A DNA stretch of 64,000 bases. It comes from Trichobilharzia regenti (taxonomy: Eukaryota > Platyhelminthes > Trematoda > Strigeidida > Schistosomatidae). The stretch is taken from the NCBI GenBank assembly GCA_944472135.2, contig OX235262.1, positions 90,618,903 through 90,682,902 on the forward strand, given 5' to 3'. Every line of letters starts with the position of its first letter. The stretch's first letter is position 1. The position numbers were made by a program, and so were the translations under genes. The notes below the pieces were generated by a model that was given only the letters and a program-made list of their open reading frames with translations, was not told the DNA's origin and searched no databases. Shown here piece after piece: positions 1-64,000 of this stretch.

Positions 1-570
1 CGTAGTTACAAATATACAGACTGGGGATTAGTCCAAGAACTTATTCGACTCTGTCAATGGGATGACTATTTTACCACTGACTCCCTGGAGGCCTTAGTAA
101 CCCTGTTTTACAGGAATGTTACCCTTTGTCTAGATACAGTTGCCCCAAATAAAATAGTGAAATTAAGTAGACACCGAACTGAATATATTCCAAGGGCACA
201 CCGTAATAAGTTAAGGAAACTGAAGAAACAGTACTATTCCACTAAGGACATATCACTATTGCTCTCAATCCACGAGTCTCTTGAATCTATCAAGCGCCTA
301 CGTTCTCAAAAGGACCTCGACGAAGAGTTAACGGCACTTGAAAGTACCTCCAAAGTTTATAACTTAACGGCACTTCTTAAAAAACGAATGCAGTCAGCGA
401 GGGAAATCCCATACTTACTTCACGACAAAGTAATCTACAATGAACCTGCCACTATCTGTGAACTCTTCAGTGATTGGTTTGCAAACTTTAGTTTAGAAAC
501 ACATATGCCTGGTGAAACCGCTCACCTTACTATCTCTTCCCTTGAAAGCATTGTGTTCACTAATCAACTA
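1..570 (+). pseudogene. CR1-like family B ORF2, endonuclease-RT linker (partial)
   Basis: The window opens inside the ORF2 of a non-LTR retrotransposon. The frame starting at base 1 is open and matches the linker between endonuclease and reverse transcriptase of the complete family A element at 30683-36750 (shared features include WDDYFTT/WDEYFTT and ICELF). The reading ends at base 570, where a nested insertion begins with (ATA)n. The reverse transcriptase resumes near 1428. The endonuclease lies outside the window. The element is a disrupted relic; its relationship to family A is clear, but amino-acid identity is moderate, so I treat it as a separate family B. Confidence 0.8.
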
Positions 571-757
571 ATAATAATAATAATAATAATATATATTCTC
601 ATTTTTTACATGAGGGACGCCAGTTTACAGGCATCATCAATTCGATAATTTACACATAATATTAATAAGCATATTTAGTAAAGATAATATAATAAAGTAC
701 ATTTTTTCCCTAGCTATGTAGGGTACACCAATTGTATAGGCATGCATAAATATTGTT
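571..757 (-). mobile_element. Nested 3' tail of a CR1-like element (family G)
   Basis: This is a short 3' fragment in reverse orientation, starting with an (AAT)n tail. The reverse complement carries the GCCTGTAAACTGGCGT motif and a terminal stem-loop CTCAT/ATGAG (598-602 with 610-614). A second GCCTGTA-like motif has its own hairpin CCCTA/TAGGG (708-712 with 719-723). The closest match in the window is the tail at 4126-4378. It interrupts the family B reading frame. Confidence 0.7.
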
Positions 758-1427
758 TTAATAATAATAATATATTCCTTCCTGTTCATGCAGGAACATA
801 CCTATTGTACAGGCATGGATAAGTTATTATATAAATTACACATAATTTGATGTATAATGGACTTACAGTTTGGTTGTTCTTTCTGACATTAGAGTCAGTC
901 GGAACAGTCTGCTATAAAGTCAGTTTGTGTAGCACATAAAGAGATATAGAAATATTGTCTTCGCATTAACAAAAAACCCAGACATCACATGAATGTAATA
1001 CAGATATCTGGGAAAAATAAAGCTTGAAGTCAATTCTCCTACATAACTTTGTTGTGAACAGCACCCTTGGCTTAAAGATTATTGATGTATTATATTGAGA
1101 TCAGTGATATATTTATTCCATTTTTCAGCAGTCTTATCGTAGTTTCATAACAGGAAAGAAATTTGATCGTGGGGGCGAAAATTAGATAAAGTCATGCTAA
1201 GTTGTTTTACTGCATCAAATGGTCCCGAGGTCGATTCCAGAATTCTCCATTTGTGTCTGCATGGCGGACTGTACTCGTAAGTTGAGTAAAATGTTGAAAA
1301 CCAGTTGCTTCTTTATTGCAGATCATGAATACTCATTTACATCGTGTCCGCCAGCTTCTTTAAATGGTAGAATTGGATCGTTCCTGGAATTTGAGTGATT
1401 ATGGGATAAATGGTTTGGAATTAATCA
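758..1427 (-). mobile_element. 5'-truncated family A copy (3' UTR only), nested in family B
   Basis: The reverse complement matches the 3' UTR of the complete family A element (about 36060-36740). It includes the CCCAGATAT-type hairpin module and the terminal TTCCTG/CAGGAA stem-loop region near the low-coordinate end. Homology stops near 1427, where family B coding sequence resumes. Together with 571-757 it forms a double insertion inside the family B ORF2. Confidence 0.75.
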
Positions 1428-3070
1428 TAGCAGTTAGAATACAGTTAAACATGCAGAGAAGTACTTTTGATTCAGCAACCGGTGAATTTTTTATTCTTTT
1501 CGAAGTACAAGCAATTAAAAGCCTTAAACCTTCCACTAGTACGGGACCGGATGGCCTCGCTTCGATAATTTTCAAAAACAGTGGGTGTGATATACCCCTG
1601 TTACTTCTTAAATTCTTCTCAATATCTATGGACACTGGCACTTACCCTAGTGAGTGGAAAACTAGCTTCATAATTCCACATTACAAATCTGGTGATAGGG
1701 CAAACGTCCGCAATTATAGACCCATAAATATAACCCCAGTTATCTCACGAATCATGGAGAAAGTTGTAAAGGATCAATTGTCAGACTACCTAATTAGGGA
1801 GGATCTTGTTACAAGGTCTCAACACGGATTTCTCAAAAATAGATCCTGCGTTACTTGCCACTTCGACTTTTTCAACTGCATCACTAGTAATCGCGAAGCA
1901 CGTAAGCTAGTCGTTGTTCTATACTTCGATATATCTAGGGCATTTGACATGGTATCTCACAGTATTCTCTTTGAGAAGCTGTACTCATGTGGAATTCGCA
2001 ACCCATTACTGAACTGGTTAAAATCATTTCTAAGCAACAGGGTACAAATAACCAAAGTTGGATCTGTATTGTCTCACCCTAGGCAAATCTCAAGTGGGGT
2101 CGTGCAAGGTAGTGTCCTAGGTCCACTTTTATTCACAGTTTACATTAACAGCATTTGCAAGTGCTTCACCTCAGGTAAACCATTCCTATATGCTGACGAC
2201 CTCAAAGTCGTCTACTCCTGCTACACTCATGAATTAAGCGATATGGTAGATAAAATACATCTTGAACTAAGTAGCCTTGCAACGTGGTGTGCTGAATCCT
2301 GCCTAAATTTTAACATTGACAAATGCGGCTGGATTTGTATCGGCAACAGTAAGCTTGATCTAAACCTTGAAATAAATGGGCGAAAACTAGCTAAGCTCAA
2401 TTCAGTCGTAGATCTCGGTATTAGATACTCCAGTAACCTAACGTTCGCTGAACAGACTGATTATGCCAGACGTAAAACGCGTAGGCTGGTAGGATGCATA
2501 ACACGCAATTTCTTTTGTTGTGAAACTAGGGTTTTATTATACAAAGTATGTGTCCGACCTGTCTTAGAATACTGCCCGTTTATTCTTAGCGGACTAAGAC
2601 AAAATGACAAGCTTAAATTAGAGGGAGTGCAACGGCAGTTTACCTCAAGAACTCTTGGTTTAGAAAGTAGTCTGGAATACCATGAGAGATGCGTAAGACT
2701 AAGATTAGAACCCCTCTGGAAAAGACGCCTTAAGCTAAACCTAATCTTTTACTATAAGCTAACTAATCTTCTCTTGCATTCCTCCGAGCCATTAACTAAA
2801 CCTACGGCTGACATCAGTTACAATCTTAGAAATCATCACAACCTAGCTGCCATTGAGCACTGTCAGACTTACGTGCGACACAACTTCTTCTTAAATAAGT
2901 TTTCAGTCCTTTGGAATAGACTACCAGCTAATGTGCGCGATGCAAACACACTTCCAGTGTTCATCTCCTCAGTCACCAGACTGCTCAAAGATGACAATGC
3001 ACTTATACGTCTAACTCTTACACCCTCTTTTTCACCCTACATAGATATTTTAAGTTGTTTAAACGTGTAG
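1428..3070 (+). pseudogene. CR1-like family B reverse transcriptase
   Basis: This is the reverse transcriptase and C-terminal part of a CR1-like ORF2. Visible RT signatures are NYRPINITP, the first catalytic motif YFDISRAFD, SGVVQGSVLGPLLF and the catalytic YADD box. The C-terminal segment typical of the family follows (RPVLEYCPF, then LWKRRLKLNLIF, then WNRLP). An ATG lies at 1364, but the stretch 1364-1427 is nested family A 3' UTR read in antisense, not native protein, so I start at 1428. The RT portion has no stop and all catalytic Asp residues, but the element as a whole is broken by insertions. Confidence 0.85.
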
Positions 3071-4125
3071 TTACAGCAAACTACAATTATAAATTTTAAT
3101 ATTATTGGAACTAGATGATTAACATTTCTACACAGGACAGTAATATTAGTTCACACATAATATAAAAGTTAGCATAACGGGACTAGTTAGTTTGTGTACC
3201 AAAATAACCACAGTTACTAAAGAGAATATATATGTGTATATTTATTAATCACTCTTTAAGGACTCCCGTTGCTTTCTTTTGCGTTGCTGTTGTTTGTCTT
3301 CTTTTTTCTCTCACCATTTCAGCTTCCATTTGACTTTTTGAATGAGAATGAATAATGTGGATATTTGACCATTTACAATGACAAATGATCTGCAAACATT
3401 ATTGGTCCCGTATCTTTCAGTTGCCTGGTTAATAACGAATTAACTTTCTCCACGACGCAACCTGGATTACATTTGTGGAATATACTCTTATACCAATGGA
3501 AAAGTATCAATTTGTAATACAACTTCACGATTGTAGCTTATAACATAACTGATCGTATCTGTAAAAATAGCTTCCTTATTACCCAATTTGGATATAAATC
3601 AAATCAAAAATGAGATTCGGATTTGTACACACCCAGGTTATATTGAGGAATTACTTCAAGCTTTATTTTTTCCCAAGTATTTTTAATCCATCCAAAACTT
3701 ACTCGGGTTTTTTTGTTAATGCGAAGACAACATTCCTATATTTCATGATGTGCTCCATTGAATGACTTGTTATATTGTGGAATAACTTCAAGCTTTATTT
3801 TTTCCCAAGTATTTTTAATCCATCCAAACTTACTTGTTTTTTTGTTAATGCGAAGACAACATTCCTATATTTCATGATGTGCTCCATTGAATGACTTGTT
3901 ATATTGTGGAATAACTTCAAGCTTTATTTTTTCCCAAGTATTTTTAATCCATCCGAAACTTACTTGGGTTTTTTTGTTAATGCGAAGTCAATATTCCTAT
4001 ATTTCATGATGTGCTCCATTGAATGACTGGTTATCATATTGTTCCCACAGACCTAGAAAAATGGCATGCATTTTCATGTAAATTTATATGTTTATATGAG
4101 AATATACATTATTATAATTATTATT
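3071..4125 (+). mobile_element. Family B 3' UTR and tail
   Basis: Non-coding sequence follows the family B stop codon and ends near 4125 in an ATT-rich tail after the motif GGCATGCATTTTCATG. The same tail type recurs, 5'-truncated, near 28672-28739 and in reverse at 10022-10130. The UTR contains three tandem copies of a hairpin module described separately. Confidence 0.65.
3654..4031 (+). repeat. Three tandem ~130-bp copies of a CR1-like 3' UTR module
   Basis: The units begin TTCAAGCTTTATTTTTTCCC at 3655, 3787 and 3916 (spacings 132 and 129 bp). Each continues through TTTTTTTGTTAATGCGAAG to GCTCCATTGAATGAC. Unit 3 forms a perfect 8-bp stem, CCCAAGTA (3933-3940) with TACTTGGG (3961-3968). Unit 1 has one mismatch and unit 2 has lost part of the 3' arm. 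Families A and C have a single copy of the same module. Confidence 0.9.
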
Positions 4126-4378
4126 AAAACAAAAACGCCAGCAACCATGTAACTTAACCATAAACCGAATTTATGAAATTTAATTTATGCTTATCCATGC
4201 CTGTATATTTGGTGTGTCCTACACAAGTAGGAAAAAATGTGTACTTTATTAAAACATTATTATTAATTATGATTGCTAATCGTATATGTAATTTATCATA
4301 TTGATGATGCCTGTAAACTGGCGTCTCTCATGTACAAAATGAGAATATACTATTATTATTATTATTATTATTATCCAG
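4126..4378 (+). mobile_element. 5'-truncated CR1-like tail (family G)
   Basis: A 3' fragment ends in (TAT)n. It carries two GCCTGTA-type motifs, each followed by a stem-loop: TCCTAC/GTAGGA at 4217-4232 and CTCAT/ATGAG at 4327-4343. The second is followed directly by GAATATAC and the microsatellite tail. It matches the reverse-oriented tail at 571-757. Confidence 0.7.
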
Positions 4379-6025
4379 GGAATGGCTATATGCTGAGGAA
4401 TACTTAGTCTTTTGTGATCCTGCTACCGACTATGTATAAATCTCGTAGTGGAGGCTTCCTTTATTTCGGTCTTGACTTTCGTACTACTTGTAAGTATCAC
4501 GACAAGTTCAGCATTTTTTCATGGAAGCTATTCACTATGTGAAGCAACGTTATCTCCTTAGACAGCTTAAAAATTACAGCTGAATCACTTGTTATAATCG
4601 ACTAATGCTCAGTTAGCTTGAATTCCTCAGGAAATCGTTTTGAGTCAGTGGCAGCAGAAAACTTTATAAACGCGAAACAATCAGCCAAACACAATATTTT
4701 ATATTACGACGACGTAGATAAGACTTGCTTTGAATTCCATAGATAAGCTTTTATTCACGTCATCGTCGGTGTTATTTTATTTATTATTCTCTAAGCATAC
4801 TCTGAAAGGGACTTAGTTATGAAGAGAAAAAGACCGAATCTGATTTGTAATTGGTGGGGTTTGGCTGGCTCATGAGAAGGATTGACTCACCCACTCTTGC
4901 AGCGTTAAATCTATATTTCTGTTATGCCTTTTCGTTTTGTTCAGTATCGTTTTATCCACGAATTGCAGTTTCCATTTGTTAAATTGACACAACCAAAATT
5001 TAACTAATGCAAATTCCAGACCTAAATGTGATCGTCTAAATAATCAGCTTAACTACACTATGAGTCTTAAATATTAACGGATTTTATTTTACTGTTCTGT
5101 TACTAAAATCCTGGGTAGTCGAACTTTTTTTAATCACAAGTTATAATTTGCTACTGTCTATTTTTATGCATATACATGTATAATGATGTACCTTTATACA
5201 GTGTTCTTCGTACCTTTTTCACACTGCCCCTTTTTTCATTTGTTTATATCTCATATTTATTAGGTAAACCACAAACTTCTGATTTCTTTACACTGTAGCC
5301 GTAAACAACACCCCAAAATTATTGACCACAGCACTCATCATTGAAAACTGGATGCTGACCCTCACTATTTAAGTCAACTTGTTTAGCTGAGAACTTCCGG
5401 TTAACCGTTCACGCCATTTGGTACTTCATCGTGTCACGTTCGTACATAGTCACTAGCCAGCTAAGCAATCATCTCGCACTACAATATGTTCCCGAAATAT
5501 ATCTCGTAATTTGGACGATCAGATCGTGACTTTTGCTTGGCCTTTGTTCTACACGGAATGAATACTATAGAAGTTGTTGGTGTTAGATCTTATGTTAGTA
5601 TACTGCGTACAATTCACGAACGTCAATGCCGTCAGCTTCTAAAACATTTTAGTGTACATATATATTTTTTTAAATGCCGTTAGAGACGGTACATACAAAA
5701 TGGCTGGCGGAAAATAGTCGCTTATAAAACGAATTTCATTGAGTTAGCTACTGCATGCAAAAAAGGTCTGTGCGACGCATAGCAGTACAAATTTAAAAAA
5801 GAAGCAGCAATTTGTTAGGGCCTAGCAGACTGAAAGGTGGGAGGTTGGTAAATACTACTGATGGAATAAGATGGTGGGAACTGAAGAAAACCACCCTTAT
5901 CTCTAGGAAAGCTCTGTATTGTTAAGGCTCCTGAGTTTGAACAACTTCAACAAAAAGAAAAAAAAGTGACTCAATGCAACAACTTGGCTATAAGCTCCCT
6001 GAATACAAGCGTATGGTGAGACGTG
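4379..6025. other. Unassigned AT-rich sequence
   Basis: I see no convincing coding region, RNA gene or element termini in this 1.6-kb stretch. It ends exactly at the outer edge of the LTR at 6026, which is also the outer limit of the left arm of palindrome P1. Confidence 0.5.
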
Positions 6026-6385
6026 TGTCAATGTAGTTGAAGATTGAACGATCAATTCTTGGTTGTTTGCTCAAAACCAACTTCCCCAAATTTCGCGGAG
6101 GCATCAATACGACAGTCATCGTCTCATCGGTCGCTGTTCACAAAGAAGTCAGTAGCAAACCATCAGAAGTAATATTGTGATTTATTATTGTAATATTTGT
6201 TCACAGACCCTAGTAAAAACATTATTTTTATATGTTGGTGTAACAATAAAGAATCCTCGAGTCAAGAATTGGTGTTTTGGTTTTTTCGTCCGTTATTATT
6301 AAGCGTTTCTGAAAACTTCAAGGAACAGCGTGGGCCCGAGCGTAGCAAGAGCTGGGCATTAACGGTTTATGAGACGTGGCTGACA
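6026..6385 (+). repeat. 5' LTR of gag-only element (left arm)
   Basis: 360-bp LTR, TG...CA ends, starting TGTCAATGTAGTTGAAG and ending GTGGCTGACA. It contains an AATAAA (6246-6251). It is about 90% or more similar by eye to the LTRs at 9441, 28963 and 38615, and more diverged from 40555. Confidence 0.85.
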
Positions 6386-6530
6386 GTTTCTGACGGTAGA
6401 AACAGATTCTGGCGGATTCAGACAGTTGGTGAAAGTTTGGATAGTCACCGTTCATCTTTCCTGGTGCCGGTCAAGTCCTCTTTGAACAAGCAATATCTGG
6501 AACGTTTTTGGAATTGGGTCAAGTTCAACA

Positions 6531-7985
6531 ATGCCTGGGTCAAAGAAGGGACAGAGTGTCTTGGATGCAAACAGGAAAGTAAGTCATGGTGACTTGTCTG
6601 TTAATTGTAACGATGTGTCTGATGTTAAGCATGACATGGTTGATGTTACTGTTTCGCCGTTCAGGGATAATAGGAACATCAAACTCCCTAAATTTGAACC
6701 ACGGTGTTTCGATGGAAACCCGGCTGATTATTTACAATTTGTAAAGGAGTTTGAGATCATGTTGAGTGGTTTTCTATTAAGTGATGAATTGAAGTTAATG
6801 TACTTGACGAGGTATTGCACTGGAGATGCTTCAAGAGCTATAGAGTGCTGTAAGTTTATGAAGCCAAAAGAGGGCTACTACGAGGCTATGAGCATACTAC
6901 GTCAAAGGTTTGGAAGATATTCGATGATTATAGGGAAATTATTCGAGGCTGTTAAGGGTAATGGTGGTCAATTACAGGATGACTCCCAGGCACTTACTGA
7001 GTTTATGGATAATCTGTTGATTTACAAGAATGCATTGGTTTCGATGAATTGCATGAGTGACCTCAACTCGAGTTTTATACTAGAAGTAATAGCAAGACGT
7101 CTACCTACTCGACTGCAAAGGAAGTGGGTGAAGATAAGCTCCCGTATGGAGGATGAGGGTATCGAGCCAAAATTTGATGATATCCTGAAACTAGTAAAAG
7201 ATAGTGTCAATGGATCGATGAGCAAGTTCGCCAGTCTATTACATCTCACCCCTAGAATAGAGCAGTCTAAGAGCCAAATGCAGTCACTGATGACGAATAG
7301 GCCTCAGAGAGGTGGATATCGAGAAGGCTCCATGATGTCTAGTAATGCATATAAACTTAGTGAGTGCAACAGGTTTCGTGGTACATCCTCAACAGATAAG
7401 TTACAAGATGCAAGACAAACACGGTTGTGTTTTACACGTTTGCAAGAGGTGCATACAAAGGTGAACTGTGAATCAGTGAGCAAGTTCAGTGATAAGCTAA
7501 ATGTAAACTCCAGGTCTGACTCCGAATTGTGTGACGATAACGGTGAGGTCAAGAAGTCTGTAGTTGCAACTGGTAAGCCATTGTTGAGTAGAGTGTCACA
7601 GAATAGATTTACTGCTTCAGAGTGCAGTTCTGACCCTACAAGTTTACAAGGTATTACTAGTCAGAGTGAAGATATAAAACCTTTAATGATTTGTGAGGAG
7701 GAGCCAAAATTGTCTACTTCTGTTATTGAAGAGTTTGAAAATGATGAAGTTGACGGTAAAGTGAATATTCGTGATAATGATCATGTAGCTTCGCATTTGT
7801 CTTTGGTTGATCATGATGAGATGAGGGATATGCCTACTACTGCTAAGTTGAACAAGGGTTCTGTTCAACTTGAACGTGAATTAGAAATGAGTGCAGATGC
7901 AGTTGCAGAAGGCATGCATACTTGTGAGACCGTCAGTGTGAGTGATCAGCATGTAGCCCACCTATCATCAGATGCTAGTGCTTAA
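6531..7985 (+). pseudogene. BEL/Pao-type gag, truncated by an in-frame stop
   Basis: Gag-like protein of 484 residues beginning MPGSKKGQS. Residues about 50-150 carry the DUF1759-type core typical of BEL/Pao gag proteins (IKLPKFEP, FDGNPADYLQFV, LKLMYLTRYCTGDA, then RQRFG). A zinc-knuckle-like segment follows, but only part of the Cys/His pattern remains (CFTRLQEVHTKVNC), so the finger is probably not functional. The right-arm copy reads on for 55 more residues. Here the codon GCT-AAA reads GCT-TAA, so the stop at 7983-7985 is a point mutation. Family assignment rests on the gag core only. Confidence 0.8.
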
Positions 7986-9440
7986 CCTGAGCTGATAGTA
8001 AAAGACAGCAGTGGTGGTGGTCTTGCAGGTAGACAAACTTCTGAAAGTCGAGCAACAACAGCTTTTGATCCACCGCTAACTTCATCAACTGATAATAATC
8101 AGTCGTCGTTGGTGCTGTCGTTCACAATGAAACAGACACCCATCAACTCAAGTATCTTGTGCAATGACTATGCTAGTATCAGTTCGTTTGAAAGGACGAA
8201 TATCAATGGTCAGTTTAGTGAGGATAAGCCAAGTGTAAAGGAGAGAGTAATTGTTAAATTGACGTGCACGAATAAAGGCATTTCTAGTTTCAAGTTACTA
8301 TTTGAATGCTATTATCTTTGGTGGAAATTACTCTGTTTCTACACTTGGTTGATGAGATATGTCGTGTGTTTGTTCGTCATCTATATTCTACGATACAATG
8401 ACATGGGCGTGTTACCGTTCAGATTTGAGGATATAGACGATAGAAGGAAATCAGCAAATGAACTCTGCAACGATTTTACAACCTAGGGCGTCAACCTGAG
8501 AAGGGTTGTAGGCGTACTGCTGTAAGTCCTACAATTCTTCAAAGGGTAGCGCATCAATGAGCAGTCCAATGTGCTCGGTGTGTGATTTTGTACATATGTT
8601 CATATTGTATATACTGAATTGGTATCATCTGTCATCTAGCTGTTGGTAATTCTGTTTGTGTCCGGACATTCCACAAATTACAATCGTCAACCTGAGAAGG
8701 GTTGTAGGCGTACTGGTGTAAGTCCTGCAATTCTTCAAATGAATTCCATCATGACATGAACTGCGAGTTTGTGTGTACTGTTTGTATATACGTGTGGTTA
8801 GTCATATCAATTGGTGTTTTTGGATTCATTGTGTTTACTTGTTGTTTTCGTATCCTGTTTTATTGCGTAATTTTGTTAAAATTTTCGTCGTGATTACTTC
8901 TGAAGTTGTTTCGAGTCTTCTACATCCATGAATGAATTGATTGATGTTCAGGAGAGCAGATGGGTCTTGTACGCCGGGGAGGCTATTGCTGAGAATGAAA
9001 TGCATATGGAGATAATTGTTAGCTGCGGTCCCACACGCCGGGAAGAAGGAGTGTAAACGACTGAGGCTCGCATGCGTCACCGCTACTAGAACTGAGGCAG
9101 AATGAGTGACAAGCGATTTCAGTGGTAATTGGTAGTGAGTAGATACGAGGATGTGCGTAGAGTATCATGAGTTGGTGCTATGGTCACGTTGCATTCTGCA
9201 AGAGTCATTCTAGCAAGTGGCGATTGTGTTGCAAGATGTCAAGATGAGGTCTCTGTCTGGAGGCGCAGGTCGTCAGCGATGTGTGAGATTGTGCTGTGAG
9301 TATGCTTGTGGTGTGTTGGCTTTTCTGTTTGTTTTCCATTTCAGCTCTGTCCGTGTGACCCAGGTTCTCGCAATGGCATCCAAGTCAACGTGCATTGGTC
9401 GTGAAGGAAAAAAGGGTTGGATCCCGTTTTTGCCGGGGAG
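7986..9440 (+). other. Non-coding 3' internal region of gag-only element
   Basis: No conserved protein is visible here. The stretch contains two tandem ~199-bp repeat units (cores near 8488 and 8687), a run shared with the older element at 38973-40554, and a purine-rich CCGGGGAG directly before the 3' LTR that may be the polypurine tract. Confidence 0.6.
8478..8770 (+). repeat. ~199-bp repeat units of LTR element (two copies)
   Basis: The core CCTGAGAAGGGTTGTAGGCG followed by GTAAGTCCT and AATTCTTCAAA occurs near 8490 and 8690. Related copies occur in reverse near 9846, 30023, 30205 and 30408, and forward near 28868. They belong to the internal region of this LTR-element family and vary in number between the two P1 arms. 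Confidence 0.8.
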
Positions 9441-9798
9441 TGTCAATGGAGTTGAAGATTGAACGATCAATTCTTGGTTGTTTGCTCAAAATCAACTTCC
9501 CCAAATTTCGCGGAGGCATCAGTACGACAGTCATCGTCTCATCGGTCGCTGTTCAGAAAGAAGAGTGAAACATCGTCAGAAGTAATCTTATGATTTATTA
9601 TTGTAATATTTGTTTTCAGACCTTAGTTCGCTTATTCCTTTTATATGTTGGTGTAACAATAAAGAAATCTCAAGCGGCCAATCGGTGTTTTGGTTTTTTC
9701 GTCCATTATAACTAAGCGTTTCTGAAAACTTCAAGGAACAACGTGGGCCCGAGCGTAGCAAGAGCTGGGCATTAACGGTTTATGAGACGTGATTGACA
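9441..9798 (+). repeat. 3' LTR of gag-only element (left arm)
   Basis: 358-bp LTR starting TGTCAATGGAG and ending GTGATTGACA, preceded by a short purine-rich tract and followed by GTACA. It is the inverted counterpart of 28963-29320. Confidence 0.85.
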
Positions 9799-10021
9799 GT
9801 ACACATAAACTCGCCGATCGTGTCTCGATGTAATTCCTCTGAAGAATCGCAGGACTTACATCAGTGCGCCTACAACCGTCTCAGGTTGACGATTGTAAGT
9901 TGTGGAATGTCCGGACACAAACAAGATAAACCAACAATTGCATTAATCGCAACCCACTCAATTATTTAACAAAGATATATGTGCTATCCATACATCAAAT
10001 GTTGTGGATTCTGTCTTGACG
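9799..10021 (-). mobile_element. Fragment of the older copy of the same LTR element
   Basis: Reverse-oriented internal sequence with one ~200-bp repeat unit (core near 9846-9897). It is the left-arm counterpart of 28740-28962. The younger gag-only element was inserted into this older copy. Confidence 0.7.
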
Positions 10022-10130
10022 AATAATAATAATTTATATTTTCATATAAACATGTAAATTTACATGAAAATGCATGTCATTTTTACAGGCACGACCAAGT
10101 ATGATATAATGTCAAATCTTGGATTGTCTA
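10022..10130 (-). mobile_element. Short CR1-like tail (family B type)
   Basis: Starts with AATAATAATAATT. The reverse complement contains GGCATGCATTTTCATG-like sequence and the CATGTAAATTTACATG palindrome, as in the family B 3' end. The upstream limit of the fragment is unclear. The counterpart in the other arm is at 28672-28739. Confidence 0.55.
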
Positions 10131-10559
10131 CAAGTTAATAATGTTTCAACAGTTAAATATTTGATTTATATATAAATACACTCACTGCCTGAACCAGGCC
10201 GTATAGTTATTGAATTGTACAGTTGTCCTCCAGGTTTCGCGGGAAAATCGACTTCGTTTCGTTTTCATCCCGCGGTTGTAGGCATACGATAACCAACCAA
10301 TATTGAGGTAAGTACAACTTTTTCAAGGGATTGAAATCTGTTTTAGAAAAGTAAAAGTGCTAAGGTGAATCATTGAAGTGTAATGAAGTAAGTGCAAGCA
10401 TCATTAATAAATGCATTTATAAAGGGAACTCCCTAGGCTGACAACGTTCATTTGCAATGTATAATGCTACCCATATAGTTCGTACTATCATGATGTCCAC
10501 TTTTGGCTTTAATACATTTATCTTCATGCCAGCTATTTTTATTTTATACCTTTGTATGC
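10131..10559. other. Unassigned sequence in left arm
   Basis: No recognisable gene. It includes an inverted pair CGCGGGA/TCCCGCG around 10239-10275. Conserved with 28200-28670 of the opposite arm. Confidence 0.4.
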
Positions 10560-10917
10560 ATTTGGTGCACAACCGTACCCTACAGAGAATAGGGTGCAAA
10601 GAGCATTATGAGGAGCAGTTTAATTGGCCCACAACCACGCTCAACCTTCCGAGCATCCAACACCTCCCTGAATGGGATATAGACACAGGTCCTCCATACC
10701 TAACTGAGGTTACTAAAGCTGTCACCAATCTGAACCTAGGCAAAGCAGCGGGACCTGATGGAATGACTCCAGAGGTATTTAAGTACGGCGGAGACAGCTT
10801 ACTGTCTGGATTAACTGAGGAAATAGGCAGAGTCTGGGAATCAGAAAAAGTCCCATCGGGTTGGTGTAAGTCACGGATCATCCCCATATACAAGAAGGAA
10901 GAGAATAAGCCATAAAG
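10560..10917 (+). pseudogene. RTE-like (SR2-type) reverse transcriptase fragment
   Basis: A fragment of an RTE-clade reverse transcriptase. KEHYEE, IDTGPP, then GKAAGPDGMTPEVFKYGG and IIPIYKK mark the region before and including the first RT motifs of RTE/SR2 elements. It lacks the catalytic DD box and has no proper start. The opposite arm has lost 305 bp of this fragment (junction near 28165-28180). Confidence 0.75.
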
Positions 10918-11335
10918 AGCTATAAAATGTTAGGTTTAATTCAGTATAATGAGGAGCAACTAAAGACGTTATTAGAAAATGAATGAGATAAGACTTTGTG
11001 AAGTGGTATTTAAAGATCTGACAATGGATAGCAAGTTAATTTATAAGATGCCCCATAAATCTGTGCAGATCCCACGTGGTTGCATCTCAACAATATGCTT
11101 GGCGAATGGTATATATTTAAAGGCAGAAGAATGATCTGTCTAGGCGTTCATTATTATCTTCCTCAAGATAAAGATCTAAGCCCTCATAAAAAGCATGGGA
11201 ATCTCGAGCCGTCAATTTGAGTATTGCTGTTCCTGCAGAATGGGGCGATTCACACTAGTGACCACCACCATATCTACTGAACATCTAGCGCCACCCTCCC
11301 TCCTATTTTGATGTTAAGCTCTGAGACTATGATTA

Positions 11336-13990
11336 TTATATATATATATTTCTTCCTGTGTATGCAGGAACATACCAATTGTACAGGCATGGATAATTTA
11401 TTATATAAATTACACAATATTTGATGTATAATGGATTTACAGTTTGGTTGTTCTTTCTGACATCAAAGTCAGTCGGAACAGTCTGCTATAAAGTTTGTTT
11501 GTGTAGCACATAAAGAGATATAGAGATATTGTCTTCGCATTAACAAAAAACCCAGACATCAGATGAATGTAATACAAATATCTGGGAAAAATAAAGCTTG
11601 AAGTCAATTCTCTTATATAACTTTGTTGTGAACAGCACCCTTGGCTTAAAGATTATTGATGTATTATGTTGAGATCAGTGATATATTTATTCCATTTTTT
11701 CAGTAGTCTTATCGTAGTTTTATAACAGGAAAGAAATTTGATCGTGGATACGAAAACTAGATAAGGTCATGTTGGGTTGTTTTACTGCATCAAGTGGTGC
11801 CGAGGTCGATTCCAGAATTCTCCATTTGCTCCATTTGTGTCTGCATGGCGGACTGTATTCGTAAGTTGAGTAAAATGTTGAAAACTGTTTGAAAACCAGT
11901 TGCTTCTTCATTTCAGATCATGAATACTCATTTACAGCATGTTCGCCAGCGTCTTCAAATGGTAGAATTGGATCGTTCATGGAATTTGAGTGGTTATGAG
12001 ATAGACGGTTTGGAATTAATCCTCATTTCAGTTTAGATGCAGGGTTGTTCGACCTCGACCAGAAGATGAATAGGAGCAGCAGAATACCAGAAAGAAAAAG
12101 TATGTGAACATGAAAAGGACATTTAATATTTCATGCATATATAAATGTTTATGTCAGTTGTATATTATACTTTAGTAAATATTTTATATATTGTAGTTGT
12201 GTTTTCACGTATTTATGCGAAGTCTTATTTAGTGTCATAATGTGTATTAATGAGTCTGAGCGTTTTAGTGTTCTAATGACTGATGCGTTTTAGAAATAAG
12301 TGATGGGTTCTGGTAGGGATAGTCATTGAGGTAAAAGCTTATATAGCAAGCGTTTGAAGGTTACGGTAGAGTGACAGGTCCTATTTCTAAGGGTAAACTA
12401 ATCCTGTATGTTCCGTACTAAGTCTTTATGCATCCATGCTGCTAGTTTATTTATAGTTTTTAGATTGCTAAGGGTGTTGAAGTGCGTCTTTTAGGTGCTG
12501 TAGTAGATTAGTAGTTGATTCGTTCTAGGAGTAAATAGTTTATTAATATAATCAGTAGAGTGAAACAGTCTGTATAGAGAGCGTTTGAAGCTTGTAACCG
12601 AAGAGCAAGTTCTGACATCTAGGGGTAGGCTATTCCATATTTTAGAATACATGACTGTGAAGAAGTTTTCACGGAGTGTTGACCTAAAAGAATGAGTTGT
12701 CACTGTGCAAGTTTGGTTACGCAGATCGTAAGAACCTTCCTGTGCGAATTGTATGTCCCTGTTACCTGAAAATGATATTTTGTGAAGGACCTTAAAGAAG
12801 AATATTAGGTTTATAATAAGTCGCCTTGTCCAAAGTGGGTCGAGTTTTAGGATCATGCACCGTGAGATGTAGTCTTTCTTACAATCGTAGCCAACTAGTT
12901 TTGAGGTAAAATATCGTTGGATACTTTCCATCCTTAGCTTGTCACGTGTGCGAGTGCTGCTTATAATAAATGGACAGTATTCTAGTAGTGGTCTGACACA
13001 TGTTTTGTACAGAATTAGCTTGGCTTCATTGTCGTGAAAGTTCCTGAGTATGCATCCTAAGAGCATCCTCGATTTTCTAGTCTGTGATGCTACTTGCTCT
13101 GAGAATGTCAAGTCACTAGAGTACCTCAGGCCTAGGTCAACGACACTTCGGAGTCTGGTTAGGTTAGCAGATTGGAGCGTTAATTTCAGGTCAATTGAGG
13201 GTGCACCGAAGCAGATCCAGCCACATTTGTTCAGATTAAATTGGAGATTCCATAAGGACGACCAAGCAGTCATTTTATCTAATTCCTTCTGTACTACATT
13301 CTCGAAGTTCCCTAAGTCATCACGTTGGAATGTATAAGCTACTTTTAGGTCATCTGCAAAGATGAATGGTTTCCCGTGCGTGAAGCAAGCGCATATGTCA
13401 TTGATGTATAGTGTAAATAGGAGGGGTCCAATGACACTACCTTGTACTACACCAGAAGTGATAGGGCTAGGTTTGGAGGTTGCAGACCCGAGTTTAACTA
13501 TTTGGGACCTATTGTTAAGGAATGATTTAAGCCATCCTAATAATGGGTCACGTATTCCTAAGGAGTTCAGTTTATTTGTTAGCAGTAAATGGTCAACACG
13601 GTCAAATGCCTTAGAAATGTCAAAGTAGATGACAAGTACTAGTTGCCGTCTGTCACGACTGCTGGTTACAAAATTGAAGAAGTCTAGGTGACATGTTAAA
13701 CATGATCTGGATTTCAGGAATCCATGTTGGTTCGGACTTATGATGTTGCAGCTAAGCATATGTTTGATTAAGTTATCTTTGACTAGTCTCTCCATGATTC
13801 TAGATGCTATAGGTGTGATATTGATTGGCCGGTAGTTACTGACTTCAGTTTTCGAGCCAGATTTGTGTTTAGGCATAATGAATGTTGTCTTCCATATGTC
13901 AGGGTAAGTTTGAGTTTCTAGGGACATTGTGAATATTTTAAGCAGCAGTAGAGTAATGTCAGGGCCACCATATTTATAGAAGTAAGATAG
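11336..13990 (-). mobile_element. 5'-truncated family A element, left-arm copy
   Basis: CR1-like element in reverse orientation. The 3' end is at 11336 (TATATATATA tail, then the TTCCTG-type stem-loop region) and homology to the complete copy starts at the ATCTTACTTCTATAA equivalent near 13990. Endonuclease, ORF1 and the 5' part of ORF2 are missing. It is the inverted counterpart of about 25075-27729. Confidence 0.85.
12491..13927 (-). pseudogene. Family A reverse transcriptase, 5'-truncated (left arm)
   Basis: A 478-residue open frame containing most of the RT: NYRPINITP, YFDISKAFD, SGVVQGSVIGPLLF and FADD, then the C-terminal domain to the natural stop. The first methionine is internal to ORF2. 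It differs from the complete element's ORF2 (32305-35601) at only a handful of residues. The opposite-arm copy differs at about fifteen. It is dead on arrival because it lacks the promoter, ORF1 and endonuclease. Confidence 0.85.
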
Positions 13991-14544
13991 CTACCGCAGA
14001 TATATATCTTGGTACCAGACACGTTCGTACCTCATATTCCATCTCCTCAGCTTTCTTAATGAGTGCTTCCCATAGGTCTCCACGTACATCTTTATGAACA
14101 TATTATATATGTATGCATGCGTCCTAATGAACAGATTACCATATAAGAAGTTAAAACCTTTAAGAGAAAAAAGAATAGGTTTCGTGAATAGTGGAGCAAG
14201 ATTCAGCAGAACACTATAGTTAGGATTCAATGTAGGTAGTAAGAACTGAAGGTAAGGTCGGTTGGCAGGACTTAGTGTACTAAATTATCATGACAGTCTT
14301 ATATACAGTAAACATCTGACATTGCAAAGTAACGTGTCTAAATATATTATAAAAGATATTAACACAGAACCAACAAAATTTTAGCATTTGGTTAACAATA
14401 CTGCAGTGTGTGTATACTGAAGAATGGTAGTTAGTGTAACAGGGAGCCGTAAAGTAAATCGATCTATATATGATAAGAGTATAATCGATATTATAATTCG
14501 TATTACTGAAGAATACACTGGGCTCAATAATTGAGTGTTATAAG
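13991..14544. other. Unassigned sequence between two CR1-like insertions
   Basis: No recognisable gene or element end. The same sequence is found inverted at about 24522-25074. Open frames here are short and resemble nothing I recognise. Confidence 0.4.
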
Positions 14545-15735
14545 GGAAACAAGCATGGTAAAGCAAGAGAACATATGCCTGGCACTCGACTTTCAGATGA
14601 CAATGGCTACAAACTAAGACACACTAAGGGTACAGTAGCTATCGAACAGTATAAAACAGCCACCAGGCAAAAGTTTTACTTGATTAGGTATGCACAGATA
14701 TGGAATAAACTACCAATGGAAATGCATCAAGCAGGTACATTGGCCTCCTTGAAAAAAGTGCTTAACGACAAACTACAAGACTTTGAAAACGATGGTAGTC
14801 CTAGTTCCTATCCGAGAGCCTCCGAAATTATAGGTCCATTTAATGTATAAGCTTAAATACTACGACTGTTGTTTTTGCCTATATTTATGATTTTAGATAA
14901 AACATTAACGATTCAGATAATTGCCCTCAAATAGACAAAAGAATTTCGCTTGTAAAACTTCTGCCCAACATAATAAGTGGAATAAAATGGACATAAACCG
15001 ACAACATGACAAAGATATAACTCACCACAACATTACATGGACAGATGTACGCTCGTCGGGCATCATATATGCCTCACCAACTACAACCCAACTTTCCTAA
15101 GATAATGTGATGAACTTATATGCGTAATGTTGCTGAGCAGTTAATATCCACAACTCCTGTCGGAACAACTAAAATTCAAAAACCTTCCTCACGAGAAGTA
15201 AATACCCACAAGCAGTAGAAATCCATTAATCAATGCGTCTAAAGCTTATGTATTTTACTCCCAACAATGACATTGCAGATCAAATGAGGTAAACAAATCA
15301 CTGACTTCAAAATAACACATCAATGAACTATAAATCAAGGATTCTGCACACAACAAAGTAATGTACGAAAATTGACTTCAAGCTTTATTTTTTTTCCCAG
15401 GCACTTATAACCCATCCACCAAAGACCTGGTTTTTTTGTTAATGCGAAGACAATACTTCTGTATTTCCTGATGTGTTGCACTCACTGACAATCTAGCAGA
15501 TTTTTCCAACTGTGCACAGAAATGATTGTACATAAGAGAAAAAGATGTTTTATACTATTGAGATTAACATTTATCAAGTGTATATATAATCTCCAGCGTA
15601 CATGTAAAACATATTTTGCTATCGATTGTAAATTGCGACTGAATAATATGGTTCTATTTCTGTAACAATTTGATGATGCCTGTAAACTGGCGTCCCTCAT
15701 GTACTGTACCATGAGAATAGATTTGTTTATTTATT
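14545..15735 (+). mobile_element. 5'-truncated CR1-like element, family C (left arm)
   Basis: A coding remnant (14575-14850) encodes the C-terminal end of a CR1-like ORF2 (YKLRHTKGT, then WNKLPMEM), followed by a long 3' UTR. The UTR has the conserved hairpin module (CCAGG 15397-15401 with CCTGG 15426-15430) and the terminal stem-loop CTCATG/CATGAG (15696-15715). It ends in (TTTA)n at 15735, where Gypsy sequence begins. The exact 5' limit is uncertain. This tail is the C half of the tandem units at 19250-23921. Confidence 0.75.
14575..14850 (+). pseudogene. C-terminal fragment of family C RT protein
   Basis: 91 residues corresponding to the extreme C-terminus of CR1-like ORF2 proteins in this window: conserved WNKLP near residue 45, leucine-rich end and native stop. 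No catalytic domain is present. The inverted, identical protein is at 24216-24491 on the minus strand. Confidence 0.75.
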
Positions 15736-16498
15736 TATCTCAGGTGTCAGTTGACAGTCGGTTGAAGAAAGCTCGTAGGATGTTCTTGGTTGTCCAATAA
15801 GTGTGTTCCGCGAAACCGTTTCCTTCTGGGTGATACGCAGCCATGCGTGTCCTCCGAATACCAAATACGTTGCAGATGTGATAAACATGTTGTCTCTGAA
15901 AAGCAGGAACCTTATTAGAATGGAATAATTATGGGGAACCAAAGTGGGTAAACCCGTTGTCAATGTATGCCCTGGCCACGCTGTTTGCAGCTTGTTTTTA
16001 AAAAGGTACCACCTCACACCAATTTGTAAAATAACCAGTCATCACTAAGATACATCGGTTAACTCTTTTTGAGGTTGGAAGTGGCCTTATTATATCAGTA
16101 CCGACTCGCCGATTTGGTGCTTGGGTTAGCATAAGTACAAATGAAGGTTTCCGCGTTTGTGTGGGCTGCTTGCTGCGACTACAAGGGGTCACGTTTTCAG
16201 CAGGAATCGGCCACATCCCAGTGAAGCAACAGCAATCGCAAACGCTGACAGATAGCATGTTCAGTTTTGTGTCGACCAGAGTGTTCAGGTTTGCGGCGCA
16301 CTTGACTGAAAACCTTCTGCACTTTACGTTTGGAGCTAGGAGTCGTGGGTTTGAATTCGGTTCCACTATGTATAGGACACCATCCATTATTCTAAACAGG
16401 CACAATTTACCACAGATACACCTAGTAGCTGTTGGCGGATCGTGTAATTCCTTATATGTCAAATCATTGTTGCCGTGCTGTTGTCATAAGTAGACAGG
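15736..16498 (-). pseudogene. Ty3/Gypsy integrase fragment (left arm)
   Basis: On the minus strand the product resembles a Gypsy integrase. It has a degenerate zinc-binding N-terminal region, then VGTDIIRPLPTSKRVNRC and YFTNWCEVVPF (first catalytic Asp present). A frame change follows, then a region matching the core with HPEGNGFAEH (catalytic Glu present). The second catalytic Asp position reads HSN, and there is an internal stop, so the enzyme is dead. The fragment is contiguous with the RNase H region at 16499-17110. The same fragment is repeated three times at 19844-23326. Confidence 0.8.
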
Positions 16499-17110
16499 TT
16501 TTATATCTGCTTCCGCCGCTTGCAGGGTCCAGTCAATGTCAGCTGCTGTACTGAGTAATGTTCTCGCTTTATTTTCGAAATTGGAGGGGCGTGAGAAGGC
16601 ATCGGCCTTAGCATGTTGTTTTCCGGGACGGTATTGAAGAGCGAAATTAGACGCCTGCAGAAGTTCGTGCCAGCGGGCGAGTTGGCCATCTGCATCAAGG
16701 AAATTCTGCAACCACTGTAACACCTTGTGACCAGTCCGGACACGAAATTCACGCTCCAATAAATGACGGCGAAAGTAAGTGAGCATTACACTAGAGCTAA
16801 CGTCTCACGGCGAATAGCAGAACACAGTGTCTCTATCTTTTTCATTGTCCGGCTAGCGTGTGCTACCACCGCACCTGTCGGTCAGGCGTCATCTGTGAAA
16901 GGACACCCCCTATCGCCTGTGCATCAGTATCCAGGATAAAGTGACCGCTGTCAGGCAATGTATCTAGGAATGCTTGAAAAGAGGAAAGTCTGACATATTT
17001 TGGGTGTATTAAATGCTACCAGACACTCCAAGCGAATTTCAACCCCTATTCTGTTAGCCGGTGAAAGAGGGTTGCCATACTGGCAAAATTTTGAGCGAAA
17101 GAAGCGAGCC
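16499..17110 (-). pseudogene. Ty3/Gypsy RT-RNase H remnant
   Basis: The minus-strand frame 16786-16484 reads LTYFRRHLLEREFRVRTGHK, then LARWHELLQASNF and PGKQHAKADAFSRP. This is the typical RNase H end of a Gypsy polyprotein. The usual TDH triplet reads TGH, so an acidic residue is lost. Upstream to about 17110 there are decayed matches to the RT thumb (FASMATLFHRL) with several stops. It continues directly into the integrase fragment and is present only on the left side of P1. Confidence 0.75.
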
Positions 17111-18012
17111 CCATGAAACTGCCCACGCATGCCTTCGATTTAGGGCTGAATAGATGTACATTAATAGGTGGGTCATCCGAAGGTTTTTTGTTGTGTCTAC
17201 ACGCCATGCTCTGCGACCGAACCGACTACATTAATAACATCCTTTGGGGTCACCGTTTGATTTGGAAGGGGTCGTGGAGGGTGTTGCAGGCTACACTGGT
17301 GGTGGGAGTTTAAGGCAACGTTGTCGGAGCACTGTGACTGGTATTATTAGCTCAGTGGTTCCGAAGGTGTAGTTAAAAGAACTGGCAGGTGGCAATCTCG
17401 AAGCATTTGATCTCAGGAGCTTCTGGGACGGGTTTTGCTGGGTTGCGTAATAGTTGGCTTTTAACCTCCTAAGATAGAAGGCCTTGTGAGAAGCGGTTAC
17501 TAATAGCCCCAGCATGACTCCCACTGGAGAGGGCTGGAAAGGCCTAGGACGCAATCTCACGAAGTTGGTCAGCAGTCATCTCCCCCGGTTCTTGACAGCG
17601 GCTTAAGAAACAGTGCATGTACGTGGAGTAAATGGAGGGTTTCTCAGAGCATTCGCCTAATATATCCCAGTTGTCGTTTATCGTCCTGGAAGGGGAGAAC
17701 ACCCTAGCGATTTCACGACGTGAGGCAGCACCGCTCAATACCGGGATGGTTTAGTTGTACTGAGCTTGTGAGGACAGGCCTGTGAGGAGAGATTCCACAC
17801 ACAATTTCCACAAACCGTAGTTGCTTTTGATATCCAAGGGCGGCAGTCCATGCACAGGGGGTGTTTTCTGTGGTTGAACGATGTGTGCTGGCCTTCTGGG
17901 CGGGGTATACTACAGGAGGTTCATGTGAGTCCAAATTGGAGACAACCAGGGTTGATTCGATTCCGTGAAATAAACTACAGCCTGTAGGAGGATCCTGGGG
18001 TAACTTAGACAT
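17111..18012 (-). pseudogene. Probable Gypsy gag/protease remnant
   Basis: Several overlapping minus-strand frames lie directly upstream of the pol remnant. One (17738-17544) ends with a segment resembling Gypsy gag C-termini (FLSR, then MTADQLREIAS). The position fits gag and protease of the same element, but the frames are broken and similarity is weak. No LTR was found. Confidence 0.4.
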
Positions 18013-19249
18013 TCGTGATGCATTATGTATCTGAAGGAGGAATCAGAAGGAAGACAGAAACTGACCAAGGGAAAGTGTTGATTCTCAACCGATAACTAGC
18101 AGTACTAATAGCATGGGAAAGCTGTAAATTAGCCTAACGTCTATTGAAAGTAGTTAGCAGATGGCCTGATATAATTTCCTAACATTTACGTAGATAAAAG
18201 AAGTATAAAATATTTGAAGGGAGTTAGCCGGATATGGATATGTCTTTCCCCAATCAAAATATACATTTGCTCAGCATGTGAATGCAAGCGTTTCCAGAAG
18301 GAATTTTATTCCATACTCATATTCGAATACAGAAGATACTTTCGATTCGTTATTGTCATAATTTTCACTACTGGGGTTGGTTAAACATACTGGAAAGTGT
18401 GCAGGAGATTCGCTTGGCGACCATGCCGTAGGCTCATAGGAAGAGATGACTAGATCCCCATACCACCTTTAAACTGACCAGATGGTGTAAGAATTGGCTC
18501 AAGTGCTGCCTGTTCTTAACCTGACATTATTTACGAAGTTTTTGAATTGGTCATGAAAGTTTTCTGTTTTGTATGATCAGAGGAAGTGATTGCCCAAGCA
18601 TGTATACCTGGCCATTTTTTGCGAACTAACCATCAGAACTCGATAGTTTTTCCATATGGCAATACCTATGATGGTTTATATCAATAGCATAGTCACTGGC
18701 GTCAAATTACTTGACGTGACATTTCTCGGTCGAACCATTTAGGAGCCAGGAAAACAACTAGACTGAAGGGATTGAAAGGCGGATATGGTAATTTTGGCTA
18801 GTTAGATTCTAAAGCAGTACAAGATTTCTGATGCACCTGCAAAAATTGCCAAACAAGCTTGCCAACGACAGGTGTCACATCAGGAGTATGACGAATGAAG
18901 TACTTTATACAGCAGGTGACTAAAATTCAGATAAGTACAGATTTACGGATGAAGAATGACTTCGTGAGCGGAGATGAAGACAGAACTAATTGCGTGATAA
19001 AAGCAGGTAATGAGCTTGGATACCGTTTCAAATATTTAGTAATATAAAAAGGCCTCCTGGTTTTAGAGCTAATGCTGCATGTTCAATTAATGTAGTCTAA
19101 CTTGCTGATATTGGCTCAAGGCCTCGATCAGCCATGGTTATATAAAGCGATACACACTTCCATATTAAAATCTTACGAAAACTTAGGCATTCAAATGAGT
19201 ATCACCCATCATGATATAGAAAATTAGCCCACGTTGAAAAAGCTGAGGT
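18013..19249. other. Unassigned spacer of palindrome P1
   Basis: About 1.2 kb with no recognisable gene or repeat and no counterpart in either arm. It ends at ATAAATAAATAAATA, where the first unit of the tandem array begins. Confidence 0.45.
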
Positions 19250-22200
19250 GATAAATAAATAAATAAATTTATTCTCATGGTACAGTACATGAGGGACGCC
19301 AGTTTACAGGCATCATCAAATTGTTACAGAAATAGAACCATATTATTCAGTCGCAATTTACAATCGATAGCAAAATATGTTTTACATGTACGCTGGAGAT
19401 TATATATACACTTGATAAATGTTAATCCCAATAGTATAAAACATCTTTTTCTCTTATGTACAATCATTTCTGTGCACAGTTGGAAAAATCTGCTAGATTG
19501 TCAGTGAGTGCAACACATCAGGAAATACAGAAGTATTGTCTTCGCATTAACAAAAAAACCAGGTCTTTGGTGGATGGGTTATAAGTGCCTGGGAAAAAAA
19601 ATAAAGCTTGAAGTCAATTTTCGTACATTACTTTGTTGTGTGCAGAATCCTTGATTTATAGTTCATTGATGTGTTATTTTGAAATCAGTGATTTGTTTAC
19701 CTCATTTGATCTGCAATGTCATTGCTGGGAGTAAAATACATAAGCTTTAGACGCATTGATTAATGGATTTCTACTGCTTGTGGGTATTTACTTCTCGTGA
19801 GGAAGGTTTTTGAATTTTAGTTGTTCCGACAGGAGTTGTGGATATACAACCTGTCTACTTATGACAACAGCACGGCAACAATGATTTGACATATAAGGAA
19901 TTACACGATCCGCCAACAGCTACTAGGTGTATCTGTGGTAAATTGTGCCTGTTTAGAATAATGGATGGTGTCCTATACATAGTGGAACCGAATTCAAACC
20001 CACGACTCCTAGCTCCAAACGTAAAGTGCAGAAGGTTTTCAGTCAAGTGCGCCGCAAACCTGAACACTCTGGTCGACACAAAACTGAACATGCTATCTGT
20101 TAGCGTTTGCGATTGCTGTTGCTTCACTGGGATGTGGCCGATTCCTGCTGAAAACGTGACCCCTTGTAGTCGCAGCAAGCAGCCCACACAAACGCGGAAA
20201 CCTTCATTTGTACTTATGCTAACCCAAGCACCAAATCGGCGAGTCGGTACTGATATAATAAGGCCACTTCCAACCTCAAAAAGAGTTAACCGATGTATCT
20301 TAGTGATGACTGGTTATTTTACAAATTGGTGTGAGGTGGTACCTTTTTAAAAACAAGCTGCAAACAGCGTGGCCAGGGCATACATTGACAACGGGTTTAC
20401 CCACTTTGGTTCCCCATAATTATTCCATTCTAATAAGGTTCCTGCTTTTCAGAGACAACATGTTTATCACATCTGCAACGTATTTGGTATTCGGAGGACA
20501 CGCATGGCTGCGTATCACCCAGAAGGAAACGGTTTCGCGGAACACACTTATTGGACAACCAAGAACATCCTACGAGCTTTCTTCAACCGACTGTCAACTG
20601 ACACCTGAGATAAATAAATAAACAAATTTATTCTCATGGTACAGTACATGAGGGACGCCAGTTTACAGGCATCATCAAATTGTTACAGAAATAGAACCAT
20701 ATTATTCAGTCGCAATTTACAATCGATAGCAAAATATGTTTTACATGTACGCTGGAGATTATATATACACTTGATAAATGTTAATCCCAATAGTATAAAA
20801 CATCTTTTTCTCTTATGTACAATCATTTCTGTGCACAGTTGGAAAAATCTGCTAGATTGTCAGTGAGTGCAACACATCAGGAAATACAGAAGTATTGTCT
20901 TCGCATTAACAAAAAAACCAGGTCTTTGGTGGATGGGTTATAAGTGCCTGGGAAAAAAAATAAAGCTTGAAGTCAATTTTCGTACATTACTTTGTTGTGT
21001 GCAGAATCCTTGATTTATAGTTCATTGATGTGTTATTTTGAAACCAGTGATTTGTTTACCTCATTTGATCTGCAATGTCATTGTTGGGAGTAAAATACAT
21101 AAGCTTTAGACGCATTGATTAATGGATTTCTACTGCTTGTGGGTATTTACTTCTCGTGAGGAAGGTTTTTGAATTTTAGTTGTTCCGACAGGAGTTGTGG
21201 ATATACAACCTGTCTACTTATGACAACAGCACGGCAACAATGATTTGACATATAAGGAATTACACGATCCGCCAACAGCTACTAGGTGTATCTGTGGTAA
21301 ATTGTGCCTGTTTAGAATAATGGATGGTGTCCTATACATAGTGGAACCGAATTCAAACCCACGACTCCTAGCTCCAAACGTAAAGTGCAGAAGGTTTTCA
21401 GTCAAGTGCGCCGCAAACCTGAACACTCTGGTCGACACAAAACTGAACATGCTATCTGTCAGCGTTTGCGATTGCTGTTGCTTCACTGGGATGTGGCCGA
21501 TTCCTGCTGAAAACGTGACCCCTTGTAGTCACAGCAAGCAGCCCACACAAACGCGGAAACCTTCATTTGTACTTATGCTAACCCAAGCACCAAATCGGCG
21601 AGTCGGTACTGATATAATAAGGCCACTTCCAACCTCAAAAAGAGTTAACCGATGTATCTTAGTGATGACTGGTTATTTTACAAATTGGTGTGAGGTGGTA
21701 CCTTTTTAAAAACAAGCTGCAAACAGCGTGGCCAGGGCATACATTGACAACGGGTTTACCCACTTTGGTTCCCCATAATTATTCCATTCTAATAAGGTTC
21801 CTGCTTTTCAGAGACAACATGTTTATCACATCTGCAACGTATTTGGTATTCGGAGGACACGCATGGCTGCGTATCACCCAGAAGGAAACGGTTTCGCGGA
21901 ACACACTTATTGGACAACCAAGAACATCCTACGAGCTTTCTTCAACCGACTGTCAACTGACACCTGAGATAAATAAATAAACAAATCTATTCTCATGGTA
22001 CAGTACATGAGGGACGCCAGTTTACAGGCATCATCAAATTGTTACAGAAATAGAACCATATTATTCAGTCGCAATTTACAATCGATAGCAAAATATGTTT
22101 TACATGTACGCTGGAGATTATATATACACTTGATAAATGTTAATCCCAATAGTATAAAACATCTTTTTCTCTTATGTACAATCATTTCTGTGCACAGTTG

Positions 22201-23921
22201 GAAAAATCTGCTAGATTGTCAGTGAGTGCAACACATCAGGAAATACAGAAGTATTGTCTTCGCATTAACAAAAAAACCAGGTCTTTGGTGGATGGGTTAT
22301 AAGTGCCTGGGAAAAAAAATAAAGCTTGAAGTCAATTTTCGTACATTACTTTGTTGTGTGCAGAATCCTTGATTTATAGTTCATTGATGTGTTATTTTGA
22401 AATCAGTGATTTGTTTACCTCATTTGATCTGCAATGTCATTGCTGGGAGTAAAATACATAAGCTTTAGACGCATTGATTAATGGATTTCTACTGCTTGTG
22501 GGTATTTACTTCTCGTGAGGAAGGTTTTTGAATTTTAGTTGTTCCGACAGGAGTTGTGGATATACAACCTGTCTACTTATGACAACAGCACGGCAACAAT
22601 GATTTGACATATAAGGAATTACACGATCCGCCAACAGCTACTAGGTGTATCTGTGGTAAATTGTGCCTGTTTAGAATAATGGATGGTGTCCTATACATAG
22701 TGGAACCGAATTCAAACCCACGACTCCTAGCTCCAAACGTAAAGTGCAGAAGGTTTTCAGTCAAGTGCGCCGCAAACCTGAACACTCTGGTCGACACAAA
22801 ACTGAACATGCTATCTGTCAGCGTTTGCGATTGCTGTTGCTTCACTGGGATGTGGCCGATTCCTGCTGAAAACGTGACCCCTTGTAGTCACAGCAAGCAG
22901 CCCACACAAACGCGGAAACCTTCATTTGTACTTATGCTAACCCAAGCACCAAATCGGCGAGTCGGTACTGATATAATAAGGCCACTTCCAACCTCAAAAA
23001 GAGTTAACCGATGTATCTTAGTGATGACTGGTTATTTTACAAATTGGTGTGAGGTGGTACCTTTTTAAAAACAAGCTGCAAACAGCGTGGCCAGGGCATA
23101 CATTGACAACGGGTTTACCCACTTTGGTTCCCCATAATTATTCCATTCTAATAAGGTTCCTGCTTTTCAGAGACAACATGTTTATCACATCTGCAACGTA
23201 TTTGGTATTCGGAGGACACGCATGGCTGCGTATCACCCAGAAGGAAACGGTTTCGCGGAACACACTTATTGGACAACCAAGAACATCCTACGAGCTTTCT
23301 TCAACCGACTGTCAACTGACACCTGAGATAAATAAATAAACAAATCTATTCTCATGGTACAGTACATGAGGGACGCCAGTTTACAGGCATCATCAAATTG
23401 TTACAGAAATAGAACCATATTATTCAGTCGCAATTTACAATCGATAGCAAAATATGTTTTACATGTACGCTGGAGATTATATATACACTTGATAAATGTT
23501 AATCTCAATAGTATAAAACATCTTTTTCTCTTATGTACAATCATTTCTGTGCACAGTTGGAAAAATCTGCTAGATTGTCAGTGAGTGCAACACATCAGGA
23601 AATACAGAAGTATTGTCTTCGCATTAACAAAAAAACCAGGTCTTTGGTGGATGGGTTATAAGTGCCTGGGAAAAAAAATAAAGCTTGAAGTCAATTTTCG
23701 TACATTACTTTGTTGTGTGCAGAATCCTTGATTTATAGTTCATTGATGTGTTATTTTGAAATCAGTGATTTGTTTACCTCATTTGATCTGCAATGTCATT
23801 GCTGGGAGTAAAATACATAAGCTTTAGACGCATTGATTAATGGATTTCTACTGCTTGTGGGTATTTACTTCTCGTGAGGAAGGTTTTTGAATTTTAGTTG
23901 TTCCGACAGGAGTTGTGGATA
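19250..23921 (+). repeat. Tandem array of a 1359-bp Gypsy/CR1 fusion unit
   Basis: The unit consists of the last ~590 bp of CR1-like family C (reversed) plus ~765 bp of Gypsy integrase. Unit starts at about 19250, 20609, 21968 and 23327 give an exact 1359-bp period, with the fourth copy partial (C half only, ending near 23921). Copies are almost identical. Internal C-to-G joints read GGATATACAACCTGTC. The last 1.35 kb (22568-23921) is the inverted counterpart of 15145-16498, so the amplified copies lie between the palindrome arms. Confidence 0.92.
19886..23339 (+). pseudogene. Three repeated Gypsy integrase fragments in the array
   Basis: Copies at 19886-20621, 21245-21980 and 22604-23339 each encode the 154-residue integrase N-terminal fragment followed by the frame-shifted core. 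All share the lesions of the left-arm copy (missing second catalytic Asp, internal stop). Copy 1 has CSRSKQ like the left arm. Copies 2 and 3 share CSHSKQ. They are amplified as DNA, not as functional genes. Confidence 0.8.
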
Positions 23922-25074
23922 TTAACTGCTCAGCAACATTACGCATATAAGTTCATCACATTATCTTAGGAAAGTTGGGTTGTAGTTGGTGAGGCATATA
24001 TGATGCCCGACGAGCGTACATCTGTCCATGTAATGTTGTGGTGAGTTATATCTTTGTCATGTTGTCGGTTTATGTCCATTTTATTCCACTTATTATGTTG
24101 GGCAGAAGTTTTACAAGCGAAATTCTTTTGTCTATTTGAGGGCAATTATCTGAATCGTTAATGTTTTATCTAAAATCATAAATATAGGCAAAAACAACAG
24201 TCGTAGTATTTAAGCTTATACATTAAATGGACCTATAATTTCGGAGGCTCTCGGATAGGAACTAGGACTACCATCGTTTTCAAAGTCTTGTAGTTTGTCG
24301 TTAAGCACTTTTTTCAAGGAGGCCAATGTACCTGCTTGATGCATTTCCATTGGTAGTTTATTCCATATCTGTGCATACCTAATCAAGTAAAACTTTTGCC
24401 TGGTGGCTGTTTTATACTGTTCGATAGCTACTGTACCCTTAGTGTGTCTTAGTTTGTAGCCATTGTCATCTGAAAGTCGAGTGCCAGGCATATGTTCTCT
24501 TGCTTTACCATGCTTGTTTCCCTTATAACACTCAATTATTGAGCCCAGTGTATTCTTCAGTAATACGAATTATAATATCGATTATACTCTTATCATATAT
24601 AGATCGATTTACTTTACGGCTCCCTGTTACACTAACTACCATTCTTCAGTATACACACACTGCAGTATTGTTAACCAAATGCTAAAATTTTGTTGGTTCT
24701 GTGTTAATATCTTTTATAATATATTTAGACACGTTACTTTGCAATGTCAGATGTTTACTGTATATAAGACTGTCATGATAATTTAGTACACTAAGTCCTG
24801 CCAACCGACCTTACCTTCAGTTCTTACTACCTACATTGAATCCTAACTATAGTGTTCTGCTGAATCTTGCTCCACTATTCACGAAACCTATTCTTTTTTC
24901 TCTTAAAGGTTTTAACTTCTTATATGGTAATCTGTTCATTAGGACGCATGCATACATATATAATATGTTCATAAAGATGTACGTGGAGACCTATGGGAAG
25001 CACTCATTAAGAAAGCTGAGGAGATGGAATATGAGGTACGAACGTGTCTGGTACCAAGATATATATCTGCGGTA
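23922..25074. mobile_element. Right-arm family C fragment and flank
   Basis: Inverted equivalent of 13991-15144. It contains the family C C-terminal RT fragment on the minus strand (24216-24491, same 91 residues, same stop) and the unassigned stretch beyond it (about 24522-25074). Confidence 0.75.
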
Positions 25075-27729
25075 GCTATCTTACTTCTATAAATATGGTG
25101 GCCCTGACATTACTCTACTGCTGCTTAAAATATTCACAATGTCCCTAGAAACTCAAACTTACCCTGACATATGGAAGACAACATTCATTATGTCTAAACA
25201 CAAATCTGGCTCGAAAACTGAAGTCAGTAACTACCGGCCAATCAATATCACACCTATAGCATCTAGAATCATGGAGAGACTGGTCAAAGATAACTTAATC
25301 AAACATATGCTTAGCTGCAACATCATAAGTCCAAACCAACATGGATTCCTGAAATCCAGATCACGTTTAACATGTCACCTAGACTTCTTCAATTTTGTAA
25401 CCAGCAGTCGTGACAGGTGGCAACTAGTACTTGTCATCTACTTTGACATTTCTAAGGCATTTGACCGTGTTGACCATTTACTGCTAACAAATAAACTGAA
25501 CTCCTTAGGAATACGTGACCCATTATTAGGATGGCTTAAATCATTCCTTGACAATAGGTCTCAAATAATTATACTCGGGTCTGCAACCTCCAAACCTAGC
25601 CCTATCACTTCTGGTGTAGTACAAGGTAGTGTCATTGGACCCCTCCTATTTACACTATACATCAATGACATATGCGCTTGCTTCACGCACGGGAAACCAT
25701 TCATCTTTGCAGATGACCTAAAAGTAGCTTATACATTCCAACGTGATGACTTGGGGAACTTCGAGAATGTAGTACAGAAGGAATTAGATAAAATGACTGC
25801 TTGGTCGTCCTTATGGAATCTCCTATTTAATCTGAACAAATGTGGCTGGATCTGCTTCGGTGCACCCTCAATTGACCTGAAATTAACGCTCCAATCTGCT
25901 AACCTAACCAGACTCCGAAGTGTCGTTGACCTAGGCCTGAGGTACTCTAGTGATTTGACATTCTCAGAGCAAGTAGCATCACAGACTAGAAAATCGAGGA
26001 TGCTCTTAGGATGCATACTCAGGAACTTTCACAACAATGAAGCCAAGCTTATTCTGTACAAAACATGTGTCAGACCACTACTAGAATACTGTCCATTCAT
26101 TATAAGCAGCACTCGCACACGTGACAAGCTAAGGATGGAAAGTATCCAACGATATTTTGCCTCAAAACTAGTTGGCTACGATTGTAAGAAAGACTACATC
26201 TCACGGTGCATGATCCTAAAACTCGACCCACTTTGGACAAGGCGACGTATTATAAACCTAATATTCTTCTTTAAGGTCCTTCACAAAATATCATTTTCAG
26301 ACAACAGGGACATACAATTCGCACAGGAAGGTTCTTGCGATCTGCGTAACCAAACTTGCACAGTGACAACTCATTCTTTTAGGTCAACACTCCGTGAAAA
26401 CTTCTCCACAGTCGTGTATTCTAAAATATGGAATAGCCTACCCCTAGATGTCAGAACTTGCTCTTCGGTTACAAGCTTCAAACGCTCTCTATACAGACTG
26501 TTTCACTCTACTGATTATATTAATAAACTATTTACTCCTAGAACGAATCAACTACTAACCTACTACAGCACCTAAAAGACGCACTTCAACACCCTTAGCA
26601 ATCTAAAAACTATAAATAAACTAGCAGCATGGATGCATAAAGACTTAGTACGGAACATACAGGATTAGTTTAACCTTAGAAAAAGGACCTGTCACTCTAC
26701 CGTAACCTTCAAACGCTTGCTATATAAGCTTTTACCTCAATTACTATCCCTACCAGAACCCATCACTTATTTCTAAAACGCATCAGTCATTAGAACACTA
26801 AAACGCTCAGACTCATTAATACACATTATGACACTAAATAAGACTTCGCATAAATACGTGAAAACACAACTACAATATATAAAACTATTTACTAAAGTAT
26901 AATATACAACTGACATAAACATTTATATATGCATGAAATATTAAATGTACTTTTCATGTTCACATACTTTTTCTTTCTGGTATTCTGCTGCTCCTATTCA
27001 TCTTCTGGTCGAGGTCGAACAACCCTGCATCTAAACTGAAATGAGGATTAATTCCAAACCGTCTATCTCATAACCACTCAAATTCCATGAACCATCCAAT
27101 TCTACCATTTGAAGACGCTGGTGAACATGCTGTAAATGAGTATTCATGATCTGAAATGAAGAAGCAACTGGTTTTCAAACGGTTTTCAACATTTTACTCA
27201 ACTTACGAGTACAGTCCGCCATGCAGACACAAATGGAGCAAATGGAGAATTCTAGAATCGACCTCGGCACCACTTGATGCAGTAAAACAACCCAACATGA
27301 CCTTATCTAGTTTTCGTATCCACGATCAAATTTCTTTCCTGTTATAAAACTACGATAAGACTACTGAAAAATGGAATAAATATATCACTGATCTCAACAT
27401 AATACATCAATAATCTTTAAGCCGAGGGTGCTGTTCACAACAAAGTCATATAAGAGAATTGGCTTCAAGCTTTATTTTTCCCAGATATTTGTATTACATT
27501 CATCTGATGTCTGGGTTTTTTGTTAATGCGAAGACAATATCTCTATATCTCTTTATGTGCTACACAAACAAACTTTATAGCAGACTGTTCCGACTGACTT
27601 TGATGTCAGAAAGAACAACCAAACTGTAAATCCATTATACATCAAATATTGTGTAATTTATATAATAAATTATCCATGCCTGTACAATTGGTATGTTCCT
27701 GCATACACAGGAAGAAATATATATATATA
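25075..27729 (+). mobile_element. 5'-truncated family A element, right-arm copy
   Basis: Forward CR1-like copy, the inverted equivalent of 11336-13990. It carries the RT frame 25139-26575, a 3' UTR with the CCCAGATAT-type hairpin (about 27480-27515) and the terminal stem-loop, then (TA)n at about 27720-27730. Confidence 0.85.
25139..26575 (+). pseudogene. Family A reverse transcriptase, 5'-truncated (right arm)
   Basis: 478-residue open frame with the same motifs as the left-arm copy (YFDISKAFD, SGVVQGSVIG, FADD). It has more substitutions relative to the complete element than the left copy has, for example SRLTC for SCLTC, RRRI for RRLI, and LDNRSQIIILG for LNNRSQIVKLG. It lacks ORF1, endonuclease and the ORF2 N-terminus. 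Confidence 0.85.
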
Positions 27730-28671
27730 ATAATCATAGTCTCAGAGCTTAACATCAAAATAGGAGGGAGGGTGGCGCTAGATGTTCAGTAGATATGGTG
27801 GTGGTCACTAGTGTGAATCGCCCCATTCTGCAGGAACAGCAATACTCAAATTGACGGCTCGAGATTCCCATGCTTTTTATGAGGGCTTAGATCTTTATCT
27901 TGAGGAAGATAATAATGAACGCCTAGACAGATCATTCTTCTGCCTTTAAATATATACCATTCGCCAAGCATATTGTTGAGATGCAACCACGTGAGATCTG
28001 CACAGATTTATGGGGCATCTTATAAATTAACTTGCTATCCATTGTCAGATCTTTAAATACCACTTCACAAAGTCTTATCTCATTCATTTTCTAATAACGT
28101 CTTTAGTTGCTCCTCATTATACTGAATTAAACCTAACATTTTATAGCTCTTTATGGCTTATTCTCTTCTTATTCTCTGTAGGGTACGGTTGTGCACCAAA
28201 TGCACACAAAGGTATAAAATAAAAATAGCTGGCATGAAGATAAATGTATTAAAGCCAAAAGTGGACATCATGGTAGTACGAACTATATGGGTAGCATTAT
28301 ACATTGCAAATGAACGTTGTCAGCCTAGGGAGTTCCCTTTATAAATGCATTTATTAATGATACTTGCACTTACTTCATTACACTTCAATGATTCACCTTA
28401 GCACTTTTACTTTTCTAAAACAGATTTCAATCCCTTGAAAAAGTTGTACTTACCTCAATATTGGTTGGTTATCGTATGCCTACAACCGCGGGATGAAAAC
28501 GAAACGAAGTCGATTTTCCCGCGAAACCTGGAGGACAACTGTACAATTCAATAACTATACGGCCTGGTTCAGGCAGTGAGTGTATTTATATATAAATCAA
28601 ATATTTAACTGTTGAAACATTATTAACTTGTAGACAATCCAAGATTTGACATTATATCATACTTGGTCGTG
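27730..28671. other. Unassigned right-arm sequence with RTE deletion scar
   Basis: Equivalent to 10131-11335 inverted. The RTE fragment present at 10606-10910 is missing here; the scar is near 28165-28180, where TTATTCTCTTCTTATTCTC shows the short repeats at the junction. No gene is visible. Confidence 0.55.
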
Positions 28672-28739
28672 CCTGTAAAAATGGCATGCATTTTCATGTA
28701 AATTTACATGTTTATATGAAAATATAAATTATTATTATT
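28672..28739 (+). mobile_element. Short CR1-like tail (family B type), right arm
   Basis: GCCTGTAAAAATGGCATGC, then a palindromic CATGTAAATTTACATG (28695-28710) nested in TTTCAT/ATGAAA, then an ATT-rich tail. Equivalent of 10022-10130. Confidence 0.55.
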
Positions 28740-28962
28740 CGTCAAGACAGAATCCACAACATTTGATGTATGGATAGCACATATATCTTTGTTAAATAAT
28801 TGAGTGGGTTGCGATTAATGCAATTGTTGGTTTATCTTGTTTGTGTCCGGACATTCCACAACTTACAATCGTCAACCTGAGACGGTTGTAGGCGCACTGA
28901 TGTAAGTCCTGCGATTCTTCAGAGGAATTACATCGAGACACGATCGGCGAGTTTATGTGTAC
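28740..28962 (+). mobile_element. Older LTR element, part upstream of the nested insertion
   Basis: Internal sequence with one ~200-bp repeat unit, ending in TGTAC (28958-28962). This is one half of the target duplication of the younger element. The other half (38973-38977) leads into the rest of this older copy. Confidence 0.75.
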
Positions 28963-29320
28963 TGTCAATCACGTCTCATAAACCGTTAATGCCCAGCTCT
29001 TGACACGCTCGGGCCCACGTTGTTCCTTGAAGTTTTCAGAAACGCTTAGTTATAATGGACGAAAAAACCAAAACACCGATTGGCCGCTTGAGATTTCTTT
29101 ATTGTTACACCAACATGTAAAAATAATAACTGAACTAAGGTCTGTGAACAAATATTACAATAATAAATCATAGTATTACTTCTGACGACGTTTCACTCTT
29201 CTTTCTGAACAGCGACCGATGAGACGATGACTGTCGTACTGATGCCTCCGCGAAATTTGGGGAAGTTGATCTTGAGCAAACAACCAAGAATTGATCGTTC
29301 AATCTTCAACTTCATTGACA
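28963..29320 (-). repeat. 3' LTR of right-arm gag-only element
   Basis: 358 bp, starts TGTCAATCACG and ends CATTGACA on the plus strand. Inverted equivalent of 9441-9798. Confidence 0.85.
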
Positions 29321-30682
29321 CTCCCCGGCAAAAACGGGATCCAACCCTTTTTTCCTTCACGACCAATGCACGTTGACTTGGATGCCATTGCGAGAACCTG
29401 GGTCACACGGACAGAGCTGAAATGGAAAACAAACAGAAAAGCCAACACACCACAAGCATACTCACAGCACAATCTCACACATGAATGACGACCTGTGCCT
29501 TCCAGTTAAAGACATCCTCTTGCAACACAATCGCCACTTGCTAGAATGACTCTTGCAGAATGCAACGTGACCATAGCACCAACTCATGATACTCTACGCA
29601 CATCCTCGTATCTACTCACTACCGATTACCACTGAAATCGCTTGTCACTCATTCTGCCTCAGTTCTAGTAGCGGTGACGCATGCGAGCCTCAGTCGTTTA
29701 CACTCCTTCTTCCCGGCGTGTGGGACCGCAGCTAACAATTATCTCCATATGCATTTCATTCTCAGCAATAGCCTCCCCGGCGTACAAGACCCATCTGCTC
29801 TCCTGAACATCAATCAATTCATTCATGGATGTAGAAGACTCGAAACAACTTCAGAAGTAATCACGACGAAAATTTTAACAAAATTATGCAACAAAATCAA
29901 GGTACGAAAACATCAAGTAAACACAATGAATCCAAAAACACCAACTGATATAACACACCACACATATATACAAACAGTACACACAAACTCGCCGATCGTG
30001 TCTCGATGGAATTCATTTGAAGAATCGCAGGACTTACACCAGTACGCCTGCAACCCTTCACAGGTTGACGATTGTAATTTGTGGAATGTCCGGACACAAA
30101 CAAGATTATTCAACAAATACAATAATTGGAACTCACACAATTATTTAACACAAACATATGTACAATCACTACATCAAATGTTGTGGATTCTGGCACGACA
30201 AACTACCCTTGAAGAACTGTAGGACTTACAGCAGTACGCCTACATTCCTTCTCAGGTTGATGATACAAGTGGAAGTCGTCCGGACACAAACAGAATTACC
30301 AACAGCTAGATGACAGATGATATCAATTCAGTAAATAGAATATGAACATATGTACAAAATCACACACCGAGCACATTGGACTGCTCATTGATGCGCTACC
30401 CTTTGAAGAATTGTAGGACTTACAGTAGTACGCCTACAACCCTTCTCAGGTTGACGCCCTAGGTTGTAAAATCGTTGCAGAGTTCATTTGCTGACCTCCT
30501 CCCATCAGCTATATCTTCAAATCTGAAGGGCAACTCGCTCATGTCATTGTATCATAGAATATAGATGACGGACAAACATAAGACATATCTGGTCAACCAA
30601 GCGTAGAAACAGAGTAATTTACACCAAAGATAATAGCATTCAAATAGTAACTTGAAACTAGAAATGCCTTTATTCGTGCACT
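29321..30682 (-). other. Non-coding internal region of right-arm gag-only element
   Basis: Equivalent to 8263-9440 inverted, with three ~190-bp repeat units (cores near 30023, 30205, 30408) instead of the two in the left arm. A 182-codon open frame here (29674-30222) has no recognisable domain and runs through the repeats, so I do not call it a gene. Confidence 0.6.
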
Positions 30683-30817
30683 CCGTATCGCGGTACTTTC
30701 AACGTTTGCGTTACATTTTTACGTGATTCGTTACATAAAATTTATCTTGTTGTAGTACTTGCACAAGTACTATACCACTTCCATACTTGTAACCACTAAC
30801 TCTCATTTCTAATAGTT

Positions 30818-32401
30818 ATGGTTAATCAAAGTAAAAAGCAACGAACCCAATCCCCTGTAAAACTGGTGTCTAATTTAACGTCCTTGATTGCTACATCAAG
30901 CAACACACCCCCAACAAACGGCTATAGTGAGTCACATAACTCACGTGTATGCCGTAAGCGTCGAGCTGAAACTGAGGATAAAACTGTACTGACAGCCAGT
31001 ATTAGCACTACTCCTAAAAATTCGGTACCCTCTGCTCATACAGAACTCCTCCCTTCACCTTATGTGCTTATGGAGAAACTCCAGCCATCAAGCTCTTTTT
31101 CAGTACTATCTTCAGAAATAGAACTTCTAAAGTTGTCTATAGGAGAACTTAAGGCTGAGTTAAGGGAAATAAAAAACAGTAAGTCAGTAAATGCTGGAAA
31201 CATCGAAACCAATACCGAGATATCCAAATTATCAGATCAGATCAGCGATATCAGATCGCAGGTCTGTGAACTGACACCTCTAACTATCCTCATGAAAACG
31301 GTAAACCTTAACAAGCTTGACACAGAATCGGTAACTAAGGTAGATAACCTCATTAACTTTGTTACCACAGAAGTAACAAAACGACTCGACGCAAAACTGA
31401 GTGCTATTGTCTACAACGTTCCGGACAATGAGGCACTAAAAAAGGTACAGCGCATCTTACTTAGTGAAGCGAAAATGCCTAACTCCAAGACTAAGTGCTA
31501 CAGGCTGAAGAAGAGTCAACATGAAAAGTGTTGTCCTATTCGTTTTCAGTTCGAAACACCGGCAGAGACCAGAAAATTCATTCACTCCCAACACACCCTA
31601 TCGCAAGCCAGAAACTACAAACATATAAAGGTCGGGGTGGACAAAACAGTTATAGAAAGGCGCGCACACAACTATCTCACTAAGACTAATTGTGAAATAG
31701 GTAATAGGACATTGCAAGCAGCCATTATTCCCAACCCTGTGAAAGATACAGTAGACCCCACCGCATCACCCCTCTCAAAACACACAGAAATATCCCATCA
31801 GAGTGCAACACCAGCCGAAAGGCCACTAGACTGTAACCAAATAAATAATAAAACCATACCACCCATCACCGCAGAATCTAAAATGCCACTAAATAACCCC
31901 AGAAAAAAAGTTAAAACCCCCCGAAATTCGACTTTGTCCTCTCCTAGCTATAATTCCATTGGTAAAGATAAGGAAAATATGCCCCTAAATCATACCAACA
32001 AAAACAGTGGCAGCTTAAATAAGCCCACACTCCCCACGGTTAATAGTATTAGCACTCACAACGTGCTAAATCGCACCGTGGCACACACTAATATCCAATG
32101 TCACAACGATGTCACCCTAAATAGTACAAGTGGTAATAGTCAGAACTCGGCTACCAACAACTCAGGGTCTTCAGAGTATGGCACACAAACAAATTTCGAC
32201 CGGATATATGGTACAAGTCTGCTGGGAACTAACCCAAAATGCAGTACACACGAAACCCACACAAGGACACAACTAGCATCAAACAATAGGTGGAATAATA
32301 AGCCATGGTCATCACAAGGATCCAATCATTTTTTATCCCCCGCGTCCCTGTCAGCGTTGAAAAAACAGCTGGTAGGGATGTTAACACTCCTAAACCACTA
32401 G
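30818..32401 (+). CDS. Family A ORF1 protein
   Basis: 527-residue protein expected to bind the element's RNA. The N-terminal third is polar. Residues about 75-155 are rich in Leu/Ile/Glu and suggest a coiled coil (ELLKLSIGELKAELREIKN). Residues about 190-290 resemble the single-strand nucleic-acid-binding region of non-LTR ORF1 proteins (VPDNEALKKVQRILLSEAKM, CPIRFQFETPAETRKFIHS). The remainder is Asn/Ser/Thr-rich and low complexity. No CCHC knuckle is evident. The start ATG at 30818 is the first good one. The last 97 nt overlap ORF2 in the -1 frame and contain a candidate frameshift signal. Confidence 0.75.
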   Translation: MVNQSKKQRTQSPVKLVSNLTSLIATSSNTPPTNGYSESHNSRVCRKRRAETEDKTVLTASISTTPKNSVPSAHTELLPSPYVLMEKLQPSSSFSVLSSEIELLKLSIGELKAELREIKNSKSVNAGNIETNTEISKLSDQISDIRSQVCELTPLTILMKTVNLNKLDTESVTKVDNLINFVTTEVTKRLDAKLSAIVYNVPDNEALKKVQRILLSEAKMPNSKTKCYRLKKSQHEKCCPIRFQFETPAETRKFIHSQHTLSQARNYKHIKVGVDKTVIERRAHNYLTKTNCEIGNRTLQAAIIPNPVKDTVDPTASPLSKHTEISHQSATPAERPLDCNQINNKTIPPITAESKMPLNNPRKKVKTPRNSTLSSPSYNSIGKDKENMPLNHTNKNSGSLNKPTLPTVNSISTHNVLNRTVAHTNIQCHNDVTLNSTSGNSQNSATNNSGSSEYGTQTNFDRIYGTSLLGTNPKCSTHETHTRTQLASNNRWNNKPWSSQGSNHFLSPASLSALKKQLVGMLTLLNH

Positions 32402-35400
32402 TGCTGGCTCCCTCCTTGCATGAAAACAGGAACGGTCTAGTGCACCCGTATCCATTGGACACACTTGACACTTGCACAAGTATAGGCCAAATAAAGAACC
32501 CTACCCACTTCTGTAACCTAACTAAAAATAAAAGTTCCTTAGTCTATAGCAAATCCAGTACTCCAACTCCTAATTCTCCACCGAAAACAGCACACAACAA
32601 CTCGATAGACATAGGTGAGCATGATGCTGGAACTCCTCTTAACATAGGATCGTCATGTCCAGCAGAACTACTGGGTGCTGAACCATATTCGGGGCTGACT
32701 AACGAACTTAAATACTTCAAATGCTACTTCAACTCTCATCTTTACGTAATCCTCATAAATGCTAGATCTGTTCTAAATAAATTGCCGATGCTCAGAGCAC
32801 TCACAGTAATATACAAACCCCCTGTAATTGTCATCACTGAATCTTGGTGTCATTCGGACATCCTGGATGAAGAAATAAGCTTAGATAACTACACACACTT
32901 TCGGTGTGACAGGGAAGGTGGTAAGGGAGGGGGTTGTCTCATGTACTTTCTGAATGAACTTACTGTATCACAGCTAGAAAGTAGTACACTTAACATGCCT
33001 GAGACTCTATGGGTTAATGTACACTTAAATAACGTAACAGCATTAATTGGATGCTCCTACAGAGCACCTGGCACCTTTAGTAATTACGAGACCCAACTTA
33101 TTAATACTCTGGAGCAATTAACCGACTTACAATACGATCATAAGATCCTATGTGGGGACTTTAACTTACCTGAAATCAACTGGGATATACCCACAGGTCC
33201 AACTAAATTTGATAAGTTCTTAGACACACTGGATATACTTGGCTGGAAACAAACTGTCACTACTCCCACAAGAGGTAACAACGTACTAGACTTAATCTTC
33301 TGCCACAATATAAGCCCCCTTTCAACGCTAGTAGGTTCTGAGTTTCCAGGGAGCGACCACAAAACAGTAATGTGTGCACTGCCAATTCCGCTGAGTAGCA
33401 ATGCATCTCATACCTCCACTTCACAACAAGTAATATATAGGAACTATAGTAAGGCAAACTGGGCCTTAGTTGAATCGATGCTAAGATCCTCCAAATGGGA
33501 TGAATACTTCACTACTGATGACCTATCGAGAGCCCTAACCATCTTCTACCATAACTCAAACATATGCTTAGATGCTGTCATTCCACTCCAAACACTAAAG
33601 GTTTCCCCACACAGAAAGTCATTCATAAAACCAAAGGATCGTAAGAAACTGAAGAAACTCTCAACAAGTTACTTCAAACACCACGACTTTGGCACTCTAG
33701 GTCTAATACTTAAAACCCTTAGCTCCATCACACAAGCTCAAGATTTCCGTATGAGAAAGGAAGAACGCATCGCAGTAGCCAGTCCTGCTAGAGTGTATGC
33801 ACTCACAGAAATCTTAAGGAAGCGAATGAATCGCAAAAATCACAGCATTTCTCTCCTCATAGACAAAGGCAGGCTATGCACTAACTCTGCAGACATATGT
33901 GAACTATTCAACAAAACGTTTGCAGGTAACTACCTTAAGCCCTCAGTCCAGCTACTCGATATACACCCTATTACTAAAATGGCACAAACTCCAACTCCAC
34001 TGACACCAAACCAAATTAGCACTGTTCAATTCACTTACGCTGACATTAACCAAACTATAAGAACCCTCAAAAGTTCAAAAGGTTTCGGTACCGACGGTAT
34101 ATCATCTTACTTCTATAAATATGGTGGCCCTGACATTCCTCTACTGCTGCTTAAAATATTCACAATGTCCCTAGAAACCCAAACTTACCCTGACATATGG
34201 AAGACAACATTCATTATGCCTAAACACAAATCTGGCTCGAAAACTGAAGTCAGTAACTACCGGCCAATCAATATCACACCTATAGCATCTAGAATCATGG
34301 AGAGACTAGTCAAAGATAACTTAATCAAACATATGCTTAGCTGCAACATCATAAGTCCGAACCAACATGGATTCCTGAAATCCAGATCATGTTTAACATG
34401 TCACCTAGACTTCTTCAATTTTGTAACCAGCAGTCGTGACAGACGGCAACTAGTACTTGTCATCTACTTTGACATTTCTAAGGCATTTGACCGTGTTGAC
34501 CATTTACTGCTAACAAATAAACTGAACTCCTTAGGAATACGTGACCCATTATTAGGATGGCTTAAATCATTCCTTAACAATAGGTCCCAAATAGTTAAAC
34601 TCGGGTCTGCAACCTCCAAACCTAGCCCTATCACTTCTGGTGTAGTACAAGGTAGTGTCATTGGACCCCTCCTATTTACACTATACATCAATGACATATG
34701 CGCTTGCTTCACGCACGGGAAACCATTCATCTTTGCAGATGACCTAAAAGTAGCTTATACATTCCAACGTGATGACTTAGGGAACTTCGAGAATGTAGTA
34801 CAGAAGGAATTAGATAAAATGGCTGCTTGGTCGTCCCTATGGAATCTCCAATTTAATCTGAACAAATGTGGCTGGATCTGCTTCGGTGCACCCTCAATTG
34901 ACCTGAAATTAACGCTCCAATCTGCTAACCTAACAAGACTCCGAAGTGTCGTTGACCTAGGCCTGAGGTACTCTAGTGACTTGACATTCTCAGAGCAAGT
35001 AGCATCACAGACTAGAAAATCGAGGATGCTCTTAGGATGCATACTCAGGAACTTTCACGACAATGAAGCCAAGCTAATTCTGTACAAAACATGTGTCAGA
35101 CCACTACTAGAATACTGTCCATTTATTATAAGCAGCACTCGCACACGTGACAAGCTAAGGATGGAAAGTATCCAACGATATTTTACCTCAAAACTGCTTG
35201 GCTACGATTGTAAGAAAGACTACATCTCACGGTGCATGATCCTAAAACTCGACCCACTTTGGACAAGGCGACTTATTATAAACCTAATATTCTTCTTTAA
35301 GGTCCTTCACAAAATATCTTTTTCAGGTAACAGGGACATACAATTCGCACAGGAAGGTTCTTACGATCTGCGTAACCAAACTTCCACAGTGACAACTCAT

Positions 35401-35601
35401 TCTTTTAAGTCAACACTCCGTGAAAACTTCTTCACAGTCATGTATTCTAAAATATGGAATAGCCTACCCCTAGATGTCAGAACTTGCTCTTCGGTTACAA
35501 GCTTCAAACGCTCTCTATACAGACTGTTTCACTCTACTGATTATATTAATAAACTATTTACTCCTAGAACGAATCAAGCACTAATCTACTACAGCACCTA
35601 A
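32305..35601 (+). CDS. Family A ORF2: endonuclease and reverse transcriptase
   Basis: 1098-residue polyprotein. Residues about 145-360 are an APE-type endonuclease (NARSVLNKL, TESW near 178, GDFNLPEINW near 284, SDH near 350). Residues about 600-880 are the reverse transcriptase (NYRPINITP, YFDISKAFD near 721, SGVVQGSVIGPLLF, catalytic FADD near 811). The C-terminal domain continues to the stop. All key residues are visible. It performs target-primed reverse transcription in the nucleus. An ATG in good context (GCCATGG) exists at 32305, but the ORF1 overlap also holds a slippery site and hairpin, so the product may be an ORF1-ORF2 fusion. Confidence 0.9.
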   Translation: MVITRIQSFFIPRVPVSVEKTAGRDVNTPKPLVLAPSLHENRNGLVHPYPLDTLDTCTSIGQIKNPTHFCNLTKNKSSLVYSKSSTPTPNSPPKTAHNNSIDIGEHDAGTPLNIGSSCPAELLGAEPYSGLTNELKYFKCYFNSHLYVILINARSVLNKLPMLRALTVIYKPPVIVITESWCHSDILDEEISLDNYTHFRCDREGGKGGGCLMYFLNELTVSQLESSTLNMPETLWVNVHLNNVTALIGCSYRAPGTFSNYETQLINTLEQLTDLQYDHKILCGDFNLPEINWDIPTGPTKFDKFLDTLDILGWKQTVTTPTRGNNVLDLIFCHNISPLSTLVGSEFPGSDHKTVMCALPIPLSSNASHTSTSQQVIYRNYSKANWALVESMLRSSKWDEYFTTDDLSRALTIFYHNSNICLDAVIPLQTLKVSPHRKSFIKPKDRKKLKKLSTSYFKHHDFGTLGLILKTLSSITQAQDFRMRKEERIAVASPARVYALTEILRKRMNRKNHSISLLIDKGRLCTNSADICELFNKTFAGNYLKPSVQLLDIHPITKMAQTPTPLTPNQISTVQFTYADINQTIRTLKSSKGFGTDGISSYFYKYGGPDIPLLLLKIFTMSLETQTYPDIWKTTFIMPKHKSGSKTEVSNYRPINITPIASRIMERLVKDNLIKHMLSCNIISPNQHGFLKSRSCLTCHLDFFNFVTSSRDRRQLVLVIYFDISKAFDRVDHLLLTNKLNSLGIRDPLLGWLKSFLNNRSQIVKLGSATSKPSPITSGVVQGSVIGPLLFTLYINDICACFTHGKPFIFADDLKVAYTFQRDDLGNFENVVQKELDKMAAWSSLWNLQFNLNKCGWICFGAPSIDLKLTLQSANLTRLRSVVDLGLRYSSDLTFSEQVASQTRKSRMLLGCILRNFHDNEAKLILYKTCVRPLLEYCPFIISSTRTRDKLRMESIQRYFTSKLLGYDCKKDYISRCMILKLDPLWTRRLIINLIFFFKVLHKISFSGNRDIQFAQEGSYDLRNQTSTVTTHSFKSTLRENFFTVMYSKIWNSLPLDVRTCSSVTSFKRSLYRLFHSTDYINKLFTPRTNQALIYYST
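32329..32380 (+). promoter_or_regulatory. Candidate -1 ribosomal frameshift signal, family A
   Basis: Slippery heptamer T-TTT-TTA at 32329-32335, in phase with ORF1 codons (CAT TTT TTA). A stem-loop follows at 32343-32355 with 32368-32380: CGTCCCTGTCAGC pairs with GCTGGTAGGGATG, 13 pairs with a few G-U. The spacer is 7 nt and the loop 12 nt. The -1 frame is open and is ORF2. Confidence 0.65.
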
Positions 35602-36498
35602 AAGACGCACTTCAACACCCTTAGCAATCTTTAAACTATAAATAAACTAGCAGCATGGATGCATAAAGACATAGTACGGAACATACAGGATTAGTTTACC
35701 CTTAGAAATAGGACCTGTAACCTTCAAACGCTTGCTATATAAACTGTTTCCCCAATGACTATCCCTACCAGAACCCATCACTTATTTCTAAAACGCATCA
35801 GTCATTAGAACACTAAAACGCTCAGACTCATTAATACACATTATGACATTAAATAAACTCTAAGACTTCGCATAAATACGTGAAAAAAATACAATATAGA
35901 AAAATGTTTACTTAAGTATAATTTACAATTAAGATAAACATTTATAAATGCATAATATATAAATGTCCTTTTCATGTTCACATACTTTCTCTTTCTGGTA
36001 TTTTGCTGCTCCTATTCATCTTCTGGTCGAGGTCGAACAACCCTGCATCTAAACTGAAATGAGGATTAATTCCAAACCGTCTATCTCATAACCACTCAAA
36101 TTCCATGAACGATCCAATTCTACCATTTGAAGACGCTGGCGAACATGCTGTAAATGAGTATTCATGATCTGAAATGAAGAAGCAACTGGTTTTCAAACAG
36201 TTTTCAACATTTTACTCAACTTACGAATACAGTCCGCCATGCAGACACAAATGGAGCAAATGGAGAATTCTGGAATCGACCTCGGCACCATTTGATGCAG
36301 TAAAACAACCCAACATGACCTTATCTAGTTTTCGTATCCACGATCAAATTTCTTTCCTGTTATAAAACTACGATAAGACTACTGAAAAAATGGAATAAAT
36401 ATATCACTGATCTCAACATAATACATCAATAATCTTTAAGCCAAGGGTGCTGTTCACAACAAAGTTATATAAGAGAATTGACTTCAAGCTTTATTTTT

Positions 36499-36534
36499 CC
36501 CAGATATTTGTATTACATTCATCTGATGTCTGGG
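36499..36534 (+). promoter_or_regulatory. Conserved 3' UTR stem-loop module, family A
   Basis: CCCAGATAT (36499-36507) pairs with ATGTCTGGG (36526-36534), 9 bp with an 18-nt loop. It is bracketed by CTTCAAGCTTTATTTTT and TTTTTTGTTAATGCGAAG, both shared with families B and C. Confidence 0.65.
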
Positions 36535-36714
36535 TTTTTTGTTAATGCGAAGACAATATTTCTATATCTCTTTATGTGCTACACAAACAAACTTTATAGC
36601 AGACTGTTCCGACTGACTTTGATGTCAGAAAGAACAACCAAACTGTAAATCCATTATACATCAAATATTGTGTAATTTATATAATAACTTATCCATGCCT
36701 GTACAATTGGTATG

Positions 36715-36732
36715 TTCCTGCATAAACAGGAA
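36715..36732 (+). promoter_or_regulatory. 3'-terminal stem-loop, family A
   Basis: TTCCTG, loop CATAAA, CAGGAA, followed directly by GAAATATATATATA. It lies just before the tail, as in the other CR1-like families here, and is a probable recognition element for the RT. Confidence 0.6.
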
Positions 36733-36849
36733 GAAATATATATATATAATTACTCTCTCGTTTACACTTGGCTTATCCTCACTAAACTGACCACTGGTAT
36801 TCGTCCTTTCAAACGAACTGATACTAGCATAGTCATTGCACAAGATACT

Positions 36850-38469
36850 TTATTTGATGGGCGTCTTTTTCATTCTGGGTGTCAGCACCAACGACGACTG
36901 TTTGATATCAATTGATGAATTTAGCGGTGGATCAAAAGCTGTTGTTGCTTGGCTTTCAGAAGTTTGTCTACCTGCAAGACCACCACCACTGGTGTCTTTT
37001 ACTATCAGCTCAGGTTTAGCACTAGCATCTGATGACAGGTGGGCTACATGCTGATCAATCACACTGACGGTCTCACAAGTACGCATGCCTTCTGCAACTG
37101 CACCTGCATTTATTTCTACTTCACGTTCAAGTTGTACAGAACCTATATTTAACTTAGCGTTAGTAGGCATTCCCTCCATTTCATCATGATCAACCAAAGA
37201 GGAATCTGAACTATCATGATCATTATCAGAAATATTCAATTTACCGTCATGTTCATCATTTTCAAACTCTTCAATAACAGAAGTAGACAATTTCGGCTCC
37301 TCCTCACAAATCATTAAAGGTTTTATATCTTCACTCTGACTAGTTATACTTTGTAAACTTGTAGGGTCAGAACTGCACTCTGAAGCAGTAACTCTATTCT
37401 GTGACACTCTATTCAACAATGGCTTACCAGTTGTAACTACAGACTTCTTGACCTCACCGTTATCGTCACACAATTCGGAGTCAGACCTGGAGTTTACATT
37501 TAGCTTATCACTGAACTTGCTCACTGATTCACAGTTCACCTTTGTATGCACCTCTTGCAAACGTGTAAACCACAACCGTGTTTGTCTTGCATCTTGTAAC
37601 TTATCTGTTGAGGATGTACTACGAAACCTGTTGCACTCACTAAGTTTATATGCATTACTAGACATCATGGAGCCTTCTCGATATCCACCTCTCTGAGGCC
37701 TATTCGTCATCAGTGACTGCATTTGGCTCTTAGACTGCTCTATTCTAGGGGTGAGATGTAATAGACTGGCGAACTTGCTCATCGATCCATTGACACTATC
37801 TTTTACTAGTTTCAGGATATCATCAAATTTTGGCTCGATACCCTCATCCTCCATACGGTAGCTTATCTTCACCCACTTTCTTTGCAGTTGAGTAGGTAGG
37901 CGTCTTGCTATTACTTCTAGTATAAAACTCGAGTTGAGGTCACTCATGCAATTCATAGAAATCAAGGTATTCTTATAAGTCATAAGATCATCTAAAAACT
38001 CAGTAAGTGCCTTGGAGTCATCTTGAAGTTGACTGCCGTTACCTTTGACGGCTTCGTATACGTTCCTTGCAATCATTGAAGGTCTTCCAAACCTTTGACG
38101 TAATATGCTCATAGCCTCATCGCAGCCCTCTTTTGGCTTCATAAACTTACAGCACTGTATAGCTCTTGCAGCATCTCCAGTGCAATATCTCATCAAATAC
38201 ATTAACTTCAATTCATCACTTAATAGAAAACTACTCGACATGATCTCAAACTCCTTTACAAATTGTAAATAATCAGCCGGGTTTCCATCGAAACACCGTG
38301 GTTCAAATTTAGGGAGTTTGATGTTCCTATTATCCCTGAACGGCGAAACAGTAACATCAACCATATCGCGTTTAACATCAGACACATCGTTACAATTAAC
38401 AGACAAGTCACCATGACTTACTTTCCTGTTTGAATCCAAGACACTCTGTCCCTTCTTTGACCCAGGCAT
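36850..38469 (-). CDS. BEL/Pao-type gag, right-arm copy
   Basis: 539-residue gag-like protein, same start (MPGSKKGQS) as the left copy but without its premature stop, ending KKTPIK. The DUF1759-like core is at residues about 50-150. The zinc-knuckle-like segment is more damaged (WFTRLQEVHTKVNC). The C-terminal half is acidic and Ser/Asp-rich with no recognised domain. No pol gene follows. The region between gag and the 3' LTR is occupied by the family A insertion. Confidence 0.75.
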   Translation of the reverse strand: MPGSKKGQSVLDSNRKVSHGDLSVNCNDVSDVKRDMVDVTVSPFRDNRNIKLPKFEPRCFDGNPADYLQFVKEFEIMSSSFLLSDELKLMYLMRYCTGDAARAIQCCKFMKPKEGCDEAMSILRQRFGRPSMIARNVYEAVKGNGSQLQDDSKALTEFLDDLMTYKNTLISMNCMSDLNSSFILEVIARRLPTQLQRKWVKISYRMEDEGIEPKFDDILKLVKDSVNGSMSKFASLLHLTPRIEQSKSQMQSLMTNRPQRGGYREGSMMSSNAYKLSECNRFRSTSSTDKLQDARQTRLWFTRLQEVHTKVNCESVSKFSDKLNVNSRSDSELCDDNGEVKKSVVTTGKPLLNRVSQNRVTASECSSDPTSLQSITSQSEDIKPLMICEEEPKLSTSVIEEFENDEHDGKLNISDNDHDSSDSSLVDHDEMEGMPTNAKLNIGSVQLEREVEINAGAVAEGMRTCETVSVIDQHVAHLSSDASAKPELIVKDTSGGGLAGRQTSESQATTAFDPPLNSSIDIKQSSLVLTPRMKKTPIK

Positions 38470-38614
38470 TGTTGAACTTGACCCAATTCCAAAAACGTTC
38501 CAGATATTGCTTGTTCAAAGAGGACTTGACCGGCACCAGGAAAGATGAACGGTGACTATCCAAACTTTCACCAACTGTCCGAATCCGCCAGAGTCTGTTT
38601 CTACCGTCAGAAAC

Positions 38615-38972
38615 TGTCAGCCACGTCTCGTAAACCGTTAATGTCCAGCTCTTGACACGCTCGGGCCCACGCTGTTCCTTGAAGTTTTCAGAAACGCTTA
38701 GTTATAACGGACGAAAAAACCAAAACACCGATTGGCCGCTTGAGATTTCTTTATTGTTACACCAACATGTAAAAATAATAACTGAACTAAGGTCTGTGAA
38801 CAAATATTACAATAATAAATCATAGTATTACTTCTGACGACGTTTCACTCTTCTTTCTGAACAGCGACCGATGAGACGATGACTGTCGTACTGATGCCTC
38901 CGCGAAATTTGGGGAAGTTGATTTTGAGCAAACAACCAAGAATTGATCGTTCAATCTTCAACTCCATTGACT
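38615..38972 (-). repeat. 5' LTR of right-arm gag-only element
   Basis: 358 bp, plus-strand start TGTCAGCCACG. The terminal base that should be A reads T (38972). Followed by the duplication TGTAC. Confidence 0.8.
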
Positions 38973-40923
38973 TGTACTGTTTGTATATATGTATGGTGTG
39001 TCATGTCAATTGATGTTTTTGGATTCATTGTGTTTACTTGTTGTTTTCGTACTTTGTTGTATTGCATAATTTTGTCAAATTTTTCGTCGCGATTACTTCT
39101 GAAGTTGTTTCGAGTCTCCTACATCCGTGAATGAATTGATAATAATAATAATGATTTACTTTATTCCAAAAACAGTACTTGTGATACAGAATGGAATTTT
39201 CAGCAATAATCACAATATTGCATCTAATTTCCTCAAATTATAAGTAAAAATTAATCACACAGAAAATTTTCCACATTTACAATAGAGGTAGTGTCAAAAA
39301 CACGCAGCATATAGAATGGAAATAACAATAATAATGATAACAGCTAGGGTAATAATAATAAGAATACAAGTGAAAATTGCCGTTGGCTTGTGTCACACAG
39401 TATTGGCAATGTGGTATAGAAATCCTAACATGTTTAAAAATATTGAGTATAACGTTCTCTTTACATGATATGGTGAAGGGAAAGACAAAGATTACAGCCG
39501 TCATGGAGATAAGTTGGTGTTTGCAATTATGAGAGTAAAACAGAGAAGTAACAGGACCATAAATATAATAGAAGTAATAAAAGTAAATCTTCAAGGTATA
39601 TAAGGACGGATGGAGGAAATTGTTTATTTACTAGATGAAAAAAGGTTAGTTAATTCTTGCCTGACACTATTTTCATCACATAAAATACGTGCCAAGTATG
39701 GTATCATAGAATTTTTATACTTAGACGTGCGAGCATACAGTTTTCTGAAGTTACTCCTTGTTCTACCTGGGGAGATGCAAGGTGAAAGCTGAGGGTAAAG
39801 CGGATGCTCCAAGTCAGACAAAATCCCTTTAGCAAATTTATTGCACGAAGTCAAGTGCCTATCGACAACGACGTTAACTATGTGGTCCACTGGGACACCA
39901 CTCACCCTACTGACAGTCTTCAGTATCCTACGAATTGTGACATAGTCCTTTTTAAGCAAACCAGGAAAGAATAAGGGTGAGCAATATAGAAGAATAGGTA
40001 AAAAGAATAGGTGATTGATGTTAAAGAGAGCAGATGGGTCGTATACTCCGGAAAATATATTGCTGAGAATGATATGCACACGGAGATTATGATCAGCTGT
40101 GGAATCGATGATTGAGAATGAACGTTTCTATTTAGGCCGTGGTGCCACACGCCGAGGAGCGAGAGTGTAGACCACTGAGGCTTGCATGCGTCACCATTAC
40201 TAGAACTGAGTCAGAATGAGTGACAAGCGATCGCAGTGGTAGTTGGTAGTGAATAGATAAGAGGATGTGCGAAGAGTATCATGAGTTGCTACTATGGTCA
40301 CGTTACGTTCTGCAAGAGTCATTCTAGCAAGTGACGATTGTGTTACAAAATGTCAAGAGGATGCCCTTACCTAGAAGACGTAGGTGGTCACCGACGAGTG
40401 TGATTGTGCTGTGGGTATGCCTGTGGTGTGTTGGCTTTTCTGTTTGTTTTCCATTTCAGCTTTGCCCATGTGACTCAGGTTCTCGCAATGGCATCCAAGT
40501 CAACGTGTATTGGTCGTGATGAAAAAAGGAGATGGATGCGTATTTTGCCAGGAGTGTCAATGTAGTTGAAGATTGAACGATCAATTCATGGTTGTTTGCT
40601 GAAACCCAACTCCTCCATATTTTATGCGGGAGTCATCAATCCATGAGTCATCGTCTCATCGTTCGCTGTTCAGTGGAAGATCAAAAACTATCAGAAGTAT
40701 TATCGTGATTTATTGTTATAACATCTATTCTTAGACCCTGTGTATAATAACCTTATTGTTGGTTACATGTTGGCGTAAGAAAAAAGGATTCTCGAGTCGC
40801 CAATCTGTGTTCTGGTTTTTCCGCGTTGAATATTACAAATTGTTTCTGAAGGTCTTCCAGGGACAGCGTGAGGTCCAGCGTAGTAAGACCTGGACATTGA
40901 CAGTTTCTGAGTGTTGGCTGCCA
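38973..40923 (+). mobile_element. Older LTR-element copy: internal region and LTR
   Basis: 38973-39141 and 40014-40554 match the internal region at 8780-9440 with many substitutions. A diverged LTR (40555-40923, starting TGTCAATGTAG, ending GGCTGCCA) follows. The copy is split by a nested non-LTR fragment (39142-40013) and, upstream, by the whole younger element. Confidence 0.75.
39142..40013 (-). mobile_element. 5'-truncated non-LTR retrotransposon (family F)
   Basis: Reverse insertion starting with an (AAT)n tail. Comparison with 8930-8955 shows the empty site GAATTGATTGATG and a 4-bp target duplication TGAT. Its coding remnant (about 39624-40010) is the C-terminus of an ORF2-type protein (FFPGLLKKD, then RVSGVPVD, VVDRHL, then YLARILCDE). 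No RT catalytic motif remains. The family differs from A, B and C. Confidence 0.7.
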
Positions 40924-42278
40924 GGGTTAGTGAAGCGAGAAACGTAGCCCAGCACACGGGGGGGGGCATCCGTCTTTCAACGGGTAGAGAAAGACCTACA
41001 AATGATGAGGAAGATACAGTTTCTACTTGGTTGTCCGTCCATCCATCTGAGTTTCTAAATTCATTAGCTCATCTGAGTGGCCTTATCACTATGTTGTAGA
41101 AACCTAAAAGGAGTACTAATTTGTTTATCTTCAGTTTGTCGGAAATGACCACAGCACAGACAGGTAGACAAATATGGACCATCTAAAATATAAAGGAAAA
41201 GAGAAACATTCCAAGTTGTGGACGTCAGTGAAAGCCGTCTTGTATCCAGGTCTGGTCAGAAATGGTTCGAAATGATTACACCCCATTGAATATTGTCTTC
41301 CTCGTAAATCCTGACCCTTCTCTTTGAAATAATCATTGGGAATTTGTGAACAACCTCGGGAAACGCTTGCATTTTTATGAACAATTTAAGTGGTCTACGT
41401 TCTATAAAATTTATATTTGTGTGGAAGAGAAATAGGCATCTGTACATAATTCGAAAGTTTCTGAATACTTGGTAATATTGCTGAAAGGTCAGTCCTGCGA
41501 AAGATTTTAGGTAGCAATTAATGGTTAGGCCATCTGCAGCACATTGTATTCAAAAGTTGAACAGCTTTGAGTTGTCTATTTCCTTACGTCGGGGAAATAA
41601 ATAGTGGCTGATATCTCAGGAAATGTATAAAAGGAGTCGCAGATGGTCTTCGTAATAAACGACACCAAGGAAACCTTCCGAAAATAGGTACCTTCACACT
41701 TAACTACCTCTGGATTAAAGATTATCCAACCAGTCCCAAACATGGTGATTCCACGACCAGTTTGCAGTCGATTGCATCCTGACTACCCACAAAAAATCGC
41801 ATTCCAATGGACCAGAGTTGGATTAGGCTCCAACTTCTTCTCAGTTCGAGTTTTCTGCCCCTCACATTCTCGATTTGACATCACTCCACTAGTTTCCAGT
41901 GGAAAGCTTCAGATGGAGTCTAGATAATTATGCGGCAGTACTTGGCCTGTGCCAAACAAACAAGAAGGAAATATAAACCCTACATACTAAAAAGTTGGGA
42001 TGATTGTCAGTCCTTCACTTGCTCTACCTACCCTTTTTCCACTGACAAACTGTACCCCACTATTTAGCCTTTTCCGTTTAATTAGAAACTTCGTATATTT
42101 TTACCCTTTAGAATCACATCACAGACATTCTCTTACCCCTAACATCTCATTGTATCGGACCACACGCAACGAATGAAGTTGGAAAGGGTCAACTTCAGTC
42201 AAGACAGCCTTAACACGGAGAACAAAGGATCTGTGAAGTCTAATTACCACCATCCCCCTGAAGCATACCGAAGTTGTC
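40924..42278. other. Unassigned sequence between LTR and transposon P2
   Basis: No recognisable gene, RNA or element ends. A G-run (40961-40969) is the only oddity. It ends at the terminal inverted repeat at 42279. Confidence 0.45.
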
Positions 42279-42310
42279 GGCAGCCTGTAGACGGCCGTAA
42301 TTTTGAGTGA
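42279..42310 (+). repeat. Outer terminal inverted repeat, left
   Basis: GGCAGCCTGTAGACGG followed by CCGTAATTTTGAG. It is the exact inverse of 59388-59419. A third copy with one change lies at 54151. Confidence 0.8.
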
Positions 42311-42921
42311 CCGCGAATGAGATAAACAAGCGATTCGCTCGCTTTTGATTGGCCAGTTTGTCATTCGAGTTGAGGTAATTTCAAACATCATTTTGCTGCT
42401 TGGTTAAGTTCTGAATTTCCGTGAGCGTTTTATCAAATTGGAGAGATAACTGACAACACAAATTATTACAGCTCAGGAAAGAAATGATATAGCAGTAGAT
42501 TTATTTGCTGAATTCAACGAATTCATGCCAAATTACGATCTAAGGATTTCTCAGGAGTGTCAAGAATGCAAACAATGTCTTGAAGAGGTAATAACTTCAC
42601 GCAACTTCAATTATCGCTTGACCATTATTTTCAGAGATCCTTAAATAAATATAATATACGCAGTGGTCGGGCTAATCATCATAAAAATGGCATGGTTGAT
42701 GCAGCATATGCTGCATGTTATATATATATATGCTGCTTGTTATAATTCTGAATTAAATCTCAATAATTCTGAAATAATTCTAGCATCCTATAGTGAGTGA
42801 ATTCTGAATTTGTTCTGAAATCGTTTGTTTAGTGGCACAGACTAGAACTAAGTGCTAGTTTTCAGCATAACTAGCGCTAATTCAGAACCGTGTTCTTCTT
42901 TTAAGCATAGCAAAGACTAAA

Positions 42922-43480
42922 TTCAGCACATAGTGGCAATTTTTTCAGCCTAATTTAAGCCTTCGCGGATCATTTTCAGCACTGACTAGCACCAATTCAG
43001 AACGAAAAGACTTAATTCAGCACATAGTGGCAATTTTTTCAGCCTAATTTAAGCCTTCGCGGATCATTTTCAGCACTGACTAGCACTAATTCAGAACGAA
43101 AAGACTTAATTCAGCACATAGTGGCAATTTTTTCAGCCTAATTTAAGCCTTCGCGGATCATTTTCAGCACTGACTAGCACTAATTCAGAACGAAAAGACT
43201 TAATTCAGCACATAGTGGCAATTTTTTCAGCCTAATTTAAGCCTTCGCGGATCATTTTCAGCACTGACTAGCACTAATTCAGAACGAAAAGACTTAATTC
43301 AGCACATAGTGGCAATTTTTTCAGCCTAATTTAAGCCTTCGCGGATCATTTTCAGCACTGACTAGCACTAATTCAGAACGAAAAGACTTAATTCAGCACA
43401 TAGTGGCAATTTTTTCAGCCTAATTTAAGCCTTCGCGGATCATTTTCAGCACTGACTAGCACTAATTCAGAACGAAAGAA
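42922..43480. repeat. 94-bp minisatellite, six copies
   Basis: Units start TTCAGCACATAGTGGC at 42922, 43016, 43110, 43204, 43298 and 43392, an exact 94-bp period. The inner motif TTTTCAGCACTGACTAGCAC recurs in diverged form at 42860-42900 and 48815-48850. The right transposon copy has only about two units (58605-58800). Confidence 0.95.
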
Positions 43481-43521
43481 CTTCTACTTATTATCATCCT
43501 ACGCCGGCGAAATTCATTTAT

Positions 43522-45106
43522 TCAAGTGCAGAAGAAATCAGTTTTTATAATTGAGACTTTTGTATTTATAAATTGTAGTACAACGTCACTGCAATCCGTC
43601 AAGTGCGATCCACTGGCAGCAACCTGCAAATAAGCAGAATAAAATATTAGTGGGTGAAAAATTGTGCTCAGCACATTCTGAGCACTGACATTTATAGAAG
43701 TTTACTTACATAAGTGCCACTGTTATATCCCCCAGTATCTTTTTCATTTGCCTAAAAAAGAAAACAATATTGTGATTACTACATGCTGAACAAACGTTCA
43801 CTTATAGAAGTAAGCAGGCGTTTCACAATATTACCTGAATTCCTTGCTTCCGCTTACGCCTCTGGACACGATCTTTCAAATTATGAAAGTACGATTTCGT
43901 GGCCTTATCCATCATTTCACAAATCTCTCCGGTCGTCATTTGTTGGCCGGAGAAGTGCGACATAATTAAAGCTAGAGAACTAATTACTTCATTATTGAAA
44001 CTTACTTCTCATTATTTTATAAAAGGCATAAGGCACAATGCTTGACTTTGACAAAGTCCCCTGGAATGTAAACTTCAAACCCAATTCAGGTTTTATAACT
44101 TGGTGCATCATGACCTTAAGCGACAACTTTGGATCACTCTGAAGGCAGCTAGCCATCTTAGCAGTCTACAAGAAATAAGAATTGAATACGTCAACTCACA
44201 TATTGCTGTTTGTACTTTTCGTCTCTTAAAGATGCTTCCAGCATCTCTAACTGGTCTTCATTCTCGATCGGAAAGTGCAGTGTTAGGTCCCCGTTTGCTG
44301 GAGGGTAGGTTTGCTGTCGAAATTTTCTATCAGTAGTAATAATGTTCAATATTTTCGTGCACAGGTTAATGATTTCCATATTTGTATCTTTAAATAAATA
44401 ATTATTTTCAAGTAATTACCGAGTAATTTCTTAATTAAGGATTCAGTAGCATATTCGTTAGAGGGCAATCTAAAGCATAAATAAAAATTGTGACAATTAT
44501 TCCTACCGGTCACACACACACTTCTTTTTGGCAATAGGAGATGAAGACTGGAATTGGGGGGCACCCGAAGTACTGAAAATGAAGGGCTTTCCATCAAGTT
44601 AATACCTTGGAATTGGGGCCACGAAGTCATCAAATATGTTATAATCTGGATATTGTGGTTTGATGCAAGCAACCTCACTGGCAGCTACTTCAATATCCAT
44701 TGAGTTGTAAAGGAAATTTTTATCATTTTTCTTGGCATCCCTGAAAAATGTGTTAGACAGACAACGATACCTACCTTTTCGGTCTCTTACTGGGCATTGG
44801 CAACGTGTCATCGTCCATGTCTACATTCCTGGTGCCTTGATCATTGCTTTTCATAAGCTCTATACCCTTTTTACAGTTCTCATACGTATCTAGAAGGGTG
44901 ATAATGAAATATGCCAACTTACCAAATTCCTGCAGTTGACGGAATTGAAATACTGACCATCCAGCCCCGGTAAACATAGGCTCTAGATGGTTTGCTGTGC
45001 TGCTGTACGCACATAAACCACTTCGCATAACCCAAGTGTTTGGGATAGCGACTACAGTGTCATCTTCAAGCGAACGGACGACGAGGTATCTGATTGGTGT
45101 AGAATT
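43522..45106 (-). CDS. DUF4806-type accessory protein, nine exons, micro-introns
   Basis: Spliced minus-strand gene: exons 45106-44775, 44740-44606, 44572-44507, 44469-44420, 44387-44200, 44165-44006, 43971-43835, 43751-43710 and 43623-43522. All introns are GT-AG, of 34, 33, 37, 32, 34, 34, 83 and 86 bp, and every junction keeps the frame. The joined frame is 403 residues plus stop. The N-terminal part (RYLVVRSLEDDTVVAIPNTW, later YENCKKGIELM) and the C-terminal half (EASLRDEKYKQQY, then SLKVMMHHVIKPEVGLKFTF) resemble DUF4806-domain proteins found beside this transposase type in animals. The start exon upstream of 45106 was not identified. Function is unknown; a transposition or DNA-binding partner is an inference. 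Confidence 0.75.
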
Positions 45107-45360
45107 CTGCAAAAGGATATGTGATGAAGTGTAAATACGGCTGTTACTTTATCATGTATCAGGTTGCTTAAAATCAATAACAGCACGGATATACCTATAT
45201 CTCAAAAACGCGGAATAAACTGTCAAATGAACTTCAGTTTCACCAACAACATCAGCCAGTTAGAGGTAGATTTTCGGATTTGACAACAAATAGACGTTAC
45301 AAAAAAACTTAGACGAATTACACATCAACAGTTCAAGCCAAAAATTACGGCACAGTACCC

Positions 45361-47566
45361 TCAATTAAATGTATGAAGCAGGGGGATAACTACTTCGTCG
45401 TTAGTTGTTGGAACAGTCATGCACTTGCAGACAATATTCACATAGGATATCCAGTGTGTTTCGTGACTGAATTTTGAACATCTAAATATCCCTAAATTCC
45501 TTGACTTAAACGGTGTAGTGAAATCATCACTATAATCGCTATAGGGTCGAAAACGTATCCTATCTTCACTTTCGATTTCAACTATATTCCCTGGCTTACC
45601 TAAGGCTAAGATCACATTATCCGGAGAATAAGGTGTGAATATGGTATTTAGATACGTCAGCTTTCCTTTGCAAAATTCAACGCACTTAGTACCAGCTTCT
45701 TTAGGTACGTGCTTCACGCCTGTACTTTTCATTAAGTACACGTGTTCAACATAGCGTTGAGCTGCCTGCTTAGCCACAGCATAACCACAGTGCACGGACT
45801 GTCTTATCTTGCGCATGTAGGACTCGAAGGGAAATGCGCTGAATTCTTCCAATGGCCCATGCAGCTCGACGTCATCCGCTATATGTTTCAGAGAATGTAT
45901 ATTGTAAACAATATGTTCATTTCCGAAACAATTCTCATATTGCAGTAAGAAATTACTTAAATCTGTCCGAGCAGCATCCAAAAACAGTCGGCTGTATTTG
46001 GTACTCGACAGTAAGTATACTGCCAGGGATAATCTCCTAAAATTTGCGTACAGGTGGCATGGTAGAGTGTTTCTAAGTAGGACGGGACCCAAATAGAGTA
46101 AGAAAAGTCTACACTCAGTTGCTTTCCATTGGCTAACGTCGTCTAACGACCGACATTTCCTCTGAAAATCGCAAGGGATGTGTTTCCTACTTACTTCCAG
46201 TCCGTTATTAATATCAGCGATAATCTTACTATGCATTTGCTTCTCTCGCCGTGCCGCAAGACCCTGCCAAAGGAACACTAACTTCTTAACAGCACCAAGG
46301 TATATTAGATGCATTGGCTCCAGTGGAAACGATTTTACCATATCAAGTGGCAATTCCTCAAGACAGCTTCTGCCCCGATGGTGACTTGCTTGAACTTGAC
46401 CACGGAATGTCCTATCATTTCTAAGTGTATGGTTCCCATTAGGAAATGTCATCCTACCCTCTAAACAACAACCTATAACTTCACATTTATCACAACCTGA
46501 TTTTCCATTGTGACCGACGGTTTGTTTTACATTAGAACGAGCAGGCGTGTCACATATAAATGCAAGAACACTGACAGTCACACTCCTACCCCACTTCTCA
46601 ACATATAAACCGTATTTATAAAGATCTTTCAATTCAGCTAATAGGTCCATAGCAACCTCATTGAAGTTGCTCGGTTTTCTCAAACCGCCATGTATGCCAA
46701 TTAAAAAAACGTCACTGACGTATGGAGTTGTGATACGACCTAGGAATGGCCATAATTGCTGCGAAGAACTGTTTGATATAGATAAACCGTCATAGTTGAT
46801 TTGCAAGCCAATATGTTGAAAAGTACCGTAGTCAACCCAACTATCTAGATAACGCTGCAGATTTTCCTTCAGTCCAATGTGATAGTAAACACCTTGTCCA
46901 AGAAATCTAGGTACACACATGCCGCTATCTTTTAGCAGGCCTCTTATGGTTGTTGGCACATGTGGATTAAATTTACGCATACAGTCCAAGACATTTTGCG
47001 CAAGCTTCCCTGTTACATTGTTCTGAAGGAACAATTCCATAATTGATTTTCTGACCAGCTCTTTTTGTGTCATCTTTTCAGGAACAACCTGAAGTTCTAT
47101 TGAAATTAATTATTGCATAATAATAAATGTTACGATTCTCTTCAGTTTGTGAAACAACAGCGACGGTCTCACTAGTACTAGGTAAACCCACTGTTCCCTG
47201 TACAGTTGAACTTGAAGGCAAAGTTACTGTATTATCCCTTGCCACCTCTTCTCTGGATGAGCAGTAACGTTTCCAGAAGTCCCAGTCACTGAATGCTGCA
47301 TCACGTAACCGTTTTTGACGGCGATAAAATGTTGAGTAGCTGTATCCAAAGCATTCATGCAGTCTGCCAGAAGATATTCTTCTCTTACGACTTGTTGCAG
47401 AATGTTGAATACCCGTATTTAACACATTATCTGAGTTGTTTTCCTTATAATAGAAATGGACAAATATGCACCCAAAATCTAACTCACCTGCATGATTTAT
47501 AAATCCTGTAAGAATGGTCTTTGTATGTGAGGAGTACTGCTTATATACTTCTAGGCAAACATCAGT
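45361..47566 (-). CDS. CACTA-like (Tnp2-type) transposase
   Basis: Two visible exons, 47566-47134 and 47096-45361, joined across a 37-bp intron (47133-47097), give a frame of 722 residues. The first exon has a basic region (TSRKRRISSGRLHE, then STFYRRQKRLRD) that may bind DNA. The second contains the core: INYDGLSISNSSSQQLWPFL, FICDTPARSNVKQTVGHNGK with a CDKCE pair, LDMVKSFPLEPMHLIYLGAV, and a DUF4218-like end (NIHSLKHIADDVELHGPLEE, then FPFESYMRKIRQSVHCGY). Candidate catalytic acids are the D of NYDG, the D of FICD and the E of PLEPMH. An acceptor-like site before 47566 suggests a further upstream exon. No stop or frameshift is seen. Confidence 0.82.
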
Positions 47567-48083
47567 CTGTTAAATATGAAAAGGGATGACTTGTGAACTG
47601 TAATCACAGTCCACCAATTAAATTGTAATCACAATTGTTAACATTTTCCTTACAGCAAGTATATGTTTTCATATGTGAATCAACACAATCTGTCACCCCT
47701 TGTTTCATTTGGATTCCCAAGGTTTAAATATATGAACTCGTAGACAGTATTCAGCAATCGAAACAATTTACATAACATATGTTATGTATTCACACCATTA
47801 TTATTATATAATAATAATGGTATGAAATGCAAATAAAATATCTGTAATTCTAATCATAGTTAAATGTAAAGTAGCAAGACAATCAGTGTCAGATATAGAA
47901 TAATACCTGAGGTGTATAGATGTTGGAAAGGGGTGCAAAATTGTAGGATTAGTAGGTGGATATAAAATGCTACATGACATGGTGTGAAATTTGGTAAGAT
48001 AGAATTCAATATGGCCCAAAAATTTTTTACATTAATAATTTTGACAATCGTAGAACAGACATCAAACTTATGATGTACGATGT

Positions 48084-48139
48084 AAAATGAAAAAAATTTA
48101 TAAACCAGACATGTCTGGTTTATAAATTTTTTTCATTTT
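48084..48139. repeat. Perfect 56-bp palindrome
   Basis: 28-bp arms without spacer, centred on ACATGT (48109-48114); inner arm TATAAACCAGACATG. Every base from 48084 to 48139 pairs. Confidence 0.95.
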
Positions 48140-48173
48140 TGACCTCATCTCAAATTCGCTTACATTCCACAAA

Positions 48174-48205
48174 CGAAAAATATATTATTCATAATATATT
48201 TTTCG
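48174..48205. repeat. 32-bp palindrome with 2-nt spacer
   Basis: CGAAAAATATATTAT, TC, ATAATATATTTTTCG. Confidence 0.95.
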
Positions 48206-48699
48206 TATGAATTCATGCGACCAATTCACCTTCCCCTACCCCTGTTGAATTATGTTTTCGTTGTATTCTTATTTACTGTCACACCTCTGGTCAAATAGAT
48301 CAATCACATCATATGTAATTCGCAGACAAGTCTGTAGCCGTTACACTACGTAATCTGTGTGAAACCTACTCTTTGCTGATTGGTTGGTTTCAATATACTA
48401 CAATATTACAATTCATGAATTGTAATCAAATTCAGTGACGCTCCACAAACGAAATATATTATTCATTACAATCTTCATATGTTATCAATTCACATTCCCC
48501 TACCCCCTGTTGAATTATGTTTTCATTGTATTCATATTTACTGTCACACCTCCGGGGAAATAAACCAATCACATCACATGAAATTCACAGACAAGTGTGA
48601 AGCCGTTACACTACGTACTCTGTGTGAAACCTACTGTTTGCTGATTGGTTGGTTGGTTTCAATAGACGATGTCGAGAGAGAGAGAGAGGACGTGCTATT

Positions 48700-48889
48700 T
48701 TTCAGTATTAACCGCAGCAGTTTAGCATGCAGTGCTTATTTTCAGCACTTAAGGCATTATTTCAGATGGTGATCTTATTTTTAAGAATTTGTCGCATTAA
48801 TTAAGCACCCAGCTCTATTTTTCAGCACGACCAGCGTTATTTCAGAGCATAGTGGGTAGAAAAAATAATCATTTACCAAAAAAAGGCAT
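48700..48889. repeat. Subterminal-type motif cluster
   Basis: Repeated TTTTTCAGCAC/ATTTCAG motifs end with AGAGCATAGTG at about 48857, i.e. CACTATGCTCT on the other strand. They resemble the 94-bp units at the opposite end, in the same orientation. They could be transposase-binding repeats or the end of an inner CACTA element. Confidence 0.4.
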
Positions 48890-49586
48890 TATCGACGCAT
48901 AGGTTAGAATAAGTTTAGAATTTTTGTAAGCATATATATATATGTATATATTTGTATATGTAGGTAAACCTAGTTGAACTGTGTTCTTGTCACGAAGATC
49001 GGAAAGCAGGTACCAGATGTCTTAGTAAGCAGTGTAATACATGTAAGTTACATGTTTTTATTTGACATAAACTGGATCTCCACTCACTTTCAGAATTAAT
49101 CTTAAATTCAGTTGGAATAAGCTTGTTGAGCACATCAGTATTGAGAGAATACAGTGAAAGTAAGTAAACACATGCTTCTTAAGATTAAGTGATACATTTA
49201 TTTGATATGATTGTATTATTGTTAGTTGTCTATCTAAGTTAATGATGAATTCGTTGCGATAATAATACCTATTATTGTTTTTATAGTCACTATGAACATG
49301 AACGTTATTATTATTGCTATCAAGACCTATTATTTGTCATAAAGTGGTTGTCATTTTTGCTAAAATATTTGTACAAGCTTTGGAAACTACTGCATAACTT
49401 GTCGTTAAATAATTTTATCATTTCATGATGCTTCGATGGACCTACTAGATATCGACAAACGATAAGTTGCGAAGTCCCTTAAGTTTAGTGAAAACTATTG
49501 GGCTACTTATATATATATATATTGTTTGTAAAGTGATTACTTGTAAATGCTTATCAGGAATATTTTTTTATTCAGATCATACATGT
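48890..49586. other. Non-coding head region of left copy, outer part
   Basis: Inverted counterpart of about 55654-56320. Short open segments with splice-like borders occur on the plus strand (for example the Cys-rich 48962-49045), but no gene can be called. It ends at the CR1-like insertion. Confidence 0.45.
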
Positions 49587-49977
49587 GAAAAGGCACGATC
49601 ACGACCTTAAATTAGTGAGTAGTATTATAAGGAAGATGCTCCCAGCGAATTTCCCTGGAGTATCGATTAAAAAGCTGATTAGAATAGGCAAAAGAGATGA
49701 TGAATGTTCTAGTCAGCGTAGGTTGCTTAAAGTAGTCTTAGGTTCTCCTGATGAACGGAATCATCTACTGGCTAATGTACACAACCTTGCCGGGTCAGGA
49801 ATTTCAGCCAGACCTGATTTATCTCTTGAAGACAGACTTAAACGAAAAGAAGTTTTGTCCCAGCTAGAAACAAGACGTAAAAATGGTGAGACTAACCTTA
49901 AACTGGTGGGTTTTCAAATAGTCAGGTCTTGGAAACGTATGCTTCCAAGACCTGTGTGGATAAGCCAGACCGCATAG
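49587..49977 (+). pseudogene. ORF1 C-terminal fragment of CR1-like element
   Basis: About 130 residues in phase from the truncation point, with no native start. The sequence SSIIRKMLPANFPGVSIKKL, then RRLLKVVLGSPDERNHLLA resembles the nucleic-acid-binding C-terminal half of CR1-like ORF1 proteins. It overlaps ORF2, which lies in the -1 frame, and contains a slippery heptamer. Confidence 0.65.
49908..49954 (+). promoter_or_regulatory. Candidate -1 ribosomal frameshift signal, CR1-like element
   Basis: Slippery heptamer G-GGT-TTT at 49908-49914, in phase with ORF1 codons (GTG GGT TTT CAA), then an 8-nt spacer. A perfect 12-bp stem follows: CAGGTCTTGGAA (49923-49934) with TTCCAAGACCTG (49943-49954), loop 8 nt. 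The -1 frame is open through the site into ORF2, and ORF2 has no ATG. Confidence 0.75.
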
Positions 49978-52769
49978 GAAGCCTGAAGGTAGTGTACACT
50001 AATATACGTAGTATCGGGAACAAATTTCACGAGCTAGGTGTATTAGTAGAAGACCTTAGCCCAGGTATTGTGGCCATTACTGAAACATGGCTGGTTTCGG
50101 GATTAGATGACACACCTGAGCTATGCGGATTTAGTTGCTTGCGCAGCGACAGAGTTAAGGGTCGTAGAGGTGGCGGGGTTGCTCTGTACATCAACAACTC
50201 CCTACATGTTCGTTCCGTGAAATCTGAAGCTCATGACAGTGGGACAGGTGAGGTAATTAGCTGTGAAGTAAGCTTTGCAACCGGCACTCTACTCATTGGA
50301 GTTCTGTATAGAAGTCCCTATTGTCAGTGTGATGACTTCATTTTAGATCACCTCAAACAATGGAGTAAACACAGTAGCTGTCTTATTCTAGGTGATTTTA
50401 ATGCACCTCATATAGACTGGGTAGCTGTCACATCTCCAGGATCCGCTGATAAGTTTGACAGCCGGTTACTCTTGACAACCATGGAAAATGCCCTGACACA
50501 ACATGTCTTAGGTAGTACAAGATTCGGTTCTACCCAAGGATCTTCCTTGCTGGACTTAGTGCTTACTCATGACAACGACGACGTGGATGGTCTAGTTATT
50601 CATCCACCTCTAGCAAACAGTGATCATGGGGTGTTAGATTTTAACTTAAGGGCTGGCAATTTAGTCAGTTTTCAACCCAAATCCCGGCCTAGTGTTTGGC
50701 ATGCTGACATAGTGGCTATAAAGGAGCGTGCTTCAACTGCCGACTGGTCAGTCAACATTGTCTCATCCATTGAAGATGAATGGGATAGATTTAAGAATAC
50801 ACTTGAGAGGGTTACCACTGATCTCATCCCCTGGAGGGTTCCTAAAAGGCCAACAAATCGGCCACCATGGATAAATAGACAAGCTATAACACTCCTGAGA
50901 CGGAGAAAAAGGTTCTGGAATCTCTTTGTTTCTACTGGGCTACAGCAGTTCCGGCTGAAATACTGTGAAACCAGAAACCAGTGTAAAACTTTGATCCACC
51001 AGTCAAGGATAGCTTACGAAACCCAGTTAGTTAAAAGTTCACCAGGCTGCCCAAAAAGACTCTTCTCATATATCAAGAGAAGAACACGTAAGAGTGATGC
51101 TATCCCACCTCTTATGCTTGAAGATGACCAGACAAACATGGCTGAGGATAACTTGACTAAGGCTGAGGCTTTGTCCAAGCACTTTAGTCAAGTATTCTCT
51201 GATAATATTGATACCAGCTTTGTAAATTTTCCAGAAGGTAACTTGAAAATGGCACCCTTATACATTGGAAAGGATACTGTCCTAAAGTGGCTTCTAAGGC
51301 TCAATCCTGGTAAGTCCAGTGGCCCTGATGAACTCCACCCACGTATATTAACAGCATTGGCTGAAAGCATAGCCGAGCCATTGTCGGTAATCTTCAATAT
51401 GTCTCTGGACCAGTCTAAATGTCCAAGAGACTGGAAAGATGCCATCATTAGTCCGGTCTTCAAAACCGGATCTAGAAACTTAGTTCAGAACTATCGTCCT
51501 GTTAGTTTGACCAGTATTGTTGTTAAACTACTAGAAAGAATAATTCGTGATGCTATCATTCAGTTCATTGAAGGGAACAAACTTTTCGCTGTGGAACAGC
51601 ACGGTTTTAGAGCAGGTCATTCTTGCTTGACCAACCTTCTTTTGGCCAGAGAAAGTTGGGCAAGCTCAGCTGATGCTAATATACCGGTGGATGCCATATT
51701 CATAGACCTTAGCAAGGCGTTTGACAGGGTTTCTCATTCAGGTCTTCTAGTAAAGTTAGGTAGTCTGGGAATCAATAAAGTGGTTACCGACTGGATTCAA
51801 GACTTTCTAAAGGACAGAAGACAAAGAGTACGAGTTAACGGGGTTTTATCAACATGGGAATCGGTTAAGAGTGGCGTTCCTCAGGGTACAATTCTAGGCC
51901 CACTTCTTTTCCTGATTTATGTTAATGAGATTCCATCGGTAGTTAAGTCATCCTGCTTACTGTTTGCTGATGACATCAAGATATGGAGGGCTTTGCACGA
52001 TGACAGTGATCAACTTGCTTTGCAGGAAGATTTAAACTTGTTAAGTGATTGGTGTAAGCACTGGGCCTTGGAGATTAACTTAAGCAAGAGTGTAGTTATG
52101 CATGTATCCCATAGTCACGTGCACAATTACTCAATGAATGGCATTACTCTCCCAGTGGTCACTGAGTACAAGGACTTGGGAGTGGTTGTGCAGCATGACT
52201 TGAAAACAGCAACAAACTGTAGAACTGCAGCCACTAAGGGTTTTCGAATGTTATGGGCCATACGCAAGGCTTTTGCGAACTTTGACGCTGATATATTTCG
52301 TATATTATATCCGACTTATATCAGACCTCATTTGGAATATGGGATCCAGGCAGCGAGCCCGTGTTTCAAATACGAAATAGACTTATTAGAAAGGGTGCAA
52401 AGAGTAGGAACTAAGCTAATAAAGGGTTTCTCAACCCTGTCATATGAGGAGAGGTTAAGTCGACTGGGTTTATTTCCACTGTCATACAGACGACTTAGGG
52501 GTGACCTAATACTAGCATACCGTATCCTAAGAAATGATTTTGGAGCTAATTTATCTAAATTATTTCTTCCTTCTAGCACCAACCAATTGCGAGGACATCA
52601 CCTCAAGGTTCAAAAACCACGGTCGAATCGTCTGCGTCTGGAAATCCGTTTTTCGCATCGAATTGTGAACCATTGGAACTCCCTACCGGAACACGTCGTA
52701 TCAGCGCCATCCGTTGATTCATTCAAGGCGAGATTGGACCTCCTGTATGCAATAAATCGAAAGGATTAA
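49929..52769 (+). CDS. CR1-like ORF2: endonuclease and reverse transcriptase
   Basis: About 946 residues without a stop. The endonuclease shows TNIRSIGNKF, AITETWL, GDFNAPHIDW and SDHGVLDF. The RT shows NYRPVSLTSI, IDLSKAFDRVSH, SGVPQGTILGPLLF and catalytic FADD, with the usual C-terminal region (WNSLPEHVVSAPSVDSFK). There is no ATG at the start of the frame; 49929 is TTG and the frame is open further upstream into ORF1. Initiation by -1 frameshifting from ORF1 is therefore likely in a full-length element. All catalytic residues are present. Confidence 0.88.
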   Translation: METYASKTCVDKPDRIGSLKVVYTNIRSIGNKFHELGVLVEDLSPGIVAITETWLVSGLDDTPELCGFSCLRSDRVKGRRGGGVALYINNSLHVRSVKSEAHDSGTGEVISCEVSFATGTLLIGVLYRSPYCQCDDFILDHLKQWSKHSSCLILGDFNAPHIDWVAVTSPGSADKFDSRLLLTTMENALTQHVLGSTRFGSTQGSSLLDLVLTHDNDDVDGLVIHPPLANSDHGVLDFNLRAGNLVSFQPKSRPSVWHADIVAIKERASTADWSVNIVSSIEDEWDRFKNTLERVTTDLIPWRVPKRPTNRPPWINRQAITLLRRRKRFWNLFVSTGLQQFRLKYCETRNQCKTLIHQSRIAYETQLVKSSPGCPKRLFSYIKRRTRKSDAIPPLMLEDDQTNMAEDNLTKAEALSKHFSQVFSDNIDTSFVNFPEGNLKMAPLYIGKDTVLKWLLRLNPGKSSGPDELHPRILTALAESIAEPLSVIFNMSLDQSKCPRDWKDAIISPVFKTGSRNLVQNYRPVSLTSIVVKLLERIIRDAIIQFIEGNKLFAVEQHGFRAGHSCLTNLLLARESWASSADANIPVDAIFIDLSKAFDRVSHSGLLVKLGSLGINKVVTDWIQDFLKDRRQRVRVNGVLSTWESVKSGVPQGTILGPLLFLIYVNEIPSVVKSSCLLFADDIKIWRALHDDSDQLALQEDLNLLSDWCKHWALEINLSKSVVMHVSHSHVHNYSMNGITLPVVTEYKDLGVVVQHDLKTATNCRTAATKGFRMLWAIRKAFANFDADIFRILYPTYIRPHLEYGIQAASPCFKYEIDLLERVQRVGTKLIKGFSTLSYEERLSRLGLFPLSYRRLRGDLILAYRILRNDFGANLSKLFLPSSTNQLRGHHLKVQKPRSNRLRLEIRFSHRIVNHWNSLPEHVVSAPSVDSFKARLDLLYAINRKD

Positions 52770-52811
52770 CACAGGCATATAGCCTACTATCCTAAATAAA
52801 TTGTAAACTGT

Positions 52812-54150
52812 AATACCCAAGTTAATTATGCTTTTCTTAAACCTTTTCAGACTTATGGAAAAACATATATGTACCGTGTACGCAGATGGAACTTACTGAC
52901 GGTAACAGAGGACTACTCATCTGAATTATCTGTACATTTGAAATCTGATTTTTGTTTAATAAACAATTTTTCAATGAATCTGTCTTCCTTCTGTTGTAAT
53001 GCGATTGTGTTCCAGTAACATAAGTAGCACGTGCTAAGTTAGGAGTTAAAGGTAAACTGTTAGGAGTAAATGCGGCGTCTGGAAAACTTTTGTTTACTTG
53101 ATTATATGAGCAGATAGCAACGTATCGTGTTCTTTGGCTGAGAACCCTAGGCATTCTGTTTTTAATTATTACGATAACCGTAGTTCCACTGAGTCATACA
53201 TCTAACAGCATAGGTATAGTCTCTCCTTATGGTATACTGCGGCATGCAGAAATCACAAGCAAACTATCTCAGGTAGATTTATTTTCACTTTGTGACTATG
53301 AATCGCGAATCAGTATATGTATTCTGCTAAGACGATAGATAACTCGAAACGCTTTATAATCACAATACCTCCTCTACGATTTAGACATATTTACTTTATT
53401 TGACTACAACATAATGTTTTACCAATAGGCTTCTCCGAATATCTGCTCCTACTTAGTATTTCAAAGATAGCCTCACATACTCTATACCTCACAAATTACG
53501 CAAGGACTAATATTCGGTCTTATCAAGTAGAATAAACAAACGAATAACAAGGAATACATTTATTAATGAATTAACATGTAATACAAAATCGACAACAGTG
53601 CAGGTATCTTTTTCTTTATCACCCAAATCCATCAAATTCCCGAAAGTAGATATTATCTGAAAAAGAACATAAGAATTATACAGATGTATACATTGTTATC
53701 AGTGTAAACACAATAATTAACCATTAAATATGCTTAAAATGACAAAATAATGATTTGAACTGTATATAATTATGTTAGTCAACATTTTTCAATAATGCAA
53801 AGTTGATATTCCATCTGCCTGCTAACATCAAGTTTATGCCATCAAATAAGGAAATACTATGCATATATAATTTTTAAGTATTTCTGCAGATTTTTCTTAA
53901 AGAAATACATGTGGAGGAGCCTTGTCAGCATTTAGGCAAAGTACACAACAAAGTAAGTGAAATAATTACCAAAACGAGCTATCCCACCTCATCATGTCCA
54001 TGTGTAATCCATTAAACTGCAAAATAAATTCACAAAAAGTCGTTATAACATGTGTCTTCAAGTAATTAGACATTTTCTGAACGGAAAAATTATGTATTTT
54101 CAGCGAACTGTAAACTGCCTGTAACCTACGCCCGGATAAGGACACCACCA
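52812..54150. repeat. P2 inner arm, left
   Basis: Inverted counterpart of 54316-55654 (paired positions sum to 108466), nearly identical. No gene can be called. A 105-codon open frame (53154-52837 minus; 55312-55629 plus) is conserved in both arms only because they are copies of each other. Confidence 0.85.
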
Positions 54151-54322
54151 GGCAGCCTGTAGACGGACGTAGGTCATTTGATCAGCTGATGGATATTGGC
54201 GTTATTTATTGGAAAAACGTCAAGGTTAGGTCATTTTTCGTTGTTTTTCACACTTTTTTACCTATATTCCTTCTAAAAGTTGATGAAATGCCGCCTATTT
54301 AGCGGAAAGAGCATATGCTGAT
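54151..54322 (+). other. Head segment with terminal repeat, spacer of palindrome P2
   Basis: The only part of the right copy's head not mirrored in the left copy. It begins with the third terminal repeat and ends where the inverted arm starts (GTCCTTATCCGGG at 54323). It contains GTAGGTCATTTGATCAGC, and no coding sequence. Confidence 0.7.
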
Positions 54323-56320
54323 GTCCTTATCCGGGCGTAGGTTACAGGCAGTTTACAGTTCGCTGAAAATACATAATTTTTCCGTTCAGAAAATGTCTAA
54401 TTACTTGAAGACACATGTTATAACGACTTTTTGTGAATTTATTTTGCAGTTTAATGGATTACACATGGACATGATGAGGTGGGATAGCTCGTTTTGGTAA
54501 TTATTTCACTTACTTTGTTGTGTACTTTGCCTAAATGCTGACAAGGCTCCTCCACATGTATTTCTTTAAGAAAAATCTGCAGAAATACTTAAAAATTATA
54601 TATGCATAGTATTTCCTTATTTGATGGCATAAACTTGATGTTAGCAGGCAGATGGAATATCAACTTTGCATTATTGAAAAATGTTGACTAACATAATTAT
54701 ATACAGTTCAAATCATTATTTTGTCATTTTAAGCATATTTAATGGTTAATTATTGTGTTTACACTGATAACAATGTATACATCTGTATAATTCTTATGTT
54801 CTTTTTCAGATAATATCTACTTTCGGGAATTTGATGGATTTGGGTGATAAAGAAAAAGAAACCTGCACTGTTGTCGATTTTGTATTACATGTTAATTCAT
54901 TAATAAATGTATTCCTTGTTATTCGTTTGTTTATTCTACTTGATAAGACCGAATATTAGTCCTTGCGTAATTTGTGAGGTATAGAGTATGTGAGGCTATC
55001 TTTGAAATACTAAGTAGGAGCAGATATTCGGAGAAGCCTATTGGTAAAACATTATGTTGTAGTCAAATAAAGTAAATATGTCTAAATCGTAGAGGAGGTA
55101 TTGTGATTATAAAGCGTTTCGAGTTATCTATCGTCTTAGCAGAATACATATACTGATTCGCGATTCATAGTCACAAAGTGAAAATAAATCTACCTGAGAT
55201 AGTTTGCTTGTGATTTCTGCATGCCGCAGTATACCATAAGGAGAGACTATACCTATGCTGTTAGATGTATGACTCAGTGGAACTACGGTTATCGTAATAA
55301 TTAAAAACAGAATGCCTAGGGTTCTCAGCCAAAGAACACGATACGTTGCTATCTGCTCATATAATCAAGTAAACAAAAGTTTTCCAGACGCCGCATTTAC
55401 TCCTAACAGTTTACCTTTAACTCCTAACTTAGCACGTGCTACTTATGTTACTGGAACACAATCGCATTACAACAGAAGGAAGACAGATTCATTGAAAAAT
55501 TGTTTATTAAACAAAAATCAGATTTCAAATGTACAGATAATTCAGATGAGTAGTCCTCTGTTACCGTCAGTAAGTTTCATCTGCGTACACGGTACATATA
55601 TGTTTTTTCATAAGTCTGAAAAGGTTTAAGAAAAGCATAATTAACTTGGGTATTACATGTATGATCTGAATAAAAAAATTTTCCTGATAAGCGTTTACAA
55701 GTAATCACTTTACAAACAATATATATATATATAAGTAGCCCAATAGTTTTCACTAAACTTAAGGGACTTCGCAACTTATCGTTTGTCGATATCTAGTAGG
55801 TCCATCGAAGCATCATGAAATGATAAAATTATTTAACGACAAGTTATGCAGTAGTTTCCAAAGCTTGTACAAATATTTTAGCAAAAATGACAACCACTTT
55901 ATGACAAATAATAGGTCTTGATAGCAATAATAATAACGTTCATGTTCATAGTGACTATAAAAACAATAATAGGTATTATTATCGCAACGAATTCATCATT
56001 AACTTAGATAGACAACTAACAATAATACAATCATATCAAATAAATGTATCACTTAATCTTAAGAAGCATGTGTTTACTTACTTTCACTGTATTCTCTCAA
56101 TACTGATGTGCTCAACAAGCTTATTCCAACTGAATTTAAGATTAATTCTGAAAGTGAGTGGAGATCCAGTTTATGTCAAATAAAAACATGTAACTTACAT
56201 GTATTACACTGCTTACTAAGACATCTGGTACCTGCTTTCCGATCTTCGTGACAAGAACACAGTTCAACTAGGTTTACCTACATACCCAAGCTTACAAAAA
56301 TTCTAAACCTATTCTAACCT
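54323..56320. repeat. P2 inner arm, right, with preserved empty site
   Basis: Mirror of the left head region without the CR1-like insertion; the unoccupied target is near 55654. No gene called. Confidence 0.8.
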
Positions 56321-56388
56321 ATGCGTTGATAAATATTAACAGTTGTGATAACAGTTCATCCGTCATCCCTTTTCATATTAAAAGGACG

Positions 56389-56706
56389 GATGTTTGCATA
56401 GAGGTATATAAGCAGTACGCCGTACATACAGAGATGATTCTTAAAGGATTTATAAATCATGCAGGTGAGTTAGATTTTGGTTGTATATTTGTCCAATTCT
56501 CTTATAAGGAAAACAACTCCAATAATGTGTTAAATACGGGTATTCAACATTCTACAACAAATCGTAAGAGAAGAATATCTTCTGGCAGACTGCATGAATG
56601 CCTTGGATACAGCTACTCAACATTTTATAGCCGTCAAAAACGGTTACGTGATGCAGCATTTAGTGACTGGGACTTGTGGAAACGTTACTACTCATCTAGA
56701 GAATAG
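56389..56706 (+). pseudogene. Transposase first exon, right copy
   Basis: Encodes the equivalent of the left copy's first exon (CIEVYKQYAVHTEMI, then STFYSRQKRLRD) but ends in a premature TAG at 56704 after SSRE, where the left copy reads SSREEVARDN. The intron and start of exon 2 are removed by a deletion ending near 56842. Confidence 0.75.
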
Positions 56707-56841
56707 GTGGCAAGGGATAATACAGTAACTTTGCCTTCAAGTTCAACTGTCCAGGGAACAGTGGGTCTATCTAGTACTAGTGAGACCGTCACTGTTGTTT
56801 TACAAATTGAAGAGAATCGTAACATTTATTAATATGTAACA

Positions 56842-57840
56842 GTTGGGTTGACTACGGTACTTTTCAACATATTGGCTTGCAAATCAACTATGACGGTTTA
56901 TCTATATCAAACAGTTCTTCGCAGCAATTATGGCCATTCCTAGGTCGTATCACAACTCCATACGTCAGTGACGTTTTTTTAATTGGCATACATGGAGGTT
57001 TGAGAAAACCGAGCAACTTCAATGAGGTTGCTATGGACCTATTAGCTGAATTGAAAGATCTTTATAAATACGGTCTATATGTTGAGAAGTGGGGTAGGAG
57101 TGTGACTGTTAGTGTTCTAGCATTTATATGTGACACGCCTGCTCGTTCTAATGTAAAACAAACCGTCGGTCACAATGGAAAAACAGGTTGTGATAAATGT
57201 GAAGTTATAGGTTGTCGTTTGGAGGGTAGGATGACATTTCCTAATGGGAACCATACACTTAGAAATGATAGGACATTTCGTGGTCAAGTTCAAGCAAGTC
57301 ACCATCAGGGCAGAAGCTGTCTTGAGGAATTGCCACTTGATATGGTAAAATCGTTTCCCTTGGAGCCAATGCATCTAATATACCTTGGTGTTGTTAAGAA
57401 GTTAGTGTTCCTTTGGCAGGGTCTTGCAGCACGGCGAGAGAAGCAAATGGATAGTAAGATTATCGCAGATATTAATAACGGACTGCAAGTAAGTAGGAAA
57501 CACATTCCTTGCGATTTTCAGAGGAAATGTCGGTCGTTAGATGACGTTAGCCAATGGAAAGCAACTGACTGTAGACTTTTCTTACTATATTTGGGTCCCG
57601 TCCTACTTAGAAACACTCTACCATGTCACCTGTACGCTAATTTCAGGAGATTATCCCTGGCAGTATACTTACTGTCGAGTACCAAATACAGCCGACTGTT
57701 TTTGGATGCTGCTCGGACAGATTTGAGTAATTTCTTACTGCAATATGAGAATTGTTTCGGAAATGAACATATTGTTTACAATATACATTCTCTGAAACAT
57801 ATAGCGGATGACATCGAGCTGCATGGGCCATTGGAAGAAA
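56842..57840 (+). pseudogene. Transposase core, right copy, fused to DUF4806 gene
   Basis: About 330 residues equivalent to the middle of the intact transposase (NYDGLSISNSS, FICDTPARSN, LDMVKSFPLEPMHL, HSLKHIADDIELHGPLEE). After GPLEE the frame jumps into exon 5 of the neighbouring gene (KYKQQY), because 1.64 kb has been deleted at a short GAA/AAG overlap. The DUF4218-like C-terminus is missing, so it is inactive. Confidence 0.8.
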
Positions 57841-58540
57841 AGTACAAACAGCAATATGTGAGTTGACGTATTTAATTCTTATTTCTTGTAGACTGCTAAG
57901 ATGGCTAGCTGCCTTCAGAGTGATCCAAAGTTATCACTTAAGGTCATGATGCACCATGTTATAAAACCTGAAGTGGGTTTGAAGTTTACATTCCAGGGGA
58001 CTTTGACAAAGTCAAGCATTGTGCCTTATGCCTTTTATAAAATAATGAGAAGTAAGTTTCATTAATGAAGTAATTAGTTCTCTAGCTTTAATTATGTCGC
58101 ACTTCTCCGGCCAACTAATGACGACAAGAGTGATTTGTGAAATGATGGATAGGGCCACGAAATCATACTTTCATAATTTGAAAGATCGTGTCCAAAGGCG
58201 TAAGCGGAGGCAAGGAATTCAGGTAATATTGCGAAACGTCTGCTTACTTCTATAAGTGAACGTTTATTCAACATGTAGTAATCACAGTATTGTTTTCTTT
58301 TCTAGGCAAATGAAAAAGATACCGGGGGCTATAACAGTGGCACTTATGTAAGTAAACTTCTATAAATGTAAATGCTCAGAATGTGCTGAGCACAATTTTT
58401 CACCCACTAATATTTTATTCTGCTTATTTGCAGGTTGCTGCCAGTGGATCGCACTTGACGGGATTGCAGTGACGTTGTACTACAGTTTATAAATACAAAA
58501 GTCTCAATTATAAAAACTGATTTCTTCTGCAAACTAAATG
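57841..58540 (+). pseudogene. DUF4806-type gene, last exons, right copy
   Basis: Last exons equivalent to 44200-43522, with the same splice sites (GTGAGT...TTGTAG, GTAAGT...CTCTAG). Text such as SLKVMMHHVIKPEVGLKF and FHNLKDRVQRRKRRQG is retained. The first four exons and part of the fifth are lost, and small indels occur near the end. Confidence 0.65.
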
Positions 58541-58595
58541 AATTTCGCCGGCGTAGGACACAGGTGATGATAATAAGTAGAAGTCTTTTCGTTCT

Positions 58596-58800
58596 AAAGT
58601 AATGCGAGTCAGTGCTGAAAATGATCTGCGAAGGCTTGTATTAGGCTGAAAAAATTGCCACTATGTGCTGAATTTAGTCTTTTCGTTCTGAATTAGTGCT
58701 AGTCAGTGCTGAAAATGATCTGCGAAGGCTTGAATTAGGCTGAAAAAATTGCCACTATGTGCTGAATTTAGTCTTTTCGTTCTGAATTAGCGCTAGTTAT
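58596..58800. repeat. 94-bp minisatellite, about two copies
   Basis: Inverted equivalent of 42922-43480 with about two units instead of six (AATTGCCACTATGTGCTGAA at both). Confidence 0.85.
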
Positions 58801-59387
58801 GCTGAAAACTAGCACTGAGTTCTAGTCTGTGCCATTAAACAAACGATTTCAGAACAAATTCAGAATTTACTCACTATAGGATACTAGAATTACTTCAGAA
58901 TTACTGATATTTAAGCCAGAATTATAACAAGCTTGGGATATACAAAAGTATACGTATATGCTGCATCAACCATGCTGTTTTTATCATGATTAGCCAGACC
59001 ACTGTGTATATTATACTTATTTAAGGATCTCTGAAAATAATAGTCAAGCGATAATTGAAGTTGCGTGAAGTTATTACCTCTTCAAGACATTGTTTGCATT
59101 CTTAAGAGTGTCAAGGAGTGTTAAGGAGTGTCAATTGACACTCCTGAGAAATCCTTAGATCGTAATTTGGCATGAATTCGTTGAATTCAGCAAATAAATC
59201 TACTGCTATATCATTTCTTTCCTGAGCTGTAATAATTTGTGTTGTCAGTTATCTCTCCAATTTGATAAAACGCTCACGGAAATTCAGAACTTAACCAAGC
59301 AGCAAAATGATGTTTGAAATTACCTCAACTCGAATGACAAACTGGCCAATCAAAAGCGAGCGAATCGCTTGTTTATCTCATTCGCGG

Positions 59388-59419
59388 TCACTCAAAATTA
59401 CGGCCGTCTACAGGCTGCC
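59388..59419 (-). repeat. Outer terminal inverted repeat, right
   Basis: Ends ACAGGCTGCC at 59419; inverse of 42279-42310. No convincing target duplication with the left flank. Confidence 0.8.
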
Positions 59420-59470
59420 CGCACTCTTTCAGTGTTCTGAGTTCACTTTGGTTTGAGGGCTTTCGCATCT

Positions 59471-59742
59471 ATGACGCGTAAGTTGTAGTGCTGGGAGTTA
59501 CGTAGTACCTGTGTTCAGGTGGTAACCAGCGGGACTTGGCTAGGGAGAGAAACATGAAAAAGCAAAGCTCCCTGGAGAAATCTAAAAGTAGTAGAGAGAA
59601 GGATGCAAACAAAGGACTAACACTGGAAGAAAGACGATTGAGGTAGGATGATTATTTAGTTTAACCATGAAATTGAAGAGATGCCGAAGCACTGCGAGCT
59701 AAGCAACAAGCCAAAGCACAAGCGTCAGCCTCAAAAGCTTAG
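59471..59742 (+). CDS. SERF: SERF / 4F5-family small basic protein
   Basis: Host gene in three exons, 59471-59477, 59519-59642 and 59679-59742, with GT-AG introns of 41 and 36 bp. Joined, it encodes 64 residues: MTRGNQRDLARERNMKKQ at the start and GLTLEERRLRDAEALRAKQQ near the end. This is the typical length and pattern of small EDRK-rich factors (SERF1/2, worm MOAG-4): a short, highly charged protein that binds nucleic acids and modifies amyloid aggregation. A very short first exon (7 coding nt) is normal for schistosome genes. An AATAAA lies at 59830-59835. The ATG is 52 bp from the transposon end, so the transposon may supply or disturb the promoter. Confidence 0.9.
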
Positions 59743-59829
59743 GACACACCAATGCATTTGTATATTTATCAACTAATTTTAATCTGCTTTCATTACTTAT
59801 CATCTATGTAACTTTATGTCCCGAGTGTT

Positions 59830-59835
59830 AATAAA
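59830..59835 (+). terminator. Poly(A) signal of SERF
   Basis: AATAAA 88 bp after the SERF stop codon. Confidence 0.6.
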
Positions 59836-60078
59836 TTTCTCTTTAGATATTTATAAGTTTTAATGCTCTTGAACCGTATTATAGCGTGTTGAATTATAAA
59901 ATCATTCTGTTCATTTCTTACAACTATTAGTAGGATTCTAGACGATATGTTTTATATACATCTGCACATTGGGTGAGTACTTGGCAGACTTTGAAATTTC
60001 TCGTTATGTTTGACAGAAGTTCTCTAGGAATTCCGGTGGTAATAAGATATTTGGTCTTGCCAAAGATAGTATATATAT

Positions 60079-60120
60079 ATATTCGAAAACCTATAGTATA
60101 TACTATAGGTTTTCGAATAT
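60079..60120. repeat. Perfect 42-bp palindrome
   Basis: 21-bp arms without spacer: ATATTCGAAAACCTATAGTAT and its exact inverse, positions summing to 60199. Confidence 0.95.
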
Positions 60121-60218
60121 TTAGTCCCATTAAGTACTTCAGCGTAACGCAACTGACCGTATGCAGCGTAAGACCTTTTGGTCCAAACTATTGACAACAG
60201 TAATGGAAATTTAACTGC

Positions 60219-60411
60219 ATATCATCGTGAAACCCGAAGAAGCTTCACTGAACTTCATTCACATATTCTCATCACAAAATGTGGCAACTTGAATTTTGTC
60301 CAGTTAGCGTTTGTTGTTGAGGAATAAAGTTCAAGCTGTCACATTTTGTGATGAAAATAAGTGAATAAAGTTTAATGAGGCTTTTTCGGGTCTCACGATG
60401 ATATGGAGCTA
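60219..60411. repeat. Foldback repeat, ~80-bp arms
   Basis: 60219-60299 and 60330-60411 are inverted and roughly 85% similar (both contain CATCACAAAATGTG or its inverse). The loop is about 30 bp. No gene. Confidence 0.8.
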
Positions 60412-60857
60412 ATTTTCCATTAATTCTGTGAACGATGTAGAATGGGAGTTTCTGCACATTAATTATTGGCAATCTTAGGATGTTCAGTCACCGTATACCT
60501 TCATACTTGTGGACAGCTGATGACTCCATGTATCGTTGCCACTGAATGACTTAGGCATTTCTAATTGCTCGTGGAGTAAAGTGGTGACTTAAAATAGCTT
60601 TATACACGCCTAAACCATCCTACTCGATAAAAATTGGCTTGTCGATTTACGCTTGCTATTCAACATTTTCACTAACATAATTGCTAGTTTCTCTGTTGGT
60701 CTACTGAATGTGAGAAATTAAACGAAGACACTTATGATCTGTGTTTTTACATGCGCCTATAGGCAGTCCTTCTTACACCCGTAAAGTGAAACAAACAGCT
60801 GTGCTAAGTTTGTAACAGCCTTCGTTACAAAGTTAGAATTCATGAGCCATTGAATCG

Positions 60858-60931
60858 GGTCCCAGTGGCTGAATGGTATACGAGCTTGCCTTGTAACCGG
60901 AAGGTTCTGGGTCCGAATCCCAGTGGGTGCG
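60858..60931 (+). repeat. tRNA-derived SINE-like unit or tRNA pseudogene
   Basis: A good pol III A box (TGGCTGAATGG, 60866-60876) and B box (GGTCCGAATCC) lie in tRNA spacing, with a T stem CTGGG/CCCAG and a loop CTTGTAA that would give anticodon TGT (Thr). The acceptor stem does not pair and the anticodon stem is poor, so this is not a working tRNA. Downstream sequence to about 61080 may be its SINE body. Confidence 0.55.
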
Positions 60932-62800
60932 TACTGCCGATGATTCCCAAACTAGGATGAGACAGCAGCTTTCCAGTATTCCCTGGTTTTCAATGGTTCT
61001 CTAACTGATATCAATCCGTGATCAACTCGTAAAAACATAAGTAACCCTTACAAACCGAACTATAGAAAATTCGTTACAATTATTGGACGAAATGCGTGGG
61101 GCTCAGGCGTCCTTGTGACGGGAGCTATTTTTCACTTATTAGGCGACCGATATGCTCAGTCAGATGTTTTGAAGCTAATCTGTGGAGCTTTAACTTACTT
61201 ACCATTAGCCTATAGGAACATAATTTAAGTAGTTTGTTGGCTTCTACTTATCATTTCGAGAATAATATCTAATGCTTGGGAAGGTCGGTTGGTTCTTGTT
61301 CCACAGTAGTCATTGTGGAACGTTGAGCAAAACTACATATGTTTACGTTGACACAGCATTTTATGGAGACGGATTTGATAGCATTTCATACCAGATGTTC
61401 CCTAGTTAGGCTCTTTCAGAAACTATCTTGTAGTATAGCGTCACAATACCTGTTGTTCACTTACTTCAATTTACTCTTTCTAGTTCATGATAGCACATAA
61501 CCCTACTGTGGTCAATTTGCGGTTATCAGAATTAATTGTAGATCAGACCTACGTATTTTCGTGTGATTCAGTATTCGAAAGCGCTGTTAGATGTTAGTGT
61601 AACTACAATAGAAAGCGATGTAGACGAAGTGAGTAATTTTGGTTTTGCTTGGCTCAGATTATTTTAATAATATAACATTGAGAACATTTGCATAAGAACA
61701 AAATGGAATAACACTAATGTATTGCTACTGCATCGATCAGGTAGATTGAAATTTAAAGGAGTACTGACATATGTTAGGAAACTTTCGAACCATTCGGTAG
61801 AATAGTCGAGGAGCTAAGACTTCTATTTTGAATGTAGATAGTCCTTTCAACGATTTCACTTTCGAGTCTGTACATACTACTGGTTGATATGAGTAGGTAG
61901 GGTCCAATTATGTCAACGAGCTGAGTTTGCCTGCCAGATCGAAGTTATATAAGCATCAGGAAACCATCTTGGACGAAGCAAATCAGCTTTGTACCCTGTT
62001 CAGATTCGCTTTCTGAGCTAGGTTTTTGCGGTTATTTTGCTTGATTGCCACTCAGGGTATGAAGGAAGTCACGTACTGTAATCTTAATATTCTGGCCTCC
62101 TTAATGAAAACATAGCTAATCCCCACCTAGAACCGTGCAATTTGCGAAGGACTTTTAAGTGTGCTCACATCGTTCATCTGAAAAATAATAATCCAAAACA
62201 AGCAGGAAGCCTAGGAGTGGCTGTACGTATGTTAAAGCCGAATCAGTTATTTCTCGATCTATAATCAGATGCCAAGAACATTAATCTGGAGAAATCCTCA
62301 TGGTTATTTCGTGAACAGAATGGAATTACTTGTGATACTGACCTCAGTGAACCGAACTATATTTTAACGGAACTAATTAACGAGACTCTAATAACTTTTA
62401 TTTTAGATGTGGGCTTTACACCATAACCACGTGATTTGCAAATCTGAATAGTCAGTAATAAATAACTTATATGACTTTCTACAGTTCTATAACTTTTGAT
62501 TTGATGGAACAACTAATCACTGGCGGTAAATTGCAATATCCCGACCGATGGCTTTTGCCTTGAGGCGGTGGACGGATTTCCATATCTCAATGACTATACG
62601 AGCTACGCTAGCTGGAACTAATGTGTTGCTACCATACCAGGTTGTTTGGTTATCGATTGAACTAAAAGCAACTGCTGTCGTAGTGTAAATTGTTTAATCT
62701 ATTTGGAGGTCTGTGGGCGAAGTCATATTATTGGTAAGTGGGGATGTAACTGAAGTGCGGTATTCACCTCAGATGACCAGCAAGCCAGCTATGCTATATT
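60932..62800. other. Unassigned sequence
   Basis: Nothing recognisable apart from the possible SINE body at the start. Confidence 0.4.
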
Positions 62801-62889
62801 CGCCCTTCGATAGATTCTAGAACATAATGGTCCTTTCTGGCGCCCAAGACTCAACAAATTTCTTCACCTGAAGGCCACACTCCACTCCG

Positions 62890-63960
62890 TTGACGGAGAT
62901 GTGCTGTGACAATGTGTGGCAGTGAAGTAGACACAGAGAGTTTATCACACTAATCAAGACATTCTACTCGGACTCACGCAGTCGTGTAAGAGCTTATGGA
63001 GAGTTGTCTTCTGAAGTGTTGACAACCGGTGGTATCCGTCAGGGATGATCATTGTTCTTATTTTCGTTTAATTTCATCGTAGATGTACTAGTGGAGTTGA
63101 CTCTGACTTCAGCTGCTTAAAGATTGACTTGTTGCTAGGATACAGCTTTGGAGAATTAGAGTATGCGGGTGATACTTTTCTCCTAGGTGGAGATCCTTAT
63201 AAAATGCACAGCCTTCTGAACACATTGAACAGAAGTCTTCGGACGTCTAACATGCGATTCGCTCCCGTCAAATATGAGATGGTGCTGCAGAACTAGACGG
63301 CATCGACACCACAATTAGAGACGCGGAATGCAGTGTTTAAGCATACTGGCCACTTCACTTGTTTGGGAGGTTGCATCAGCCCCAGTGGACGAAATTTCAG
63401 TGTGAATACAAAAGACTCATGTGGCATTCGCTAACATGCGTCATCTCTGGTGGAGACATGGTATCAGGCTATCGACAAAACGACGCGTAGTCAGGCATAC
63501 GGTGTTAGGTAAGGAGAGAAATTCGATCGATGGGCTTGTTAAGCTGAATCAATTGAGATGGGTAGAACGTACGCATGCCTCCGTCATCTGGTGATGTTAA
63601 CTGATATCAGTTGGAAAACAGCTACAGCCAAGAATTAAAATCAGTTCATAAAATCTTCGACAGTTGGTTTCAGCCACGTAGGGAGGTGTGGGCTGTGTGG
63701 TTGGGCTGGTATTCTAAGAACCAATGGCCGGAGACTATTAGTAATACGGCTCAAAACCGGGGTCTCAGTAGTACAGATGCACTCACGTTTTGTAACATTC
63801 CATATCCGATAAACCCGTGTTTTCTCCAAGTTACTATTCTTTCTCCCTCACATTTCTGCTTATTATAGTTGTTTTGTATCTATTTTCTCTACCTTTGTGT
63901 GCTACATGGAGTGTGGCGATTTGAACTGGTACACATCTGTGCATAGTTCTATGCTGAAAC
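62890..63960 (+). pseudogene. Decayed RTE-like (SR2-type) retrotransposon, 3' half
   Basis: Reading across frames shows RT text of the RTE clade: a stretch equivalent to VRAYGELSSE then GGIRQG, LEYAGDTFLLGG (catalytic YADD decayed to YAGD), MRFAPVKYEM, HTGHFTCLGGCISPSG, then the C-terminal LRHLWWRHGIRLS-like region and WAERTHAS-like end. There are many stops and frameshifts. The 3' UTR part (63640-63960) includes the Trp-rich AVWLGWYSKNQWPETIS frame. It is old and inactive. Confidence 0.7.
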
Positions 63961-64000
63961 CCAGTTAGTCAAACTGTAGTGTAATAGCTGGGTACAAGTG

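Follow-up and report, generated by a model that had tools for sequence, protein, structure and literature searches.

A candidate programmed -1 ribosomal frameshift site at the ORF1-ORF2 junction of presumed CR1-like LINEs in Trichobilharzia regenti

Results

The junction signal of a family B element

Sequence comparison indicates that the ORF1-ORF2 junction of a presumed CR1-like LINE from Trichobilharzia regenti (family B) is probably a programmed -1 ribosomal frameshift site, which would give an ORF1-ORF2 fusion protein. The window, that is, the whole 64-kb stretch of DNA that was analyzed, holds a single family B copy, seated in one arm only of a palindrome, with the following features.

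49587..52805, + strand: family B LINE copy, a 5'-truncated insertion, with the empty site in the other palindrome arm
49588..49977, + strand: C-terminal part of ORF1, stop TAG at 49975-49977 (full ORF1 about 370 aa)
49899..49901, + strand: TAA stop of the -1 frame, shortly before the heptamer
49908..49914, + strand: slippery heptamer G GGT TTT in ORF1 phase, seen in the sequence and kept in families C and F
49915..49922, + strand: spacer CAAATAGT, 8 nt, of equal length in family C
49923..49954, + strand: perfect hairpin of 12 bp with a loop of 8 nt, about -18.8 kcal/mol, the proposed frameshift stimulator
49914..52769, + strand: ORF2 in the -1 frame from the shift site, comprising a linker, endonuclease, reverse transcriptase and stop TAA (open reading frame and Pfam)

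The original prediction described G-GGT-TTT in ORF1 phase, an 8-nt spacer, a 12-bp stem with an 8-nt loop and a -1 frame open into the endonuclease, and all of these are confirmed in the sequence. In ORF1 phase the junction reads GTG GGT TTT CAA ATA GTC AGG TCT TGG AAA CGT ATG CTT CCA AGA CCT GTG TGG ATA AGC ... GCA TAG; the heptamer stands about 20 codons ahead of the ORF1 stop, and the hairpin has the arms CAGGTCTTGGAA and TTCCAAGACCTG and the loop ACGTATGC. Since the TAA at 49899-49901 lies in the -1 frame, this frame is enterable only there or later. The peptide expected across the junction would be ...LVGF/SNSQVLETYASK. Besides GGGTTTT at 49908, the ORF1 fragment contains one other in-phase heptamer of the X XXY YYZ type, TTTCCCT at 49650.

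A chance origin of the hairpin is very unlikely. When the element was shuffled 200 times with its dinucleotides preserved, a perfect 12-bp hairpin starting 4-10 nt past a point was found at 0 of 631,800 positions and a perfect 10-bp hairpin at 6e-5 of positions, and the 60 nt downstream of the heptamer fold with z = -3.6 (0/500 shuffles equally stable). Five distinct perfect hairpins of at least 12 bp (loop 3-15) exist in the 64 kb, the junction hairpin included; each arm of the other four, which are AT-rich palindromes, has 2-5 G or C, compared with 6/12 in the junction hairpin. A pseudoknot formed by TATGC of the loop with GCATA at 49972-49976 was rejected, its probability by chance being a few per cent by a rough estimate and family C having no counterpart in the same register.

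The frame of ORF2 is open from stop to stop at 49902-52769 (955 aa). Pfam places the endonuclease domain at residues 43-242 and also matches a reverse transcriptase domain. The predicted lack of an ATG start was borne out, as the first methionine is residue 194 of the stop-to-stop frame, within the endonuclease domain, and no earlier ATG is present in 30/30 family B copies. A predicted protein, P0002 (762 aa), begins ORF2 at an internal ATG. The ORF1 fragment is 100% identical to P0058 (Trichobilharzia regenti, by its UniRef name) over 99% of its length and has a sub-threshold match to a PHD finger (20 bits; Pfam cut-off 24). The apurinic-type endonuclease, the reverse transcriptase, the 5' truncation and the lack of any LTR seen identify family B as a LINE; the bird EN-RT proteins P0016 and P0018, which are not named CR1, show 34% and 32% identity.

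The insertion and its surroundings

The inverted-repeat arms (48952-49586 with 55655-56289, and 52809-54150 with 54316-55657) match each other except at 49587-52805, and the other arm therefore represents the empty site. The insertion is flanked by CATACATGT on the left and TGTAATACCC on the right, and the empty site reads CATACATGTAATACCC; the 3-bp TGT overlap at the insertion ends is either a short target-site duplication or microhomology. Because of the 5' truncation, the ORF1 of this copy is only about the C-terminal third. A candidate intron upstream of ORF1 (a GTAAGT...TTCAG-like stretch before 49577) was dropped as lying outside the insertion. Among the 30 family B copies compared, 22 extend 1145-1241 nt beyond the heptamer on the 5' side; a simple majority walk over these copies (L001-L030) placed the 5' end about 1145 nt upstream of the heptamer in 9/30 and 1210-1241 nt upstream in 13/30, perhaps reflecting two start sites or 5' variants.

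Several other repeats were observed in the window. The large palindrome (42279-59419) has arms of several kb that are up to 100% complementary and lie 165 nt apart at 54150/54316. Both arms contain a long ORF (45361-47109, - strand, 582 aa; 56823-57866, + strand, 347 aa), perhaps a mobile-element gene; a Pfam search with these ORFs gave no significant match, the best for the first one being DUF4218 (E 0.14). Tandem arrays of a related 94-bp unit are present, inverted, in both arms (42912-43477 and 58582-58808). Elsewhere, 19250-23626 comprises four copies spaced 1359 bp, 99-100% identical across the 300 nt compared, with an inverted relative at 15144-16507, and an ORF of 554 aa at 36850-38514 (- strand) matches DUF1759 (Pfam, E 1e-10), a domain known from Bel/Pao LTR retrotransposons.

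Conservation in family B and in the sister family C

A search of the genome of the same species (954 Mb, 548 contigs) yielded 296 candidates for family B, and all 40 matches scored were 100% identical across 801 bp. Thirty loci were retrieved, including the window copy (L029). All of them share an identical 70-nt junction and have the first methionine of the -1 frame 189 codons past the site; the first 660 codons of this frame are open in 26/30. Position-by-position identity of the 30 loci, computed without realignment, has a mean of 0.938 and a minimum of 0.67 from -300 to +1990 nt of the site, and a mean of 0.926 and a minimum of 0.64 across a longer stretch; we take the low values to reflect indels and truncations in single copies. 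Six further copies, picked for unusual ORF1 matches, all keep the heptamer and the stem; in L085 an indel of one base follows the stem, and L087 is cut short further downstream.

The Schistosoma bovis protein P0005 led to a sister family, C, in the same genome (49 matches scored out of 54,136 candidates, 45 of the 49 free of stops). Its junction, CTA TTG GGT TTT CGG GTG GTG AGG TCT CGG AAA CCG ATG CTG CCG AGA CCT CTC TTC ATA AGC, is identical in 30/30 loci and has the heptamer, the spacer length and the -1 frame of family B. From the site, 949 codons of the -1 frame are open in 30/30, with the first methionine after 197. The mean pairwise identity of family C is 99.86%; judged by their sequences, both families look young. 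Further family C copies with the junction (n=24) came from two sets, 12 of 13 stretches in one (L061 is without the junction) and 12 of 18 in the other. Of these, 22 retain GGGTTTT, which is lost in L062 and reads GGGTTTA in L064; six have a single stem-base difference (four to G:U, two to a mismatch), which does not exceed what is expected of single drifting copies.

The 8-nt spacing also separates the heptamer of family C from its hairpin (-17.2 kcal/mol), the fold of which is only moderately above shuffles (z -1.7; 28/500 as stable). Both B and C have what marks a -1 frameshift site, namely an in-phase heptamer, an overlapping gene open in the -1 frame and a structure 5-9 nt downstream.

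The codon alignment of B and C uses the same codon for the same residue in 233/616 cases and is thus near-saturated at synonymous sites. The block where ORF1 and ORF2 overlap keeps 9/12 codons, its nucleotide identity of 0.75 being the highest of the ORF1 blocks. Two stem pairs are changed on both sides from B to C (C:G to G:C and U:A to C:G), and one near-loop pair is lost in C. When the third family, F, is added, three stem pairs are double-changed, compared with 0-1 in slid registers, and 41/500 column shuffles reach the covariation score of the three rows (B, C, F); the apparent covariation comes from few families and is limited evidence.

All 12/12 pairs of B arose in 22-27 of 400,000 synonymous redraws with the ORF1 protein fixed and in 707-719 of 400,000 with the ORF2 protein fixed (two runs each), while at least 11 pairs, the number observed in C, arose in about 0.12% of redraws in the ORF1 frame and about 0.18% in the ORF2 frame. 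The rarity of the observed pairing suggests that a stem structure is kept beyond the proteins, and these numbers show that protein coding is insufficient to explain the stem of B and C. The probability of the heptamer by chance, given the amino acids, is 0.062 in B, 0.039 in C and 0.092 in F, for which the codon frequencies of B and C were applied.

A third family with a weak hairpin

Family F, found with P0069, is abundant (114 matches scored out of 2069 candidates, a few of them being family B). GGGTTTT is in phase at 11/14 junctions read, the exceptions being L097, L100 and L102. In copies such as L093 the TAA of the -1 frame abuts GGG TTT, and from the site to the endonuclease start the -1 frame is free of methionine in 12/13 copies that reach this point. 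In L097 the heptamer has turned into ATGTTTT, which puts a methionine at the site, and both L097 and L102 carry a stop.

The hairpin of family F is weak. Only 5/12 Watson-Crick pairs form in the same register (-3.3 kcal/mol), with the inner TTCG/CGAA part of the stem retained, and the 60 nt downstream have less structure than shuffled sequences (z +1.8; 491/500 shuffles at least as stable), so that the stable structure of a -1 frameshift site is missing here. As F keeps the heptamer and the frame with a weak hairpin, the stem is not universal, and the heptamer is more conserved than the stem. The expectation that other members would share the heptamer and show compensatory stem changes thus held for B and C (30/30 each, with the two double changes in C) and only partly for F.

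Family A of the window

The second LINE of the window belongs to family A.

30800-32401: ORF1 of the family A LINE
32302-35601: ORF2 of the family A LINE

At 32329-32335 the heptamer T TTT TTA stands in the phase of ORF1, and a stable stem follows after about 6 bases (overlap region 32329-32450; 60-nt fold z -4.64, 1/500 shuffles). The candidate signal differs in sequence from that of B, which fits the shared strategy that had been proposed for the two families. The different heptamer with its significant stem speaks for this proposal, whereas the ATG of the family A ORF2 at 32305, upstream of the heptamer, speaks against it.

Relatives in Schistosoma and other searches

The ORF1 tail VRSWKRMLPRPVWI is invariant in family B, P0061, P0062, P0063 and P0070 (the last three from Schistosoma), the ORF1 proteins P0061, P0062, P0063 and P0070 being 41-46% identical to P0058. 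P0064 has one change in the tail, P0067 and P0068 have VRSWKPMLPRPVWV instead, and P0069 differs clearly. Gly-Phe is found at the heptamer in every aligned ORF1 protein that reaches it and is lost in the degenerate family F copies L097 and L102.

We also decoded ORF1 tails and ORF2 starts jointly in two frames, a procedure that cannot separate ATG from GTG for M. P0068 (Schistosoma rodhaini) and P0004 are -1-compatible over 10 codons to the ORF1 end, the maximum in 300 shuffled sets being 7; at the protein level, this supports a putative -1 relation for this pair. P0061 with P0003 and P0067 with P0005 are compatible over 6 codons each to the ORF1 end; since at least 6 codons occurred in 8/300 shuffled sets, the case for these two pairs is weak. 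For P0067 and P0005, a +1 reading at another place spans 5 codons.

No relatives were found in the viral contigs searched, where 15 pattern matches encoded no relative. Four loci in bacterial genome contigs (23-31% identity) were set aside. The LINE-like reverse transcriptase present in contigs of bacterial bins (L106-L109) is likely eukaryotic contamination.

Discussion

Proposed mechanism and alternatives

From the layout of the junction, the absence of an early AUG, the conservation and the covariation, we infer pausing, slippage at some efficiency and a fusion protein. Ribosomes translating ORF1 reach G GGU UUU before the ORF1 stop, and the hairpin 8 nt downstream would make them pause. 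A fraction would then slip back by one base with both tRNAs, from G GGU UUU to GGG UUU U, and continue in the -1 frame to produce a Gag-Pol-like ORF1-linker-endonuclease-reverse transcriptase fusion; unslipped ribosomes would end at UAG and release the ORF1 protein.

ORF2 might instead start independently, at a non-AUG codon after the stem (GTG in B and F) or by reinitiation past the ORF1 stop, with the stem only stalling ribosomes or recruiting factors. We regard this as unlikely. A GTG is indeed present in the -1 frame of B (49956-49958) and also in F, and the ORF2 of P0003-P0005 begins with M at the same place by dual-frame decoding (NTG from GTN-TGG). However, family C has CTT at this position, so that the heptamer is conserved and no start codon is, and position -3 of the GTG in B is a T, a poor start-codon context. 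Reinitiation would call for an AUG at or near the ORF1 stop, and none occurs within the 189 codons (B) or 197 codons (C) that follow the site. An independent start would also leave the in-phase heptamer, the fixed spacer and the -1 relation of B, C and F unexplained.

It is quite improbable that the stem is an RNA element for packaging or reverse transcriptase recognition and the heptamer a mere coding of the conserved Gly-Phe, with ORF2 expressed otherwise. The conservation of Gly-Phe across the aligned ORF1 proteins and the absence of a strong stem in F agree with it, but GGN TTY by itself dictates neither the G at the preceding third position nor the choice of GGT and TTT, the product over the three families being about 2e-4; among seven other GF pairs in the ORF2 of B and C, there is one xxG GGT TTT and one xxG GGT TTC; and the stem lies at the canonical distance from the heptamer. 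The window alone, with its one copy, might have suggested chance or an assembly artefact, an explanation that is barely credible given that the junction is common to 30/30 family B copies and that the sister families keep the heptamer and the frame; the search of the species' own genome refuted a single-copy artefact.

A -1 frameshift thus remains our preferred reading of the family B junction. For schistosomatid CR1-like LINEs in general, we lean towards a broader view, in which EN-RT would be made only as a Gag-Pol-like -1 fusion, by a mechanism that would be old, being common to the lineages of Trichobilharzia and Schistosoma, and would have been gained two or more times, on heptamers that are unrelated (TTTTTTA in A, GGGTTTT in B, C and F).

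Comparison with known systems

Retroviral and totiviral gag-pol-type sites consist of an in-phase X XXY YYZ heptamer, a spacer of 5-9 nt and a downstream RNA structure, with the enzyme in the -1 frame. SART1, a silkworm LINE of the R1 clade, uses stop-start reinitiation at an overlapping stop-AUG. Like family B, SART1 is a LINE whose ORF2 is read from a bicistronic mRNA close to where ORF1 stops; in contrast to its stop-AUG, there is no AUG in B, in C or in the intact-heptamer F copies that reach the endonuclease start. Family B shares the heptamer, spacer, structure and -1 enzyme with the retroviral and totiviral sites (see also the available part of the recoding review PMC5009743) and differs from them in being a non-LTR element with a simple hairpin, not an established pseudoknot.

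The Dictyostelium elements TRE5-A and TRE3-A need a -1 frameshift for ORF2, as stated in the available part of PMC5911963. They resemble B as two-ORF non-LTR elements and differ in host and element family, and that part of the text names no heptamer with a covarying stem. For Paramecium LINEs, the part of PMC5405496 available suggests +1 frameshifting, reinitiation or read-through, not -1; ORF2 is offset from ORF1 there as in B. For mammalian LINEs, the portion of PMC5009743 available favors an unknown kind of initiation. The CR1 elements of schistosomes (SR1, Perere, pido) are of the same host group and presumably of the same element type, with Schistosoma ORF1 proteins sharing the tail; the available parts of PMC1291365, PMC8293314 and PMC8392823 describe no frameshift signal in them.

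The original prediction held such a signal to be undescribed. This stands for CR1-like elements in the open literature searched, where titles and beginnings of abstracts of the papers listed revealed no -1 frameshift signal, and has to be qualified for LINEs at large by the statement on Dictyostelium TRE elements in the part of PMC5911963 cited above. The use of -1 frameshifting for a LINE ORF2 has accordingly been stated before; what appears to be new is its putative heptamer and hairpin form in these fluke LINEs.

Implications

The translation of the second ORF of LINEs is a long-standing open question. The candidate signal at this junction is compact and conserved, and occurs in animal LINEs that are young and probably active. 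If the frameshift is real, ORF2 predictions that begin at an internal ATG, such as P0002, omit most of the endonuclease. The ORF2 protein would then arise joined to the ORF1 protein, in a fixed proportion as in retroviruses; this would offer a simple account of cis-preference and dosage and would set these elements apart from L1 and SART1.
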